Below are positions 1 to 64,000 of a stretch of 64,000 bases of DNA, piece by piece. The notes beneath the pieces were generated by a model, which saw nothing but the letters and a program-made list of their open reading frames with translations, was not told where the DNA came from and made no database searches. Position numbers and translations under genes: made by a program. The DNA comes from Marinagarivorans sp. (GTDB taxonomy: Bacteria > Pseudomonadota > Gammaproteobacteria > Pseudomonadales > Cellvibrionaceae): positions 1 through 64,000 of the forward strand of contig JANQJB010000116.1 of NCBI GenBank assembly GCA_028281865.1. The letters run 5' to 3'. The first letter of the stretch is position 1. Each line of letters starts with the position of its first letter.

Positions 1-537
1 AATACCCGTTGCATGGTCCATTAGAATGCCCTTACCGATTGTGGCAGCAGGGTGAATATCGACGCCAAACATCAGCGAAATATGGCTTTGCAGAAACAAT
101 GCGATTTGTTCTCGTCCTTGGCGCCAAAGCCAATGTGAGACCCGGTAGCTCTGCAACGCCTGAAAGCCTTTAAAGTAAAGCAGAGGTAGGTTGTACTCGT
201 TGCAGGCGGAGTCGCGATCGTAGACGGCCCGAATATCCTCGCGTATCGTTTCACCGATTTTTGCATCGGCATGCAGCGCTTCATTAATAATTTCACGCAC
301 TTGCAAGGCCGAAATTTGTTGGCTGGCGAGTTTGTTTGCTAAATGGTAGCTCAGCGCACTTTCCAGTGAATCGTGGTTGAGAATCGTAGCGTGGAAGAAA
401 CTCGCAAGTGCCGGCTCATTGGCCGCGGCACTTTGGATTTCGCGTCGAATATGTTGCCAAACAATGTCGAGGTTATCGGCTTGAGGTTGGTTTGACGTAT
501 TCGGTTGATTTAACTTAGTCGTCATGAGCTTTGGCAT
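1..537 (-). CDS. cysE: Serine O-acetyltransferase (partial, N-terminal ~179 residues)
   Basis: This enzyme transfers acetyl from acetyl-CoA to L-serine, the first committed step of cysteine synthesis in the cytoplasm. The visible part covers the N-terminal helical domain and the start of the left-handed beta-helix. It matches Escherichia coli CysE closely, including EPALASFFHATILNHDSLES, LLYFKGFQALQSYR and the run into the hexapeptide domain (DIHPAATIGKG, LMDHATG). The gene leaves the window at base 1. Two in-frame ATG codons exist, at 537 and 525. The upper one is preferred because GAGAA lies seven bases before it, whereas nothing purine-rich precedes the lower one. It is divergent from the DUF349 gene. 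Recognition is by family signature and is firm. Confidence 0.95.
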   Translation of the reverse strand, partial: MPKLMTTKLNQPNTSNQPQADNLDIVWQHIRREIQSAAANEPALASFFHATILNHDSLESALSYHLANKLASQQISALQVREIINEALHADAKIGETIREDIRAVYDRDSACNEYNLPLLYFKGFQALQSYRVSHWLWRQGREQIALFLQSHISLMFGVDIHPAATIGKGILMDHATGI

Positions 538-916
538 TCGAATTTTCTCGGTTATATGTCACTGCCGTTTTTATAGCGCCGCGGTAAAATGTCCTTGCGA
601 TGCGAAGTTACCTTGTTTTTGGAATGACCCTGTTTTGAGCTAAGACCCAAAGCAACAGTAATAATTCGTTTGACGCGCTGTCAATCCGGCACCTGCTAGT
701 AATAACAAAGCTCGGCAAGAATTGGAAGTGTTCGTGTTCCCTGCTGGGAAGGAATTGCTGGCAACTCCTTGCTTTGCTGACCAATAGCGCTTGAATTTGC
801 ACCAGGTAACCTGCATTTAGCAATATTTTAAACACGCTGAAAGCCGCGTTTTATAGTATCCTTAGCGGTTTTTCATCGGACCCTACTATTTTCCTTAAAA
901 CCTGAAAAACACCGCT
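538..916. other. Intergenic region between divergent cysE and DUF349 genes
   Basis: About 380 bases separate two divergently transcribed genes, so promoters for both should lie here. I see no convincing small gene, RNA gene or strong hairpin, and no clear sigma-70 pair that I would commit to. Confidence 0.4.
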
Positions 917-3730
917 ATGTCACTGCTCGCAAAATTATTTAAAACTAAACCCAAGGAACTTAGCCTTGAGGAGCGTATCGCAGCGCTTGAATCCAAATCT
1001 GATCCGGAATTAGCTCTTGTTGCCGCTGATGAGGGCGACGATTCCTTGCGCGAGGCCGCGATAAAGAAATTAGCTTTTGGCAATACGCTACTCATTTTGG
1101 CTAAGCGAGGTGAGCCGGCGCGCATCGCTAACTGCGCTCGTCAACGCATCGGCAAACTTTTAAATGAAGATCAGCTCTCGATGGCGCAGCTCAGAGCAGA
1201 CTTAAACGACAATGAGTTGTTGTTGACGTTGGCGAGCTATTCGACGAAAGCAAGTCAAGCGTTGGTGGAAGAAATCTCCGATGAAACCTTGCTGCAAAAA
1301 TTTGCCATTGAGGCTTCGACGACGCAAGCGCGGCAGTTGGCTGCGGAAAAGGTTTCCTCGCGAGCTATGCTGGAAGCTCTTTATAAAAGTGCCAAAGGCC
1401 GTGACAAAGCCGTTTATAAAATTGCGAAGACGAAACTCGACGTTTTTAAAGCACAAGATGCGGAGTTGGCAAAAAAGCAAGCCGCAGTGGAAAGTATCTG
1501 CGTCGATCTTGAGCGCCATGCCAAAAAGCCCTACGACCACCTCTTCACCAAGCTGTTATTAAAAATTGAAAATGATTGGAGGGAAAAAGCGAATGAAGCT
1601 TCTCCGCTGCTAAAAGAGCGTTATCAAAAAGCGCTTGCTCGTTGCCAGCAGACTTTGGACGAGCACGCGGAAGCGGAAGCGGCACTGCAAGAAAAACAGC
1701 GTTTAGACGCGCAGGCCGTTAAAGATGTGAGCGATGCTCGCTCGGCTGTCGACGTTGCGATGGCTAGCTTATATGTTGCCGAGGAGTTGTGCGAAAACGC
1801 CGAAGCTCAATTAAAGGACGCGCTCGCCCGACAAGATCAGGTCGTCAAAGCAGCGAAAGAACGCGGCGTTGAACTTGAGAACGAGTTAAAGGCTTATCAT
1901 CAGGCGGTTGAAGTTGCGAATAATCTGTGGCTCAGGCTCAAGCAATCGGGGCCCTTCCCTCAGCTTTTAGTTAGCCTTAGAGATGCGAGCGTAGAAGAAG
2001 GCCATAAGATCAAGAGCGAGCTACAACGCTTGTTGAGTTTCGCCGAAAATATGGTTGAACCATTGCCTGAGGTTGTTGAGGATGCCAAGCAATCCATAGC
2101 GACATGGGTTCAGGAGCAAAAGGAGCGTCAGAGCAAAATTAAGCAAGATATTCGTGATGTTGCGGGCCTAATTCGCAAAGCAACTTGGGCCATCGAACGC
2201 GGTTATGTGCGCAAAGCGCGCGGCGTTCACAAGGAAATTGCCGAAGTACGCGAAACATTAATCGAAGCATTGCCGCCGGGCCTGGTGAAAAAACTGGAAG
2301 ACCTAGACGAGGCGATTGCCAAACTTGGCGATTGGCACGAATTTGCGGTGACACCCAAAAAAGCAGAACTCGTGGAAAAAATGCATTCACTGATTGGCGC
2401 GAAAATGGAGCCGGGATTATTGGCTGAAAAAATTCAGGCTTTGCAAAATGACTGGAAGACACTTTGTCGCGGCGGGGAAAACCAAGACCAAGAGCTTTGG
2501 GAAAAATTCCAAGCGGCTGCGGATCAAGCATACGAGCCCTGTAAAGAACACTTCGCCGGCCAGGCGGCAGAACGCGAGGCAAATGCAGAAAAACGCCGAG
2601 CACTTATTTCTCAGCTGCAAGAATATTGCACATCAAATGACTGGCAAAATGCTGTGTGGAAGGATGTGGAGCAGACTATTAGGGTGGCGCGCGAAACTTG
2701 GCAAAGCTATTGGCCGGTTCCGCGCAAGTTAATCAAACCTCTTCAACAAGAATTCGATGACATTATTGAGAAAATATACGCGCCGATGAACGAGGCATAT
2801 GCCGCAGGGAAAGTGACGCGCGAGCGCCTGGTCGAACAGGCCAAAATATTGTCGGCTCAAGAGGGAGACGTTGGAGGTCTTGCAGAAATGGCTAAACGTT
2901 TGCAAACCGAGTGGCAAAATGCAGAGCGCACATGGCGCAAGGATGACCAAGGCCTTTGGAAGGAGTTTCGTAAGTATCTCGATGTGATTTTTGCTAAGCG
3001 GCAACAGGAATTTGATGCGCAAAATGCGGAGCGTCAAGCTGAGCTTGAGAAGGCGGAAAGCATTATCGGCGATATAGAGGCTTTGTTCGAGCTTGCAGGT
3101 AGCGAATTTTTTAATGCGTTAAAGAATTTAGATGAGCTGAAACAAAAATATAAAGAAATTGGTGAGCTACCCAAAAATAAAGACAAGGGAATCAACAAAC
3201 GTTTTTTTGCTGCGCTTGCTGAAATTGATAAAAAAACTAAAAAAGAAAAAAGAGCTTATAAAGAAAAGGCTTGGTCTAATTGGTTTGACGCCGTCGAAAG
3301 TTTGCGTGCTTTGGAAAATGCATCGCTTAGTGGTGAAGCTGATGCCGGAGTCGATACACAGTTGACTTCGACGCTCGAAAATTCTGAGCTGACTTGGCCC
3401 GCTGGTGGTCTCGACTGTATAAAAGAACGTTACGGAAAATTAGAGTCCATCACCGAAACACCAGTGAACGAGAGGATCGAAAAATTAAAACTAAAATGCA
3501 TTGAAGCTGAAGTATTGTTCGATGTAGAAACGCCGAACGAAGACCGTGAGCGCAGGATGCAATATCAGGTGAGTCAATTACAAAAGGGCATGGGCCAAAG
3601 CACAAAAGCCAACGAAGAAACAATCGATAAGTTGACGCTTGATTGGTTTAAAGTGCAGTCTTTTGACGATAAGGATTATCAGCCGCTTTACGAGCGTTTT
3701 ATGAAATGCCGAGCCGAGGCGTTGGCCTAG
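917..3730 (+). CDS. DUF349 domain-containing protein, 937 aa
   Basis: This is a large, highly charged, mostly helical cytoplasmic protein rich in Glu, Lys, Ala and Gln. It carries several copies of the DUF349 type (Pfam PF03993), recognisable by repeated W-x5-R and W-K-x-F-R or W-E-K-F spacing, for example around QNDWKTLCR, WEKFQAAADQAY, TEWQNAERTWRKDDQGLWKEF and KERYGKL. The length is normal for the gammaproteobacterial members. There is no signal peptide or membrane helix. The biochemical role of the family is not established, and no function is inferred here. Translation starts at ATG 917 with only a weak upstream ribosome site. It converges on yceH. Confidence 0.85.
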   Translation: MSLLAKLFKTKPKELSLEERIAALESKSDPELALVAADEGDDSLREAAIKKLAFGNTLLILAKRGEPARIANCARQRIGKLLNEDQLSMAQLRADLNDNELLLTLASYSTKASQALVEEISDETLLQKFAIEASTTQARQLAAEKVSSRAMLEALYKSAKGRDKAVYKIAKTKLDVFKAQDAELAKKQAAVESICVDLERHAKKPYDHLFTKLLLKIENDWREKANEASPLLKERYQKALARCQQTLDEHAEAEAALQEKQRLDAQAVKDVSDARSAVDVAMASLYVAEELCENAEAQLKDALARQDQVVKAAKERGVELENELKAYHQAVEVANNLWLRLKQSGPFPQLLVSLRDASVEEGHKIKSELQRLLSFAENMVEPLPEVVEDAKQSIATWVQEQKERQSKIKQDIRDVAGLIRKATWAIERGYVRKARGVHKEIAEVRETLIEALPPGLVKKLEDLDEAIAKLGDWHEFAVTPKKAELVEKMHSLIGAKMEPGLLAEKIQALQNDWKTLCRGGENQDQELWEKFQAAADQAYEPCKEHFAGQAAEREANAEKRRALISQLQEYCTSNDWQNAVWKDVEQTIRVARETWQSYWPVPRKLIKPLQQEFDDIIEKIYAPMNEAYAAGKVTRERLVEQAKILSAQEGDVGGLAEMAKRLQTEWQNAERTWRKDDQGLWKEFRKYLDVIFAKRQQEFDAQNAERQAELEKAESIIGDIEALFELAGSEFFNALKNLDELKQKYKEIGELPKNKDKGINKRFFAALAEIDKKTKKEKRAYKEKAWSNWFDAVESLRALENASLSGEADAGVDTQLTSTLENSELTWPAGGLDCIKERYGKLESITETPVNERIEKLKLKCIEAEVLFDVETPNEDRERRMQYQVSQLQKGMGQSTKANEETIDKLTLDWFKVQSFDDKDYQPLYERFMKCRAEALA

Positions 3731-3773
3731 TGAGTGCTTCGTTGTTACAAGATGATTGTGTCCTGCTGCGTCG

Positions 3774-3787
3774 TTTTGCCGGCAAAA
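3774..3787. terminator. Short palindrome between convergent genes
   Basis: TTTTGCCGGCAAAA is a perfect 14-base palindrome in the 91-base gap between the convergent DUF349 and yceH genes. It has T- or A-rich ends on both strands and may act as a weak bidirectional terminator. It is short and has no loop, so this is tentative. Confidence 0.3.
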
Positions 3788-3821
3788 GTGCTTGTTGCGT
3801 TGCTTAGGCTTATGGCGTTGT

Positions 3822-4517
3822 TTAGTTTGCCGATTGATTGCCCAGTTCATTTACAGCGCGTTTGATAGCGTTTAATTCGCTGCGCAGTTCGTCGACTTCG
3901 GCTTCTAACAACTCAACTCGCTCTTCTAGTTCGTTCGCGTTGCTTGATATGGGCATGACATTTTCACTTTGCTCATGCAAAGTTGTGGATGGCGGGGCGG
4001 TGATTTCGTCGGGCTCGCCGCAAAAAAGATGCTGATAGCGCGCTTCGCGTTTTCCCGGTTCTCTTTCGAGTTTTTTTACGAAAGGTCCATAGGCGTGTGT
4101 TGCGAGAGTGTCCAGCGTCGTTTCGACATCTTGTATATCGTCGAACTCGGCTAGACGATTAGTGCGGCTGCGCAGTTCGCCCGGTGTCTGTGATCCGCGC
4201 AGGAATAAAAGGCAGATCAGCGCTCGCTCCTTGGGGGTGAAGCGAAACTCACTGAATTCTGTGGCGTAAAAGCGGTGTTGGTATTTTGCCACACGGCCAC
4301 CAAAGCGTACTTCGGCGATGAGATTCTTTTTCTCAAGCTCATCAAGCGCAGCTTGCACTTCGCTCTCACTGAGGTTTAACACAGGGTCGCGATTGCTTTT
4401 TTGGTTGCAGGCTGTGGTTAGCGAGTTCAGAGAAAGCGGGTATTGATCGGGTGTAGTGATTGATTTTTCGATCAGGCAGCCCACAACACGGGTTTCATTG
4501 AGCGTAAGTTGTTGCAT
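3822..4517 (-). CDS. yceH: YceH/DUF480 family protein
   Basis: A 231-residue protein of the YceH (DUF480) family, which folds as two winged-helix domains. The N-terminal signature (LNETRVVGCLIEKSITTPDQ, then YPLSLNSL and ACNQKSNRDPV) and the second domain (FTPKERALICLLFLRGSQTPGELRSRT) are typical. The last ~50 residues form a predicted coiled coil (LEERVELLEAEVDELRSELN). The family's cellular role is poorly known; a DNA-related function is only inferred from the winged-helix fold. The start at 4517 has GGGAAAC seven bases upstream. It is divergent from rmuC. Confidence 0.93.
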   Translation of the reverse strand: MQQLTLNETRVVGCLIEKSITTPDQYPLSLNSLTTACNQKSNRDPVLNLSESEVQAALDELEKKNLIAEVRFGGRVAKYQHRFYATEFSEFRFTPKERALICLLFLRGSQTPGELRSRTNRLAEFDDIQDVETTLDTLATHAYGPFVKKLEREPGKREARYQHLFCGEPDEITAPPSTTLHEQSENVMPISSNANELEERVELLEAEVDELRSELNAIKRAVNELGNQSAN

Positions 4518-4629
4518 GGTTGTTTCCCAAAAGCGTAAAGTCGCGCGATAATGGCCTTATTTTCAATGCTATAAAGATCGACAAATATTGGATCCTACTG
4601 CGAAAACCTGAACCACCCATTAAAAACTT

Positions 4630-4667
4630 TAATCATCTGTTAAAAATCACTAATCATCTGTTAAAAA
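4630..4667 (+). repeat. Two-copy tandem duplication, 21-bp period, before rmuC
   Basis: TAATCATCTGTTAAAAA occurs at 4630-4646 and again at 4651-4667, separated by four bases, giving a 21-base period. The second copy ends 16 bases before the rmuC start codon, so the duplication lengthens the leader. It resembles other two-copy duplications in this window. Confidence 0.85.
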
Positions 4668-4683
4668 CGAAGGTACGTCAATT

Positions 4684-6309
4684 TTGGAATTAAATTTGGC
4701 CTTATCTGTGCTGGCAGCCCTTGCAGTTGGTATGGCGGTGGGCTTTTATTTGCGTCATCGTCAGTGTGAAAATCTTATCGCAGAGAAATCTGAGCTTGCC
4801 ACGCAAATTAAGCAGCATGAATCGCAAATTGCAGACCAGCGTGCTCAGCTCGAAGTCAAAATCGCGCAGTTGCAAGATCAGCAAGAAAAATCGGCAGAAA
4901 TGGATAAAGATATTAGTGTTCTTCGCGCGAATTTGGCTAAAGAGCATGAGGAGGGGGCAAAGTCTCAATCGACAATAAGTGTATTGCAAGAAAAACTTGA
5001 GAGCTTACAAAAAGAGACTAAAGAGCTCGCCAAAAATGAAGCTGCGCTTGTTTCTCAGGTAGATCAGCTGCGCGGGCAACTGGAAATTAAAATTGGCGAG
5101 CATATTCGACTTAATGAAGTTATCGAAGAGTTAAGGCAGAAAAATTTAAATTTGACTTCCGCCAATGCCACGCTGGCGACCTCTCAAAAAGAAAGAGATG
5201 AAAATTTTCAACAACAGTTAAAACAGTTTGACGAGCAAAAAAAACAGCTCGCATATGAGTTTGAAAATCTTGCGCATAAGATCTTTGAGGAAAAGGGAAA
5301 AGCCTTCTCTGTCGATAATCAAAAAGCAATGGATTTACTGCTTAAACCCTTTCGCGAGCAAATCTCGGAGTTTCGCCAAAGGGTCGATACCATTCATAAA
5401 GAAAGTAATGAGTCGAGCGCCAATATGCACGCGCAGCTGGAGCAACTAAAGAATTTAAATCGACAAATTACACAAGATGCGCAAAATCTTACCAAGGCGT
5501 TGACAGGAGATAAGAAACTAACGGGAATATGGGGTGAAATACAGCTTGAGAAAACCTTGCAATTTGCCGGTTTAGTTCAAGATGATCACTACACGCGTGA
5601 AGATTCTATGCGGGACGAGGAGGGTAAGTTAAACCGCCCCGATTTCGTGGTTAAATTGCCAGACGGAAAACACATTATTGTCGATAGTAAAGCTTCGTTG
5701 GTTAGCTATGAACAGGCGATAACTGCGGAAACGGAAGAACAGGCAAATGTGGCGATGAATGCGCATGTGGCATCTGTCAAAAGGCATATAGATGAACTTT
5801 CGAAGAAAAATTATTCCGAGCTGATTGGTGTCAAAAGTCCGGACTTTGTTTTGATGTTTATGCCCATTGAGGCTGCTTATATTGAAGCAATGAAGCACAA
5901 CCAGGAATTATTTAATTACGGTTATCAAAAAAAGGTAATTTTAGTGTCTCATACAACGCTCATGCCGATACTGCGCACAGTTGCCAACCTTTGGTCTATT
6001 GAACAAAGTAATAAAAATACACATGAAATCGCCAAGCGTGCGGGTGATATTTTTAATCAAGTATTAATTTTATCGGAGCGGTTACAAAAATTAGGCAATT
6101 CAATGCGTGTATCGAGTAATTATTATAATGACACAATAAGAGCCCTGGCGGGTAAGCAGGGATTAAGAGGTAAAGTCGAGAGGTTTTCCGAACTCTCAAA
6201 TAAGGTCACAAAAAGTTTGCCTGAACTCGAGGAGATGCACCTGGACTACGAAACTGACCGCCTCGATATTTCGCCCGCACTTACAAGCCAGGATGATGAT
6301 GCAAATTGA
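4684..6309 (+). CDS. rmuC: DNA recombination protein RmuC
   Basis: RmuC limits recombination between inverted repeats in E. coli and has a nuclease-like core. This 541-residue copy has one N-terminal membrane helix (about residues 4-20, followed by RHR). A long coiled coil runs over roughly residues 25-215, and the RmuC domain follows. Within that domain are the family markers LTGDKKLTGIWGEIQLE, RPDFVVKLPDGKHIIVDSKAS, VLMFMPIEAAYIEA and VILVSHTTLMPILRTVANLW. The DSK segment resembles a PD-(D/E)xK nuclease core. The first usable start is TTG at 4684; GAAGGT lies about nine bases upstream. It appears to be a single transcription unit divergent from yceH. Confidence 0.95.
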   Translation: MELNLALSVLAALAVGMAVGFYLRHRQCENLIAEKSELATQIKQHESQIADQRAQLEVKIAQLQDQQEKSAEMDKDISVLRANLAKEHEEGAKSQSTISVLQEKLESLQKETKELAKNEAALVSQVDQLRGQLEIKIGEHIRLNEVIEELRQKNLNLTSANATLATSQKERDENFQQQLKQFDEQKKQLAYEFENLAHKIFEEKGKAFSVDNQKAMDLLLKPFREQISEFRQRVDTIHKESNESSANMHAQLEQLKNLNRQITQDAQNLTKALTGDKKLTGIWGEIQLEKTLQFAGLVQDDHYTREDSMRDEEGKLNRPDFVVKLPDGKHIIVDSKASLVSYEQAITAETEEQANVAMNAHVASVKRHIDELSKKNYSELIGVKSPDFVLMFMPIEAAYIEAMKHNQELFNYGYQKKVILVSHTTLMPILRTVANLWSIEQSNKNTHEIAKRAGDIFNQVLILSERLQKLGNSMRVSSNYYNDTIRALAGKQGLRGKVERFSELSNKVTKSLPELEEMHLDYETDRLDISPALTSQDDDAN

Positions 6310-6381
6310 GATAAGTCTGAGCACAAAAATAATCTCGATTCAAGGCTGTTTTCACAAGTTTATTTCTCGCATAATGCGCTG

Positions 6382-6419
6382 CCAAAGTTATACCGATAGA
6401 CCAAAGTTATACCAATAGA
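6382..6419 (+). repeat. Two-copy tandem duplication, 19 bp, before tex
   Basis: CCAAAGTTATACCGATAGA at 6382-6400 is followed at once by CCAAAGTTATACCAATAGA at 6401-6419, differing at one base. The pair ends 19 bases before the tex start codon and probably lies in the leader or the promoter. Confidence 0.9.
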
Positions 6420-6438
6420 TATATCCCAGTAAAACAAT

Positions 6439-8763
6439 ATGACGAATATTATTAACCGCATTGCGGAGGAAATCCAAGTTCAAGCAAAACAAGTAAGTGC
6501 TGCTGTCGCTTTGCTTGATGAAGGCGCAACAGTGCCGTTTATTTCGCGTTATAGGAAAGAAGTAACCGGTGGTATGGACGATACGCAGTTGCGTACGCTG
6601 GAGGACCGCTTGCGTTATTTGCGCGAGCTTGAGGAGCGGCGAGATGTTATTTTGAAGTCGATACAAGAACAGGAAAAATTAAGCCCAGAATTGGAGCAAA
6701 AAATTCGCACGGCGGAGACAAAAACAATACTTGAGGATTTGTATCTGCCTTTCAAACCTAAGCGCCGAACCAAGGCACAAATTGCACGTGAGGCGGGCCT
6801 GGAACCTTTGGCAGAAGCCATTTTTTCAAATCCGCTTTTATTTCCTGAGGAAGAAGCGGGTCAGTTTTTAAACCCGGAAGCAAAAATCGAAACCGAAAAA
6901 GATGCGCTTGATGGAGCCAAGCAAATTTTAATGGAAAAATTTAGTGAAGATGCCGAGCTACTGGAAAAGTTACGCAATTATCTAAAGGAAAATGCTTATT
7001 TGGAAGCAAAAGTCCTCGACGGAAAAGAAAGTGAGGCGGCGAAATTTCGCGATTATTTTGAGCATAAAGAAGTTTTTGGCTCCGTTCCTTCTCATCGCGC
7101 GCTAGCAATGTTCCGCGGGCGCAACGAAGGTTTTTTATCTATGGCTTTGGGGCTTAAAGATGAATTGGAGCCGGGTCAAGCACATCCCTGTGAAATAATG
7201 CTCGCGCAATTTTGGTGTATTGAAGATAAAGCAAGGCCTGCAGATAGCTGGTTAAAAGAGGTGGCACGTTGGACGTGGCGAGTTAAATTATTAACTCGAT
7301 TGGAAACAGATTTGCTCAGCGATTTGCGCGAGCGTGCTGAAAAAGAAGCTATAGAAGTTTTCGCTCGTAACTTAAAAGATTTATTGTTGTCAGCCCCAGC
7401 AGGTCAAAAGGTGACTATTGGACTGGATCCCGGTTTGCGTACCGGTGTCAAAGTTGCGGTGGTGGATTCGACCGGTCGGGTCTTGGATCACGGTGCAATA
7501 TTTCCAACGCCACCACAAAATCGTGTAGTTGAAGCAGAAGCGATTTTATTATCCTTATGCAATAAACACGAAGTTAATTTAATTGCCATTGGCAATGGCA
7601 CTGCAAGTCGAGAAACGGATAAATTTGTCGGTGATTTTCTCAAAAGCCACAGCGAATTAAATATACAAAAAGTCATGGTTAACGAAGCAGGTGCTTCCGT
7701 ATATTCAGCGTCTGAATTTGCAGCACAGGAATTTCCCGATCTTGACGTCACTATCCGTGGAGCAATATCCATCGCTAGGCGCTTGCAGGATCCACTGGCA
7801 GAATTGGTAAAAATTGAGCCAAAATCTATCGGAGTGGGGCAGTATCAGCACGATGTTTCTCAAACGAGACTATCTCAATCGCTTGACGCAGTAGTTGAAG
7901 ATTGTGTTAACGCAGTCGGGGTTGAAGTTAATACGGCCTCGGCACCTTTACTGGCGCGAGTGGCGGGTTTAAATCAAAGTATTGCTAAAAATATTATTCA
8001 ATATCGCGACCAATATGGAGCGCTCAAAAACCGTAAGCAATTATTAAAGGTTTCGCGACTCGGAGAAAAGGCCTACGAGCAGGCCGCGGGCTTTTTGCGC
8101 ATCGCTAACGGTGAAAACCCGCTCGATAGCTCTGGTGTGCACCCCGAATCGTATTCCGTGGTGGAAAAGATAGTAACGCGAAATAGTAAGTCAATAAATA
8201 ATATCATTGGTGATTCCGGGTTTTTAAAACATTTAGATCCAAAAGATTACACAGATGACAAGTTTGGTGTACCCACCGTAAGTGACATTATTCGTGAACT
8301 TGATAAACCTGGACGTGATCCACGGCCGGAATTTAAAACAGCACAATTTAAAGATGGAGTTGAATCGCTGAAGGACCTTGAGCTAGGAATGGTTTTGGAA
8401 GGCTGTGTCACAAATGTTACTAATTTTGGCGCATTTGTTGATATAGGTGTTCATCAAGATGGACTTGTGCATATTTCCGCGTTATCCGATCAATTTGTTA
8501 AGGATCCACATCAAGTTGTTAAAGCGAATGACATTGTAAAAGTTAAAATTATGGAAGTTGATCAAGCGCGCAAGCGTATCGCTTTATCGATGCGGCTTGA
8601 CGATGTCCCTGGGCAAAATAATAGGACGGAAAAATCTCGCGCTAATGAGGCACAGTCTGCTAAACCAGCCCGCGCGAAAAAAGATAATCAACGTTTTCGA
8701 CAAGATGTAAAACAAGGAACGATGGCAGCGCTATTTGAGCAAGCAATAAAGAATAAAAAATAG
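6439..8763 (+). CDS. tex: Transcription accessory protein Tex (S1 RNA-binding)
   Basis: Tex is a conserved nucleic-acid-binding protein linked to transcription. This 774-residue copy has the complete architecture. The N-terminal Tex domain begins with the diagnostic segment [21 protein letters not shown] YqgF-type RNase H-like domain starts near residue 325 ([19 protein letters not shown]). Helix-hairpin-helix motifs lie at about 497-556 ([35 protein letters not shown]). The S1 domain is at about 648-720 ([30 protein letters not shown]). A basic tail follows. There is no signal peptide. No frameshift or missing domain is seen. Confidence 0.97.
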
Positions 8764-8795
8764 TTTTTCAATTTATTAGAGCTAATCGTAGGCTT

Positions 8796-9335
8796 CTACA
8801 GTTTATCGATTAGCTTTAATGTTTTATTTAAGGATTGCCAATTGCGAGCTGTTGTATTAACGCCGAGCAGTGTCTCTAGTTTTGCCGCTAGCTTTGACCT
8901 TCCGATGCCGTTCGGTGCGAATAAAAAAGCCGCTTTTTCAGTTATGTGGAGATCTTCGCCGTTGCTGAGCAGATGCTCAAATTCTTGTTTGCTCGCTGAA
9001 AGTTTTTTTTCAATTGCAAAATAGACATGAACGGTTTTCGGTTCTGAATCGGCGATACCGAAAGGATTGCTTTTCAGTATCGACAAAAAATCTTTGTGTT
9101 TAAGAGAGACGACATTCGCAGTAAAACCTTTTGCTGAATAGATGATTTCGCCAATAAGTTTGGAAAGCTGAGCTGCGCTGGAAAAGCCACTTTGAACTAC
9201 CAGGTTGCCGCTCTGACCTTGGCTTTTCACGTGACTTAAACCTTGTTCTTCTAACCGCATGGTTAATTCTTTCATCGGGATTAAATTTCTACCGCCGACA
9301 TTAATCCCACGTATCAATACTATGTAGGTATACAT
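8796..9335 (-). CDS. DUF1697 domain-containing protein
   Basis: A 179-residue cytoplasmic protein of the DUF1697 family (COG3797). The N-terminal signature (YIVLIRGINVGGRNLIPMKEL) is intact, as are the SQGQSGNLVV segment and the C-terminal part (LLGVNTTARNWQSLNKTLKL). The family has no established biochemical function. The start at 9335 has AGGA five bases upstream. It converges on tex with a gap of only 32 bases. Confidence 0.93.
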   Translation of the reverse strand: MYTYIVLIRGINVGGRNLIPMKELTMRLEEQGLSHVKSQGQSGNLVVQSGFSSAAQLSKLIGEIIYSAKGFTANVVSLKHKDFLSILKSNPFGIADSEPKTVHVYFAIEKKLSASKQEFEHLLSNGEDLHITEKAAFLFAPNGIGRSKLAAKLETLLGVNTTARNWQSLNKTLKLIDKL

Positions 9336-9698
9336 AAACGTCCTATATAAAATGAGGCCTTATTGACTCCGAAAAGCGAAAATAATTTTGCTGAAGCTCA
9401 ACCTATGATATCCAATCATTAAGTTTTGGGCCAGGCAAAGACAAGCCGGATGGTGCGGGTATTGTGAAGTGCGCGAAGCGAGTAGTTCTCTGTTTAGCTG
9501 GAGCGTTTGAATATGTTATAGCGTGTTATAGAAAGCCCGTTGAAATATATAACGATTTGTATGAGCTTTTATTTATCTCCTACTTGAGTTGAAAAACCGT
9601 GAAGGCATCAATTTTTGCCTATTGTCGTGTAACACTTGTACGATGGGGTGAGGGAACTAAAATGGTACGTTTGGTCTTGATGGCGAAAATTATAAATA
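9336..9698. other. Gene-free intergenic region
   Basis: About 360 bases separate the divergent DUF1697 and SLOG-like genes. I see no coding potential and no strong hairpin. The only oddity is a ten-base imperfect direct repeat, TGTTATAGCG then TGTTATAGAA, near 9513-9532. Confidence 0.4.
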
Positions 9699-10133
9699 AT
9701 GCTGCTAAAAATAGGTGTTGTTGGTTATACCCATTCGCGCTTTAATATCGATAAAGCGCGATCCGCACTGATGTGTGCTGTAAGCAAAATCGCAAATCAT
9801 TTTAAGCCGGCCGATATAGATATCGTGAGCGGTTTGACTAACCTTGGAATTCCCAAACTCGCTTATGAATTTGCCGATCGTTGCGGTTACAAGACAGTTG
9901 GCATAAGCGCTAACGAAGCGAAATATGAGTACTGCGGCTTTTTCCCGGTAGATGATGTTAAGCTAATTGGCGAGTGCTACGGGGATGAATCGAGCTATTT
10001 CGTCAGCCAAATCGAAGCTTTAGTTCGTATTGGCGGTGGGCAGCAGAGCCATAAAGAGGTTGAACTTTTTAGGCAAAAGTGTGAGCAGATTGGCTGGGAC
10101 ATTGGCGAACGCCTTATTGAAAAGGAAATTTAA
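9699..10133 (+). CDS. Small SLOG/Rossmann-like protein
   Basis: A 144-residue protein with an alternating beta/alpha pattern. After the N-terminal strand (KIGVVGYT) there is a segment like the first nucleotide loop of the SLOG superfamily (DIVSGLTNLGIPKLAYEFA). Later comes ALVRIGGGQQSHKEVELF, which resembles the GGG-x-T/S-x-x-E loop of LOG, DprA and YpsA-like proteins. SLOG domains bind or hydrolyse nucleotides; the specific substrate cannot be told. There is no neighbour to suggest a nucleotide-signal defence system. Family assignment is by pattern only. Confidence 0.55.
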   Translation: MLLKIGVVGYTHSRFNIDKARSALMCAVSKIANHFKPADIDIVSGLTNLGIPKLAYEFADRCGYKTVGISANEAKYEYCGFFPVDDVKLIGECYGDESSYFVSQIEALVRIGGGQQSHKEVELFRQKCEQIGWDIGERLIEKEI

Positions 10134-10230
10134 TTTTACGTCTCAAGTGTTCGTTGTTCATTTATATTGACAAATATTGAATTTATAGGCGTTGACAAGT
10201 GCGTTGCCCGGGCTTTGAGTTTGCTCCTCC

Positions 10231-10258
10231 GTCATCCCGTGCTTGACACGGGATCCAG
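10231..10258 (+). repeat. Palindromic interspersed repeat, copy A
   Basis: A 28-base unit beginning GTCATCCCGTGC and ending CACGGGATCCAG, itself an imperfect palindrome. It pairs with copy B at 10478-10504 in opposite orientation, differing at one base over 27. Repeats of this type are known from many proteobacterial genomes as dispersed, hairpin-forming elements. Confidence 0.85.
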
Positions 10259-10468
10259 TGATCTGTGTATATAAGGTCGGTCTAATTCGGCGGTATGGCG
10301 ATGTTCATAACCAACCAATTGATGAACGCCATATTTTTGCGTGAATCCTTCAACCCAATTTTCTTTATGCAGGTAAACACGTTTAACCAAATCCGAATTC
10401 GCGCCCAGTTACAATGTACCGTTCCGTTTATTCGCCATAATATAAACGTAAAAACCCCTCTCTCTCAT
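10232..10468 (-). pseudogene. Broken GIY-YIG endonuclease gene inside the repeat pair
   Basis: Reading the minus strand from ATG 10468 gives MRERGFYVYIMANKRNGTL, then a TAA stop exactly where the family has Tyr (GTLYIG). In the same frame it continues as LGANSDLVKRVYLHKE and NWVEGFTQKYGVHQLVGYE before losing similarity. This is the one-domain GIY-YIG nuclease family (COG2827), normally about 90-100 residues. The copy has one nonsense change and a shortened C-terminus. The frame runs into repeat copy A, which supplies the last residues and the TGA. The catalytic Arg/Glu region beyond the YE segment is gone. It is inactive as a gene. Confidence 0.8.
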
Positions 10469-10477
10469 CCTTTTCTC

Positions 10478-10504
10478 CTGGATCCCGTGCCAAGCACGGG
10501 ATGA
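10478..10504 (-). repeat. Palindromic interspersed repeat, copy B (inverted)
   Basis: A 27-base unit beginning CTGGATCCCGTGC and ending GCACGGGATGA. It is the reverse complement of copy A with one mismatch and lies ten bases upstream of the nuclease pseudogene start. Together the two copies bracket the pseudogene. Confidence 0.85.
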
Positions 10505-10514
10505 AGTCGAGTGG

Positions 10515-10552
10515 GTTATTAACTTTGCAATAATTATTGCAAAGTTAATAAC
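10515..10552. repeat. Perfect 38-bp palindrome
   Basis: Starting GTTATTAACTTTGCAATAA and continuing as its exact reverse complement, this is a 38-base palindrome with no loop and no mismatch. It is AT-rich and sits 11 bases after repeat copy B. It could be a binding site, a cruciform, a terminator-like hairpin or a mobile-element scar. Confidence 0.95.
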
Positions 10553-10688
10553 AAGCGAAAAACCTGCTTCCAACCTTTGTGTTTCATCCTATCCAAATAT
10601 TTAACTATCGTTATGCAGCTGATATCATGACATACAGAAATTTCCACATTTTCTTAGTGTTTTTCCACCGAGCTTGTTTATACGACTT

Positions 10689-11564
10689 ATGTTTAATTCT
10701 TTTAATCTGTCAAAGTTGGTTTGTTCTTTAGGTTTTATTGCGCTGGCCTTTGCGTGCAAAGGGACTACCCCAAACGGTAGCGGCGGAGAAAAAATGCAAT
10801 CCGACCCAGGTAAAGTAAGCAGTTATTTAAATGATACCGGGGTCCAATTTGCCGGAAATCATCCGCGAACGATTAATATTGATGGCTGTGAAGGTAAAAT
10901 TAATCCGGAAGATGAATGGGTTTTTGGTGAGTCATTTACCCGTTTAGATTTGCCCGGTCAGGACTGTGCTTTTGGCCGAGATAAAAATTCTGCTATTCCC
11001 GAAGACGGGCACGCGGGTTTTCAATTTCAGAAGATCGGTTCCACTGGAGAAAAATTAGAAGCAACTGCCAGCACTTGGTCGTGTGTTGCCGATCTTGTTA
11101 GTGGGCTTATGTGGGAAGTCAAAACTGACGATGGAGGTCTGCATGATCGCGATGATGTTTTTTCGTGGTATAACACGAATAGCCAGAATAATGGCGGTGC
11201 CATTGGCAATTGGAATCGCGGCAGCGAGAATTGTTTTGGGGTTCAGGCGGATAACTCACAGACGTTTTGCAACACACAAAGTTTTGTAACACGTGTTAAT
11301 AATATTGGATTGTGTGGTTACAAAGATTGGCGTATGCCAACGATTTTTGAATTAAATAACTTAACTAATTTTGGGCGCACTGAGCCTGCGATAGATGAGA
11401 AATATTTTCCTAATACACTTTGGGCGCAGTATTGGAGCGATTCGCCACACGCTGCTGGAAATGATATAGCGCGTTTTGTTGAGTTTCGTTTCGGTGTAAG
11501 TGGCAAGGCACACAAAATGGATCAATACCACGTGCGTCTCGTGCGCAAACACTCCAGCCGTTAG
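10689..11564 (+). CDS. DUF1566 (Lcl C-terminal) lipoprotein
   Basis: A predicted outer-surface or periplasmic lipoprotein of about 291 residues. The N-terminus is a signal peptide ending in a lipobox (LAFAC), followed by a short Gly/Ser-rich linker. The C-terminal half is a DUF1566 domain: DLVSGLMWEVK, then the WN/NW-rich segment, then YKDWRMPTIFELNNL and WSDSPHA, and ending YHVRLVRK. The domain is common in secreted proteins of marine bacteria but its activity is unknown. An in-frame TTG at 10674 would add five residues; ATG 10689 is preferred. The next gene has the same domain, so the two may be a local duplication. Confidence 0.85.
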   Translation: MFNSFNLSKLVCSLGFIALAFACKGTTPNGSGGEKMQSDPGKVSSYLNDTGVQFAGNHPRTINIDGCEGKINPEDEWVFGESFTRLDLPGQDCAFGRDKNSAIPEDGHAGFQFQKIGSTGEKLEATASTWSCVADLVSGLMWEVKTDDGGLHDRDDVFSWYNTNSQNNGGAIGNWNRGSENCFGVQADNSQTFCNTQSFVTRVNNIGLCGYKDWRMPTIFELNNLTNFGRTEPAIDEKYFPNTLWAQYWSDSPHAAGNDIARFVEFRFGVSGKAHKMDQYHVRLVRKHSSR

Positions 11565-11744
11565 TGCCTCCGCTGAAATAAGTCGTGAGGTCGTGTCCTG
11601 GATAGTACGTTTAGTTGCTGGCCAGGTTCAAATAAACGCGCGAAGCAAAGTGTTTAATATTTGTGTGTCAAACCGTTTGAAACTGTGAAAGGTTAACGCT
11701 CATTCCGCTGTCAATTGAGCAACGCTTAAAGAAATTTTTAAAAG

Positions 11745-11774
11745 ATGTCGAGAAATTTAACGTCGAGAAATTTA
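11745..11774 (+). repeat. Two-copy 15-bp tandem duplication at the start of the next gene
   Basis: The unit TCGAGAAATTTAAC (preceded by G in the second copy) occurs twice back to back, giving a 15-base period. It lies between two alternative in-frame ATG codons at 11745 and 11778. The second GAGAAA is placed well as a ribosome site for the ATG at 11778. Confidence 0.85.
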
Positions 11775-11777
11775 ACA

Positions 11778-12296
11778 ATGGCATATAGGTTTATCTTAAT
11801 TTTGGTTTTGCCGATTCTTTGTCAACATGCGCGGGCCGAGCAATTTTGTGCGCTGGAATCGATTGCGGCGGTTACTGGCTTAGAGAGGTTTGAAATAAAC
11901 GAAAATGTTGCCAGCGATAAGCACACAGGCTTGATGTGGCGACGTTGTTTTGAGGGAATGAGCGGCGACAATTGTGAACAGGGGCAACCGCTGCAACTGT
12001 CATGGCCAAGTGCGCTGCATTACGCCGACACTATCAATAAACAAAATGCGTATAAGCCTTACAAAAATTGGCGTCTAGCAAACGTCAAGGAACTTCTCTC
12101 TATTGGTGAGCTTCAATGTGTCCGTCCCGCTTTGGATTTAAATATTTTTCCTAATGCCCCATCAGGCCGAACTTGGAGTTCTTCTCCGTACCGTTTTTAT
12201 CCGCATTATTCTTGGTTTGTCGATTTCTCCGAGTTAGTAAGCGACCATATTGCTCGTCATGAAAAGAATTTCATCTTGCTTGTGCGCGATTTGTAA
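11778..12296 (+). CDS. DUF1566-containing exported protein
   Basis: A small exported protein of about 172 residues. From ATG 11778 it starts with a clean signal peptide (MAYRFILILVLPILCQHARA, cleavage before EQF). The rest is a single DUF1566 domain: DKHTGLMWRRC, YKNWRLANVKELLSI, RTWSSSPY and the terminal LLVRDL. An upstream in-frame ATG at 11745 exists, but it would add 11 residues before the signal peptide and comes from a tandem duplication, so 11778 is preferred. Four or more cysteines suggest disulfides in the periplasm. It follows a larger DUF1566 lipoprotein, 213 bases away, with no clear terminator between. Confidence 0.85.
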   Translation: MAYRFILILVLPILCQHARAEQFCALESIAAVTGLERFEINENVASDKHTGLMWRRCFEGMSGDNCEQGQPLQLSWPSALHYADTINKQNAYKPYKNWRLANVKELLSIGELQCVRPALDLNIFPNAPSGRTWSSSPYRFYPHYSWFVDFSELVSDHIARHEKNFILLVRDL

Positions 12297-13046
12297 TAAG
12301 TTGCCTTCTGTTTTGGAATAAGTCGTTTCCTGTCGAAATCATTTAAATTCGCTTGAATATCTTACTGATTTATGTACGCATTAATGTATTTATTGTGTGG
12401 TTGTCAATTTTTATCAAAAAATGCTTATCAATTTCTCTAAATGTGACTATAGTCTCCCGCTCTTTTTTTTACATTAGCTAGGATCTTTGGTGCGTGTGAA
12501 AATAAGTTACACAGCTCTTAAACCTATTGGTTTAATCAGTTGTGTTCAACTTCGATCAAAGTCGTTCAGATAGAATGACTTTCGCTGGCAACACAATAAT
12601 GATGCCTTTTCACTCATACTTACACATACGATCGGCCTGCTTCGTCGCGGGTTAGATTAAGAAAAATTATGTAAGTAAGCGTAATAAGAGAGCATAACGA
12701 GCTAGGTGGGTAGATAGCGTAGTTAGGCTGCTTGGTTATTAGTTTGGCTAAGTGGGTAGATAGCTCTCACGCTTGAACGCTAAAAGCGAATATGTCGAGT
12801 CTGGTACAACTTGACGTGAGTGATAGAACGGCAAACTTTTATTGTTAGAGGATAAGAGGACGAAGTTCCTCCAAAATCGGCAAATAGAGTTCAACAAGCC
12901 AGCAGCTTTGACAAGACTTTACGGAGTGTAACAAACCTGGGGAACCATTAAGGTGGGCATTTGAGGCGGATGAACCCCGGAAATACACAATAAGTTTGTC
13001 AGCATTTAACCCAAAAAATGAACTCGAAATCAGGTTAATAGAGAAT
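12297..13046 (+). other. Long non-coding leader before the DUF1592 gene
   Basis: About 750 bases without a supported gene precede the DUF1592 gene. Visible structure includes a 17-base direct repeat with one mismatch (GCTAGGTGGGTAGATAG at 12701-12717 and GCTAAGTGGGTAGATAG at 12747-12763). A small GAGGA/TCCTC hairpin lies near 12855-12870. A possible stem pairs CTGGGG near 12940 with CCCCGG near 12975. I tested it by eye against the cyclic di-GMP-I riboswitch pattern and found no match. Confidence 0.4.
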
Positions 13047-15686
13047 ATGTTATTGACTCAGTTAATTAGTGGACGAGCCACGGCCTATCGTATCGTAGGT
13101 GTGGCGATGTTCTTAGGACTCAGCGCTTGTGGAGGCTCGACGCAGATCGAGGACCCAAGCCCATCATCTTCAAGCTCGTCGAGCAGTTCCTCGTCAAGCA
13201 CGTCGAGTAGCAGTTCGAGCTCTTCATCGAGTTCGTCTAGCTCGTCATCCAGTAGCTCCAGTTCTTCGTCTAGCTCGTCATCCAGTTCGAGTTCTTCGTC
13301 GAGTTCTGGTAATCCTGCGTTGGAGAAGCTTACATGCACGGTTGGCAATATTGCGAAGTACCCGGGAGGGTTCAACCTAAACGGCCTTTCTATTGAAAAT
13401 ACCGGCCCTACCGCAGTGTCGGGTTGGGAAGTGAATGTAGATTTTGGTGCTACCATCCAAAATATCGAATACTTCAACGGCTTGCGCAACGGAGACTCTC
13501 AAACAAATGAAGGCTCCATGGTTGTTATTACCGGCGGAGACATCGGCATAGGGCAATCACTATCGCTGGGCTTTGGTGGCAAAGTAGACGGTGATGTCGA
13601 GGGTGATCCCAGCTGCATTGTTGTGGGTGGCAGCAATAGTTCAAGCTCCTCCTCAAGCAGCAGTTCGAGCTCGTCTTCCAGCAGCAGTAGCTCGGGTAAC
13701 ACAGGGCCTACAGCGGCTGATCGCGGCAAAGAAACATGGCTGGTAAGTTGTCAGTTGTCAGGTTGTCATGACTCTATCGAAGACCCGGCCTTTTACTCCT
13801 CTGAAATGACTGAGGATAACTTTGCTGAAGTACAAGTTTTCGATCTCGATCGCTTAATTGAATATATTGATAGTGACATGCCGAAGCTTAACCCGACGGC
13901 GTGCACCGGTGATTGTGCCAGTGATCTGATGGCTTACATTGCTAGCCACCGCACGTTACCAATCGATACCGGCAAAATTCCGGGTGACATAGTGCAAGGT
14001 GGTATTGATTATCCGCCCGAAGCACTCAGCTGTGCACCTGGAATCAACGCGTACGGAAATCGCACCCTGCGCCGCCTGACACGTGAGCAATTCCAGAGCA
14101 GCGTGCGCGATTTGCTTGGTGTAACGATCGATGTCACTGTCGACCTCCCGCCTGATTCACAAGTGGGTTCATTTAAGAACAATACGCTCTCAAGTGTACT
14201 CAATGCGGATTACAGCTCTTATCTTACAGCGGCGGATAAAGTGGCCGACTGGGTCGCGGACGACAATTTCAGCAGGGCAGTGTCTTGCGGCAACAACTTT
14301 AATCAAGCGTGTGCTGATAGCTTCATTGACGATTTCGCTTGGAAGCTCTTCCGTCGCACATTGACCAATGAAGAAAAAGGCATCTACCGTCCAATTGCTC
14401 GTGGTATGGAGACTGACAACGGCGATGTCAAAGAAGGTATGAAGACTGCCTTGGCAATTATGCTCTCTTCACCACAGTTTATTTACCGCCATGAAATAGG
14501 TGATCCAGCCAATGTCGGCGGACAAAATGTCTATCAGCTATCGCCGTTCGAGCTTGCGACGTTCTTGAGCTACACCTACACCGGTTCTTCACCAGACCTC
14601 GATCTACTTGAAGCCGCGAGAGACGGTGAGCTAGCGAGTACTGCGCAAATTCAAGCTCAAACAGCGCGGATGCTTAATGGCGACATGGCCGAAACGCTAC
14701 TCAAGGGCTTGGTTGTGGATTGGCTGACGATCAACGACATCAGCTTGCGGGATAAAGACGACAATCTTTTCCCCAATTTTGATGAAATAGCACCGTTGAT
14801 GAAACGAGAAATCGAAGAAGTTTTTGCGAACGTTATGCTTGATCCAGCGGAGAGCTACAACTCCATATATAACGCCGATTATACGTTTGCTAACGCGCGT
14901 TTAGCTCAGCACTATGGCTTGAGTGGGGTTAGCGGTAACAACTTTGTGAAGGTGGATACGACAAATCGCGGAGGCCTGCTACTTAGTGGAGCCTTCCTCG
15001 CGTTGCATGGCGACGAAAAAGAAGCATCGCCTATTCGTCGTGCCACTTATGTGCGTCAGCACCTACTGTGCCAGGATATTCCTCCACCGCCAAATGGCGT
15101 CGACACAGATCGCTCGAATAAAGCTGGAGCGCTGGGTGAATTCCTTAGAGCGCCTACCACCACTAACCGCGCTCGCAACCAGCGTCTGACCGAAAATGGC
15201 ACCTGTCGCAAGTGTCATAATGAAGTCATTAACCCACTCGGTTTTGGGCTTGAGGATTACGATACCGTCGGGAATTTCCGAACCGAAGATGCCAATGGCA
15301 ACATGATTAACGCTGCCGGTGCTGTTTATTCTCCATTCCTGCAACTGCAATTTGCAACCGACCCAGAACGCGATCGCACTAACGTAAGCTTTAGTGGTGG
15401 TAAAGGTCTCGCTCAACTGCTGACTGATGGTGAAAATGTTTCTGACCTAGCGAAAAACTGCTTGTCGATGCAAGTGATGAGTTTTGCTACAGGTATTAAC
15501 GTTGCCTCAATCGCATTCTCTGAAAAAGAAGGTTTGACTCGTTTAGCCGACGACGAGCAGGCCGGTTATCGCTGTGACGTATTGGATATGTCCAATACTT
15601 TATCGTCTGAAAGCCCGCGCGCGATGCTCCAGAGCCTCGGTACTCTGGATAGCATTCGCTACCGTAAACCATGGGTGCGCCAATAG
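13047..15686 (+). CDS. DUF1592/DUF1588-type c-haem lipoprotein with poly-Ser linkers and CBM2-like domain
   Basis: An exported lipoprotein of about 879 residues. From ATG 13047 the signal peptide ends LGLSACGG (lipobox). Two poly-Ser linkers (about residues 40-88 and 195-218) flank a domain resembling CBM2: it has one Cys near each end, GFNLNGLSIENTGPTAVSGW, and a GQSLSLGFGG-like segment. A short cytochrome-like segment follows with an atypical CX4CH (C235-H241). The rest is the DUF1587/1595/1592/1588/1585 series first seen in planctomycetes, including TLRRLTREQFQSSVRDLLG, SPQFIYRHE, the CRKCHNEVINPLGFGLEDYD haem motif near residue 720, and the C-terminal DUF1585. An in-frame TTG at 12996 is a weaker start. 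It is followed by its usual partner, a DUF1552 gene. An oxidative role on polysaccharide is only inferred. Confidence 0.85.
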   Translation: MLLTQLISGRATAYRIVGVAMFLGLSACGGSTQIEDPSPSSSSSSSSSSSSTSSSSSSSSSSSSSSSSSSSSSSSSSSSSSSSSSSSGNPALEKLTCTVGNIAKYPGGFNLNGLSIENTGPTAVSGWEVNVDFGATIQNIEYFNGLRNGDSQTNEGSMVVITGGDIGIGQSLSLGFGGKVDGDVEGDPSCIVVGGSNSSSSSSSSSSSSSSSSSSSGNTGPTAADRGKETWLVSCQLSGCHDSIEDPAFYSSEMTEDNFAEVQVFDLDRLIEYIDSDMPKLNPTACTGDCASDLMAYIASHRTLPIDTGKIPGDIVQGGIDYPPEALSCAPGINAYGNRTLRRLTREQFQSSVRDLLGVTIDVTVDLPPDSQVGSFKNNTLSSVLNADYSSYLTAADKVADWVADDNFSRAVSCGNNFNQACADSFIDDFAWKLFRRTLTNEEKGIYRPIARGMETDNGDVKEGMKTALAIMLSSPQFIYRHEIGDPANVGGQNVYQLSPFELATFLSYTYTGSSPDLDLLEAARDGELASTAQIQAQTARMLNGDMAETLLKGLVVDWLTINDISLRDKDDNLFPNFDEIAPLMKREIEEVFANVMLDPAESYNSIYNADYTFANARLAQHYGLSGVSGNNFVKVDTTNRGGLLLSGAFLALHGDEKEASPIRRATYVRQHLLCQDIPPPPNGVDTDRSNKAGALGEFLRAPTTTNRARNQRLTENGTCRKCHNEVINPLGFGLEDYDTVGNFRTEDANGNMINAAGAVYSPFLQLQFATDPERDRTNVSFSGGKGLAQLLTDGENVSDLAKNCLSMQVMSFATGINVASIAFSEKEGLTRLADDEQAGYRCDVLDMSNTLSSESPRAMLQSLGTLDSIRYRKPWVRQ

Positions 15687-15742
15687 GCGCCGAACTAGCA
15701 GCTAAATTTAAGTTGCAGCACGATAAAATTAGGTAACAGATT

Positions 15743-17050
15743 ATGAGAATTAGATACAAAAACCGCTTCGAAAAAGAAAGACGTGATTTTCTGAAGACAC
15801 TAGCCGCTACTGGCTTATCACCCAAATTGGTAGGCTCTTGCGGCCTGGTAAGCGGAATGTTAATGGCGCGTGTCACAGAGGCGCAGCAGCGACCCAATAA
15901 GTGTCTAACGCTACTATTGACCGGCGGTACTTTGGACCCGTGGTGGAGGCCGAGTTCTGGGCTGAATTTGCCTGTTAACTCCAAGCCCTATGAGCCTGTC
16001 AAAAATCAGATGAATTTTATTGCCGGCGGTGAGATCCTCAACGGGGGTCACGGTGCTATGGCGCGTTATTTCGGCCATGAATTTAATCGCGATAGCTTCG
16101 ATGTGAATATTGGACGTACCATCGGCGCTAACTACCCTCTGATGTATTTTAATTTGGGTGTCAAAACTAACGGGGACGACAGTACAGCTGAGCGTCCAGA
16201 TAAACCTCATGCGCCGATCAAGAAGGCCTCAGTCATTACTCAGCCTGCTTCCGCTCTATCACGTCTGAATAGCGCCGGTGGTGGCGGAGGCGGCGGTGGT
16301 GGTGGCGGAGGCGGCGGTAGTGATTCGTCCTCTCGACAAGCCTATGTCGACGCGCATCGTACAGCACTCGAAGCATTGCGTACCAAGCTGGGCCAGCACG
16401 AAGCGTATAAATTAGATTCGCACTTGGCTGCCATTGAAGACTTAGAAAGTCGTCTTTCTTCAGGTGGCAACAATAATAATCCGCCGCCAGCTGCATCGTG
16501 TGGCTCGATTAGATTGCCTGGTGGATTAGGTGGTCGCAATGATTTTGAGAAAGACGCTTATGCTCAGATAGAAATTGCCTTGCTGGCGTTGCGCTGCAAT
16601 GTCACAGCTTCAGCATCGCTAATTTTCGGTGAGGACCAGCACAAGTATGTTGTGCCAGGCTTTGGTGGTGCCAAGCACGCTACTCACCATCAGGTTGGGC
16701 GTAACTTAAATGTTCCTGGCGGTGGGACCTCTAGTACAGAATATCGCGATACGACAACCTATATGCATGAGCTTATTGCGCGCACAATTAAGCGAGCCGA
16801 TGATGAAAACATGCTTGGTTCGACGATAATTACGCAAATATCCGATATGGGTGATGCGCAAGACCATAAAAACACGAATGCGCCGATGTCTATCTCCGGT
16901 GGTGGCAGCGCAGTGAGGAAAGGAAGATTGACCGTTGCCAATGGTTCATCAAATTTCGACGTGTTTGAGACTGTGTCGCAAATTATGGGGGCGGATGAAA
17001 GCCCAGATTATCAGAAGTATGGCTCGCCGATTTCGGGGGTTTCTGCTTAA
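15743..17050 (+). CDS. DUF1552 protein with twin-arginine signal
   Basis: A 435-residue exported protein of the DUF1552 family, which normally sits beside DUF1592 genes as here (56-base gap, probably one operon). The N-terminus has a Tat-type motif, ERRDFLKTLAATG, then a hydrophobic segment, which suggests export in the folded state, possibly with a cofactor. Family segments include LLTGGTLDPWW, GGHGAMARYF, NLGVKT and SQIMGADESP. A run of 14 glycines, encoded at 16277-16318 by a twice-repeated 18-base unit, marks a flexible linker before the segment AYVDAHRTALEALRTKLGQHEAYKLD. Its biochemical role is unknown. Confidence 0.88.
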   Translation: MRIRYKNRFEKERRDFLKTLAATGLSPKLVGSCGLVSGMLMARVTEAQQRPNKCLTLLLTGGTLDPWWRPSSGLNLPVNSKPYEPVKNQMNFIAGGEILNGGHGAMARYFGHEFNRDSFDVNIGRTIGANYPLMYFNLGVKTNGDDSTAERPDKPHAPIKKASVITQPASALSRLNSAGGGGGGGGGGGGGGSDSSSRQAYVDAHRTALEALRTKLGQHEAYKLDSHLAAIEDLESRLSSGGNNNNPPPAASCGSIRLPGGLGGRNDFEKDAYAQIEIALLALRCNVTASASLIFGEDQHKYVVPGFGGAKHATHHQVGRNLNVPGGGTSSTEYRDTTTYMHELIARTIKRADDENMLGSTIITQISDMGDAQDHKNTNAPMSISGGGSAVRKGRLTVANGSSNFDVFETVSQIMGADESPDYQKYGSPISGVSA

Positions 17051-17077
17051 TCGCTTCGTTTGTAATTCGTTTGATAG

Positions 17078-17112
17078 AAAGCTCATCGGTTTAAAGTCGA
17101 TGAGCTTTTTTT
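17078..17112 (+). terminator. Rho-independent terminator after the DUF1592/DUF1552 pair
   Basis: An 11-base perfect stem (AAAGCTCATCG / CGATGAGCTTT) with a nine-base loop is followed by a run of T residues. It is placed 28 bases after the DUF1552 stop codon. Confidence 0.92.
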
Positions 17113-17200
17113 GTGTAAAAGCTATTGCTAACGGGTTGAGGTAAATCAAAGCCAATTCCTGCTCAATCAACAATAATCTAAGCAAATTGAGGAGGCGAAT

Positions 17201-17449
17201 ATGATAGAAAATCACAGCTTGGCTAACGAATTTCCAGAATACAAACAGCAAATACATCAATTAAAAACCCACGATAATCATTTCCGTCGTTTGTTCGAAG
17301 ATTACAATAACGTAGAACACGAGGTTCATCGAATCGAAACGGGTGCAGAGAATACCAGTGATGATTACCTCGAAGAGCTCAAGAAAAAGCGCTTGCATCT
17401 TAAAGACACGCTATGTGCTATGCTAAAAAGCGAAGCTGCTAAAGCATAA
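17201..17449 (+). CDS. DUF465/YdcH-like small protein
   Basis: An 82-residue, all-helical, charged cytoplasmic protein of the DUF465 (YdcH) family. It has the family pattern: an N-terminal FPEYKQQIHQLK helix, then D-x-H-F-x-R-L-F-E-x-Y, then a second helix ending in LKKKRLHLKDTLCAML. The function of the family is not known. GGAGG lies six bases before ATG 17201, a strong ribosome site. It is 66 bases upstream of the GCS2-like gene and could share its transcript. Confidence 0.9.
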   Translation: MIENHSLANEFPEYKQQIHQLKTHDNHFRRLFEDYNNVEHEVHRIETGAENTSDDYLEELKKKRLHLKDTLCAMLKSEAAKA

Positions 17450-17515
17450 CCTTTATTAATTACTTCCTATCGTTTACCTTGGGGAAAAGCAAAGCTTCCC
17501 TGAGGTATTATTTTT

Positions 17516-19003
17516 ATGGGTCTGTTAATCGATCGCGATTCTTTTTCTCCGCAAGATTTTCGCCGCTACAATTCGCGACTGAATCAAAACTTAAAGGCAC
17601 TGCAAAAAATGATGTCGCAGCCGGGTTTTGGTCAGTTTAACGGCGGACGCAAAATTGGTGCGGAACTTGAAATTTATCTTATCGATGACGAAGGGCGCCC
17701 CGCTTTTTTTAACGGTGAAATTCACGACGAGTTAAAAGATCCACAGTTAACGCTGGAGCTAAACCGTTTCAACCTCGAATACAATTTAAAACCCGTCGCT
17801 CTTCGTGATAAACCTTTTTCGAGTATGGCGAAGGAAATTCGGAGAGCGTTGACTCACATCGATCGGGCTGCGCAAAAATATAATTGCAGCACCTTGCCGA
17901 TAGGTATTCTACCGACTGCACGAGAGGCTGATTTTGGTTACCACGCGATGACAGATATTGCGCGTTATCGCGCGCTGACAAATGGTTTACGCGATTTGCG
18001 CGGCGGACCTTTTCACATAGAGATTGAGGGCAAGGACTTTTTAAAATTGGATATGCAGGACGTGACGCTGGAAGGGGCTAACACCTCGTTGCAAGTCCAC
18101 CTGCAGGTGCTCCCCGAAGAATTTGCCGATTATTACAACGCTTTGCAATTAATTACTCCGCTCGCCGTTGCTATCGCGGCAAATTCGCGCTTTGTGTTTG
18201 GCCACCGGCTTTGGCATGAAACTCGTGTTCCATTATTTAAACAATCGATTGACTGCCGTCGCTATGATCCACTTCGTCCGCAGCCGGCGCGCGTGAATTA
18301 CGGGCACAGTTGGGTGCGCGAGAGTGCTTTCGAGCTTTTTTCAGAAGCAGTCCGGCTATACGAACCACTGTTGCCAATTTATGGTGAAGAAGACCCCATC
18401 GCTTGTGTGAACAGCGGCGGGATACCGCAGCTTGATGAGTTGCGGCTACAACAAGGTTCGGTGTGGTTTTGGAATCGCCCTGTTTACGATGCCGCCGAGG
18501 GTGGTCATTTGCGTATAGAGGCGCGTGCGTTGCCGGCTGGGCCAACTGTAAGCGACATGAATGCGAATATAGTGTTGCTGTTGGGCTTAATGGAGTTATT
18601 CCGTCGCGATATTCGTGTGCTGCTACCCGCAATGCCTTTTGAGTACTGTGTTCGCAATTTCCATTCTGCTGCGCAATTGGGTCTAGATGCCGAGTTAATT
18701 TGGCCAAATGCAAAGCAAATACGCCCTGAATATTTGACTTGCCGAGAGCTACTGGAGCATTTGTTGGAGAAATTACCTGATGCACTTGAGGCACTAGGTA
18801 TTGCCGCAAGCGAATATGAGCCCGCACTGGCAATTCTTAGCGCGCGACTTGCGAGCGGTCAGACGGGTGCGGTGTGGCAGCTCGATGCCTATGAGCACTT
18901 GCGTCGTAGCTGTGATCGCGAGCAGGCAATAAGCCAGATGGTGCGTCTCTATCAGCGCAACAGTCGCGACGGAAAACCAGTACATCAATGGAGTGTTACA
19001 TGA
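17516..19003 (+). CDS. GCS2-like carboxylate-amine ligase
   Basis: A 495-residue cytoplasmic protein of the GCS2 branch of glutamate-cysteine ligase-like enzymes, which join an amine to the side-chain carboxylate of glutamate using ATP. Seen in the sequence are the early acidic strand GGRKIGAELEIYLIDDEGRP, the ELNRFNLEYNLKP segment, GANTSLQVHLQV and the arginine-rich core ending HLRIEARALPAGPT. These match the family's metal/ATP and substrate segments. GAGGT lies nine bases before the start. The stop codon overlaps the start of the next gene (ATGA), so the two products are translated together and probably act on related amides. The true substrate need not be cysteine. Confidence 0.82.
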   Translation: MGLLIDRDSFSPQDFRRYNSRLNQNLKALQKMMSQPGFGQFNGGRKIGAELEIYLIDDEGRPAFFNGEIHDELKDPQLTLELNRFNLEYNLKPVALRDKPFSSMAKEIRRALTHIDRAAQKYNCSTLPIGILPTAREADFGYHAMTDIARYRALTNGLRDLRGGPFHIEIEGKDFLKLDMQDVTLEGANTSLQVHLQVLPEEFADYYNALQLITPLAVAIAANSRFVFGHRLWHETRVPLFKQSIDCRRYDPLRPQPARVNYGHSWVRESAFELFSEAVRLYEPLLPIYGEEDPIACVNSGGIPQLDELRLQQGSVWFWNRPVYDAAEGGHLRIEARALPAGPTVSDMNANIVLLLGLMELFRRDIRVLLPAMPFEYCVRNFHSAAQLGLDAELIWPNAKQIRPEYLTCRELLEHLLEKLPDALEALGIAASEYEPALAILSARLASGQTGAVWQLDAYEHLRRSCDREQAISQMVRLYQRNSRDGKPVHQWSVT

Positions 19004-20040
19004 ACAAGTTGAGCGAAGAGGGTGTTTTTCGCTATTGGTATGAGCCTTCGATGAGCGAGCTTGGTCGAAGCGTTATTGAGTGCTTACAAACGATTAAAGG
19101 CCCGGCGCATTTTCATATTCCAGGAGCAGATCGCAGCCGCAGTCGCGCGATGGTAACGCTGCTGCATGGCAACGAGCCCTCTGGTTTAACTGCTTTGTTG
19201 CGCACGATCGAAAAGCGAGTCGAGCCGGCGGTAGATTTGCACTGTTTTGTCGTGAATGTTCAGGCAGCCATAGCTGAGCCGATATTTTTTTATCGCACCT
19301 TGCCGGGTTATCGCGATTTAAATCGCTGTTTTAACGGACCTTTCGACGATGAGACCGGTAGATTAGCTGAAGCTCTGTTACAGCGTTTGGAGAAGATAAA
19401 ACCCGAGGCGGTCATCGATTTACATAATACCTCGGGATCGGGCCCTGCTTTTGCGGTAGCAACGCATATGGATGAGCATCACGACGCGCTTGCCTCCGTC
19501 TTTACTCAGCGGATGATTGTCACCGATTTGAAATTGGGAGCGTTGATGGAGATCAGCGACCGCTTGTGTCCAACGATCACGATTGAGTGCGGTGGTGCAC
19601 AGGATGAGGCGTCAATGTTGATGGCAGAGGACGGCCTTAGGCGTTACTTCACTTTAGATTCAGTGCTTAAGCCACTGCCTGCGGATTTTGACTTGGATTA
19701 TTACCACAATCCGATCCGTTTGGAGCTAAAGGACAGGGTTAACGGAAAAATTGACTTTGCCGAAGATCCGTCAGAGCATTCTGCGATCACTTTTTTTCCC
19801 AATGTCGAGCGGTTTAATTTCGCAACGGTTGCGCCAGGAGATCCGTTTGGCTGGGTGAATGGAAACGAAGCGGAACTCTTTTCTGCCAAGGATACCGACG
19901 GTGTAGAGCGTTTTTCAGAATATTTTCATGTGCAAAATGGTTTGTTTGAAGCTAAATGCCGTTTAAAGCTTTTTATGGTGACGACCAACCCGATAATCGC
20001 AAAAAGCGACTGTCTATTTTATTTTGTAAAATCGGATTAG
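19000..20040 (+). CDS. AstE/aspartoacylase-family zinc hydrolase
   Basis: A 346-residue member of the succinylglutamate desuccinylase/aspartoacylase family (M14-like), which hydrolyses N-acyl amino acids. The first zinc-ligand motif is intact: LLHGNEPSG with His56 and Glu59. YRDLNRCFNG, the DLHNTSGSG segment (third ligand His) and TIECGGAQDE follow the family pattern. ATG 19000 overlaps the upstream TGA as ATGA and has GGAG six bases before it, so it is preferred to the ATG at 18988. Coupling to the GCS2-like ligase suggests a pair that makes and breaks, or successively processes, an acyl- or glutamyl-amide. The substrate is not determinable here. Confidence 0.85.
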   Translation: MNKLSEEGVFRYWYEPSMSELGRSVIECLQTIKGPAHFHIPGADRSRSRAMVTLLHGNEPSGLTALLRTIEKRVEPAVDLHCFVVNVQAAIAEPIFFYRTLPGYRDLNRCFNGPFDDETGRLAEALLQRLEKIKPEAVIDLHNTSGSGPAFAVATHMDEHHDALASVFTQRMIVTDLKLGALMEISDRLCPTITIECGGAQDEASMLMAEDGLRRYFTLDSVLKPLPADFDLDYYHNPIRLELKDRVNGKIDFAEDPSEHSAITFFPNVERFNFATVAPGDPFGWVNGNEAELFSAKDTDGVERFSEYFHVQNGLFEAKCRLKLFMVTTNPIIAKSDCLFYFVKSD

Positions 20041-20183
20041 TCGGTTTTTTAAAACTGTTTTCGCTCAATGATTTAGACGATTTTTTGCATTGGACGGATT
20101 CTCTAAATCGTGCTCATAAGGAAAAAAGTTAGCAAAAATTATCAAATGACTCTGCGTTACCTTAGAAGTCGGAGGTATGATCA

Positions 20184-21083
20184 ATGAGCGAACAAAATTC
20201 TAAGCCGTCAGCAAAACGCGAGCTGCAAAAAGCATCCACCCTTGCCAGTTATCGCAGTCGCGTTATTGCGGTGCTGGAATACATGTGGGAAAACATTGAC
20301 GGAGATATCGATGTCAATCATCTAGCCGATGTCGCCCACTTTTCGCCCTACCATTTTCACCGTATTTATCGCGAAATGATGCATGAAACGGTGTATCAAA
20401 CGGTTCGGAGATTGCGCTTGCATTATGCCGCCAGGTTGCTGGCAAAGGGCGAAAAAACTATTGAGTCTATTGCAAAGTTGTCCAACTACAGCAGTGTTGA
20501 AGCATTTACACGAGCTTTCACCGCTGCGTATGAAGACACTCCTTCGCGTTATCGCAAACGCCAGCAGAAATATCAATCTCAGTTAGATCTTCCTGCTAAT
20601 AAGGAGTACCCCATGTCTTATAAAGTTGAAATTTGCGACGTACCAAAAATCAGTTTAGCTGGCCTTTTTCACCAAGGTGATTATATGGGCATTGGCGCTG
20701 CGTTTGAAAAGTTAATGGTAAATGCTTCGGTAAAAGGTGTTGTTGGCCCCGAAACGCGCTCCTTCGGTGTTTACTACGATGACCCTGCGACGGTAAAGAC
20801 AGAAGAGTTACGTTCTTTTGCCGCCGTTACGGCCAATCAGCGACAAGCCGAAAGTGCGAGTTTGGAATACATGGCAATAGGCGGGGGGCGCCATGCGACG
20901 CTGACTTTTCAAGGACCCTATGCCGAGCTCGACCCGGTGTATGATTGGTTCTACGGTAAATGGTTACCAAATTCAGGAGAAGAGATGGCCGATGTGCCAC
21001 CGTTTGAGGAGTATCTCAATAATCCTCGTGAAGTTCCGGCGAATGAATTGATAACAATAATTTATCTACCGTTGAAAAACTAA
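20184..21083 (+). CDS. AraC-family regulator with C-terminal GyrI-like domain
   Basis: A 299-residue transcription factor. The N-terminal AraC double helix-turn-helix covers about residues 25-125 (VIAVLEYMWENIDGDIDVNHLADVA, FSPYHFHRIYREM, then SIAKLSNYSSVEAFTRAFTAAYEDTPSRYRK). The C-terminal half, from about residue 145 (MSYKVEICDVP), is a GyrI-like/SbmC effector-binding domain of the kind found in Rob and SoxS-like regulators, ending in LITIIYLPLK. Such proteins usually sense small molecules. GGAGG lies eight bases before the start. The 3' end overlaps the convergent nuclease-like gene by four bases. Targets are unknown. Confidence 0.92.
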   Translation: MSEQNSKPSAKRELQKASTLASYRSRVIAVLEYMWENIDGDIDVNHLADVAHFSPYHFHRIYREMMHETVYQTVRRLRLHYAARLLAKGEKTIESIAKLSNYSSVEAFTRAFTAAYEDTPSRYRKRQQKYQSQLDLPANKEYPMSYKVEICDVPKISLAGLFHQGDYMGIGAAFEKLMVNASVKGVVGPETRSFGVYYDDPATVKTEELRSFAAVTANQRQAESASLEYMAIGGGRHATLTFQGPYAELDPVYDWFYGKWLPNSGEEMADVPPFEEYLNNPREVPANELITIIYLPLKN

Positions 21084-22291
21084 TTGGTGGCGCACTCTGC
21101 AATTCTTGCGTCGAGGGTGGACCCGATCAAAAAATGTGACACTTGCTCAAACTCCTGGACGGAGTTTGAGCAATTCTCGCGTAGCGGGCGCGCTGAACCG
21201 CGTGTGTTGAGATACCAGGGGTCTCCCCAGCTGGCGCGCTGTTCTTTGGGGATGCCGGAGAAACTCACACCGCTAATTTGCTCGACCAAATCTGCGCGGG
21301 CCATGAATTTCCAGAAATCCTGTTTGTCTTTCAAGTAGCTAAATTTATCGCTGATAAAGTCGAGGTTCTCGAAGCTATGCGGAATTAAGAACGCAATTGT
21401 GTGGGGGCTGTTTCCGTTTTCGCCGGGAAAGTAAACAATCTTAAAAAAACCGGTCGGTACAATTAAGTTTTTGTGGTTCGGATTAATTTTGCTTGGGATC
21501 GCTTCGAGCGCCGGTCTTAGAATATCGCCTTGTGCGTAGCGTCTGAAATTGTCGTAGTGTTTGCCGACAATTCTGCGCAGCGGTGTTGCTGAGGGGTAAA
21601 TTTTAGCCGGGTCCAGGACGCGATTCTGAAAAAGGGTAAAACTTTCATACGGAAATTCATGAAATATCGGCCCAGAAAAAACAAATAGCTCACCTTTGTC
21701 CCTTGCCCATGTCAGTATCTGTGCGTCGAGATCACGCCAGACAGTTTGGTGGAGTGATGCTGTTTGTGGCACGGCATTAACTGTTGAAAACGTTTTTTTT
21801 GCGGCGCATGCGCTCCAGCTAAACGCGGCGAATGGGGCGAGTGGTGCTCTGACGTGTCCACTGTATTCGAAAGCATTGAGATCCAAGTTGTTAAGTGCGC
21901 CAGGCTCTTGATGGAAAAGTGAATTTGATTCTCGACATTGTTCGAATTCTGACCAATTTATGCTGCCAAAATAACACTCCACCTGCGCCTCCGTCACCGT
22001 ATTGCATCCGCTATTGGCGTAATTGTTTGGTGAGAGCTTGTAGGCTACCCACACGGGCATTTGGTAGTGGTTGGAATACTCCAATGCGAAGTAGCTTTGG
22101 TTATTGTCACGGAAACAGAAATGTTGGTTGTCGTTATACGGTATGCCTGGTGGCGAACCCTGTACACTTGGCACACCGCTAACGGCATGCCCAGGAAATT
22201 GATCGAGGCACTCCTGTATATCATTTGAAAAGATCTTAGTGCTGCCCAAAAGAACAATTAAAGAAAGGGCGCATGTGGTGAAATTCTTCAT
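21080..22291 (-). CDS. Secreted DNA/RNA non-specific endonuclease-fold protein, altered active site
   Basis: A 403-residue protein with a Sec signal peptide (first ~22 residues). Residues 140-210 follow the Endonuclease_NS (Serratia nuclease) pattern: LAPFAAFSWS, TFSTVNAVPQTASLHQTVWRDLD and ARDKGELFVFSGPIF. The usual DRGH motif is not intact. Depending on alignment the region reads YSGH (145-146) with an insertion, or VRAP (147-150) with Pro in the place of the catalytic His. The metal-binding Asn is replaced by His181. Many cysteines suggest disulfides. Either the enzyme is inactive or it uses shifted residues. It is monocistronic. Confidence 0.7.
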   Translation of the reverse strand: MKNFTTCALSLIVLLGSTKIFSNDIQECLDQFPGHAVSGVPSVQGSPPGIPYNDNQHFCFRDNNQSYFALEYSNHYQMPVWVAYKLSPNNYANSGCNTVTEAQVECYFGSINWSEFEQCRESNSLFHQEPGALNNLDLNAFEYSGHVRAPLAPFAAFSWSACAAKKTFSTVNAVPQTASLHQTVWRDLDAQILTWARDKGELFVFSGPIFHEFPYESFTLFQNRVLDPAKIYPSATPLRRIVGKHYDNFRRYAQGDILRPALEAIPSKINPNHKNLIVPTGFFKIVYFPGENGNSPHTIAFLIPHSFENLDFISDKFSYLKDKQDFWKFMARADLVEQISGVSFSGIPKEQRASWGDPWYLNTRGSARPLRENCSNSVQEFEQVSHFLIGSTLDARIAECATN

Positions 22292-22870
22292 ATCGCACGA
22301 TATATGTGAGGGTTGTGCATTTATCGTTCGTGTGTTGAATAAGTATATGCGATCTTTTAGCGATCTCCGGCAAAAATGGCACTTTTTTACTGTTCTATTT
22401 ACGTAGATGAGTGAACGTTCTTGGTTTGCGCGCGATTTTACTCATACTTTTATGAGGAGAAATGGCTCGATAAGCTCCAAATAGTGCAACATAATGGAAA
22501 TTATCCCTTGCTACGCTGCGCTGTATATAGGTTGATCCGGCAATAATTATCGCCGAGTTAAAACACGGTGTATGGATGCGCCACTATTGCCAAAATGGCA
22601 ATGCAAGCCGCTGAAATATAAGAAGATTCGCGCATTTTGTCGGCGTTTCAGCGGTGCGCAACCAAAGGTATAGGGCGATCTATTTGGTTGCCGGATTAAT
22701 AGTTAACTCAGAAAGCTTTTAAATAGCTAATGTGTAAGCCCTTTTTGTCTTTTAAACAATAAGGCTGTGCAATATCCGGTTATTTGGTGCGTGTAACATT
22801 AACGTAACTTTCTGTTTATTTATTTGATGGGTTTGTTAAGATTCTCTAGTTATAGGGAATAGCTTGCTAA
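22292..22870. other. Gene-free region with two hairpins
   Basis: About 580 bases separate divergent genes. Two inverted repeats are visible: ATTGCCA/TGGCAAT at 22586-22602 with a three-base loop, and CCGCTGAAA at 22608-22616 paired with TTTCAGCGG at 22646-22654. No coding potential is convincing. Promoters for both flanking genes must lie here. Confidence 0.45.
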
Positions 22871-22879
22871 GTGGTTTGT

Positions 22880-23572
22880 ATGCGGACGGTTTTAGACACT
22901 AATTCGTTACCTGATATGGTTTGTTTTGACGCGTACGTAGAAGAACAAGAAAATATTCTTCGTTTGTTTGTACTTATTAACTTTTTCGACCTTTTGTACA
23001 CGCATAAGGGTGTTGGAAGAGTAAGATTGTCGGTAAATAAGGCTACAGCCTTGTTTTGTTCGTATGGATGTAAGCTGGCGAATTTAAACCATTTTGATTT
23101 TTCTGATAATATCGTAAGTTCATTACACTACGGCACTACTGCTCGTCATGAACACCGCGATACATTTTATCGGATTACTCCCTCGGGGACACAGCATCGT
23201 CGCCGTTTAGTTCTGGAAGCAATTGATAATTGCTCGCTTAGTGGGGCAAATATACAAAGTACAATTGGTACAGTCACTTCCAATCAATATCGATTCAAGT
23301 CAAACACAGAAGTTGAGTTTGAAAATAGGTCAGGTCAAACGAGCGAGAGGACAACCAGCCAGTTTTTAAATGCCTACGGAATTAGTTCTTCTCTCACTAT
23401 TGACGAATTTAAAGCTTCGTATCAAGGTGAGTCGCGTGTCAAAGGCATTATTCTTCAACATCTCGTTATCGAGAAAATTAAACAGCAAATATCAGGTAAG
23501 CAGTATATTGCAAAGAAATATTTAGAAGACAGTTTTAATAAAATTACAGATTCAATTGAAGAAAATATATAA
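22880..23572 (+). CDS. Protein of unknown function, 230 aa
   Basis: I do not recognise this protein. It has no signal peptide or obvious membrane helix; the early segment LRLFVLINFFDLL is hydrophobic but short. The middle is polar and His/Arg-containing (ARHEHRDTFYRI, TQHRRRLVLEAI), and the C-terminus is Lys/Glu-rich and helical. Two starts are possible: GTG 22871 and ATG 22880, neither with a strong ribosome site. The codon use and AT content resemble the AraC-type gene that follows 181 bases later on the same strand, so the two may form one accessory unit. Confidence 0.6.
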   Translation: MRTVLDTNSLPDMVCFDAYVEEQENILRLFVLINFFDLLYTHKGVGRVRLSVNKATALFCSYGCKLANLNHFDFSDNIVSSLHYGTTARHEHRDTFYRITPSGTQHRRRLVLEAIDNCSLSGANIQSTIGTVTSNQYRFKSNTEVEFENRSGQTSERTTSQFLNAYGISSSLTIDEFKASYQGESRVKGIILQHLVIEKIKQQISGKQYIAKKYLEDSFNKITDSIEENI

Positions 23573-23753
23573 ATTACGGATTTTCAAAAAGGACGCAAAC
23601 ATGGATATCTTTTAAGGATGATAAATCAAGGATTGTTAAAAAAATTATTATAATGCTGAACTAAAAGTAAAAAAGTGGGTTGACTGCGTGATTAGCTGTA
23701 TTTATCCGAGCACCCGAATATTAAATTTTCGAAGAAATATAGGATAAGGATCT

Positions 23754-24524
23754 ATGAATACTATCAATAGTAATACGCAAGATCGTTCTAAAACACAAGA
23801 AAGCTCTTATACGCGAGAGAGTTCTGATAATCGCGAACCACAATCGGTATCGGGTAGTGCAAATGCGACAACGTTGGAAGAGTATTTATCGCGTGCCGCG
23901 TTGCCGACATATGAGGGTGTACCGGGTCAAGTTGTAAAATTGCTTTGTTCTCGAATTGGGGTAAGTCCCATTGGGATATATGCAATTGCTCAAATTTTAG
24001 GTTTGTCCAAACGAACCTTGCAGCGTCGTTGTGATGACCATGGTCTGAGTTTCTCGCAATTACGCGATCAAGTACGTTTTCATTTTGCGGTCGATTATTT
24101 GATTTTCCACAAATTTAGTGTTGAGGAAATATCAATCAAATTAGACTTTAGTGACAGGACAGCCTTCTGTAATGCGTTTAAGCGTTGGTCTAATTTGTCG
24201 CCGAGTGTTTTTCGTAAACGCTATCGTGAATTAGCGGAGTCGATCGACAATAAAGCTGCTAAAGCTGATATGACAATTGAAGAGCAGATTGAGGCAGTTG
24301 AAAATTGTGAATCTGATGACTTCAATCGTTTGCTTTCTGCTGCAGGTCTTCCGGCTAATGTGAAATTAAATTCAGTAGAATTGGCGGATGTCGATATTAA
24401 AAGTGCATTGCCAATTGAAGCTGATTTTAGCTCGACAAACGTTGGTAGTAATGTGCGCGTTAATGGTGTAGACGTCGAGTCTTCCGAAGCATTAAATTAT
24501 GAAGCCGGTAAATCAATAATATAG
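23754..24524 (+). CDS. AraC-type helix-turn-helix protein with unusual tails
   Basis: A 256-residue protein. The first ~50 residues are Ser/Thr/Asn-rich and look disordered. An AraC-type DNA-binding domain spans about residues 65-165: GIYAIAQILGLSKRTLQRRCDDHGLSF, then SVEEISIKLDFSDRTAFCNAFKRWSNLSPSVFRKRY. There is no recognisable sensor domain. The last ~90 residues are acidic and of no known family. AGGATAAGGATCT precedes the ATG. The usual AraC layout has the DNA-binding part at the C-terminus, so the long tail is odd. Its target is unknown; the preceding unknown gene is the nearest candidate. Confidence 0.8.
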   Translation: MNTINSNTQDRSKTQESSYTRESSDNREPQSVSGSANATTLEEYLSRAALPTYEGVPGQVVKLLCSRIGVSPIGIYAIAQILGLSKRTLQRRCDDHGLSFSQLRDQVRFHFAVDYLIFHKFSVEEISIKLDFSDRTAFCNAFKRWSNLSPSVFRKRYRELAESIDNKAAKADMTIEEQIEAVENCESDDFNRLLSAAGLPANVKLNSVELADVDIKSALPIEADFSSTNVGSNVRVNGVDVESSEALNYEAGKSII

Positions 24525-24585
24525 TTGTTGTCGAAACAGCTTTTTATCGAAAAGGCTAGCTCGTAAGAGATTTTGCATTCGTCGG

Positions 24586-25005
24586 TTAGCGTTTAACGGC
24601 TTTATCTTTCGTTAGTACCCATCCGTTCGTATTACGCTCGAAACCTATTCGAGCGTAATATGCATCCGCATCCGGTGCTGCGAACAATAAAATTTTACAG
24701 CGTTTGCCAAGCTCACCTTGCGTCTGTTGCATGAGCATCCTGCCTACACCTAGTTTCTGATAATCTTGATCTACTGCAAGGTCGGAAAGGTAGCACGCGT
24801 AGTTGAAGTCTGTGATAGAACGGGCCACTCCAATAAGTTTTTCTTTTCGCCAAGCTGTTACCAATAAGTTGCTATTTTTAAGCATGCCCTCGAGGCATTC
24901 GTCGTCGTCAATAGGCCGCCGCTCGCCTAGTCCAGATAGTTGTAACACTTCTTTGAATTCTTGCGATGATATTGGGCGGTTGATTGCATATCTTATATCT
25001 TGCAT
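24586..25005 (-). CDS. GNAT-family N-acetyltransferase
   Basis: A 139-residue single-domain GNAT. The acetyl-CoA loop is visible as LAVDQDYQKLGVGRMLMQQ (motif A, Q/R-x-x-G-x-G/A), preceded by the strand AVDQ and followed by a C-terminal strand (CKILLFAAPDADAYYARIGFERN). This is the COG0454/COG3153-like small acetyltransferase form. The substrate is unknown. It is divergent from the DUF4910 gene. Confidence 0.92.
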   Translation of the reverse strand: MQDIRYAINRPISSQEFKEVLQLSGLGERRPIDDDECLEGMLKNSNLLVTAWRKEKLIGVARSITDFNYACYLSDLAVDQDYQKLGVGRMLMQQTQGELGKRCKILLFAAPDADAYYARIGFERNTNGWVLTKDKAVKR

Positions 25006-25183
25006 TTGCAGTAGCCAAATCCTGAAAGTTATGGGTGCTAACGCAGTATAAATAAGGAAAAATCATTGGGAAAGATGTTTCTGATGTGCTTATAAACAAG
25101 GCGGTTCGCATCCATTCTCCGTTTGCTCAACAGTGTATCCGGTACTATATTTAACTGATCTAGTTTGCAAATTTCGTTGAGTA

Positions 25184-26575
25184 TTGGCTATGTCTCCCAA
25201 CGGGTGCCCGCCTTCAGGATCCACGCCTCCTGGCCATGCTATGTATGCTCTCGCTAAGCGATTATTCCCGATATGCAGGAGCATTACTGGAAACGGTTTT
25301 CGTCGTTCGCTTGAGATAATTGCGGAATATATTCCGGGCTTAAAAGTTTTTGAGGTTCCCAGCGGAACTCAAGTTTTTGATTGGACCGTTCCGAAAGAGT
25401 GGAATATTCGAGATGCCTATGTGATCGATCCCTCAGGTAAAAAGATAATCGATTTTAAAAATTCGAACCTCCACGTAATGGGGTACTCCACTCCGGTTGA
25501 TCAGAAAATGAGTTTAGATGCTTTACAGGGGCACTTGTATTCGCTACCTGAACAGCCCGATGCCATACCGTATATCACTTCTTATTATAAAGAGCGCTGG
25601 GGAATTTGTTTGAGTGAAAATCAACGCAGATCGCTTTCATCGGGTGAATATCACGTTGTCATCGATAGCGAACTTAAACCTGGCTCTCTTACTTATGGTG
25701 AAGTTGTAATTCCTGGAAGCAGTGAAAAAGAAATTTTCATTTCGACATATTTGTGCCATCCGTCAATGGCTAATGATGAGCTTTCTGGCCCTGTTGTTGT
25801 GACGGAATTGATAAAATATTTGTTTGCAAGTAGTGATAAAGAAAAGCTGCGTTATACGTATCGCTTTGTACTTATTCCCGAAACTATAGGCTCAATTACT
25901 TACTTAAGCCGCAATCTAAAACAACTGCAGAAAAACGTGATTGCAGGATTTAATATTAGTTGCGTCGGGGACAACCGTTGCTACTCATATCTATCTTCGC
26001 GGGCGGAGAATACACTCGCAGATCGAGCTGCCTTGCATGCACTTAAATTTACCGACCCAAATTTTAAACGTTACAGCTTTCTAGATCGCGGAAGCGATGA
26101 GCGACAATATTGTGCGCCGGGAATTGACTTGCCTGTGTGTTGTATCACGCGCTCGAAAATTAATGAATATCCAGAGTACCACACTTCCTTAGACGACTTA
26201 AATTTAATTTCTTCTGAGGGATTGCAGGGGAGCTTTGATGTGATTTTGAAGGCATTTCGATGTATAGAACTCAATGAATATTTAAAAATAAAAGTTCTAG
26301 GGGAGCCCCAACTCGGTAAGCGCGGAATGTACCCGACGATAAGTACGAAAGATACACGAGAACAAGTTGAGGATATGATGAATTTTATTGCCTATTTGGA
26401 TGGGCGCCTCAGTACCTTAGAGATTGCCGATAAAATAAATACACCACTTTGGTCACTGGAGGAAACAATCGCCAAACTTAAGAAACACGACTTAGTCGAA
26501 AGTGTCGCCTCGCCTTTGCCTAGTAATATCGATAATGTTGTTGAGTTAAACAATACTATTAAAAATATCGTATAG
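25184..26575 (+). CDS. DUF4910/M28-like peptidase-fold protein with C-terminal winged helix
   Basis: A protein of up to 463 residues of the DUF4910/DUF2172 family, aminopeptidase-like. Family segments are ALAKRLFPICRSITGNGFRRSL, VFDWTVPKEWNI and the metal-site strand FISTYLCHPSMANDELSGPVV (His and Asp). FVLIPETIGSITYL (Glu), RGSDERQYCAPGIDLPVC and EYPEYHTSLDD (His) follow. The last ~75 residues match the winged-helix domain that often follows (YLDGRLSTLEIADKI). Starts are possible at ATG 25184, 25190 and 25241; the conserved part begins at the last. Members are common in O-antigen and surface-sugar loci, where the activity is unproven. It faces the lipid/transketolase cluster. Confidence 0.85.
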   Translation: MAMSPNGCPPSGSTPPGHAMYALAKRLFPICRSITGNGFRRSLEIIAEYIPGLKVFEVPSGTQVFDWTVPKEWNIRDAYVIDPSGKKIIDFKNSNLHVMGYSTPVDQKMSLDALQGHLYSLPEQPDAIPYITSYYKERWGICLSENQRRSLSSGEYHVVIDSELKPGSLTYGEVVIPGSSEKEIFISTYLCHPSMANDELSGPVVVTELIKYLFASSDKEKLRYTYRFVLIPETIGSITYLSRNLKQLQKNVIAGFNISCVGDNRCYSYLSSRAENTLADRAALHALKFTDPNFKRYSFLDRGSDERQYCAPGIDLPVCCITRSKINEYPEYHTSLDDLNLISSEGLQGSFDVILKAFRCIELNEYLKIKVLGEPQLGKRGMYPTISTKDTREQVEDMMNFIAYLDGRLSTLEIADKINTPLWSLEETIAKLKKHDLVESVASPLPSNIDNVVELNNTIKNIV

Positions 26576-26722
26576 TAGCCCGCTAAAAAATCCCTCTAAC
26601 GAAAATGTTAGTTAAGAACAAACTGCATGAATTGACAGCTCTGTCCTATAAGTTAATTGCGGATTAATGGAAACCTCAAACGGAACGAGTTAGTATTTCC
26701 ACTTGCCACCACCGAGACATGA

Positions 26723-26816
26723 ATTGGGGATTGTTTTCAAGACACGCCGTATATACATCCATGTAGGCTCGATCGCGCGAATCCCGCGCGCGACGGTCTT
26801 GAAAACAATCCCCAAT
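26723..26816. repeat. Large compound hairpin in a convergent gap (copy 1)
   Basis: A perfect 21-base stem (26723-26743 with 26796-26816, starting ATTGGGGATTGTTTTC) closes a 52-base interior. The interior holds TACATCCATGTAGG on the left and a GC-rich hairpin (TCGCGCG / CGCGCGA) on the right, directly against the outer arm. It lies between the ends of the DUF4910 and AAC(3)-like genes and probably stops transcription from both sides. The same architecture occurs at 51994-52101. Confidence 0.85.
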
Positions 26817-26849
26817 CCCTGCCTCTCAGTTTCAGTGGGATAGTAACAC

Positions 26850-27641
26850 TTAAGCCGGCTCTTTTAATTTGATATAAATTAACTCGCGTTTGCTCGAAAT
26901 ATCATTAATCATAATGTCTGCCGCAGTCTTCATTTCGAGTGTGGAAAAATCAATGCCGTTTAGTTCAAATGTGTGATAGCAGCCGGCGTCGGCAAAGACT
27001 TTATCGGTAAGCTCGCTAATGCCTGTTCCAAGGGTTGTTTCTAGGTTGCGTACAAACATCGTATAGCGACGTTGAGATTGTTCTCCGTTGTTATCGATAT
27101 AGGTGCCATTAAACTCTTTAAAATAGCGATATTCGACATTGCACGCCTCTTCGCAATAGTGGTCGAGTGTCAGACCTTTGGAATAGTGAATACCAATAAA
27201 TAGATATTTCGCATTATTGCTTACCAAAAACTCGAAGGGAGAGTCCTTGGACCAGCCGTCAATATTATCCATTGCGCAAAGTGTATCAGCGTGCTTTCCC
27301 CACACAGCAAAAGAAAACATCGGGTGTTGCGTGCGTTTGAAATCTGGGTGCTTTAGCGCGGCGTTTGCTAATGCTCCCGTATTCGCAGGCGTTGATCGGA
27401 TATCAAAGATTTGTGTTTGACAAAACTCCCAAGAATAGCTTGGAAATAGCACGGTCCCTTCTGCGGTAATTTTGTCGAGAATCGAGTCGATAAACAATTT
27501 AGGATCAAACTTTTCGCCATTTTGTTTTGCCGCGATAAGTATTTTTAGGATATCTGACCCAACCAGAACGATATCGCCTTTTTTCAGCGGTAATTGGTCG
27601 GCGAGTTTTAAATACGGGATATAGGGCGTTTGCTTATACAT
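26850..27641 (-). CDS. AAC(3)-family N-acyltransferase
   Basis: A 263-residue protein of the aminoglycoside 3-N-acetyltransferase (Antibiotic_NAT) fold, which moves an acyl group from CoA to an amine. Typical segments are LPLKKGDIVLVGS, GTVLFPSYSW, RTQHPMFSFAVWGKHA, KDSPFEFL and the active-site stretch TLDHYCEE. Members in biosynthetic loci act on amino sugars or other amines rather than giving drug resistance. ATG 27641 is preferred: it overlaps the preceding stop by eight bases and has GAGGG about ten bases upstream, while a TTG at 27659 has no ribosome site. It is the last gene of the ten-gene cluster, which suggests a late acylation step. Confidence 0.85.
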   Translation of the reverse strand: MYKQTPYIPYLKLADQLPLKKGDIVLVGSDILKILIAAKQNGEKFDPKLFIDSILDKITAEGTVLFPSYSWEFCQTQIFDIRSTPANTGALANAALKHPDFKRTQHPMFSFAVWGKHADTLCAMDNIDGWSKDSPFEFLVSNNAKYLFIGIHYSKGLTLDHYCEEACNVEYRYFKEFNGTYIDNNGEQSQRRYTMFVRNLETTLGTGISELTDKVFADAGCYHTFELNGIDFSTLEMKTAADIMINDISSKRELIYIKLKEPA

Positions 27642-28608
27642 GAGATTTATAGCCCTCAATCGCGGATGTTGCGATACCTTCAGGTGTTAACTTGTGGTGC
27701 TCAAGAATGTCTTCGTATGCGCCAGATTTTTCATAGCTATCGTTTATGCCTAAAGCAATATGAGGTGGTTTATTCGCGATGCTAGCAGAGGCTTCCGCAA
27801 TCGCACTGCCCAAGCCTCCGATAACAGAGTGTTCTTCTACGCTGACGATAAGATTGACTTTCTTGCAAGTGTCACTAATAAGCGCCGCGTCGATGGGTTT
27901 AATAGTATGCATATTTATAACACTGCAGGACTTGCCGAATTGTTCTATTTTATGAGCAGCTTCTAGCGCTTTCGCGACCATAGTCCCACTTGCGAAAATA
28001 GCGATATCTTCTCCATCTTTTAAAACGATGCCTTTTCCAATTTCAAAATTGTAATCTTCGGTGTATACAATTTCAGCGTTTGCGCCACCTGTTAGGCGCA
28101 AGTAAACGGATTGCGGATGCTTTAAAGCTGCGGCTGTGGCTTTTGCTGTTTCGGCGCCGTCTGCTGGAGAAAGAATAGTTAAATTAGGGATGGAGCGCAG
28201 CACTCCAATATCTTCGACGCTACAATGCGAATATCCCAAATTCCCCAACACGACACCGCTAGCCAACCCTACAAACACGACTTTGTGTTGCATGTACGCC
28301 AAATTCATTTTTATTTGTTCGAGGCAGCGCAAGGTTTGAAATGGAGAAAATGTTGCGGTTACGACATTAAACCCTTCGCTCGCCATGCCCGCGGCTATGC
28401 CCATCATATTCTGTTCGGCTATGCCTGTATCGAGAAAATGTTCGCTATATTTTTTCTTAAAGCGGTCTAGGCCTGCCGAGGTAGACGTGTCGCCTGTTAA
28501 CACCATTAGATCGTCTACGCCGGGTGCGAGTTCAAACATAGCCATGCCAAAAGCCGCACGCGAACCAATACGCGAAAATAGGGTAGATTTTTTTTCGTCA
28601 ATTACCAT
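27634..28608 (-). CDS. Transketolase, C-terminal subunit
   Basis: A 324-residue protein holding the pyrimidine-binding and C-terminal domains of a split transketolase. Seen are RAAFGMAMFELA, DTGIAEQNMMGIAAGMASEGF (the TPP-activating Glu in the AEQ motif), SHCSVEDIGVLRSIPNLTI and the C-terminal VEEHSVIGGLGSAIAEA. Split forms usually act on substrates other than pentose phosphates. The start overlaps the stop of the N-terminal subunit by seven bases and has GAGGTG just upstream, so the two are made together in equal amounts. Confidence 0.94.
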   Translation of the reverse strand: MVIDEKKSTLFSRIGSRAAFGMAMFELAPGVDDLMVLTGDTSTSAGLDRFKKKYSEHFLDTGIAEQNMMGIAAGMASEGFNVVTATFSPFQTLRCLEQIKMNLAYMQHKVVFVGLASGVVLGNLGYSHCSVEDIGVLRSIPNLTILSPADGAETAKATAAALKHPQSVYLRLTGGANAEIVYTEDYNFEIGKGIVLKDGEDIAIFASGTMVAKALEAAHKIEQFGKSCSVINMHTIKPIDAALISDTCKKVNLIVSVEEHSVIGGLGSAIAEASASIANKPPHIALGINDSYEKSGAYEDILEHHKLTPEGIATSAIEGYKSHV

Positions 28609-29453
28609 GATTCACCTCGGCATTCTGTTGGCAGTTCTTCCATAGCCTTTTCATATTGAGAGCGACTGAGAACAGCGTGGTGCCAAGCATTATTATCTTC
28701 GCAAAAAGAAAAACCTTTTCCTTTGCGTGTGTGTGCGATAATTGCCAGAGGTTTTTCTTGTGGGCGCTCCTCAAGCAAAGCTTGTAATATGGCCTCAATA
28801 TCGTGCCCATCAATTTCGCGAACGAACCAATTAAAACTTCTGAATTTATCCGCGGCGTTGCCCAAATCCATAATTTGTTTATTACTGCCTGTTTGTTGCA
28901 AAGTGTTGCGATCGACAATAGCGACGACATTGTTTAGCTGGTAATGTGCTGCCGACATCGCTGCTTCCCATACAGACCCTTCGTTGCATTCACCGTCTCC
29001 CAAAATAACATATGAAATGCATTTGCGTTTCTTGATTCGATTTGTCAGCGCGACGCCGATCCCCAGCGATAGGCCCATACCCAAACTACCGTTAGAAAAC
29101 TCGATGCCTTTTGCACGATTTTTTACTGGGTGCCCTAATAAAAAACTGCCGGATTTTTCGAACGATAATAATTCCTCTTTTGTGATAACGCCGATATCAT
29201 AAAGAGCTGAGTAATAACCGAGGACTCCGTGACCTTTACTTAATATAAAGCGATCACGTTCCTTCCATTCAGGGTTATCAGTGTCGTATTTCATCACGTG
29301 ACCAAAAAGTGCTGCGCTAATATCGACAAACGACAAACCGCCGCCTAAATGTGAACTAAGAGCACCGGCCTCCAAAGCAACCTCTAAAATTGAGCGTCGC
29401 ATGCGGTTAGCCATATTGTTGATGCTGCTGACGATAGTTGGTTCTAGTTGCAC
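28602..29453 (-). CDS. Transketolase, N-terminal (TPP-binding) subunit
   Basis: A 283-residue thiamine diphosphate-binding subunit. The diagnostic TPP motif is present (GDGECNEGSVWEAAM ... AIVDRN), with DRFILSKGHGVLGYYSALYDIG upstream and GHDIEAILQAL after it. GTG 29453 is chosen because GGAGG lies exactly five bases before it; the in-frame TTG at 29465 lies before that ribosome site. With the next gene it forms a complete enzyme that moves a two-carbon ketol unit onto an aldehyde. In this cluster the aldehyde made by the LuxC-like reductase is an attractive acceptor, which is inference. Confidence 0.94.
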   Translation of the reverse strand: MQLEPTIVSSINNMANRMRRSILEVALEAGALSSHLGGGLSFVDISAALFGHVMKYDTDNPEWKERDRFILSKGHGVLGYYSALYDIGVITKEELLSFEKSGSFLLGHPVKNRAKGIEFSNGSLGMGLSLGIGVALTNRIKKRKCISYVILGDGECNEGSVWEAAMSAAHYQLNNVVAIVDRNTLQQTGSNKQIMDLGNAADKFRSFNWFVREIDGHDIEAILQALLEERPQEKPLAIIAHTRKGKGFSFCEDNNAWHHAVLSRSQYEKAMEELPTECRGESW

Positions 29454-29471
29454 AATAACCTCCAATACCTA

Positions 29472-30215
29472 TTACATCCCGCCGTCGGCACAAATGACTT
29501 GGCCGGTTATGTAACTCGAAAGGTCTGATAATAAAAATAACGCTACTGAAGCGATTTCTTCTGGTTTGGCTACGCGTTTTAATGCGAGGCGTTCTACCGT
29601 TTTTTCAAGAGCATCTGCGGGTGTACTGGAACTCATCATTTCGGTTTGGGTCAGCCCCGGTGCTATGGCATTAACGCGAATATTCGCTTGCCCCAGTTCG
29701 CGTGCCATAACTTTCGACGAGGTAATTAACGCCGCCTTTGCCCCAGCGTAAGCAATTCTACCTTCGTTACCTTCAATTGCCGCGCTCGATGAAATATTGA
29801 CGATTGATCCATTTTTGTGTCGCAACATTGAGCGTGCGATGATTTGTGAGAATATAATAGGCGAGAAGTAATTAATCTCGCTCATATTGCGCAAGGTTTC
29901 TGCTTTTGTCATTAATGCAGGCCCTGTTTCGATTAAACCGGCGTTATTGACCAATCCGCTAATGGGAATTTTTTCAGATGTTATTTGCTTGGCTGCGTTT
30001 TTGATAGAGTCCTCGTTGGCGAGGTCGAGCTCAATCACTTTAATTTGCACGTCGTGTTGCAGGGATAAGTCATTAATTTGCGCTAAGAGGTCCTCCGATT
30101 GATTTCGCATGCAGGCCCAAATATGTGCTCCTTGCGTCGCAAAAAGTTTGAGCATCGCCTTTCCAATGCCGCGATTGCATCCAGTAAGAATTATATTTTT
30201 TCCGCGCAACAACAT
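29472..30215 (-). CDS. SDR-family oxidoreductase (FabG-like)
   Basis: A 247-residue classical short-chain dehydrogenase/reductase. The cofactor loop is TGCNRGIGKA (11-20), NNAG is at 90-93, and the catalytic residues are near Ser143 with Tyr156 and Lys160 (YAGAK). The C-terminal IAPGLTQTEM and SSYITGQVICADGGM are typical of FabG-like reductases of 3-oxoacyl thioesters. It could equally reduce a ketone made by the neighbouring transketolase. AGGG precedes ATG 30215 at nine bases. It lies between the dehydratase and transketolase genes with gaps of 15 to 20 bases. Confidence 0.93.
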   Translation of the reverse strand: MLLRGKNIILTGCNRGIGKAMLKLFATQGAHIWACMRNQSEDLLAQINDLSLQHDVQIKVIELDLANEDSIKNAAKQITSEKIPISGLVNNAGLIETGPALMTKAETLRNMSEINYFSPIIFSQIIARSMLRHKNGSIVNISSSAAIEGNEGRIAYAGAKAALITSSKVMARELGQANIRVNAIAPGLTQTEMMSSSTPADALEKTVERLALKRVAKPEEIASVALFLLSDLSSYITGQVICADGGM

Positions 30216-30230
30216 AATTTCTAACCCTTT

Positions 30231-30722
30231 CTAATTTTTGGGTTTAAATTCTCGAATGGCTTCGGGCATGACAAAGCTAAATTCTACATCACAGGCTATC
30301 TCATCTTCGACTATTCCCCTGCCACGGCAAACTCCTACGCCTCTGCGCCAACTTTGCAGTTCGGTAAACATGCGGAAGCAGTCGCCTGGAATAACCTTGC
30401 GCCTTAAACGCATTTTGTTAACTGATGTCAAATAAACAATTTTCCCTTTGTTATCTGGCAGAGTTAATACAGTCAAAGCGGCGAGTTGAACTAAAGCTTC
30501 GGCTTGTAACATGCCGGGCATATTGGGGTCGCCGGGAAAGTGGCAATCGAAAAACCACAAATCTTCGTACATTCTCTTAAAACCCTTAGCACTTTTGCCG
30601 GGTATTATTTCATCCGCGCGATCGACTAATAAATAGGGAGGACGATTCTTTTGATACGCCAATAAGCCTTCTTGATCCAGGCACAGTGGGTTAAATACTT
30701 GATTTTCCAACGTTGCTACCAT
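30231..30722 (-). CDS. FabZ/FabA-like hotdog dehydratase
   Basis: A 163-residue hotdog-fold protein of the 3-hydroxyacyl-ACP dehydratase type. The catalytic His61 sits in FFDCHFPGDPNMPGML, and Glu75 is in the conserved place in the following helix (QAEALVQLAAL). The second strand set (VYLTSVNKMRLRRKVIPGD) also matches FabZ. It should act on an acyl group held by the cluster's ACP, either as a true dehydratase or as a related thioester enzyme. AGG lies seven bases before the start. Confidence 0.88.
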   Translation of the reverse strand: MVATLENQVFNPLCLDQEGLLAYQKNRPPYLLVDRADEIIPGKSAKGFKRMYEDLWFFDCHFPGDPNMPGMLQAEALVQLAALTVLTLPDNKGKIVYLTSVNKMRLRRKVIPGDCFRMFTELQSWRRGVGVCRGRGIVEDEIACDVEFSFVMPEAIREFKPKN

Positions 30723-30747
30723 CTTTGTACCTATTATTTTTTGCCTT

Positions 30748-31974
30748 CTAACGTAATGAAATTTCGCGTGATAATTGTCGAATCAAATCCATGCCGTCCC
30801 ATAAGGTGTTAATATCAAGTGCTTGCCCGACTGGAACAATGCGGTCAATTCCGCGAATATTAGATTTCAATATCCATTGTTTTAGAGAATCGATGTCGAC
30901 TCCAAAATAACAGAGGGTTTGAAATTTCTCATTAATTAGGAGGTTTAATTCATCAAGCTGCTTGATATGAAATTCATAAATGGCGCCATTGCCTATACGC
31001 AAAGCGCTTAACGAAGGTGAAATTTTGTTTACTGCGATTCGGTAAAGGTGGTTTTGTTTTTGGTCCGACGTTAGCGTGGCTTCCGCACCGTCGAAGTCTT
31101 CTGAAGCGCCAACAAGAAGCTGGGTAAATTTTGAAACGGCGGCACTATGATTTAGCGAATGTCGTTTTCTAACTATGCTTTCGAACGCGGACCAAAAACG
31201 TTTTTCGCTGTCATCTTCTCGGTTTGTCCAAATAATCAAATGAGGAGAAGAACATGCGTTTTGATTCAACGTATATACGTCATTGTAAAAATTTTCTGCA
31301 AAGCGATTAAGTTCGCTGAAATTTAGATGTCCAACAGATTTTGCATCGAGCATTGCGAAAGAGTAGCGGTCGGCAAATGCGACGTCCCGCGCACGCGCGG
31401 GAATGGGAAACTTGCGAATTTTCTCTATCGTAGAGTCCCCGCCCCAGATAACGCGTGCATCACAGTTTTTTGAATATCCCTCCGTTGTTTGCTCATCGTC
31501 TGATGGATAACGGACAAACGAAATGAGTTCGCGTAGAGAAGAAAATAGCTTTTCCTTAATAAGTTCGTTGATAACGTCCAGCAGAATTTTTTCTTGCGGA
31601 CTTTGTCTGGAGGGCAGGCGCACAGTGTTGGCGTTTCCAGCTAATAAACCAAAGCACAGTGAATAGAAAAAATTTAAAGGGACATTGGCCGGTGTAATGT
31701 GAAATACCTTTCCCAGACCTTGATAGATATTTTGCTTGTTGCTAGTTCTAGAAAATTGAATTTTTAGTTTTTCGATGTTTGCCGGACGACACCAAAAAGC
31801 CAGACTTGCTAAATCGGGATAATCTTTTATGGAACCGTGGCGTTGAAGTCTTTGGCTAATCGCAATTAAAAAATTTACAACACCTTGATCAAATACCTCG
31901 CGAGGGTAGGTAAGGGCTTTGATTTTTTCATTTTTCTCTTCAGTTTGTGGTGCTAAAAATGTGTTAGCTAACAT
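30748..31974 (-). CDS. LuxC-like acyl-CoA/acyl-ACP reductase
   Basis: A 408-residue member of the LuxC family, an aldehyde dehydrogenase-fold enzyme that reduces activated acyl groups to aldehydes with NADPH. Matching segments are GLGKVFHITPANVPLNFFYS, GLLAGNANTVRLPSR, RVIWGGDSTIEKIRKFP and LNQNACSSPHLIIW, whose Cys is the likely acyl-thioester residue. ATG 31974 is preferred because a G-rich ribosome site (AGGGGGTG) lies before it. A longer form from 32058 would overlap LuxE by 95 bases. With LuxE it forms the two-part fatty-acid reductase known from luminous bacteria, but luciferase genes are absent. Confidence 0.9.
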   Translation of the reverse strand: MLANTFLAPQTEEKNEKIKALTYPREVFDQGVVNFLIAISQRLQRHGSIKDYPDLASLAFWCRPANIEKLKIQFSRTSNKQNIYQGLGKVFHITPANVPLNFFYSLCFGLLAGNANTVRLPSRQSPQEKILLDVINELIKEKLFSSLRELISFVRYPSDDEQTTEGYSKNCDARVIWGGDSTIEKIRKFPIPARARDVAFADRYSFAMLDAKSVGHLNFSELNRFAENFYNDVYTLNQNACSSPHLIIWTNREDDSEKRFWSAFESIVRKRHSLNHSAAVSKFTQLLVGASEDFDGAEATLTSDQKQNHLYRIAVNKISPSLSALRIGNGAIYEFHIKQLDELNLLINEKFQTLCYFGVDIDSLKQWILKSNIRGIDRIVPVGQALDINTLWDGMDLIRQLSREISLR

Positions 31975-33034
31975 CGCTGCACCCCCTGAGTTCAGCTTGT
32001 GCTGCTCTGCCAAGTGCCTGAAAAGTTTTTCCCTTGCGGCCGCAGGGGCAGTCATCAATGCCTATTATTTTACCCATATCTTCAGTAAGAATGTTGTGCC
32101 CGGGATAACTTCCCGGTAACAATGACAACAGCTGGATTAAACCATTTTCGCCATGTCCGCATAATTGAAAATGTTCATCGCGTATCAAAATATCGGAATA
32201 ATTTGAACAGTGTAGTCGGCCCTCTTCACACTCCATAAAGATCGAGCCAGTTTGCTCCACCATGCCATAATAATTGTGCACACGCGTGATATTGCAAAGC
32301 GATTTTAGTTTTTCTTTGTAAGCGTGGTTACTAATAGCTTTGCTCTCCAGTTTTTTCCAGCCTCCACCATGAATTAACGTTGCTTGAGATAAGTCGTAGT
32401 TCAAATTGCGTTTTTCGAGCTCACTAATAAATTTTTCGTAAATAAATGAAGTAAAGCCAAAGATTAAAAATGGCTCGTGAGAAAATTTCGAATGAAATTC
32501 GTGTAGAGTATTTTCGTTAAAGCTCAAGTCGCCATTTAATAAAAAATATTGCGATTTTGCGAAAATAGAAAATCCGCGTATTGCTGCGGTTCTTGCGGAA
32601 AATGCACTGCGTTTTTTAATCGTATCTATCGTATCAATAATTAACATCGGTAGGCGCTTGCCACCGATAAAATCCTTGACGATTTTTGATAAAACTTTGG
32701 TTTGTTTGTTGGCTGTTTTTTTATCGAGAAATATTTTGGAAACCTGTTGCCCTGAAGTTCCAGACGAAGTCATTGTTTTAACTATGTCTTCGTTTTTTAT
32801 GCTGTACAATTCTTTGTGCTTAAACAATTGAACCGGAAGATACTGCGCATCGCTCAACTGCTTTACGGGTTTGTCAGAACCTAGGAAATTGATGATGTTT
32901 TGATAGGGTGCACAATTCTCGTAGTGGTGCTGATTTAGGTAGTTTATGCGGTTTAAAAACAGTTTGTTTTTTTCCGCTTCTTTCAAAGCGAATGGCGCGC
33001 ATTGGTCGATTGTTTCGATGGTGTCAGCGAACAT
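31964..33034 (-). CDS. LuxE-like acyl-protein synthetase
   Basis: A 356-residue protein of the LuxE family, which activates a carboxylic acid with ATP and passes the acyl group to LuxC. The P-loop-like segment MTSSGTSGQQVSKIFLD and FLIFGFTSFIYEKFI, VHNYYGMVEQTGSIFMEC and CPCGRKGKTFQALGRAAQ near the end are family features. ATG 33034 is chosen because GAGAGGG lies just before it and it falls ten bases after the upstream stop; starts further up would overlap the ligase gene. The C-terminal CxxG Cys pair is typical of this family. It overlaps luxC by 11 bases. Confidence 0.9.
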   Translation of the reverse strand: MFADTIETIDQCAPFALKEAEKNKLFLNRINYLNQHHYENCAPYQNIINFLGSDKPVKQLSDAQYLPVQLFKHKELYSIKNEDIVKTMTSSGTSGQQVSKIFLDKKTANKQTKVLSKIVKDFIGGKRLPMLIIDTIDTIKKRSAFSARTAAIRGFSIFAKSQYFLLNGDLSFNENTLHEFHSKFSHEPFLIFGFTSFIYEKFISELEKRNLNYDLSQATLIHGGGWKKLESKAISNHAYKEKLKSLCNITRVHNYYGMVEQTGSIFMECEEGRLHCSNYSDILIRDEHFQLCGHGENGLIQLLSLLPGSYPGHNILTEDMGKIIGIDDCPCGRKGKTFQALGRAAQAELRGCSDVS

Positions 33035-33044
33035 TTGCCCTCTC

Positions 33045-34478
33045 TTAGGCAGAGACAAATTCTTGGAGTTTTGGGTAAAGTACTTTTCCTGCCGCATTGC
33101 GTGGTATTGCGTTAACATGAATCACATTGATGCAGCGGGGATTAATGTTTAAAAGCTGTTTTGTTTGATTAAATATTGTGTGTTTTTCGACATCTGCATG
33201 GACATAAATTATCAGTTCATCGTCTTGTCCTGCACAGGCACAGTCAAAGCCACTTTGGCTTAGCTGCTGCTCGACAAACTCTAAATTGACGCGATGACCA
33301 TAAAGTTTAATAAAACGCTTTTTGCGTCCGACGATGTAGTAATAACCATCGTTGTCGCAGTAAGCTATATCGCCTGTTTTCAGAATACCCTGGTTGCGAT
33401 CTCCAAGCATTAAATCGTTTTTGTTTTTCGCATAGCCCAAGCTTACGTTTGCGCCCTGAAAAATAAGTTCACCTTCTTCGTACGCTGCTTTGACATGTCC
33501 GTCTTCATCAATAATTCGAAAGCTTCCGCTATTAATGGGTTTGCCAATGCTTTTTAATTTGTTTTCGTGATCGTTTGCAGAAAGAATTGACATTCGCGCA
33601 GTCGCCTCTGTCTGGCCGTACATGATAAAGAACTTAAGCTCTTTGACTTTGCAGGTTTTTGCGAAATATTGCGCTGTGTTTGTATCGAGTTTTCCTCCAG
33701 CTTGGGTAATATATTTAAGTGACGGAACATCAATTGAAGAAAACTTGATTTTTTTTAGCATTTCATAATTAAACGGCACTCCGCCAAAGTTGTTGACGCG
33801 CTGTGTTCTTATTAACTTCCAAAAATCGTTACGCATCATAGCGTGTGGGTTTAAGACGATTGATGCTCCGGAGTATAAGTGTGTATTAATTATTGAAAGC
33901 CCGTAAGTATAGCTTGGCGGGAGTGTTGTTATTGCGCGATCAGCATCGGAAATATTTAAGCCGTCACATATGGCTTGTGTGTTGGCGATCAGGTTTTGGT
34001 AACTTATGCGGACAAAATTGGGTTCGCCGGTGGAGCCAGATGTGCTTAGCAGCAATGCCAAATCAGGATGTAAATCTAAGTTTGACCAGGGCGTTTTAAA
34101 AAGATATGTGGCTCGATTGGCTATTCTTTCTGTCAAACGTATTTTATTGAGTGGAATGGAAATGGAGCTAATCTCTGTATGAGAAAAAATGAGCGAGGGC
34201 TCAAAGAGTGTAACGACATCTTGTAGTTGGTTGTCACTCGTATTTCCGGGGAGCAGCATTACGGCACAACCCAGTCGCATAAAACCGATGTAAGCGCAGA
34301 TAGATTCGACTGTATTTTCAGCGAGTATTAAAATTAGGGAGCGAGATTTAACCTGATCTTCAGAATATAATGTTGCTATAGCTTGCGATAAATATTTTAC
34401 ATCCTCGTAGCTGTAATGCCTGCCGTGTTCGTTGATAAGACAAGTAGCTTCGGGTTTCGCGTTGGCTAGCCAATCCAT
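33045..34478 (-). CDS. AMP-forming acyl ligase (ANL superfamily)
   Basis: A 477-residue adenylate-forming enzyme. The core motifs are present: the P-loop LLSTSGSTGEPNFVRIS, TTLPPSYTYGLSI, the YGQTEATARMSI motif A5 and GELIFQGANVSLGYA with LKTGDIAYCDNDGYYYIVGRKKRFIKLYG. A final catalytic Lys is present in NAAGKVLYP. It probably activates an acid and loads it on the cluster's ACP or on CoA. Having both this ligase and LuxE suggests either two acids or two activation steps. GTG 34481 would add one residue. Confidence 0.92.
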   Translation of the reverse strand: MDWLANAKPEATCLINEHGRHYSYEDVKYLSQAIATLYSEDQVKSRSLILILAENTVESICAYIGFMRLGCAVMLLPGNTSDNQLQDVVTLFEPSLIFSHTEISSISIPLNKIRLTERIANRATYLFKTPWSNLDLHPDLALLLSTSGSTGEPNFVRISYQNLIANTQAICDGLNISDADRAITTLPPSYTYGLSIINTHLYSGASIVLNPHAMMRNDFWKLIRTQRVNNFGGVPFNYEMLKKIKFSSIDVPSLKYITQAGGKLDTNTAQYFAKTCKVKELKFFIMYGQTEATARMSILSANDHENKLKSIGKPINSGSFRIIDEDGHVKAAYEEGELIFQGANVSLGYAKNKNDLMLGDRNQGILKTGDIAYCDNDGYYYIVGRKKRFIKLYGHRVNLEFVEQQLSQSGFDCACAGQDDELIIYVHADVEKHTIFNQTKQLLNINPRCINVIHVNAIPRNAAGKVLYPKLQEFVSA

Positions 34479-34501
34479 CACATTTGCGCTCTTTTAAAGG
34501 T

Positions 34502-35593
34502 CTAGGCTAACGATGAACGCGCGATAATCGATTCATCTTGCTCGGGCAAAACTCTCTCCTCAGGGCCAAAAATATCCTTGGCGTGGCGAGGATTAAAGAT
34601 TGATGTGCCGTCTTTCATCATATATTTTGTGACGAACTCTTTGTCCTCTCCGGCAAGACAAAGACTAGAGTGTTCGCGAAACTTCTTAATACTGAAACCG
34701 AATTCGGATATTTCTTGTAAGCTCTGTTCAAATACATTTCCGAGTTTTATATGTACGTAAGGGCAAGCGAGTACGTCCCCGAGAGGCGTAACGTATAAAC
34801 GATTGACGGTATTGCAACCGAGTACTCCTTCGTAGTTGCGGTCGAAGGGATTCCACAAATTGCGCAATATGTTTTTATATTTTTTACGCATTTCTATTAG
34901 ATGGGCTTTATCTTCCTCATCCACCATGATGTCCGAGAGTTTCTGCCACATACCGGCGGGTGTCGCGACATTTAATAATGTGGTGTAGTTGTGATCTTTT
35001 GAATATTCTAAAAGCTGTTGCACGTCCTCAGACTGGGCATTGTAGTGACCAACAGTGATATTTAAGTAAGGCGTCATCCCGGCATCCTGCACATGTTGCA
35101 GTGCCGCCATTGCTCGGCGCCAAGAATCTTTTTTCCCGCGAAATTCATCGTGTACTTCTGGCTTCATGCTATCGATGCTGACGGAGACACGATCAATCCC
35201 AGCATCTGAGAGTTTTTCTGCCATTGGCGCATCTAGATGCCAGCCGTTTGTAGTGAGATACATATAGAAGCGTTCAGTTTTTATTGCTTTTAACGTATCA
35301 AAAAGAATTTGGGGTCGTAATAGCAATTCTCCTCCTTGTAAATCCCACTCAAATATCCCAAGCTCGTGTGCTTGATCTGCGATTTCAGCAACCTTTGCCG
35401 CAGGTAGCACGGGTTTAACATGGTCACCTTTTGGAGAGTTGGTAAAGCAGTGTTCACAACGCAAATTGCAGGCGTTGTTGAGGTTTAGGTCTATGCCGCG
35501 CTGTTTCGTACCAATTTGGCCGTTATTTTTTTTCACATAGTCGTGAAAAGCACGAAACTTTTTAAATACAATCGGTTTTTGCATCAGGGCCAT
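34502..35593 (-). CDS. Radical SAM protein with short C-terminal Cys extension
   Basis: A 363-residue radical SAM enzyme. The cluster motif CNLRCEHC supplies Cys42, Cys46 and Cys49, followed by the GGE-like segment DLQGGELLLRP near residue 85 and YLTTNGWHLDAPMA. The C-terminal part has only three more cysteines that could bind an auxiliary cluster (Cys260, Cys277 in DVLACPY, and Cys312), fewer than a full SPASM domain, so it looks like a twitch-type extension. The substrate is unknown; in this setting it may modify the ACP-bound acyl chain or a coupled amine. AAGGAGG sits seven bases before the start, the strongest ribosome site of the cluster. Confidence 0.9.
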   Translation of the reverse strand: MALMQKPIVFKKFRAFHDYVKKNNGQIGTKQRGIDLNLNNACNLRCEHCFTNSPKGDHVKPVLPAAKVAEIADQAHELGIFEWDLQGGELLLRPQILFDTLKAIKTERFYMYLTTNGWHLDAPMAEKLSDAGIDRVSVSIDSMKPEVHDEFRGKKDSWRRAMAALQHVQDAGMTPYLNITVGHYNAQSEDVQQLLEYSKDHNYTTLLNVATPAGMWQKLSDIMVDEEDKAHLIEMRKKYKNILRNLWNPFDRNYEGVLGCNTVNRLYVTPLGDVLACPYVHIKLGNVFEQSLQEISEFGFSIKKFREHSSLCLAGEDKEFVTKYMMKDGTSIFNPRHAKDIFGPEERVLPEQDESIIARSSLA

Positions 35594-35630
35594 AACGCAG
35601 CCTCCTTAACAGACTAAAATCAATGACCGT

Positions 35631-35870
35631 TTAAATCGCTACTTGGTATTTTTGTAGAATTTCCTTACCCTTTTGGAAAGAAGAAAAATCGACGATATCG
35701 TCAGTGTCGAGCGAAATATTGAAGGCATCTTCAAGCGCTGACATGAGTGACATATGACCTATCGAATCCCACTCAACAATAGTGTTGTATTCCAGCTCTT
35801 CGTTAAATTCGTTTTCTTCAATGCTTAAGCCTTCGATAAAGGCTTGGCGATAAATATCGTCGTTGGACAT
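35631..35870 (-). CDS. Acyl carrier protein
   Basis: A 79-residue acidic protein with the four-helix carrier pattern. Ser36 in WDSIGHM is the expected phosphopantetheine site. The sequence is closer to carrier proteins of modification and secondary pathways than to AcpP. ATG 35870 is preferred because GGAG lies nine bases upstream; the ATG at 35888 lies before it. It is the first gene of the minus-strand cluster, so the promoter should be just above 35890. No other carrier protein or ketosynthase is in the window. Confidence 0.9.
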   Translation of the reverse strand: MSNDDIYRQAFIEGLSIEENEFNEELEYNTIVEWDSIGHMSLMSALEDAFNISLDTDDIVDFSSFQKGKEILQKYQVAI

Positions 35871-35888
35871 ATCGGAACATCTCCGCAT

Positions 35889-37535
35889 GAAAAAAGTTTG
35901 GTTAATTCGTTGTCGCCGTCAATCGTCAATAACTCAAACAGAATGACTAAATCACAACAAACAAAGCAAAAAGCGATCCCAGAGCGATAGAGCGTTAAAA
36001 CCACGCGTCTTGGCGCACAAATCTCGCTTTTCCAGGCCTGTTAGTCATCGGCGCTCTAAAGGTTATCGGCCAAATTTAGTTTTGCTATACGATTATTCGA
36101 CCGCATGAACAAATATAGTCAATAACTTGGCGGTATTCGAGGTAAAGGGCAAAATAATGTGGGGCTGACAATAATCTATATGTAATCAATAGTTTCCTCT
36201 TGGTATATTTAGGTCTGGCAAGACCTGCCAATCGCTCAAGTGCGAGAGCTACTCGCTTGGTGTCAATGATCCGTATGCCTTAGGAGGCTCTAGCGTATCG
36301 GCTGCAGTCTTTGGGCGAACGCGTTTTCGTGACACGTTGATGTAACTTCGTGTTAGCCGAGCATCTCCAGGTGTCCTCAAATATCTCTTACTCTCGCCAC
36401 TAGGGTTTCTCATGGCCAGCTGTGTGCTGGTTTGTCGGTTGCTTAGCACTGAGCTTGGTTCATAGCTAGCTTGGGTAGGGTGCTTTTTGAGGTCATCCTA
36501 GGCGGGTCGTACCTAAGAAGAGATAAGGACCACGGTTGATTTTGAGTTGCTGGAAACAGCTAAATCAGGAAAATTTAATTTAACCCCTAACTCACGACGT
36601 TGTGCCCTTGCTTAATTTTGACTGTTAGGTTAACTAGCTTTGATCTGTTTTTAAGGTTTGGGCTATTTAGCTGAGTTGATAAGCCTACGCCGTAGCTGCA
36701 GAAAAATAATAATTTTTCCAGTGGTTCAAAATAGTTTTGTAGGGCTTTGTTTAGATTGGCAGCTAAGTTGATTGAATAATATTGGTTGTTACCATTGTTT
36801 ATTTGGGTCGTATTCATATGGATAACAATGCTTGATGGGCCGGATCGCTTATTCCCGATGCCTCCGAAAGTATTATATCTAAATCCAGCTAATTAGATTT
36901 AGCTGGATTTAGATTGCGGATATTAACGATCGTTTATATAAGCTTCGATATTATATTGATATGACGAAGTGCCTACCTCCTAGTTCGTGAGTTTGAGCTA
37001 ACTTTCTTTAAAATTGACTTTGTAGTCGACCTCTTGTTTGTATAGAGTCTGTCGTCGTTTTTTTGTTCAGATTGACTAATTAATTTTCTTTTTGTTGATA
37101 TTTTCTCTCTATTTTTAAATAAACAATTTTGTTGTTGACTCCCCGTCTAAGACCGTTCAAAATTTCGATAAATATGTTAATTTTAATTATTAAAGTTAAC
37201 TTAATGGCACGGAAATAATCTTTGTTAAATAGGGTATTTATGTAGATCTTATCTAAGTCTAGGGTGTTTTTCTCTGTACCTGGGATCCAGGGCTGCGTTG
37301 TATCGTTATTAGGAATAGGAGTGGGTAGTTATGTAAAACTAATCATTTGGAAAATTCATCCCTCAAAAATATTTCGATATTTTGCTAGACAATGTTAGCT
37401 GGCAGATGGTCTTTTGTTTTCTCAATATTTGATTTATAGGAAATCTCCTTAATTTTATTAGGGTGGTGATTTTATATGGAAATGTTTTTATTTATGTTTG
37501 AACTTTACTAATAGGTGATGGAAATGGAACATATT
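35889..37535. other. 1.6-kb gene-poor AT-rich region
   Basis: No gene is supported. Two short minus-strand frames (36249-36449 and 36587-36817) look random. The right part, from about 36950, is strongly AT-rich. The only clear structure is a perfect inverted repeat at 36877-36914. The acp promoter should lie at the left end and the RCC1 gene promoter at the right. It may hold decayed mobile DNA, which cannot be shown. Confidence 0.5.
36877..36914. repeat. Perfect 16-bp inverted repeat
   Basis: ATCTAAATCCAGCTAA at 36877-36892 pairs exactly with its reverse complement at 36899-36914 across a six-base loop (TTAGAT). There is no T-run, so it is not a standard terminator. It stands alone in a gene-poor stretch. 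Confidence 0.92.
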
Positions 37536-39794
37536 ATGAATATAAGTATGCGAATAAAATATAAGCTTTTTTTCTCGATTTTTATTCTTCTGGGGTCTTT
37601 TTTAATTTCGACATCAACTGCCTTTGCTTACACCAAAGTTGATGCTGGAGAGCACACTACCTGTGCGATTGATACTGACCAAAAGGTTTATTGCTGGGGT
37701 GACAATTGGGGAGGGCAATTAGGGACCGGTAGCTTAGGAGGTCATACTACTGAACGAACATCAGCGGTTGTGGGGTTGACCGGTGTAATTGATATCGCCG
37801 TGGGTGGTACGAGCAATTATACTGGTGGGCACGCTTGTGCAGTTAAAAATGACGGTACCGTTTGGTGTTGGGGCAATGATGATAACGGTTTGCTGGGCAA
37901 CGGTACTTATGCAAATGAACCGGCATTTTCTAGCACGCCTGTGCAAGTGGTGGGAGTAACTAATGCAATAAAGGTTAGTGCAGATATAGATCACACTTGC
38001 GCACTTAAATCGACAGGTACGGTAGTTTGTTGGGGTGATAACGCGGTTGGTCAAATGGGGAATGGCACCACAACTGGCCTGGGTCAAAATTCCCCTGTTG
38101 CGGTTAGCAATTTAGCCGATGTTGTGCAGATTTCTGCAGGGCTAGGGTTTACTTGTGCCGTTAAAGATAATGGTTCGGTTTGGTGTTGGGGTGCTGCGAC
38201 ATATGGCCGTATGGGGACCGGCAGTACTAACCCAGCTCCGCAGCTTGTGCCTGTTCAAGCAAGCATATCCAGCGTTGTTGAAGTTTCAACTGGCGATTCA
38301 CATGTTTGTGCCGTTAGATCGGATCAGTCACTATGGTGCTGGGGTAATGGAGCAAATGGGCGTTTAGGTAACGGATTCACCACAACTCAATACTCTCCAG
38401 TACTCGTGAGTAGTTTGACTGGCGTAACGAGTGTTTCTTTGGGCTACTTTCACAGCTGCGCTGTAAAAACTGACGAAACTGCTTGGTGTTGGGGGCACGG
38501 CACTTATGGTCAGCTCGGCCGAGGAACTTTTACACATAGTTATACCCCTGTGGAAGTAGAGTTGCCAGGAGTGACGCATATTTCAGGTGGTCGCGGCTAC
38601 ACTTGTGCTCTTAGAGGTGGAATAAACATTTTTTGCTGGGGGGAAGGGTATAAAGGTAAATTGGGTATCGATAATATTTCCAATCGGTCGTTGCCTGGAG
38701 GCATAGATAGCATATTGGCTATTAGCGCCGGTGGTAACCATAGCTGTGCTGTCAAAAGCACTAATGAAGCTTTTTGTTGGGGAAGAAATCAATATGGGCA
38801 ACTAGGCAACGATACGACGATAGAGCAACACAAACCGGTAAAAGTGCATAATTTGTCCAACGTTATTGCTGTCGAAGCTGGTGATTATCATAGCTGTGCA
38901 CTAAAAGGTGACCAGACAGTTTGGTGCTGGGGTTCCAATGGTAGCTCGGGGAAGCTGGGTATCGGTTCTTCAGTTAGCGGCAGTATTTCTGACGTTCCAG
39001 TTCAAGTGAATAGTTTGACTGGAGTAACAAAAATAGCTGTTGGTTCTAGCCATACATGTGCAGTTAAATCTGATGGCACCGTCTGGTGTTGGGGTTACGG
39101 CGCGTATGGTGAGCTTGGTAATGGTGATGACAATTCTGAATCGGCCCCCGTTCAAGTGCTCAACCTAAACAACGCCCAAGATGTTACTGCAGGTGTTAGA
39201 GGGACATGCGCGTTGACGACTGTTGGAGAGGTATGGTGTTGGGGGCGGGCTAAGTTTGGCCAGATTGGCTCGGGAACTTGGGTAAATGAAGTGACTTTTC
39301 CAATAAGAGTAAAAACTAATTCCTCTACTGTTCTGACAAATGTTGCCAGTATTTCTTCTGGCCCTGGCAGTTCACACCGTTGTGCGGTAAAAAATGATGG
39401 TACAGCGTGGTGCTGGGGGTCGGGTAACTATGGCAGGCTAGGTAATGGCACCCACTATAATAAAGCGTATGCCACACAAGTAAGTAATTTGACAAACGTA
39501 ACCGAAATAGCCACGGGTAGTACGCATACTTGTGCAATAGAGTCTAACGGCTCGTCGTGGTGTTGGGGGCGAGGCACCTCAGGTCAAGCCGGCTACCCTA
39601 CGGGATATACATCAATACTTACTCCTCGGCTGGTTACTGATGGTGATGACTTTTTAGCGATATCTGCGGCTGGTAGTAGATCTTGTGCACTAAGGGAATT
39701 TTTAGGTTATTGCTGGGGTGCTGGTAGTTACGGTGGTTTAGGTTATGGTGGCACCTCAAATAAAGATATACCCGAACCTATCTTCGCATTTTGA
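37536..39794 (+). CDS. Secreted RCC1/BLIP-II-type beta-propeller protein, 14 repeats
   Basis: A 752-residue secreted protein. After a Sec signal peptide (cleavage after STAFA) the whole protein is 14 RCC1-type repeats of about 50 residues. Each has the form C-A-[VLI]-x6-8-C-W-G-x4-6-G-x-[LMI]-G. Almost all repeats carry two cysteines at fixed spacing (CA ... CWG), so each blade could hold one disulfide, suiting the cell exterior. Fourteen repeats would give two seven-bladed propellers. Several ATG/GTG codons (37515, 37518, 37524, 37536, 37548) are possible starts; 37536 is preferred because GGAA lies seven bases before it. The ligand is unknown. Confidence 0.9.
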   Translation: MNISMRIKYKLFFSIFILLGSFLISTSTAFAYTKVDAGEHTTCAIDTDQKVYCWGDNWGGQLGTGSLGGHTTERTSAVVGLTGVIDIAVGGTSNYTGGHACAVKNDGTVWCWGNDDNGLLGNGTYANEPAFSSTPVQVVGVTNAIKVSADIDHTCALKSTGTVVCWGDNAVGQMGNGTTTGLGQNSPVAVSNLADVVQISAGLGFTCAVKDNGSVWCWGAATYGRMGTGSTNPAPQLVPVQASISSVVEVSTGDSHVCAVRSDQSLWCWGNGANGRLGNGFTTTQYSPVLVSSLTGVTSVSLGYFHSCAVKTDETAWCWGHGTYGQLGRGTFTHSYTPVEVELPGVTHISGGRGYTCALRGGINIFCWGEGYKGKLGIDNISNRSLPGGIDSILAISAGGNHSCAVKSTNEAFCWGRNQYGQLGNDTTIEQHKPVKVHNLSNVIAVEAGDYHSCALKGDQTVWCWGSNGSSGKLGIGSSVSGSISDVPVQVNSLTGVTKIAVGSSHTCAVKSDGTVWCWGYGAYGELGNGDDNSESAPVQVLNLNNAQDVTAGVRGTCALTTVGEVWCWGRAKFGQIGSGTWVNEVTFPIRVKTNSSTVLTNVASISSGPGSSHRCAVKNDGTAWCWGSGNYGRLGNGTHYNKAYATQVSNLTNVTEIATGSTHTCAIESNGSSWCWGRGTSGQAGYPTGYTSILTPRLVTDGDDFLAISAAGSRSCALREFLGYCWGAGSYGGLGYGGTSNKDIPEPIFAF

Positions 39795-40140
39795 TAATTT
39801 GCTTACGCAAATGTTAAGGCGAACATAGATATTGCGAGATTGTAAGAAGTTATTTACGAAGAAAAGTTTAGCCGAGAACTCTCTGAGTTTTCGGCTTACT
39901 CACATTAACGGATATATTGTTTTTCTTTATTGCGGGGAAAGGTAGTTTTGCACAGCTGAAATGAGTACGGAAAGTTGCTTCCAGGTTTAGATAAAATAGA
40001 TAACATATAAGACAACATTATTTTTTATACTGCTACATGCAAACTATCTAGAAAGTGGAATAGCGCTGCCCAGGCTTCAATAACAGTTAATTGCTTAGCT
40101 GGCGCCTTCGCTACATAGTATTGAAAATTAAACTCGCCTC
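39795..40140. other. Convergent intergenic region with terminator-like hairpin
   Basis: About 350 bases between two convergent genes. AGCCGAGAACTC (39870-39881) pairs with GAGTTTTCGGCT (39885-39896) with one wobble pair and a three-base loop. It lacks a long T-run. I see no gene in the rest. Confidence 0.5.
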
Positions 40141-41403
40141 TTAATGGCCATGAAAAATATCGTAAGGGCGAAGCAGGTCCTCTGGATACTCCGTCTTATT
40201 TAGACTGGGCTTTTGCATCTGCCCAGCTTGTTGAGCATCGAGGTTAAGCGTATCCCCCCAAGTCCGTCCATTCGGCAACGGCCGTGGAGTGGGAAATTGC
40301 ATAAAGAAATCACCAAATTCGATATTGGGAAACATCGCCCGAGCTGCCCACTCCGCGCGCGGCAGAATCTCAAGCTCACCGACACGATTTCGTTGTCCCC
40401 AGCCGACAAACCAGCCCTCGCTGGAAACAAAGGCAATATCGCGATCCAGATCGAAGAAGTATTTCATCATGACTTCTTCAAACAACATCGCGAGGTCTTC
40501 AAAGGGAGAACTGTAAGGGTAAAAATCGCTTGCAACGTCCATTGCAAACATTTCGCCTACAGTAGCTGCGGTAAAGTTTGCCTGCTCTTCGGTGGGAGGA
40601 CGGCCGCGATAGTAAACATTGGCTAACGATTTTAACTCAGTGGATTCCAGCTCAGAAACCAGGTTGGCGAGCCGAGAAGATAGGCGACGATCAACGAGAG
40701 CCTCTGAAGCCTTCTGGGGAGTTAGATCGCGCGAGATGTTTGCCATTTCATCATAGGGAAAGAAATCATTTGCATGTGCAAGCTCGTGTAGCAGTAGCTG
40801 AGCCATCGGGAAAACAATATCCTCGAGTTGACGTTCGCTTTGATCGTGAAGGCTAAACCCACGCCAGGCGTACTGATTGTCTAAGAGGTAGCGCCAGGGC
40901 GCCTTGAACATTAGCGGATCAGAGAAACCTGAACGATAGTCAGGGTCCGTACGAATAGTGTCTTTTTCCGGTACCGTCAACCAGAGGCTTGCTGGGTCAA
41001 GGTAGATCGCGCCGGAGTAGTCAGTGTAATAGGAGGGGCGCACATCACCATCGATCACTATTGCCGTGACGTTTTTGAATAGCGAGAGCATGTCGGAAGG
41101 CAAAGCGTTTAATAGCTGCTCAAAACGCATCCCCATCCAGGCATGCGAAACCACTACCCGATTCATAATGTTGTCGATACTCGGGTCGTCGTATTCCATA
41201 CCGACAAGTGGGAGTGTGGAGAACTTACAGTTGGTTCGCACACAGTCACCGAGAACTGCTGCGTAAGGGCTGCTTTCTAAATAGGCCTCAGCGTCGTGTA
41301 AACGCCCATCACGCGAACTGGGTACCAGCAGCTCATTGCCGCTGCACGAGAGCAGAGTGACAAGAAGGGTGAAGGTTGTGAGAATACGGCGGAAGCCCTG
41401 CAT
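40141..41403 (-). CDS. Lipoprotein with HExxH zinc-peptidase motif
   Basis: A 420-residue predicted lipoprotein. The signal peptide ends in LVTLLSC, with Cys20 as the lipid attachment site. HELAHAND supplies an HExxH zinc motif at 206-210. A third ligand is not certain; the acidic helix FEDLAMLFEEVMMKYFF further on, about 115 residues later, is a candidate for a gluzincin-like Glu. I do not recognise the family. The protein is rich in Asp, Tyr and Trp. It is monocistronic, transcribed away from the FAD monooxygenase gene. A proteolytic role is inferred from the motif alone. Confidence 0.7.
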   Translation of the reverse strand: MQGFRRILTTFTLLVTLLSCSGNELLVPSSRDGRLHDAEAYLESSPYAAVLGDCVRTNCKFSTLPLVGMEYDDPSIDNIMNRVVVSHAWMGMRFEQLLNALPSDMLSLFKNVTAIVIDGDVRPSYYTDYSGAIYLDPASLWLTVPEKDTIRTDPDYRSGFSDPLMFKAPWRYLLDNQYAWRGFSLHDQSERQLEDIVFPMAQLLLHELAHANDFFPYDEMANISRDLTPQKASEALVDRRLSSRLANLVSELESTELKSLANVYYRGRPPTEEQANFTAATVGEMFAMDVASDFYPYSSPFEDLAMLFEEVMMKYFFDLDRDIAFVSSEGWFVGWGQRNRVGELEILPRAEWAARAMFPNIEFGDFFMQFPTPRPLPNGRTWGDTLNLDAQQAGQMQKPSLNKTEYPEDLLRPYDIFHGH

Positions 41404-41634
41404 ATATATCGTCTCTTTTGGCTTGCAATCTAAAGCAATTGAAACAGTTTACGAATTGATCGGCGCTCTGTCGTATAAGTAGTTCGCAAGTTGTTCAGTA
41501 AAAGTCAAGTGAACCTGCCGTGAAAGGGCTGTTTTTGACCTTGATTGGAGGCCAAATCGCGACGGAGTTAAAGAATTGATAGCAAGGCGCAGTGTTACAA
41601 TCGCCCGCTGACCACTATAGAGCGAATAGATGCC

Positions 41635-42783
41635 ATGAAAATATTGGTTATTGGGGCGGGAATTGCCGGCTTGGCAATGGCTAGGGTGCTGACACGTTTA
41701 AAAATTGATTTTGACATTGTCGAAAAGCGTGGTCGCAACGACGAGCACGGGACGGGTATTGCACTGCCATTTAACGCCGTGCGTTGCTTAAAGCAATTGG
41801 GCCTCTATGCGCCGCTGATGGAAAAAGCACACAAAGTATCGAGTATTACCTACGGCAAAACGAATGGTTCTGTATTGAGCCGGGCGAAACTGACTTCTAA
41901 GCCCTTCAAAGATGACATATTTGTCGCGCTGCTGCGCAAAGATTTGCAGGCGATATTGATGGAAGGTTTAGAGGACAAAATTGAGTTCTCTTGTGAGGCG
42001 ACCCAGTTCAACGAGCAAAAATCGTCCATTGAAGTGCATTTTAATGGCAATAAAGCCAGTGCCCAGTATGGGCTTGTGATTGCTGCTGACGGCGTCTATT
42101 CGGCTGTGCGTCGCTACTTTGAACCGCAAGACAGTTCGACCCTTGTTCACCCAGTTAAATGTTGGCGCTTTGTAGGCCATTTGGCTAATCACGGCCTTGA
42201 GCCGACCTATTTGTTTGGCAAAACGGATGTGTTTATGGCGTATCCTATTAGCGCTGACAGAATATATGGTTATGCGCATGTGCTGGCAGATAAAACGGTA
42301 CCTTATCACTCGCTCAATAACCTTGAGCAGCTGCGCCTATTTTTTTCTGATTACAGTGACCCGATTCCACAACTACTTGCTCAATTACATGTGCGCGATA
42401 TCTTGCCCGGCCGAGTTGTTTCTGTCGCAAAACCGCTTTTTCATAGGCGTCGAGTTGCTTTTATTGGCGACGCAAGTAGCGCGTGCTCACCCCTCTTGCA
42501 GCAGGGTGCTGCCAGCGCATTTGAAGATGTTTTAACCTTGGGAAGTTGCTTGGAGCGGCAAATGCAGCAGCAGGGGTCGATTAAAATGGCTTTAAACGAA
42601 TATAAAAATGAGCGGTCTTCGCGCGTTCAGTGGATAATGAATTATTCCGATAAACCCTATCGAGCTTTGCGCAAAATGAATAACCCAATAATAAGCGGAT
42701 TGCGTAATTGTCTTATACGTCTGCGTGGGCCCTTAAATGTCACAGGTTGGAAGCGATTAGCTAAAATGCCGGGCCCTTTTTAA
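41635..42783 (+). CDS. FAD-dependent monooxygenase (UbiH/PHBH-like)
   Basis: A 382-residue flavoprotein hydroxylase. The FAD-binding GAGIAG is at residues 7-12 and is followed by VEKRG. DG-motif residues appear in GLVIAADGVYSAVRRYF. The second FAD motif is VAFIGDASSACSPLLQQGAASAFED, near residue 275. Proteins of this group hydroxylate aromatic or polyketide-like substrates with NAD(P)H and oxygen. The substrate is unknown, and no neighbouring pathway suggests one. No strong ribosome site precedes ATG 41635. Confidence 0.92.
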   Translation: MKILVIGAGIAGLAMARVLTRLKIDFDIVEKRGRNDEHGTGIALPFNAVRCLKQLGLYAPLMEKAHKVSSITYGKTNGSVLSRAKLTSKPFKDDIFVALLRKDLQAILMEGLEDKIEFSCEATQFNEQKSSIEVHFNGNKASAQYGLVIAADGVYSAVRRYFEPQDSSTLVHPVKCWRFVGHLANHGLEPTYLFGKTDVFMAYPISADRIYGYAHVLADKTVPYHSLNNLEQLRLFFSDYSDPIPQLLAQLHVRDILPGRVVSVAKPLFHRRRVAFIGDASSACSPLLQQGAASAFEDVLTLGSCLERQMQQQGSIKMALNEYKNERSSRVQWIMNYSDKPYRALRKMNNPIISGLRNCLIRLRGPLNVTGWKRLAKMPGPF

Positions 42784-42983
42784 AGTGCGCAGGTTTACCC
42801 GCAGAATAGGTAGCCGCATTTATCTCGTCTCAGCTTTGCGCCCTTACATTGAGATGGGTTCTAGTCAGCTCGCCTTATAGCCAATTAATTTATTTCGTTG
42901 CACATTGTTTGCAAATTCCCATTTGATAATTATGACGAATGCGGTTGATATCTCCCAATCAGGGAAGTTAACGGAGTTTCATT

Positions 42984-44519
42984 TTGAAATTACAAATCGG
43001 TCACAAACTTTTTTTAGTCATATTCTTGGCAAATTTAATTGTGTCCACTGCAATTCTCGGGAGCATTGGTTGGAGTTTCAGTAGCAGCTTTCGTGATTAT
43101 TTACACCAGGATACCGTCGACAGCATCGAACCGCTTTTAAACGGCCTGGCGGAGGAATATCACCGGCACGGTGATAATTGGGATTGGTTGGCGCGCAACC
43201 GGCATACTTGGCAACAGACTTTAAGGCGTTATTTAAATCCACAGCTAGAAACGGATGAAGCTACAAATTATCGCCCGAGGCGCCCGCGTGATAGTCAGAT
43301 ATACGACGATGCTCCTCGCACCTCCGACGCTCAAACACTTCGACACCGACGTTCTCACTATCGCGACCCTCCATTACAAGATCGCTTCTTGCGCAGGGTC
43401 GGCCCGATGATTGTGCGGGATCAGAACCAGGCTTTAATTATTGGTGGTAACGCCCTGTTAAAGGAAGAATATAGCTGGTTGCCGATCTTATTAGAGGAAA
43501 AAAAAATCGGTGAACTCGGTATTCAAAAAAATACGGTCGTAGAAAGCGAAGTTGACCGTTTATTCATTAAACGCTTGTTGATTAAATCCACTTGGGCGGT
43601 TTTTATCGTATTGTTGATATCTGGAGTTTTGGCGATTGTCTATTCGCGGCGTATGGTTCGTCCTATTGTCACTTTGCAAAATGCAATGCATAAGCTCTCT
43701 ACTGGAAATATTCAAACGGTTGAATTAATGCATGTAAGTGGCGGAGATGAGTTGGCCAAGTTGGCCTTGAGTTTTAATCGTCTAGCCGAAACATTGAATC
43801 AAAATATAAAGGCGCGTAAACAGTGGGTCGCGGATATATCGCATGAATTACGTACACCAATTGCTGTGTTGCGCGGTGAGCTAGAAGCGTTGCTGGAGGG
43901 GGTTCGTCCACTTGAAAAAACTGCAATTCAGTCCTTGCATGAAGAGGTCATGCGTTTATCGAGGTTAATCGGTGATTTATACGAATTATCATTATCCGAT
44001 CTGGGTGCACTTGATTATCGATTTGGAAATTTTAGTGCGCGCGAGTTTATTGACCAAGTTGTAACACATGCTGAACAAGAAACTGAAAAACACGGATTAA
44101 AATTTGAGGCTCAAATACATGTGCAACACGAGGAACTGCATGGCGATTGGGATCGTCTTATGCAGCTGTTTCGCAACTTATTGTCAAATTCGTTACGTTA
44201 TACCTTAAGTGACGGAAGTCTGCATGTTTGCTTTGAAATTGATGTGCTAAAAGAAGGTAATGCTTCAAAAAAAAATAATGCAGATAAAACGCTGTTTATT
44301 CGTTGGGAAGACAGCGAACCGGGTGTGGCAGATGAAGATTTGCCAAGATTATTTGATAGGCTTTATCGTACCGGTGATGCGCGTGATCGTGTAAGTGGTG
44401 GCTCTGGCTTGGGTATGGCCATATGCAAAGTTATTGTTGAGGCTCATCAAGGTTATATTGCAGCAGAGCATAGTCAGCTTGGCGGTGTCGCGATAGTTAT
44501 CGCTCTACCGTGTAAATAA
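42984..44519 (+). CDS. baeS: Sensor histidine kinase BaeS-like
   Basis: A 511-residue inner-membrane kinase. It has an N-terminal helix (about residues 9-29), a periplasmic region of roughly 150 residues, and a second helix (FIVLLISGVLAIVYS). A HAMP domain follows (RRMVRPIVTLQNAM), then the dimerisation/phosphoacceptor domain with ISHELRTPIAVLRGELEALLEG (His287) and the ATPase domain (FRNLLSNSLRYT; LFDRLYRTGDARD; GGSGLGMAIC). The periplasmic part contains an Arg/Asp-rich insert (RPRRPRDSQIYDD, HRRSHYRD) unusual for BaeS. The start is TTG 42984 with GGAG eight bases upstream. It should phosphorylate the regulator encoded 56 bases downstream. Confidence 0.93.
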   Translation: MKLQIGHKLFLVIFLANLIVSTAILGSIGWSFSSSFRDYLHQDTVDSIEPLLNGLAEEYHRHGDNWDWLARNRHTWQQTLRRYLNPQLETDEATNYRPRRPRDSQIYDDAPRTSDAQTLRHRRSHYRDPPLQDRFLRRVGPMIVRDQNQALIIGGNALLKEEYSWLPILLEEKKIGELGIQKNTVVESEVDRLFIKRLLIKSTWAVFIVLLISGVLAIVYSRRMVRPIVTLQNAMHKLSTGNIQTVELMHVSGGDELAKLALSFNRLAETLNQNIKARKQWVADISHELRTPIAVLRGELEALLEGVRPLEKTAIQSLHEEVMRLSRLIGDLYELSLSDLGALDYRFGNFSAREFIDQVVTHAEQETEKHGLKFEAQIHVQHEELHGDWDRLMQLFRNLLSNSLRYTLSDGSLHVCFEIDVLKEGNASKKNNADKTLFIRWEDSEPGVADEDLPRLFDRLYRTGDARDRVSGGSGLGMAICKVIVEAHQGYIAAEHSQLGGVAIVIALPCK

Positions 44520-44575
44520 AAATAATGTTTCTATTTTAGAATAGATTCTAAGTGTTAATTAATTAGGAGTCCGCA

Positions 44576-45244
44576 ATGTCGCAACCCGTTCTTATCGTGG
44601 AAGATGAAGTTAAGTTGGCAAATCTATTGCGCGATTATTTATTAGCGGATGGTTATGAGGTTGAGTGGTTAACGCGAGGTGATGAGGTATTGCCTTGGTT
44701 AGAAAAAAATAATGCGCGTTTAATATTACTGGATCTAATGCTCCCCGGTACTGACGGCCTTACAGTGTGCCGTGATGTACGTAAAGATTCGGATGTCCCA
44801 ATAATTATGCTTACTGCTCGAGTAGAAGAGATCGATCGTTTGTTGGGTCTGGAGTTAGGTGCGGACGATTATGTTTGCAAACCTTACAGTCCACGTGAGG
44901 TTTGCGCGAGAGTTAAAACAGTTTTAAAGCGAGTGGAAACAGTACCTCTGGAAGAGGGTACCGACAAGATCCAACTCGACGATAATAAAATGGAGGTGCG
45001 CGCTGGGGGTGTGGCAGTTGCTTTGAGTGCTGTAGAATTTAGAATGTTAGCAGCAATGTCGCGCCGACCCGGTTGGGTATTTTCGCGCGATAAATTGATG
45101 AGCACGATGTATACGGATAAGCGTATCATTAGTGAGCGGACCATCGATAGTCATATTAAAAAATTGCGCAAGAAGCTCGATGATTTGCCGCTGGATGAAA
45201 ATCCCATTCGGTCTATTTATGGGGTTGGGTATAAGTTTGTGTAA
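44576..45244 (+). CDS. baeR: Response regulator BaeR-like
   Basis: A 222-residue OmpR/PhoB-type regulator. The receiver domain has Asp53 as phosphorylation site (LLDLMLPGTDGLTVCRD) and matches E. coli BaeR very closely over EEIDRLLGLELGADDYVCKPYSPREVCARVKT. The C-terminal winged helix has RDKLMSTMYTD and ERTIDSHIKKLRKKLD, ending in IYGVGYKFV. BaeSR controls envelope-stress and efflux genes in enterobacteria; the targets here are unknown. GGAG lies six bases before the start. It is cotranscribed with baeS. Confidence 0.95.
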   Translation: MSQPVLIVEDEVKLANLLRDYLLADGYEVEWLTRGDEVLPWLEKNNARLILLDLMLPGTDGLTVCRDVRKDSDVPIIMLTARVEEIDRLLGLELGADDYVCKPYSPREVCARVKTVLKRVETVPLEEGTDKIQLDDNKMEVRAGGVAVALSAVEFRMLAAMSRRPGWVFSRDKLMSTMYTDKRIISERTIDSHIKKLRKKLDDLPLDENPIRSIYGVGYKFV

Positions 45245-45273
45245 TGCGAAAAAGGTTGTATCTATTCTTTTAT

Positions 45274-46098
45274 CTAGGTGCCTTCCTCATCTCCTTTGCT
45301 AAAAAAATAATTTGCTACAATTATAGATAAGACGACGCTAATTACACAGTGAATAAAAGTATAAAGTAAGGTAGTCATTTTATCTAAAGTGTACTTTTGC
45401 ATCTCGTAGCTAGTTTTAACAATTAGTTGATTCTTTAATTTCTTCTTGGCTTTTGCGTCAGCTCTCTTATCAGGTTCCTCGATATTGTCGCAATTTTCCA
45501 ATGTTTTTATGTTGTCAATACTCTCTTGTTTGCTTAAACAGGTCTTGTCTTTGTATAAATAAATATACTCTTTAGTTGGATTGTTTCCTTTTTTAATGAC
45601 AGTGAGCAGTGGCTGATCAATAATTTCTTTCCCGGGGTCAAATATCAAAAACTCGAATCTATCAGCGGCAGATGTAATATTATCTTTTTTTTCAAAGTCA
45701 TCATAAAAGTTAAAATTCTCTGACTGAGGCGCATGAGCGGACGGATAGTTCATGCTATGTGTCATCTCAATCTTTTGGTTTTGTTTAATTGACTCATTTA
45801 CTCCAACATGATTGACCGTTTTGGAGTCAAATAGCAGGAGTCTTTTAGTGGTCGTGCTGTCGGAAGTTGATAGGAATTTCCAACTGGTCTCCTGGTCTAT
45901 TTCTGGAACGAATTCTCCTTTTAACATTTTTAACGTGTCACAGTTTTCGCATGTAATCGGAAGAAGTGCCCAAGTTAAGATTAATGAGCCTAGAATTGCC
46001 ACAACCGTATGTTTCGGTTTTGTTTTGGCAAGCTCAATCAAATTTTTAGTAATTTCGATAGCTTCTTTAATGTTGGATAAACTAATAGGCATCGACAT
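45274..46098 (-). CDS. Unknown two-helix membrane protein
   Basis: I do not recognise this 274-residue protein. A hydrophobic helix near residues 32-50 (HTVVAILGSLILTWALL) and another near 243-265 (LLYTFIHCVISVVLSIIVANYFF) enclose a polar domain of about 190 residues. That domain has a CENC pair just after the first helix and further cysteines (KTCLSK, ENCDN). It is Lys/Asp-rich and AT-rich in codon use. It is the third gene of a patatin / symporter-like operon, 20 bases after the symporter stop, and may be an accessory subunit of it. Confidence 0.65.
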   Translation of the reverse strand: MSMPISLSNIKEAIEITKNLIELAKTKPKHTVVAILGSLILTWALLPITCENCDTLKMLKGEFVPEIDQETSWKFLSTSDSTTTKRLLLFDSKTVNHVGVNESIKQNQKIEMTHSMNYPSAHAPQSENFNFYDDFEKKDNITSAADRFEFLIFDPGKEIIDQPLLTVIKKGNNPTKEYIYLYKDKTCLSKQESIDNIKTLENCDNIEEPDKRADAKAKKKLKNQLIVKTSYEMQKYTLDKMTTLLYTFIHCVISVVLSIIVANYFFSKGDEEGT

Positions 46099-46117
46099 AC
46101 TTTCTCTAATTGACTAT

Positions 46118-48067
46118 TTATGTATTAACTGGCTGAATTGTTTTTTTTAAAATATATTTTGCTTGGATAAATAACTCTACCAATACCACAGCGAAAATAA
46201 ATGCTACAGCAAAAAGAAGCATTTTCGATCGTGTCTTGATTTGGCTTGCCAGTTCAAACGAACTTAAATTATTTATGAGCTCCTCTATTGGGCTTCCTGT
46301 CTTTACGACAAAATACACATGAAGAATAGCGATCAATGACCAAGCGATAAACGCGTATGTCAAGCCCTTTATTAGAAAAGCGGCTCGACGTTTGACCCAG
46401 GTAGATACAACAGCAACCGCAGAGAGAAATAACATACATCCGAACCCTATTAATCCTGTACTGAAATAAATTTCTTCTTTAATAGCGTTAGTTGCAGAGA
46501 CTGAATATATGATCATCGAAAAAATTAATATAGTAATCCCCGGTCGGCCAATTTCAAACAAAACTGGGTGTAAATTTGGGATCTTGGTTGTTACAGAAAA
46601 AATACTCTGACCAATCGTTATGACATAAGCATCAATTGTGGTTAAAACTGCACAAATAAGTATCGCGAGTAAAACAATGAGAATGAGTATTGTGGTAATT
46701 GGCAGTCCTTGGCCGTCTTGAGAAAATTTTCTATCAATCAATGAGCTTATAACGAAGTTAGCTATTATGACTGGCGAATCGGTGAAGTTTGTGTAGTCTT
46801 GGGTCGCTAGATTTTTGGAGCCATTGTGTTTTTTGCATGTGTCCTCAAGTTGGACAGGAAATAGCTCATCTAACTCATCTTTGCAAATTGGTTTTAGTAA
46901 AATTGCTTCAGTATCGTTTTTACAAAAACGTTCTAGGTAGTGTGATGTATAGTCATTTGTGAACGGTGAATTAAGATTTTTGTTGTCTATGTTGCAGTTC
47001 CACACAATATTGCAGCCGCATTGTTCTTTTGCAATATTTTTATCCGAAACGCTAAATTTCATAAGTTGGTGAAAATCGTTACGCAGTGTTAGTCCGACCG
47101 CTGTGGTTAGGATAACCATTAAAATAATGAGTATCGGTGTCAGAGTTAATGCTTTTTTAACTATTTTTTTTCGTTTTGCTTCATCGCTTTCTTTATTTGC
47201 GAGGCAGCCGAAAGATCTAACCCACATATCAACCGCGCCAAGTGGCCAAATCATATTGAGAATAAATGCCACACCAGAGACCAAAGCAGTTTCTGAGTTG
47301 AAGTGAAATTGCTCGATAATTGCATTCCAAGTGCTATCAAAATGAGTCCAGAAGAAGAAATAGTATCCCATTACTACTCCTATTAGGACTATCATAAACT
47401 GGAAGATGTCAGTACGAATTACACCTGGCATGCCTCCGCGAAAAATGTACAAACAACAAGCAACAAAAATAACGAGCTTAAAGTTAATTTGTGTTTTGTT
47501 TGTTTGGTAGTTTACATATATATCCGTTGCTGGGTTTTCAGGCTTGCTATACAAAAACTCGCTGGGTTCAGTTGTCAAAAAATTAATAATTATCTCAATA
47601 GACGCTATTTCAGTAATTATTGAGAATAACGAAAAGAATAAAACGAGTATCAACGGAAAAATAACCCAATAATTGATGGGTCTCTCAGTTGTGGTGTTGA
47701 GTTTGGCGACTACATCAATATAAGAAGCATAACTTTTGTTAATATTGGCAGTGTTGCTTAATTTTATGGTGGAGATATAGAGCAAAAAGTATCCGCATGC
47801 GACTCCGAGAATTGTTGCAAAAGCTGCTAGTGTTCCCCAACCTAGTACAACGCTTATAGCGCCGAGAATAATAATAAAAATAGAAATTGTTGCGCCAGCG
47901 TTACTAATGGCGACCGAAATCCAATTTAATCGAGGGAATAAATATGCGTAATTTTCCTCGTCGGAAGAATTAATAGTTAAGGGTTTTTTTTGCGCGGATT
48001 TTACCAGTAAGTAAAATACGACCAACAGGCACGTACCAATCAGTAAAAAAAATAACTCGGAAATCAT
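46118..48067 (-). CDS. Sodium/solute symporter (SSS)-family-like transporter with Cys-rich loop
   Basis: A 649-residue membrane protein with about 13 hydrophobic helices. The segment GGMPGVIRTDIFQFMIVLIG corresponds to the conserved part of the SSS family (PutP/PanF). NMIWPLGAVDMWVRSFG corresponds to the region normally around helix 6. Between two later helices lies an insertion of about 100 polar residues with seven or more cysteines (CGCNIVWNC, FCKND, ICKDEL, TCKKHN), likely outside the membrane and disulfide-bonded. This is not usual in the family. Its start overlaps the patatin gene stop by four bases. The substrate, or whether it transports at all, is unknown. Confidence 0.8.
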   Translation of the reverse strand: MISELFFLLIGTCLLVVFYLLVKSAQKKPLTINSSDEENYAYLFPRLNWISVAISNAGATISIFIIILGAISVVLGWGTLAAFATILGVACGYFLLYISTIKLSNTANINKSYASYIDVVAKLNTTTERPINYWVIFPLILVLFFSLFSIITEIASIEIIINFLTTEPSEFLYSKPENPATDIYVNYQTNKTQINFKLVIFVACCLYIFRGGMPGVIRTDIFQFMIVLIGVVMGYYFFFWTHFDSTWNAIIEQFHFNSETALVSGVAFILNMIWPLGAVDMWVRSFGCLANKESDEAKRKKIVKKALTLTPILIILMVILTTAVGLTLRNDFHQLMKFSVSDKNIAKEQCGCNIVWNCNIDNKNLNSPFTNDYTSHYLERFCKNDTEAILLKPICKDELDELFPVQLEDTCKKHNGSKNLATQDYTNFTDSPVIIANFVISSLIDRKFSQDGQGLPITTILILIVLLAILICAVLTTIDAYVITIGQSIFSVTTKIPNLHPVLFEIGRPGITILIFSMIIYSVSATNAIKEEIYFSTGLIGFGCMLFLSAVAVVSTWVKRRAAFLIKGLTYAFIAWSLIAILHVYFVVKTGSPIEELINNLSSFELASQIKTRSKMLLFAVAFIFAVVLVELFIQAKYILKKTIQPVNT

Positions 48068-49005
48068 AAGACGTCTAATTTTTTTTGTAGGTGTAATGAT
48101 GCTTTTTTAAACGAGTCATCGCCGGCTTTCTTTACAACTTCTGAGCGTGTTTCGACGTTTTTTATTATATCATTTTCATCTGGATAAAATGTTAAGTTGG
48201 GTATTTTATCGTCATTCTGTTCAAGTCGCTCTAATGTTGCATCGTAAATATCATGGCGTTCTTTAAATGCTTTACGGTAGTTTTTGGCGTATTTTCTGAG
48301 CACAATATTCTCGATAATGCCTATTAATTTGGAGCGACTCTTTCTATATCCTCTCGGACGTGTGAGCAAGTTAACTATATGGCTAGCCCCGTTTTTAATC
48401 GCCTCCGGATAAGGTATTGCCGCACCGACAAGCCCGTCATTGAAAGTTTTACCCTCAATTGTTTGCTTTTGATTGCAAAGCATAGGTGTGTAAGAAGTCG
48501 CTTTTAATACTTGGCCCAATGTTGCAGCGTCGATTGCGTGCGTGTTAAAAAAATGGGTTTTCCCTGTGTTTATATCAGTTACTGGAACATTGAGGGAAGT
48601 TGGGGAATTAAGCACTTTTTTAATATCAAAAGCTTTCTTGTCGAGTATCCAGTTGTCGAGCAACCAGTCGACATCCAATATATTGGGGTAATTCCAAATA
48701 TTGGCGCAGCGCTTGTCAACGGCATTTTCGTAATAAATCGAGAGCGCCGTATCGAGTTCTCCGGTTAAAAAGTAAGCACTGTTGAGTGCCCCAGAAGAGG
48801 TTGCATATATTGAATCAAAAACTCCGTGAAAACCGAGCTGATAAAGCGCCTTGGCATAGCCACAGCTTAGTATGCCGCGTAGCGCCCCGCCTTCGACCAC
48901 TAAACTTAAATGTGCGCCATCGCTGTCTTTTTCAGGCTTATAATTATTATTGGATCTCGCCTGCATAAGCCGGAGAACATCTTCTTGGCACAAACCATAT
49001 AACAT
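48064..49005 (-). CDS. Patatin-like phospholipase
   Basis: A 313-residue patatin-fold lipid acyl hydrolase. The oxyanion loop GGALRG is at 39-44, the nucleophile elbow reads ATSSG (Ser70) instead of the strict GxSxG, and the dyad Asp190 lies in FNDGLVG. No signal peptide is seen, so it should act on the inner face of the membrane. ATG 49005 is preferred with GAGAAA about eight bases upstream; a TTG at 49011 is also in frame. It begins an operon with the symporter-like and two-helix membrane proteins, whose function it may regulate or serve. Confidence 0.88.
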   Translation of the reverse strand: MLYGLCQEDVLRLMQARSNNNYKPEKDSDGAHLSLVVEGGALRGILSCGYAKALYQLGFHGVFDSIYATSSGALNSAYFLTGELDTALSIYYENAVDKRCANIWNYPNILDVDWLLDNWILDKKAFDIKKVLNSPTSLNVPVTDINTGKTHFFNTHAIDAATLGQVLKATSYTPMLCNQKQTIEGKTFNDGLVGAAIPYPEAIKNGASHIVNLLTRPRGYRKSRSKLIGIIENIVLRKYAKNYRKAFKERHDIYDATLERLEQNDDKIPNLTFYPDENDIIKNVETRSEVVKKAGDDSFKKASLHLQKKLDVL

Positions 49006-49153
49006 CTGCAATTTTCTCGGCGCTTATTATTTATTGGTCGCCTTTATACCATAATTGAAGGAAGTCTAACACGTTGAAATGTTTAAAACCGTTTCGCATT
49101 TTTATGATAGTGAAAGCGAGTGAAGTTATAAGATTTCTTCTACAGCGAGGTAA

Positions 49154-50446
49154 TTATTTTCGTCGCAAATTTGCTACTGCTTCCTTTAGTCTCACTACGC
49201 TCTCCGGCATTTGGAACAGTGTGTAAGAACAGCCCGCAATCGCTACTGCAGCAGTAAATAATAATAAGGATTTTGTGCTCCAACCAGTCTGCGTAAATAA
49301 TATGGTGATAATTAGCAGTGTGAGCATTGCGACATTTTGTACCCAATTATTGGCGGCGAGTGTTTTTCCTAATTCATCGGATTTTGCATTGAGCTGAATT
49401 AGTGCATTTAAGGGTACGATAAACAAGCCACCACAAATGCCGATAAAGAGAAAATTGATAGCAAATAAAATCGTATTGGCGAGTTGGGGCAGCGCGCACA
49501 GGCCGGCACAGATACCGAATGCACCGACAGAAATCAATCCCGTTTCAATACCTTGTCGCGAAAGTTTACCTGCGACAACGGACCCGATAGCAATACCAAT
49601 TCCTGTGCAGGCTAGTACGCCCTGCACCACAATGGTGTTGTTAACGGCAAGCTGCTCTTTAATAAATGCAGGAAATGACGCGAGCATCATTTGCCCAGCC
49701 CCCCAAAAAGTCGTTAATCCGATGATGCTAGGGCGTATGGTGGTGTTTTGTCGAAGTGGCGATAAATCTCCGATAATTATGCGCCCGCTTAAATAGCTCT
49801 TTAGATTAAATGGCGGAATGTTCGTTGGTGTTGCATAGGATTTAAGTTTATAAACCATTATGAGCTCGATTACGGCATTGGCGACAAGAATAAAACCAAT
49901 AGGAGCGATGGTTTTTAATACTTCTGACTTGGTGGACGATTGTTCATTGAATAAGAGTTCAAAAAAAATCGTGAAAACAAAGGTGCCTGCTAAAATAGCG
50001 ACAATGGTAACGGAGGACGCTGCGCCATTTGCCTCACCCAGCCGCTCTTTGCCAAATAATTCTTTGATATAACCGAGCTTGGCCGGCGAGAAAATGGCTG
50101 ACTGTACTGCGAGTAAAAACGTCATGGCAAAGGCTGCCCAAAACCAACCCAGATAATAAAAGATCGTGATTGATAAGGTACACGCGACTGCTGCCCACGC
50201 GGAAAAGCGCATGACAATTGTTTTGCGAAAGCGGTCGCTAAAATAACCGGCGGGACACATGAGCAAAATGAAAGGTAACAGAATCAAGCCATTGATTATC
50301 GCAGTGAGAACAACTTGCTCTGCACCGTCGTAAAGTTTATAAATCGTGTTTTGTATAACGATCTTATGCCCGAGGTCGACAAACGCGTTGATAAATATTG
50401 CAACGAGAAAGGGTAGAGCGCCGACGAATTGAATAATTTTTTTCAT
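49154..50446 (-). CDS. LplT-like MFS transporter
   Basis: A 430-residue, 12-helix major facilitator protein. The segments LLMCPAGYFSDRFRK and VQSAIFSPAKLGYIKELFGKERLGEANG are characteristic of the lysophospholipid transporter LplT and of the N-terminal half of Aas-type fusions. LplT moves lysophospholipid inward across the inner membrane for re-acylation. No acyltransferase gene follows. The same-strand patatin operon begins 148 bases later, an interesting setting as patatins release lysophospholipid. It is divergent from the DASS transporter gene. Confidence 0.85.
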   Translation of the reverse strand: MKKIIQFVGALPFLVAIFINAFVDLGHKIVIQNTIYKLYDGAEQVVLTAIINGLILLPFILLMCPAGYFSDRFRKTIVMRFSAWAAVACTLSITIFYYLGWFWAAFAMTFLLAVQSAIFSPAKLGYIKELFGKERLGEANGAASSVTIVAILAGTFVFTIFFELLFNEQSSTKSEVLKTIAPIGFILVANAVIELIMVYKLKSYATPTNIPPFNLKSYLSGRIIIGDLSPLRQNTTIRPSIIGLTTFWGAGQMMLASFPAFIKEQLAVNNTIVVQGVLACTGIGIAIGSVVAGKLSRQGIETGLISVGAFGICAGLCALPQLANTILFAINFLFIGICGGLFIVPLNALIQLNAKSDELGKTLAANNWVQNVAMLTLLIITILFTQTGWSTKSLLLFTAAVAIAGCSYTLFQMPESVVRLKEAVANLRRK

Positions 50447-50564
50447 TGATAGGCCCGAGCCTTGCGTTTACCTGTTGTCAACGCCAAGACTCTCGAATGT
50501 AACTTAAATATGTTAGGGTGCCGAAGAAAACATGGCGTAATTAAACCGATTTTCGCATATTCAC

Positions 50565-51938
50565 ATGATTCAGTTTCAAAAAATCTCTCTTTACTTAGGT
50601 CCAGCTCTCGCTTTGGCGCTCGGATTGTTTTTACAATTTCTTGGCTGGCAATCAGACACAGCAGTCACGGCGGCCGTAGCAGTTTTATGTGCAGTATGGT
50701 GGATATTTGAACCCATTCCTATACCTGCCACCTCGCTTATACCACTCGCGGGTTTTCCTTTACTCGGAGTGCTTGATGGCAATCAAATTGCTTTGTCTTA
50801 CGGCAGCCCGCTGATTGTGCTATTAATGGGTGGTTTTATTTTATCAACTGCAATGGAACGCAGCGGTGCCCATCGGTTGTTGGCGTTAAATATTATCAAA
50901 ATTATTGGTGGTCGCAGCGATCGTTTGGTCGTGATTGGCTTTGCGGTTTCCGCAGCGTTTTTAAGTATGTGGATTTCCAACACGGCTACTGTGCTGATGT
51001 TGCTGCCAATCGCATTAGCAGTGCTGCAAAACAGCGAAAATAGAGCACTGCGCATCCCACTCTTGCTCGCTATTTGTTACTGCGCCAGTGTAGGGGGCGT
51101 CGGCACGCCGATAGGAACGCCGCCAAATTTGATATTTATGCGTGTTTATAAAGAAACCACCGGCACGGAGATAAGCTTTTTACAATGGATGGGCTTGGCT
51201 TTGCCTGTGGTTGTTATTTTTGTGCCGTTGATTACGCTTTGGTTAACACGCAACCTAAAAAATGAGTTAACCGTTCATATCCCCGCCACTGAAGCGTGGA
51301 CGCCCGAGCAAAAACGCGTCATCGCAGTTTTTGTCTTTACTGCAATTGCTTGGATGACGCGCAAAGCCCCGTTTGGTGGATGGAGCGGTGTATTAGACAT
51401 TCCCACTGCCAACGATGCAGCAGTGGCCTTAACAGCTGTTATAGCGATGTTTATTATTCCAAACGGTAAGGGTGGACGTTTGTTAGATTGGGAAACGGCC
51501 AATCGTATACCTTGGGGTATCTTACTGTTATTTGCCGGTGGAATTGCGCTGGCGAAAGCCTTTGTCAGTTCCGGTTTAGCCGAAATTATTGCCAACGGTT
51601 TGACCGGTCTGACAGTGTTTCACACACTTTTGATGATTTTATTATTGTGCCTGATGGTTACCTTCCTCACAGAGGTAACCAGTAACACGGCGACTACGAG
51701 CTTGCTAATGCCTATTCTAGCGGCGGCGGCATTCGCAACAAAAATTGACCCTATGTTGTTAATGGTACCTGCAGCGATGAGTGCTAGTTGTGCATTTATG
51801 TTGCCTGTTGCCACTGCACCTAATGCGATTATTTTTGGCAGTGGCGAAGTGCCGATCCAACGAATGGTCAGGGAGGGTTTTGTGCTGAATTTCTTGGGTG
51901 TGACGATTATTAGCTTGGTTTGTTATTTTAGTATTTGA
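50565..51938 (+). CDS. DASS-family (SLC13) anion/sodium symporter
   Basis: A 457-residue inner-membrane transporter of the divalent anion:sodium symporter family. Both SNT signature motifs are visible, WISNTATVLMLLPIA near residue 138 and EVTSNTATTSLLMPI near residue 373, as in VcINDY. GVGTPIGTPPNLIFM and LPVATAPNAIIFGSG are also typical. Substrates of the family are C4-dicarboxylates, citrate or sulfate; the choice cannot be made here. The gene is alone on this strand and ends before a large hairpin element. Confidence 0.93.
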   Translation: MIQFQKISLYLGPALALALGLFLQFLGWQSDTAVTAAVAVLCAVWWIFEPIPIPATSLIPLAGFPLLGVLDGNQIALSYGSPLIVLLMGGFILSTAMERSGAHRLLALNIIKIIGGRSDRLVVIGFAVSAAFLSMWISNTATVLMLLPIALAVLQNSENRALRIPLLLAICYCASVGGVGTPIGTPPNLIFMRVYKETTGTEISFLQWMGLALPVVVIFVPLITLWLTRNLKNELTVHIPATEAWTPEQKRVIAVFVFTAIAWMTRKAPFGGWSGVLDIPTANDAAVALTAVIAMFIIPNGKGGRLLDWETANRIPWGILLLFAGGIALAKAFVSSGLAEIIANGLTGLTVFHTLLMILLLCLMVTFLTEVTSNTATTSLLMPILAAAAFATKIDPMLLMVPAAMSASCAFMLPVATAPNAIIFGSGEVPIQRMVREGFVLNFLGVTIISLVCYFSI

Positions 51939-51993
51939 CCTTATTAAACCACATATTGGCATTTCCCTAATTTAGGATATTGGATCGATGTGA

Positions 51994-52101
51994 GTTTTCG
52001 GGCAGTTCCCTAGGTTCAAAAAACACATGAATACATCCCTGTAGTTCCGTCAATTCGGCCCTGAATTGACGGTTTTTGAACCTAGGGAACTGCCCGAAAA
52101 C
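51994..52101. repeat. Large compound hairpin in a convergent gap (copy 2)
   Basis: A perfect 29-base stem (51994-52022 with 52073-52101, starting GTTTTCGGGCAGTTCCC) closes a 50-base interior. The left part holds ATACATCCCTGTAG; the right part is a ten-base hairpin (CCGTCAATTC / GAATTGACGG) directly against the outer arm. It lies between the ends of the DASS and engB genes. Its stems differ completely from those at 26723-26816, but the layout and core match. Confidence 0.88.
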
Positions 52102-52152
52102 GCGTCGGAGGCACGTTAATTAAATCAGGCAAGCAATATTGAAAGACCGGCT

Positions 52153-52767
52153 TTACAAACCGCCGCTCAGCCATTTATTTAGTGTCTCTTCAAGCCCCGG
52201 CAGCCCTTTTTTCTTCAACGCCGAAAATATTTGCACACTTACAAGGTCGTCAGCGTTGGCTTCGCTGATGTGTTGGCGCACCTTCGACAAGGTGTTCTGT
52301 GCTGCGCCGTGTCCGAGCTTGTCGGCCTTGGTGAGTAGAATATGGCAAGGCATCTCGGCGTCGAGAGTCCAGTTGATCATCATGCTGTCAAATTCTTGCA
52401 AGGGGTGGCGGATATCCATAAGCAAGATTAAGCCCTTTAGGCTTTTGCGCTTGTACAGGTATTCAGCAAGATTGTCCTGCCATTGCTTTTTGACTTTCAA
52501 TGCAACCTTCGCAAAACCGTAGCCGGGTAAATCAACCAGGCGTTGCTCGTCGGTTAAACTAAAATAATTGATAAGTTGTGTGCGCCCGGGTGTTTTGCTA
52601 GTTCTCGCCAGTTTGCCGTTTGCCGTCAATGCATTAATAGCGCTTGATTTACCGGCATTGGAGCGTCCGGCGAAAGCAACTTCGCTACCGCTATCAGGAG
52701 GGCACTCCCGAATACTGGGGGCACTGGTTAAAAAATGAGCTTTTTTAAAATTAATCGCAGCCGACAT
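52153..52767 (-). CDS. engB: Ribosome biogenesis GTP-binding protein EngB/YsxC
   Basis: A 204-residue essential GTPase needed for large ribosomal subunit assembly. G1 is [11 protein letters not shown], the switch region has [16 protein letters not shown]3 is [11 protein letters not shown]4 is LLTKADKL and G5 lies near [11 protein letters not shown]. The gene order engB divergent from cytochrome c4 followed by dsbA is the one seen in Pseudomonas. It is monocistronic in this window. Confidence 0.97.
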
Positions 52768-52917
52768 GGTGTATTTAGGTGAGATCTGCCGAATGAGCGT
52801 ATATAATGCCAGCCCAATTTGGCGGACACTATCGCTATTTTAATAAAACGGCTCGTTTTCTTGTTGCCAGCTCGCGTGTCGCGCTAAATCGTGGTTAAAG
52901 TAATAGACAGGCTAAGA

Positions 52918-53586
52918 ATGAAAAATATTTTAATTAAATTGTTTCTCGGTTGGGTGGTAATCGTTCCTTTCGCATTTGCCGGAGGGAATGCAAGTAATGG
53001 TGAAGCTTTATTAAAAAGTTTGGCTGACGCAGCGAAGTCCAATAGCTGTGCAACTTGTCATGGCGCTGATGGCAATAGCCCATCTCCGGCCTTTCCAAAA
53101 TTGGCGGGGCTTGGTGAAAAATACTTACTCAAGCAGTTGCAAGACATAAAATCCGAAACGCGCGCCATAGTTGAAATGAATGGTATGCTCGCAAGCTTTA
53201 GCGACGAGCAACTTTCTGATATTGCCGCTTTTTATTCCAGTCAGAAAACACAGCTGTCAGGCGCAAAGTCCTTTAAGGTTACCGTTAATTCAGGCGAGGA
53301 GGTCGATGCTGTCGAACTCGGTAAACGCCTATACCGCGCTGGCAATCTGGACAGCAAAGTGCCTGCGTGCACTGGGTGCCACTCTCCTCGAGGTTTAGGC
53401 AATTCTCCCGCGGGTTATCCGCGTTTGAGCGGCCAACATGCTGACTACATTGCCAAACAGTTGAAAGCGTTTCGCGCGGGGCAGCGGACCAATGACGGCG
53501 AATCAAAGGTGATGCGTCAAGTCGCTGAGTATATGAGTGATGCTGAAATCTCGGCGGTTTCTAACTATATCGCGGGTTTGCACTAA
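52918..53586 (+). CDS. Dihaem cytochrome c4
   Basis: A 222-residue periplasmic dihaem cytochrome. After a Sec signal peptide (cleavage after PFAFA) there are two similar domains. Haem motifs are CATCH (44-48) and CTGCH (151-155), each with a later Met ligand candidate (NGMLASF; KVMRQVAEYM). Cytochrome c4 passes electrons to terminal oxidases. ATG 52918 is preferred to GTG 52891 because it begins a clean signal peptide and has AGG about eight bases upstream. A terminator follows. Confidence 0.93.
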   Translation: MKNILIKLFLGWVVIVPFAFAGGNASNGEALLKSLADAAKSNSCATCHGADGNSPSPAFPKLAGLGEKYLLKQLQDIKSETRAIVEMNGMLASFSDEQLSDIAAFYSSQKTQLSGAKSFKVTVNSGEEVDAVELGKRLYRAGNLDSKVPACTGCHSPRGLGNSPAGYPRLSGQHADYIAKQLKAFRAGQRTNDGESKVMRQVAEYMSDAEISAVSNYIAGLH

Positions 53587-53638
53587 TCTTGGTTTGCGTC
53601 ACCGTTTAATAAGCTGGGGTTCAGCTAAGTGTTGCTAT

Positions 53639-53663
53639 AAAGCAGGTTAGGCCTGCTTTTTTT
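53639..53663 (+). terminator. Rho-independent terminator after cytochrome c4
   Basis: AAAGCAGG pairs with CCTGCTTT over a five-base loop, followed by a run of T. It lies 53 bases after the cytochrome c4 stop codon, so dsbA probably has its own promoter. Confidence 0.92.
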
Positions 53664-53890
53664 ATGGTATGAAACTTGTCGCCAGCAAAGCGTCTAGCTG
53701 GAGAATCTGAGTTCTTGCTAGGCCACGTGCTTTTGCGGTCCGAGCAAACAAGTTGCTGCGAAAGCTGGAACTAGAAGAACGCGGCGCTGCTCTAATAGGG
53801 CCTTAGAATCGGTAGTTTTATAGATAGAACCCATCTCAAAGCAGTTGGATAACCTTTTGAATTTGAACCATGGTCGCACAGGGGATAATA

Positions 53891-54637
53891 ATGATTTTCG
53901 ATAAATATTTGATGCTTGATAGCGCAAAAGCAACCTATCAAAGAGTTTACTCATTTGCCGACGTCGCGCTGAGGTTCGCAGCTGTAGCTTTATTGAGTTG
54001 CTTAGCGTTAAGTGTCCTCGCGGCTGACAAGCCGGCTAAGGGTGGAAGCAAAAATTATGTTGAGGGCAAGCATTACACACTGGTGCGCGGCGCAAGCAAG
54101 CCAACTGCGGGAACTAAAGTCGTCGTAGAAGAAGTATTTTGGTATGGCTGTGGTCATTGTTACAGTTTTGAACCGATCATTAAGGAGTGGAAAAAGACCA
54201 AAGCAGACTATATCGATTTTCGTGGTTCGCCGGCGATGTGGGAGCAGAGACGCCCCGGTTTGCCAAAAGATATGATGTGGACGCACGCGAAATTATATTA
54301 TGCGGCAAGTGCTATGCAGGAGTTGGGCAAGTTGCACCCGGTATTTTTTGATGCGATGCATAAGCAGAATAAACGCCTGGTAAAAATAGAAGAAATTGAA
54401 CAGCTGGTGAGTTCTACGGGACTGGACGGGAAAAACTTTATCGGAGTGATGGAATCGTTTGCCGTTCGCAGTCAAGTTGAGCAGTCGTTAAAGCGGCAGC
54501 GCAAGTATCGAATTACCGGGACACCAGAGCTGATCGTGGGTGGTTACTATCACATATCAGGTCGCACTGCAGGTTCGCAAAAAGAGATGCTTGCAGTGGC
54601 GGATTACTTAGCCAAGAAAATCCACGACGGGAAATAG
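53891..54637 (+). CDS. dsbA: Thiol:disulfide interchange protein DsbA-like
   Basis: A 248-residue periplasmic thioredoxin-fold oxidase that forms disulfides in exported proteins. It has an unusually long N-terminal region before the signal helix (LRFAAVALLSCLALSVLA), then FWYGCGHCYSFEP with the active-site CGHC, a helical insertion and the cis-Pro loop ITGTPELIVGGYY. The active site is CGHC rather than the CPHC of E. coli. ATG 53891 is chosen because AGGGGA lies six bases upstream; an ATG at 53870 precedes that site. It is followed by its own terminator. Confidence 0.93.
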   Translation: MIFDKYLMLDSAKATYQRVYSFADVALRFAAVALLSCLALSVLAADKPAKGGSKNYVEGKHYTLVRGASKPTAGTKVVVEEVFWYGCGHCYSFEPIIKEWKKTKADYIDFRGSPAMWEQRRPGLPKDMMWTHAKLYYAASAMQELGKLHPVFFDAMHKQNKRLVKIEEIEQLVSSTGLDGKNFIGVMESFAVRSQVEQSLKRQRKYRITGTPELIVGGYYHISGRTAGSQKEMLAVADYLAKKIHDGK

Positions 54638-54661
54638 AGGCCTACTACGTTTAATGTGACC

Positions 54662-54699
54662 TACTAATACTATACTAACTTACTAATACTAAACTAACT
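54662..54699 (+). repeat. Two-copy tandem duplication, 19 bp
   Basis: TACTAATACTATACTAACT at 54662-54680 is followed directly by TACTAATACTAAACTAACT at 54681-54699, with one mismatch. It lies between the dsbA stop codon and its terminator. Confidence 0.92.
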
Positions 54700-54735
54700 A
54701 AATAGTTACGAACGAAAGGAATACGACCAAACTCG

Positions 54736-54759
54736 AAACCCGCTGATGCGGGTTTTTTT
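54736..54759 (+). terminator. Rho-independent terminator after dsbA
   Basis: AAACCCGC pairs with GCGGGTTT over a four-base loop (TGAT) and is followed by T residues. Confidence 0.94.
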
Positions 54760-54865
54760 GTGCTTAACTGATACGGATACCTCCGTTTAACGCTCTAGTG
54801 CTTTTCGATCGATCCGATAAGCGCTATTGTGGCAGGTTAGATTTTGTTTAATGTGATTAATGTAA

Positions 54866-55186
54866 ATGAAACCCGCCAAGACCAAAGCCGAAATTCGAGC
54901 TGAAATGGACCAGCAAGTCGAATCTTTCCTTGAAGGCGGAGGCAGTATTACGTCCGTTCCACGCGGTATTAGCGGCAATACTGACAACAAAAACCTATTT
55001 ACGCAGGCCAGCGAAAACCCTCCGCGTCAGGAGCGCACTTCGCTGACTCACGTGGTCAAAACTTTGGAAGAGCGCAAGCATACAAAAGGCAATAAACCGC
55101 TAAATGACAAGTCATCAAAACCCAAAAAAGTATTGATCACGGATGACTTTGGTGAGCCTGTTCGATGGGTTTGGGTAGAAGAGTAG
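54866..55186 (+). CDS. Small protein of unknown function, 106 aa
   Basis: I do not recognise the family with confidence. The protein is hydrophilic and basic, with an N-terminal helix (KTKAEIRAEMDQQVESFLEGGG), then VPRGISGN, a disordered middle, and a C-terminal strand-like VLITDDFGEPVRWVWVEE. The ESFLEGGGSI segment faintly resembles the end of Pseudomonas SutA-like regulators, but this is too weak to use as a name. It has its own ATG but no clear ribosome site. The conserved setting near dsbA and its clean frame support a real gene. Confidence 0.6.
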   Translation: MKPAKTKAEIRAEMDQQVESFLEGGGSITSVPRGISGNTDNKNLFTQASENPPRQERTSLTHVVKTLEERKHTKGNKPLNDKSSKPKKVLITDDFGEPVRWVWVEE

Positions 55187-55234
55187 CGGCTTGTCGTGCT
55201 GTAAAGACCGAAGTTAGCGGTTTTGGAAGGGCGA

Positions 55235-55411
55235 TTAAATTACCCCGTGATTTAACGCTACCCAATAACCCGCTAAAGTGATAAGGCCTAAAACCACGAG
55301 CACCACCATCAGCAGTAGCCATGGGTTGAAGGGCTTGCGTTCACCTCCTTGGGATTCCTTAGCTAAGTATTGGTCAACTTTCTTTTGGTCATCTGGATAG
55401 AGCTTGGGCAT
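55235..55411 (-). CDS. DUF3094 small membrane protein
   Basis: A 58-residue protein of the DUF3094 family known from Pseudomonas-like bacteria. It reads MPKLYPDDQKKVDQYL, then ERKPFNPW, then one membrane helix (LLLMVVLVVLGLITLAGYWV). The frame stays open upstream to 55627, but the extra ~72 residues match nothing and are not needed, so the start is placed at the conserved MPKLYP. The function is unknown. It converges on the preceding small gene. Confidence 0.8.
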   Translation of the reverse strand: MPKLYPDDQKKVDQYLAKESQGGERKPFNPWLLLMVVLVVLGLITLAGYWVALNHGVI

Positions 55412-56217
55412 TTCGGCGAAGTTTTCTCGAATTTCTGATTTAGATAGTCTTTTTTGCGTGAGACAGGTTAGAGCTTTGTTGCGCGCTTGTCTATTACCTA
55501 GCTTATCGAAAATGGCAAACCTGCTTTTTGGCTCCAGCGTATATTGCTTTGACGAATGCTTCCCCGTCGAATTTATACACACGTTGTGGTTGGCTAGTGA
55601 ATTTGACAAGTAAAATGTTCCCGTCAAAAGTATGGCAAGAATAAGGTATAAAGTATTTGACTAACACGATTATCGGATTTTTGACTAGCTTATTAAGACT
55701 CTAAATAATCAAAAATTTTTATATTTTAATTTCTATATCATTTGTTAAGTTACAGAACAATTGAAAAAAGATACCTGGTATTTTTATTTAGATTTTTTTG
55801 TTTTTTAAATACTAATGTTATTGCAAATTGGGTTAAGATATTTTGCTTCAATTAGTAATGCCCGGTTTTTATAGGGATTGATTAGGAGGTGTTTCATTTT
55901 TTATTTTTGTATGATGAATATTTATAAAACCCTTATAAAACAATAGTCTAGCGAAATTAAAACGCTTGTCTCGTCAATAAGTTGTCATTTTTTAGCGCTA
56001 TTTATTTTAATTATTTTTTTTTAGTAGCGAATTTAAATTAAATTTGTCGTTTTCTTTAAATCTGCATATTAATGCGTCAATAGTGCGTCCTAATTCTTAT
56101 TTTGTTAACTAAAAAATCCTAGAAAATCCGTGTCTATACTCGAAATACGCAGTTGTACGTTTGTACGATTTTTTTATTTTCGTCTTTATTTTTTTACAAG
56201 GAATTGGGAGCTTATTT
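55412..56217. other. AT-rich gene-free region before the giant lipoprotein gene
   Basis: About 800 bases with long A/T runs, especially 55680-56060. No gene is convincing. The stretch just before the next ATG carries AAGGAATTGGGAG, a good ribosome site. Such AT-rich leaders often bind H-NS-like proteins, which is only a suggestion here. Confidence 0.45.
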
Positions 56218-59200
56218 ATGAAGTTGCTTTTTCGAGTTTTAACACTGTTTTTATTTTTTACATTATTCGCCTGCGGTAGCGGCGGAGGCGGGGGTGGCTC
56301 GGAAACCCCATCGAGTAGCAGCTCGACGAGCTCTTCTTCTAGTACTAGCTCAAGCGCGAATTCATCGAGTAGCTCAAGCTCTTCGAGTTCAAGCAGCTCT
56401 TCAAGCTCCTCATCAACTAGCAGTAGTTCGAGTAGTAGTGCTTCAAGCAGCTCGAGTTCTGGTTCTTCCGGTGCGAATAGCAGTAGCTCCAGTTCTTCAA
56501 GCAGTGCTTCGTCAAGTGCAAGCTCTTCAGGTGACAGTAGCTCAAGCTCTTCAAGCAGTGCTTCATCAAGTGCATCAAGCAGCTCAAGCTCATCGGGCAA
56601 TCAAAGCAAAGTGACCCTTAAAGGTTCGGTTGCTAATTTCCCCGAAACCACAACACCCCAACAAAAAATTATTCAACGCAAATCCTATCAGCTTCAAGGT
56701 ATGGACCAGGCAGCGTTGCAGGCCCCAGGCGATGAAGAGGGTTCCTCGATTACTCGCGACGATATGGTGCCAGCGTCGGCGTTGGTTTCAATCTTCTTAC
56801 TGGCAGATGTTGAATACCAAGAGCCGATAGCAACGGTTAAAACCGATGAAAATGGTGCTTACGAAATTCGCGCTGACGACGTGCGACCGTATTTACTGGG
56901 TAAAGGATTAATCCAGGAAGATGCCGACGAAGATACAGTAATTGTCGAATTCAAGCGTCTGGGTAAATTACAAGTTCGAGCGCTAGTAATAAGGGAAAAA
57001 GGCGGTGAACAAAAAGCGATGGCAATTCAGTCTATTGCTGACCCAGAAGATGTTGATGAACAAGGCGAACCCAAGCCGGTTGCGGTTGACCCCATTGTTC
57101 ACCGTGTGGTGAAAGCGGTAATCAACCAAATTAAATCAGCGATTGACGGCTTAAAAGATATGGGCGTTGCCGACTCGCTGGTAGAGACGTTAAAGAAAAA
57201 TGTGGTTGAAACCGTAGCTGCGCAGATTACTCAAGTGGTTGAGGAAGCCGCTGACGATATTATCGATGTACCGGATGGACAATCGGTGGACGATGTTATC
57301 GACGCGCAAGAAGACGAATTTATATTGGATGTGCGCCCTGAAGAAGTTGCCCAGATCAATACCATCCTGGAAAAACAGGAAGAAGAAATTACGGTGCAAG
57401 AGTTAGAGGAAGTTAAAAGCACCAACCAGGCGCAAGACATTGTTGAGGAAGAAGAGAGCACACTTGCATCATCGCTCGATACTGAATCTCAAGGTCTTTT
57501 GGCAGGTTTAGAAGCGGCTCTTAACGAGAATGTCACTGATGAAGTTGATGACGCTATCGAAAATGCCGATAACCTTGCCGAGATATTTGGTGTTGAAGAC
57601 GAAGAGGCCGCGCAAGCAGCACTTGCAGCACAGCGCGCTGAGAAAGAACGTAAATTAACGAGAACGCTCGAGCGCTTCTTCTTGTCGATGGGTCTTGCTG
57701 TTGTTGTAGACGAAAACGAAGCGGGTGATGCCGCGGTAGTTGCTGTGAACCTTCCCGCTCCGTTCCATATTCGCAATTCTGAGCTTCCCGGCGGAAGGGG
57801 TTTTGGCGATCGCAATATTCGTATCTTCAAAATTGGTTCTGGCGATTTGGACGAGGGTAGCGACTATACCAGTGACCCCGAAGCCGCTTTAGGTGTTAAG
57901 GATCAAGATGATGAGCCACAAGCGCCACTGTACTATGCGCCGGCTTTGACTGACGTATTGGCGAATTTGTTAGGCGATGAAACGCTAGAACAATTCCAAA
58001 CGCGTTTAGACGAAGCTTTTGCTCGTGTATCAGATCCTCAGGCTCAGCCACTTCCCGCAGACTTCAACTTAGTTGATCGCGTTCGACTTTATCACGACTT
58101 AAATCGTCGTTTGGAAGACGCGAGTTTAGTGTCAAAAGCAGTTATTGAGCGCTTAGTGGAAAATCGCGATGCGACAATTAAAATCAAACGTCTCGCCGCT
58201 GTACTCGCTAGCAACTTCTCTTGGGTCCGCGAGAAAATCAATATTACTCCGGAAGGCTTCCCAATTTTCACGGGTCGTCGTGAGCCGCTTGCCGGTGGTG
58301 GCAGCACAATCGATAGCTCTGAAATTGTAAAAGCTTTAAGCATTACGCTCGGTGAATCTCCCTCCGAAGCTGCGCAGCAATTGACTCAGCGCTTGAGCTT
58401 CTACGCGCAATTTGCCGCCGATGCCGTGCAATCGACAATCGAGCGTGAGCGTTTCCGTCAAGGGGCAAACTTTGATTTGATCAGCGTTCTTCTGAATATT
58501 TATCCTGAAGATAAAGAGTCTTATCGCAATTTAATTCAGGGTGTTCCCGGAACAGTTCCACCTGCACCTGAGTACGAATTTGCGCGCGATCGTGTCGCTC
58601 GCGGTTTGACATCTGCAGTTCCGGAAACCCTGTTTGGCCAAACGTTGACGAGTGAGAGCTCAATCAATATTCGCTCTGCATTGTTCTTCTTGGATTTTAT
58701 GATGAAGAGCAACTTCCTGATCGACGTGCCCGCTGGATATTTCAGAGCTGAAAATATTCCGGGTGTTGGCGGTGAGCAAACAACACGCTTTGTGCCTAAC
58801 TTCGATAACTACAAGTTGATGGCAGCAGGTGATTCGGTCACCGTAGCGACGTTGATTTCCTCTCTATTGAATATCACCACGATCGACAACGGTGAATTCT
58901 TCGAGGACGCGTTGGAAGCCTTAACCAGTGGCGTAGGCAGTTTGCCGGTATTGCCAGAATTTAAAGAGCAAAATCTAGATGAGTTTGCGGATGACCTAAG
59001 CGACCGAGTCGATACTGCAGCAGTGAGCTGTACTGTTGAGCGTTTTGACGGAGTCGATCCTCAGTCATCAGAAACGCAAAATGACCTCGGCTTTAGCGTA
59101 TTTGGTGTCGAGTGGAATGACCGCACTCAGGAATTCTTCAAATCCGATACCAAACTGGATGTTCAGGTTACCTCAGAACTTGTGGCAGGTAGCGGTCCGG

Positions 59201-62200
59201 TGCGTCGTACTTATACGATCTCAGGCTTACCGTCGAAGAATTCTAATGACGAATACGGCATGGATTATGTAATTCGTTTCGATATTCCTTCGTACCAAAA
59301 TGGCCTACCGGAGTTGTTCGCATTTATCGATGGTTACGACCCCAACGTTATGTTGTGTGACCCTGAGTACCCAATGTTTATTGGACCGGATTTTGAATTC
59401 GTGCCTGTTCCAGGGCTGGGCTTAAGTGCTGGCCAAGGTCGTCCTGATCCGACTACTGGTGTGCTTGACCCCGAAGGTATCGATATTTCCAACTTCGAAC
59501 TGCCTGGCGCTCCTATCTATTTAGTCGGTGCTGACGAACAAGCGGGTATGGGTTCCATTGACTTTTTCTTCAATGAAACTGAAACGGGTTACGCGATTGA
59601 AGGTGCAACGGGTGTTGGTTTTGCACCGGTATTTGGTGGCTACGTCGACGGCGTATTGAGCTTAACGCTTGATGCAACTGCAGGTTCAGAGCCGCTATTT
59701 GGTATGCACTCCATTTTGAACCAAAGCATTCGCGGTCTTATCGAGCAAGCATTGAATGACGAAACCTTGATGCAATCAAGCATCGATCTCGATCCAGCGA
59801 ATTTCGAGCACGATCGCGTGTTCTTAATGCAAGACCGAGACGGGCAGTTCTACATGATCGAAACACGTTTTATCGACGTGTTCCAAGAGCCTAATGGCAC
59901 TGCGCATGCCTTTATCGATATCGGCTTCGCCGGCACCAATGCCTTGGGTGAAGTGGATATTCCTGAAGCGGCCTTTGGTGATGCAGGCGGTGGCCCTGGT
60001 GGCGCGCCTGGCAGTGAAGGCGGCATCCGTTACCACAACCTCTGGTACGGCGATTGGCTCGTGCTTGAGATGCCTGAAGGTTACATGGGTCCAGATCAGT
60101 TGCCACCGCGCGAAGTTGCGTTCGGTGCCCCGACGCAAGAGTACGAGGAACTTGCAGCAGCTAGCGACGGCGTAATCCTTCGCTATGCGAGCGAGCATTT
60201 TGAAGAAAATATTCAAAGCCCAGACGACTTTGCAGACTTTGATCATTCTTCAATCCCTGCGCGGCTCGATGCTGGACGTGACGGAATTACGTTCCTGAAA
60301 CTCAGCTTCAACAAGCAAGATCGCAAGTACATTATGGATCCAGTGCCCGAGCTAGCTACACCGTTTGTAACTAACTTACGCCACAACGATCTGGTAGCAA
60401 TCTTTAGCGATGCGGCAGTGGATCCCGAATCGCCTGTTTATATCGTACGCGTTGTGAAACATCGCCCAGCCGATGACCCCAATGCCAACGAAGAAATAGG
60501 GCTTGAGATTGTCGAGTTTAATCCTGCACAAAATGGTGAAAGCCCAGAGTTAGATGTGGTTTGCTTTGCTGAAGAAGGCAGTGAGTGCCCCAGTGATCTG
60601 CCAGCACTATACGCTGCTGCGGCTCTGGATACACAAATTGGTGCGGTTTACGACGCTGACTTCGACGGTGTAGCGGCGCTATTCGATCCAAACGATAGCG
60701 ATCCGAATATTCCGGGAAGTCATGGACCTGCTCCTGGGCCTGGACCTGGAGGTCACGGTGGCGGTTTCTTCGAAGGCCTCAACATCGGCATTATGGCCGA
60801 ATCTGATGGCGCCGACGGTGTCACGCGCTCTTTCTTGGTAGAAACGCAAAATGTTTATCCCGGAGATATCAAAGCTGTAACCTTGCAAAGTGCGATCTTT
60901 GGTGAAGGGTCTGACAAGCAAGTCTTGTTTACCTGTACTGCGCCGAGCATCGACACCAACGGTAACTTCACTGACTATCAGTGTACTGATCGCACGATAG
61001 AAGGCATCGATGTAGAGCTTCACGCGAAAATGGGTGACCGCGTTGCGTTCAAGATTACGTTGAGCGACGAGGCCATGACAGCGCTTGGTAACAGTGTCGA
61101 AGTCGACTACAGCATTAGCTACCGCGTGCCGACTGACTTGGACGGTACTCCTTTCATGTGTGGTACCGAGGCTTGCCCAGCGCGCCCAAGTACAGACGGC
61201 AATGTTCGGGTTCGGATTCCTCAGTCAATCAATGTGTTAACCGACTTGAGTGTTGCTATTGGTTCGGATGCACCGAGCAATTTCTCCGGCCTAAGCACAC
61301 TCGATGTTACGCGTGAATTCTCTATCTCAGGTGCGGCGATTCCAGGTGCATTTGAGTACATGTTGACGGTGTTCTGTGCAGGCTCTGAGCCAGGTGCAGA
61401 TGAATATCGACCTGAAGAAAATATGCAGTTTTGGGCCCCGGGTTACGACCCACTTGGCCGTGCTATCCAGCCTGAGTTCTTCTTGAATATGCCTTGGATC
61501 GGTGGTCGTACTTGTGACTTCTCAATCCAAGCATTGCTGCAAAACGATGCGGGCGATTTCATCGGTGTTAGTTCTCTGAGCTTCGACGATGTTGTCATCA
61601 CCGGCGGCGGTGGCGGTTTCGGCGGCTTTATCGACAATGAGATTAAGCTAGAGCTTGGCCAATCTGTTTGTCTGGAGACTGACGAAACCGGAGCTATGCC
61701 TCCACGCGTTGTCACTGAGGGTTGTGAAGTAGACGATACGACCTTATTCACGCTTGAGGGTACTAACGTAGCCGAAGGTGAAGAGCCAACCGCTATCTTG
61801 ATACTCGGTTCTAGTATTCAAGAAGCTTGGGCTGACGGTGGACGTAAAGAAATGACAGCGGGCCGTCTAGAGACAGGTGCTACCGTCACGCTTAATGTGA
61901 ATCTAAGTGTTCCTGATGGCGAGGACATTAGTCCGCCGACTTGTGGTTCGATCTCTACCGATCCATTCTCAAACTTCTGTCATGAAGGCCACAATACTGA
62001 TGTTTTAACTGACGTCTTTGTTGTCGAAGGTGAAGGCGAGGCCATGGTATTGCGCTTGGCCGATAGCTTCCCATTCCCAATGGTATTTGAAGGCCCGGTA
62101 ACACCAGAAGGTAACGTCCCGTTGAATATGCCTGGCTTCTACGCATTGGTGGATTCCGAGAGCCAAGAGAAGCTTATCGAAATCGGTATCGATGCCTTCC

Positions 62201-64000
62201 CTGGTCCCGATGGCGCAATGGAAGTCTGGTCCAACTTCACGCTCACTGCTGGTGGCAACGAGTATAACGGCGAAGGCAGCAACGTCTTCGAAGTACGCTC
62301 GCCTGGCTTTATGTTTGTTAACCACAGCAGTGGTCAGCCGGTTGAATTCGACATGCGCTTTATCCGCGACGGTGGAATTAAGGTTGCTTGGTTTATGCCT
62401 CCTCCGCGTCAAAGCTTGGAAGGTTCACACGACTTTGATGGTGACGGCACAGCAGAGGTAACCATTGCCTATGACGCGACAACGGATGAGTGGTCTTTAA
62501 CTTTCGGTGCCAATGTAGACCGGGTTGAGAAATTTGGTCACAACGGACCCGAGGAAATAGAAGCTGTTGAAGATGTGATAGCGACAACTGTGCCGCATTC
62601 TCAGGGCTTCGCCGACTTTATGATTAGCATGAGCACTGGCAACCAATGGCAAATGTTTATGCAATTAGAAGGTCCCGGCGAGGGTTTTGCTGAGTGGTTC
62701 GAGCTTCACGGCGGACCTCACGGCGGTCCTGGTGGTGGCCCAGGTGACTGCTTCGACTGCCCACAAGTGTTGTTCGACTTCGGTATTCAAAGTGGAAGAA
62801 TGTCGCTGTTCCAAGATCCTAATAATGGATTTAATCTCGAGAACCTTGGAACACGCATGGCGGATATCGACGTAACTGCGGATACCATTGTTGTTGAATT
62901 GCCAGCAGGAAATGGCGCTCAACTCGGTTTCTTCGATCACAGCACTGGCGTATTCGTGACATCATCGCAAATCGACATTCCGCGTAACTCAAATATCCCG
63001 TTCTTTATTGAGTGGATTACCGCAGACAAAAACTACCAAATCGAGATTTTCGATACTGGTTTTGATGTTGTAGTGCGTGTACTTGAGCCGAATAATCACG
63101 GTGGGCCTGGCGGCGGTGAAGAGCCTCGCCGTCCGCCTCAGGACAGAGATATGGACGGTTTCTTTGACTTTGAAGACAACTGTTTTGCCGTACCAAACCC
63201 AGAGCAGACGGATGCTGATGAAAATGGTATTGGCGATGCGTGTGAGGCTGTAGGTCCAGATATGGCGGGTCTATATCTTGCCGACCTCACCGCTGCTGAA
63301 GGAAGCACTGAATGGAGTGATGAACTTAATGACTGTGTACCAGTAGAAGACATGAGCTTCTTTGTCACTGTTAGAACTGTCGGTTCACAATTCCTGTTGC
63401 GTGAGAAAGACGGAGACGACGATGGCGCACTCGCAGGTGTGATGGGCCAAGACGGCAGCTTTGGCATTCTCGATGAAGGCGTGTTCGTTGAAGGCGTTGG
63501 CATCTATGACGCTGTATCCGAGAGTTTCTCGCTCAACCTTAGTGAGAGTGATACTGCTGATGACGGCACACTACTTTGTGAAGCAGAAATTACTATTTCC
63601 GCTGGTAAACCGGTTGGTGTAAATGAGGAGTCAGTACTGAACAACGGCGGTCTCGGCTGGTTCGAAGCTGATGCCGATTACTTCGATGGAGGTCTTGAGC
63701 TCGAATTTGAATATGGTGTTATTACCGCAAGTAGTGTGGAGAGCATATTCGTTTGGGATTTTGAAACCGAAGCCTGGGTTCAAGATGAAGCTGAAGTTGA
63801 TGAATATTTCATTACACCTTCAGGCATCGTTGCTAGCGAAGACCTGTTCATTGTGGATGGATTTCTCGATGCCGGCGAAGTTGCGATTATCAAACCCACT
63901 GCCTCAGGCGTTGCTATCGAAGGTCTTATCGAGCATGTTGAATTAGAAGAGTTCGACATCGGCGAGCTGCCTGCTATGGGTATCGTTGGACCACGTATTT
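56218..64000 (+). CDS. Giant poly-serine surface lipoprotein (partial, >2594 aa)
   Basis: One open frame runs from ATG 56218 to the window edge without a stop. The signal peptide ends LFAC with Cys19 as lipid site, followed by GSGGGGGG and a 95-residue poly-Ser linker (residues 32-126) broken by Thr, Ala, Gly and Asn. The following segment (TLKGSVANFPE ... YEIRADDVRPYLLG) looks like a small beta domain. An acidic helical region then spans about residues 200-560. The rest is largely beta-rich and Asp/Gly-rich with several Gly/Pro/His-rich loops. A thrombospondin type 3-like calcium repeat is at about 2309-2342 (DRDMDGFFDFEDNC ... DENGIGDACE). I do not recognise the main body. The frame is most likely a cell-surface protein; an adhesive or substrate-binding role is inference. 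Confidence 0.85.
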   Translation, partial: MKLLFRVLTLFLFFTLFACGSGGGGGGSETPSSSSSTSSSSSTSSSANSSSSSSSSSSSSSSSSSSTSSSSSSSASSSSSSGSSGANSSSSSSSSSASSSASSSGDSSSSSSSSASSSASSSSSSSGNQSKVTLKGSVANFPETTTPQQKIIQRKSYQLQGMDQAALQAPGDEEGSSITRDDMVPASALVSIFLLADVEYQEPIATVKTDENGAYEIRADDVRPYLLGKGLIQEDADEDTVIVEFKRLGKLQVRALVIREKGGEQKAMAIQSIADPEDVDEQGEPKPVAVDPIVHRVVKAVINQIKSAIDGLKDMGVADSLVETLKKNVVETVAAQITQVVEEAADDIIDVPDGQSVDDVIDAQEDEFILDVRPEEVAQINTILEKQEEEITVQELEEVKSTNQAQDIVEEEESTLASSLDTESQGLLAGLEAALNENVTDEVDDAIENADNLAEIFGVEDEEAAQAALAAQRAEKERKLTRTLERFFLSMGLAVVVDENEAGDAAVVAVNLPAPFHIRNSELPGGRGFGDRNIRIFKIGSGDLDEGSDYTSDPEAALGVKDQDDEPQAPLYYAPALTDVLANLLGDETLEQFQTRLDEAFARVSDPQAQPLPADFNLVDRVRLYHDLNRRLEDASLVSKAVIERLVENRDATIKIKRLAAVLASNFSWVREKINITPEGFPIFTGRREPLAGGGSTIDSSEIVKALSITLGESPSEAAQQLTQRLSFYAQFAADAVQSTIERERFRQGANFDLISVLLNIYPEDKESYRNLIQGVPGTVPPAPEYEFARDRVARGLTSAVPETLFGQTLTSESSINIRSALFFLDFMMKSNFLIDVPAGYFRAENIPGVGGEQTTRFVPNFDNYKLMAAGDSVTVATLISSLLNITTIDNGEFFEDALEALTSGVGSLPVLPEFKEQNLDEFADDLSDRVDTAAVSCTVERFDGVDPQSSETQNDLGFSVFGVEWNDRTQEFFKSDTKLDVQVTSELVAGSGPVRRTYTISGLPSKNSNDEYGMDYVIRFDIPSYQNGLPELFAFIDGYDPNVMLCDPEYPMFIGPDFEFVPVPGLGLSAGQGRPDPTTGVLDPEGIDISNFELPGAPIYLVGADEQAGMGSIDFFFNETETGYAIEGATGVGFAPVFGGYVDGVLSLTLDATAGSEPLFGMHSILNQSIRGLIEQALNDETLMQSSIDLDPANFEHDRVFLMQDRDGQFYMIETRFIDVFQEPNGTAHAFIDIGFAGTNALGEVDIPEAAFGDAGGGPGGAPGSEGGIRYHNLWYGDWLVLEMPEGYMGPDQLPPREVAFGAPTQEYEELAAASDGVILRYASEHFEENIQSPDDFADFDHSSIPARLDAGRDGITFLKLSFNKQDRKYIMDPVPELATPFVTNLRHNDLVAIFSDAAVDPESPVYIVRVVKHRPADDPNANEEIGLEIVEFNPAQNGESPELDVVCFAEEGSECPSDLPALYAAAALDTQIGAVYDADFDGVAALFDPNDSDPNIPGSHGPAPGPGPGGHGGGFFEGLNIGIMAESDGADGVTRSFLVETQNVYPGDIKAVTLQSAIFGEGSDKQVLFTCTAPSIDTNGNFTDYQCTDRTIEGIDVELHAKMGDRVAFKITLSDEAMTALGNSVEVDYSISYRVPTDLDGTPFMCGTEACPARPSTDGNVRVRIPQSINVLTDLSVAIGSDAPSNFSGLSTLDVTREFSISGAAIPGAFEYMLTVFCAGSEPGADEYRPEENMQFWAPGYDPLGRAIQPEFFLNMPWIGGRTCDFSIQALLQNDAGDFIGVSSLSFDDVVITGGGGGFGGFIDNEIKLELGQSVCLETDETGAMPPRVVTEGCEVDDTTLFTLEGTNVAEGEEPTAILILGSSIQEAWADGGRKEMTAGRLETGATVTLNVNLSVPDGEDISPPTCGSISTDPFSNFCHEGHNTDVLTDVFVVEGEGEAMVLRLADSFPFPMVFEGPVTPEGNVPLNMPGFYALVDSESQEKLIEIGIDAFPGPDGAMEVWSNFTLTAGGNEYNGEGSNVFEVRSPGFMFVNHSSGQPVEFDMRFIRDGGIKVAWFMPPPRQSLEGSHDFDGDGTAEVTIAYDATTDEWSLTFGANVDRVEKFGHNGPEEIEAVEDVIATTVPHSQGFADFMISMSTGNQWQMFMQLEGPGEGFAEWFELHGGPHGGPGGGPGDCFDCPQVLFDFGIQSGRMSLFQDPNNGFNLENLGTRMADIDVTADTIVVELPAGNGAQLGFFDHSTGVFVTSSQIDIPRNSNIPFFIEWITADKNYQIEIFDTGFDVVVRVLEPNNHGGPGGGEEPRRPPQDRDMDGFFDFEDNCFAVPNPEQTDADENGIGDACEAVGPDMAGLYLADLTAAEGSTEWSDELNDCVPVEDMSFFVTVRTVGSQFLLREKDGDDDGALAGVMGQDGSFGILDEGVFVEGVGIYDAVSESFSLNLSESDTADDGTLLCEAEITISAGKPVGVNEESVLNNGGLGWFEADADYFDGGLELEFEYGVITASSVESIFVWDFETEAWVQDEAEVDEYFITPSGIVASEDLFIVDGFLDAGEVAIIKPTASGVAIEGLIEHVELEEFDIGELPAMGIVGPRI

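Follow-up and report, generated by a model that had tools for sequence, protein, structure and literature searches.

Introduction

The O-antigen rfb region of Vibrio cholerae O1, which is of the tetronate type, carries genes for an acyl carrier protein (ACP; RfbK), for the AMP ligase RfbL and for RfbN, which has a LuxE domain (PMC4772473, PMC12208996). The group II flagellin islands of Aeromonas carry an ACP, a 3-oxoacyl-ACP reductase, an AMP synthetase, luxE and luxC adjoining pse genes, with no transketolase reported (PMC7874193). An insert in the flagellar cluster of Dickeya zeae EC1 (W909_12275-12315), to which its authors gave no function, shares with the locus described here LuxC, LuxE, a FadD-like ligase, TktA, TktB, two FabG proteins, an ACP and an acetyltransferase (PMC4522980). 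Conversion of a carboxyl group to a semialdehyde, followed by two-carbon extension by a two-gene transketolase, occurs in the azinomycin AziC3-C6/vazabitide route to DADH, where the C2 step belongs to the split transketolase AziC5/C6 (PMC9570651). The split transketolase of Carboxydothermus accepts a broad range of aldehydes (PMC7661550), and substitution of Asp469 in the Escherichia coli enzyme breaks the Asp469-Arg91 salt bridge and shifts activity towards non-polar aldehydes (PMC5073344).

In this study, we analysed a ten-gene cluster in a 64,000-nucleotide stretch of Marinagarivorans sp. DNA (the window). The D. zeae insert is a near-copy of its gene list, although a radical SAM protein, FabZ and DUF4910 are not among the genes listed there and the acetyltransferase is of the maltose O-acetyltransferase type. 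By gene descriptions, the window cassette shows the combination of ACP, AMP ligase and LuxE/LuxC that marks the tetronate type of V. cholerae O1. The rfb region is not known to include a transketolase, a radical SAM protein or a FabZ-like dehydratase; in contrast to rfb, the window has an SDR, separate LuxE and LuxC proteins and no adjoining polysaccharide genes. It differs from the Aeromonas islands in its split transketolase. It differs from the azinomycin route in using LuxE/LuxC instead of a kinase and an acyl-phosphate reductase, and that route also has an amino-acid substrate, a required aminotransferase and a secreted antibiotic as product. Given the Dickeya, azinomycin and V. cholerae O1 precedents, the remark in the initial annotation that it knew of no pathway described with this set went too far. 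A LuxE-like gene on a Salmonella plasmid was set aside (26% identity, different neighbourhood).

Results

Ten minus-strand ORFs were confirmed at 26850-35888, neighbours overlapping or lying 6-37 bases apart in the window ORF list. This bears out the ten-gene set, with overlaps or gaps under 40 bases, proposed in the initial annotation, which had drawn the cluster only as far as 35870, whereas the ACP ORF extends to 35888. The overlaps between the AMP ligase and LuxE (74 bases) and between LuxE and LuxC (95 bases) depend on the start codon chosen. Promoter and terminator scans of the operon were at or below chance level, so that cotranscription is proposed from gene spacing. The G+C content of the cluster (0.40-0.45) falls inside the window range (0.36-0.52) and thus gives no sign of recent foreign origin. 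In the annotated flanks, no glycosyltransferase, aminotransferase, flagellar or other polysaccharide/glycan gene adjoins the cassette; the same genome has three NeuB genes, all on contigs other than that of the window. An AraC-type regulator gene lies close to the cassette.

Nine of the ten proteins matched Pfam families far over the cut-offs. The exception, the ACP (35631..35888), had no Pfam match and only weak NCBIfam matches (NF002150), but its phosphopantetheine motif, W40-D41-S42 with Ser42 in WDSIG, is conserved across a family of 60. The radical SAM protein (34502..35593; PF04055/PF13186, Radical_SAM 94 bits) has CxxxCxxC at positions 42, 46 and 49 and three further cysteines (260, 277 and 312) of a SPASM-like domain, the cysteines being invariant in 17 of 17 relatives. 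Its AlphaFold model (mean pLDDT 67) gave structure matches to the general radical SAM fold only and hence no functional clue. The AMP-forming acyl ligase (33045..34481; PF00501, AMP-binding, 162 bits) retains Arg296, present in 70 of 70 relatives, and its A4 motif is without the NRPS-type Asp for an amino group.

The LuxE-type acyl-protein synthetase (31964..33118; PF04443, 184 bits) has a C-terminal Cys380 that is Cys in 84 of 84 relatives. The LuxC-type acyl-thioester reductase (30748..32058; PF05893, 104 bits) has its catalytic Cys269 in ACSSP, aligned with the Cys of PDB 7xc6 and conserved in relatives. The two are fused as a single ORF of about 800 aa in Planctomycetota loci. Against the curated long-chain cut-offs, LuxC scored 24 vs 750 bits and LuxE 66 vs 550 bits, and neither a LuxD thioesterase nor luciferase genes were found among the annotated ORFs of the cluster and flanks. 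A phage scan with LuxE gave a single weak match. Two further enzymes are a FabZ-like hot-dog dehydratase (30231..30722; PF07977, FabA/Z, 71 bits) with conserved His61 and Glu75, and a FabG-like SDR oxidoreductase (29472..30215; PF13561, adh_short_C2, 196 bits).

The transketolase is split into an N-terminal subunit with the ThDP/PP domain (TK-N; 28602..29465; PF00456, Transketolase_N, 138 bits; 6yak, E 7e-64) and a C-terminal subunit with Pyr and TKC domains (TK-C; 27634..28608; PF02779, Transket_pyr, 122 bits; PF02780, Transketolase_C, 88 bits). The ThDP-binding and catalytic residues are present: the GDGE motif is found, and Glu65 and His128 of TK-C, mapped by alignment with 6yaj and the genome's own TktA, are retained and invariant. 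LuxC-linked transketolases keep the equivalents of E. coli Glu411 and His473. The E. coli positions Asp469, His461 and Arg91 are occupied in the window by Leu124, Ala116 and Glu103, respectively; equivalents of Asp469 and His461 are missing in 51 of 51 LuxC-linked TK-C proteins, and that of Arg91 occurs in none of 49 LuxC-linked TK-N proteins, a pattern shared with transketolases that were engineered to use non-sugar aldehydes. The Carboxydothermus enzyme, which shares the two-chain architecture, retains all three positions. A viral contig scan with TK-N, used for comparison, found only split transketolases of other kinds; some of these phage-contig enzymes likewise lack the Asp469 position, and its loss is therefore not exclusive to LuxC-linked transketolases.

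The last gene of the operon encodes an AAC(3)-fold N/O-acyltransferase (26850..27659, with another possible ATG start at 27641; PF02522, Antibiotic_NAT, 96 bits). Its best score, 47 vs 270 bits, lies far below every AAC(3) cut-off, which ruled out aminoglycoside 3-N-acetyltransferase antibiotic resistance. An AAC(3)-like gene adjoins the same cassette in seven loci (L081, L084, L111, L139, L141, L146 and L150). Convergent to the operon lies a plus-strand gene (25184..26575; Pfam 342 bits) for a DUF4910/DUF2172 M28-like metallopeptidase-fold protein with a C-terminal winged helix (HTH_47). A DUF4910 gene neighbours the AAC(3)-like gene in L139, L141 and L081 and also occurs in the cassette locus L085; the convergent gene is probably part of the system.

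The ACP/ligase/LuxE/LuxC core together with the transketolase pair was found in at least 12 phyla, SAR11 among them. The window gene set is largely retained, with a similar gene order, in a Kordiimonadales MAG, SAR324, Elusimicrobia, a Myxococcota MAG and SAR11. Carriers of the cassette also include gut Firmicutes, Bacteroidota, Synergistota and Planctomycetota. Because distant bacteria keep the genes and their order, and LuxC and TK-C lie on one strand in 52 of 53 loci, the grouping is not due to chance, although co-location alone does not prove that the transketolase uses the LuxC product. Among cassettes bearing a radical SAM protein, these proteins are 59-77% identical, and we regard the window operon as the radical-SAM subtype of a widespread building-block cassette.

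Among 80 LuxC-centred loci, a biased set consisting of the best matches to the window LuxC, transketolase genes were present in 49 and a single-chain acetolactate-synthase-like enzyme in 13. The 64 loci of at least 12 kb comprised 44 with a transketolase, 12 with the acetolactate-synthase-like ThDP enzyme, eight with neither and none with both, an absence of overlap with P = 4e-8 when loci are taken as independent and kinship is ignored. The ThDP type differs between sister loci in SAR324, Rhodocyclaceae and gammaproteobacteria, and the LuxE+LuxC tree requires at least seven changes for the acetolactate-synthase-like type, forced by starred branches; the ThDP enzyme has thus been swapped repeatedly. 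Eleven LuxC loci sampled by order or class, unranked, had a transketolase pair (four), a PDH-E1-like ThDP pair (four) or neither (three).

Related cassettes, unlike the window copy, lie among flagellar genes in L049/L121 and L050/L051; FliD, FliS, an HMW1C/GT41-like transferase, FleQ and FliF/G are encoded around L049-L051. PseC and PseI (over cut-off), NeuB, a CMP-transferase, a 4,6-dehydratase and glycosyltransferases were found near related cassettes, and the SAR11 cassette adjoins NeuB. The initial annotation had named, as evidence against its reading, homologous clusters always sitting in a known glycan or polyketide pathway with a defined product. Flagellin-glycan and nonulosonate loci do contain many of the homologous cassettes, yet no defined product goes with the transketolase type.

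Discussion

Our main reading, to which we assign a probability of roughly 0.5, is that enzymes of the cassette reduce an acid bound to a carrier to the aldehyde, which the transketolase lengthens by two carbons to give a building block. The gene content, conservation, catalytic residues, and co-occurrence and exchange of ThDP enzymes are observed; for the pathway itself we infer what every substrate is, in which order the steps run and which molecule accepts the product at the end. The AMP ligase would charge the ACP with a carboxylic acid, perhaps one that is dicarboxylic or hydroxylated, and the radical SAM protein, FabZ and SDR would modify this acid. LuxE would then activate a carboxyl group as a thioester and LuxC reduce it to the aldehyde, to which the split transketolase, with its remodelled acceptor pocket, would add a two-carbon ketol unit, yielding a dihydroxyketone-type chain. 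The AAC(3)-fold transferase may pass the finished acyl group from the ACP to the amino group of a surface sugar, with the DUF4910 protein as a possible hydrolase partner. More tentatively, the acid might be a dicarboxylate, bound to the ACP through one carboxyl and reduced by LuxE/LuxC at the other; this would explain the two adenylating enzymes. The proposal of the initial annotation that LuxE/LuxC may supply an aldehyde for two-carbon extension has gained strong comparative support at the sequence level, from co-location, mutually exclusive ThDP partners and lost sugar-acceptor residues; its further suggestion that the product is joined to an amine or sugar is plausible.

ThDP-dependent branching of 4-keto sugars is known from yersiniose and eurekanate. 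The ACP, ligase, LuxE and LuxC might accordingly make a tetronate-like acyl or hydroxyacyl group of a glycan, while the ThDP enzyme branches or elongates a keto- or aldo-sugar and so supplies that glycan with a second sugar. The Aeromonas islands, with their ACP/SDR/ligase/LuxE/LuxC module and no reported transketolase (PMC7874193), and the three of 11 sampled loci with no ThDP gene nearby fit such a division of labour. We nevertheless consider it rather unlikely, since the transketolase genes follow the SDR gene in a tight operon order, the sugar-acceptor residues are gone in all linked transketolases, and the ThDP type has been swapped repeatedly around a constant LuxE/LuxC core. The isolated position of the window cassette, close to an AraC-type regulator and with no glycan genes around it, would suit a free small molecule (a signal, or a siderophore-like or azinomycin-like compound) protected by AAC(3)-like acylation, and azinomycin, a secreted antibiotic, follows the same aldehyde-plus-transketolase logic. 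Such a product is improbable, as genes for a transporter, an NRPS or a PKS were not observed next to the window cassette, flagellar and nonulosonate loci are the setting of many related cassettes, and SAR11, with its small genomes, retains the cassette adjoining NeuB.

The family names of LuxE and LuxC recall reduction of long-chain fatty acids, which would lead to a lipidated glycan, and a liposugar has been suggested in print for Enterobacteriaceae and for the Aeromonas islands. This is the interpretation that we find very improbable: LuxC and LuxE fall far short of the long-chain cut-offs, LuxD is missing, and C4 units of 102 Da suffice for the Aeromonas glycan mass. The 102 Da moiety of Aeromonas flagellin would fit a C4H6O3 acyl group (dihydroxybutanoyl; computed 102.03), and a pseudaminic acid (Pse) derivative of 376 Da is computed with C4H6O3 at 376.148 vs 376.14 reported.

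Returning to the aldehyde-extension reading, it is conceivable, if speculative, that these cassettes represent a general, phylum-spanning route in which sugar-like polyhydroxy chains are built on an ACP from ordinary acids. The carboxyl would be converted to an aldehyde, to which ThDP enzymes that can replace one another would add a C2 unit, yielding a class of surface-glycan substituents that do not come from nucleotide sugars. If true, the cassette, common to SAR11 and many phyla, would produce a building block of the cell surface that is as yet unassigned in mass spectra, and masses without assignment, such as the 102 Da unit of Aeromonas, would become testable structures. It would also provide a natural source of transketolases accepting non-sugar aldehydes and would explain the presence of LuxC/LuxE genes in non-luminous bacteria.

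Results

The initial annotation had described ten closely spaced minus-strand genes at 26850–35870 encoding ACP, radical SAM, AMP ligase, LuxE, LuxC, FabZ, SDR, two transketolase (TK) subunits and an AAC(3)-like protein; all ten were confirmed and their families borne out, with intergenic gaps of 6–37 bases or overlap. The ACP, whose ORF reaches 35888, gave no Pfam match and a weak NCBIfam ACP match, and it carries a conserved WDS phosphopantetheine motif. The AAC(3)-like, LuxC and LuxE proteins score far below all three NCBIfam cut-offs and were rejected as resistance or bioluminescence orthologues; the folds are shared. A convergent gene with DUF4910, DUF2172 and HTH_47 matches (25184–26575) probably belongs to the system, because its homologues adjoin an AAC(3)-like gene at three loci, two from SAR11 and one from Lachnospiraceae (L139, L141, L081), and in a Kordiimonadales MAG (L085) one lies within the cassette locus. 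On the opposite strand, an RCC1-repeat protein (37515–39794, 759 aa, nine repeats) neighbours the cassette. An open frame of >2600 aa (56161–63999) runs off the window end.

LuxC of the window kind is uncommon near home: within the genus and family it occurs only in this genome, in an order sample of 390 genomes in 10 others (7 with E <1e-30), and in a class sample of 369 genomes in four others (three strong). With an alignment of 10 LuxC sequences as query, a scan of about 85,000 species genomes confirmed at least 557 loci. We analysed the 80 that best resemble the window LuxC, a set that includes near-copies that are not independent. Across these best 80 of at least 557 loci, ACP, AMP ligase, LuxE and LuxC recur, TK genes occur in 49, and the TK pair is represented in no fewer than 12 named phyla. 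The radical-SAM subtype (its rSAM protein 59–77% identical to that of the window) was found in SAR11, SAR324, Elusimicrobiota, alphaproteobacterial MAGs, the gammaproteobacterium 45_16_T64 and a Myxococcota MAG (titled 'Deltaproteobacteria'). SAR11 locus L141 holds DUF4910-AAC3-LuxE-LuxC-FabZ-rSAM-SDR-TKN-TKC-ACP (TKN and TKC being the TK subunits) in a single run, with NeuB downstream and a divergent AMP ligase gene upstream, and 45_16_T64 is the closest relative of the window in the LuxE+LuxC tree (starred branch). The cassette is real, conserved and functionally coherent. In Planctomycetota (L094, L101, L109, L132, L088), a single ORF of about 800 aa matches both LuxE and LuxC. A KAS III-like gene in some Clostridia loci and one Chromatiales cassette locus (L080, L095, L104, L106, L128) suggests a malonyl-extended acid in these variants.

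Of the best 80 of at least 557 loci, 64 reach 12 kb or more; among these, 44 carry TK, 12 an acetolactate-synthase-like single-chain ThDP enzyme, eight neither and none both (hypergeometric P = 4e-8, uncorrected for kinship). Four more distant loci have a PDH-E1-like pair in place of TK, and the acetolactate-synthase-like type requires at least seven changes on the tree, sister lineages differing. Taken together, the exclusion, the PDH-E1-like pair and the tree changes indicate one slot for a variable, putative ThDP carbon–carbon ligase that travels with the LuxE/LuxC core. This shared-slot pattern is the main evidence suggesting that the LuxC product meets a ThDP enzyme. NeuB-like and FabZ-like genes accompany the acetolactate-synthase-like enzyme in 12/12 loci, and no acetolactate-synthase-like or NeuB-like representative scored above any acetolactate-synthase, NeuB or PseI cut-off. 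This enzyme replaces TK and adjoins an atypical NeuB-like synthase in L116 (11903–14760) and in 12 other loci (among them L079, L114, L120 and L137), where the two may lead to unusual ulosonic acids.

The linked TKs were compared by alignment with two references, TktA of this genome and the Carboxydothermus split TK of solved structure (6yak/6yaj). Equivalents of Glu411 and His473 are kept in 51/51; Asp469 and His461, the latter a sugar-phosphate contact in TK, occur in 0/51 and Arg91 in 0/49, the window residues being Leu, Ala and Glu, respectively. The Asp469 of E. coli TK is paired with Arg91, and enzymes substituted at Asp469 gained activity on non-polar aldehydes (PMC5073344). Because some split TKs of virus contigs also lack Asp469, its loss in the linked TKs is supportive, not unique. 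The large viral IMG/VR contigs L059, L060, L061 and L063 (186–548 kb) carry adjacent split TK genes, several without the sugar-acceptor Asp.

Cys269 of LuxC lines up with the region around the active-site Cys in the LuxC structure 7xc6, and LuxE ends in an invariant Cys (84/84), as acyl transfer to LuxC would lead one to expect. In FabZ, the His and Glu are both retained. Since the A4 motif of the AMP ligase lacks the NRPS-like Asp and an invariant Arg follows its YGxTEA motif, an acid without an alpha-amine is the more likely substrate. Besides CxxxCxxC, the radical SAM protein contains three more invariant Cys; its predicted model is of low confidence. On a Salmonella plasmid (CP053580.1, 57321–76358), three consecutive genes are LuxE-like, AMP-binding and PaaK-like, with an HlyD/peptidase-ABC exporter and a transposase close by.

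Discussion

The cassette of 45_16_T64, like that of a second genome from its order, is found among flagellar genes (one or both have FliS, FliD, FleQ, FliF or FliG) together with DegT and a GT41/HMW1C-like transferase. Neighbours in other relatives include NeuB, CMP-transferases, 4,6-dehydratases, glycosyltransferases and NeuD/GNAT acyltransferases; two loci also have PseC and PseI that pass their cut-offs. In contrast, the window copy has no flagellar, NeuB/Pse, glycosyltransferase or related genes beside it, and the three NeuB loci of this genome are all on other contigs, so that a surface-glycan role may be proposed for it by analogy with its relatives.

The flagellar cluster of Dickeya zeae EC1 holds LuxC, LuxE, FadD, TktA, TktB, two FabG, ACP and an acetyltransferase, a set whose flagellar link its authors considered unlikely (PMC4522980). 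ACP/LuxE/LuxC genes in enterobacterial and Aeromonas flagellin islands have been read as fatty-acid genes (PMC4875605, PMC7874193). Among pathways with an assigned role, that of the V. cholerae O1 tetronate genes comes closest. Direct precedent for a split TK that takes a semialdehyde is azinomycin AziC5/C6 (PMC9570651). The flagellin of Aeromonas AH-3 bears an unassigned unit of 102 Da as well as a pseudaminic derivative of 376.14 Da. A dihydroxybutanoyl group (C4H6O3, computed 102.032 Da) would match the first mass and, put in place of one acetyl of Pse5Ac7Ac, would give a product (computed 376.148 Da) that matches the second; other C4H6O3 groups would match equally well.

In summary, LuxE and LuxC would form an aldehyde that TK would then extend by a ketol unit; we give about even odds that such serial aldehyde-plus-ketol extension makes a surface-type building block.
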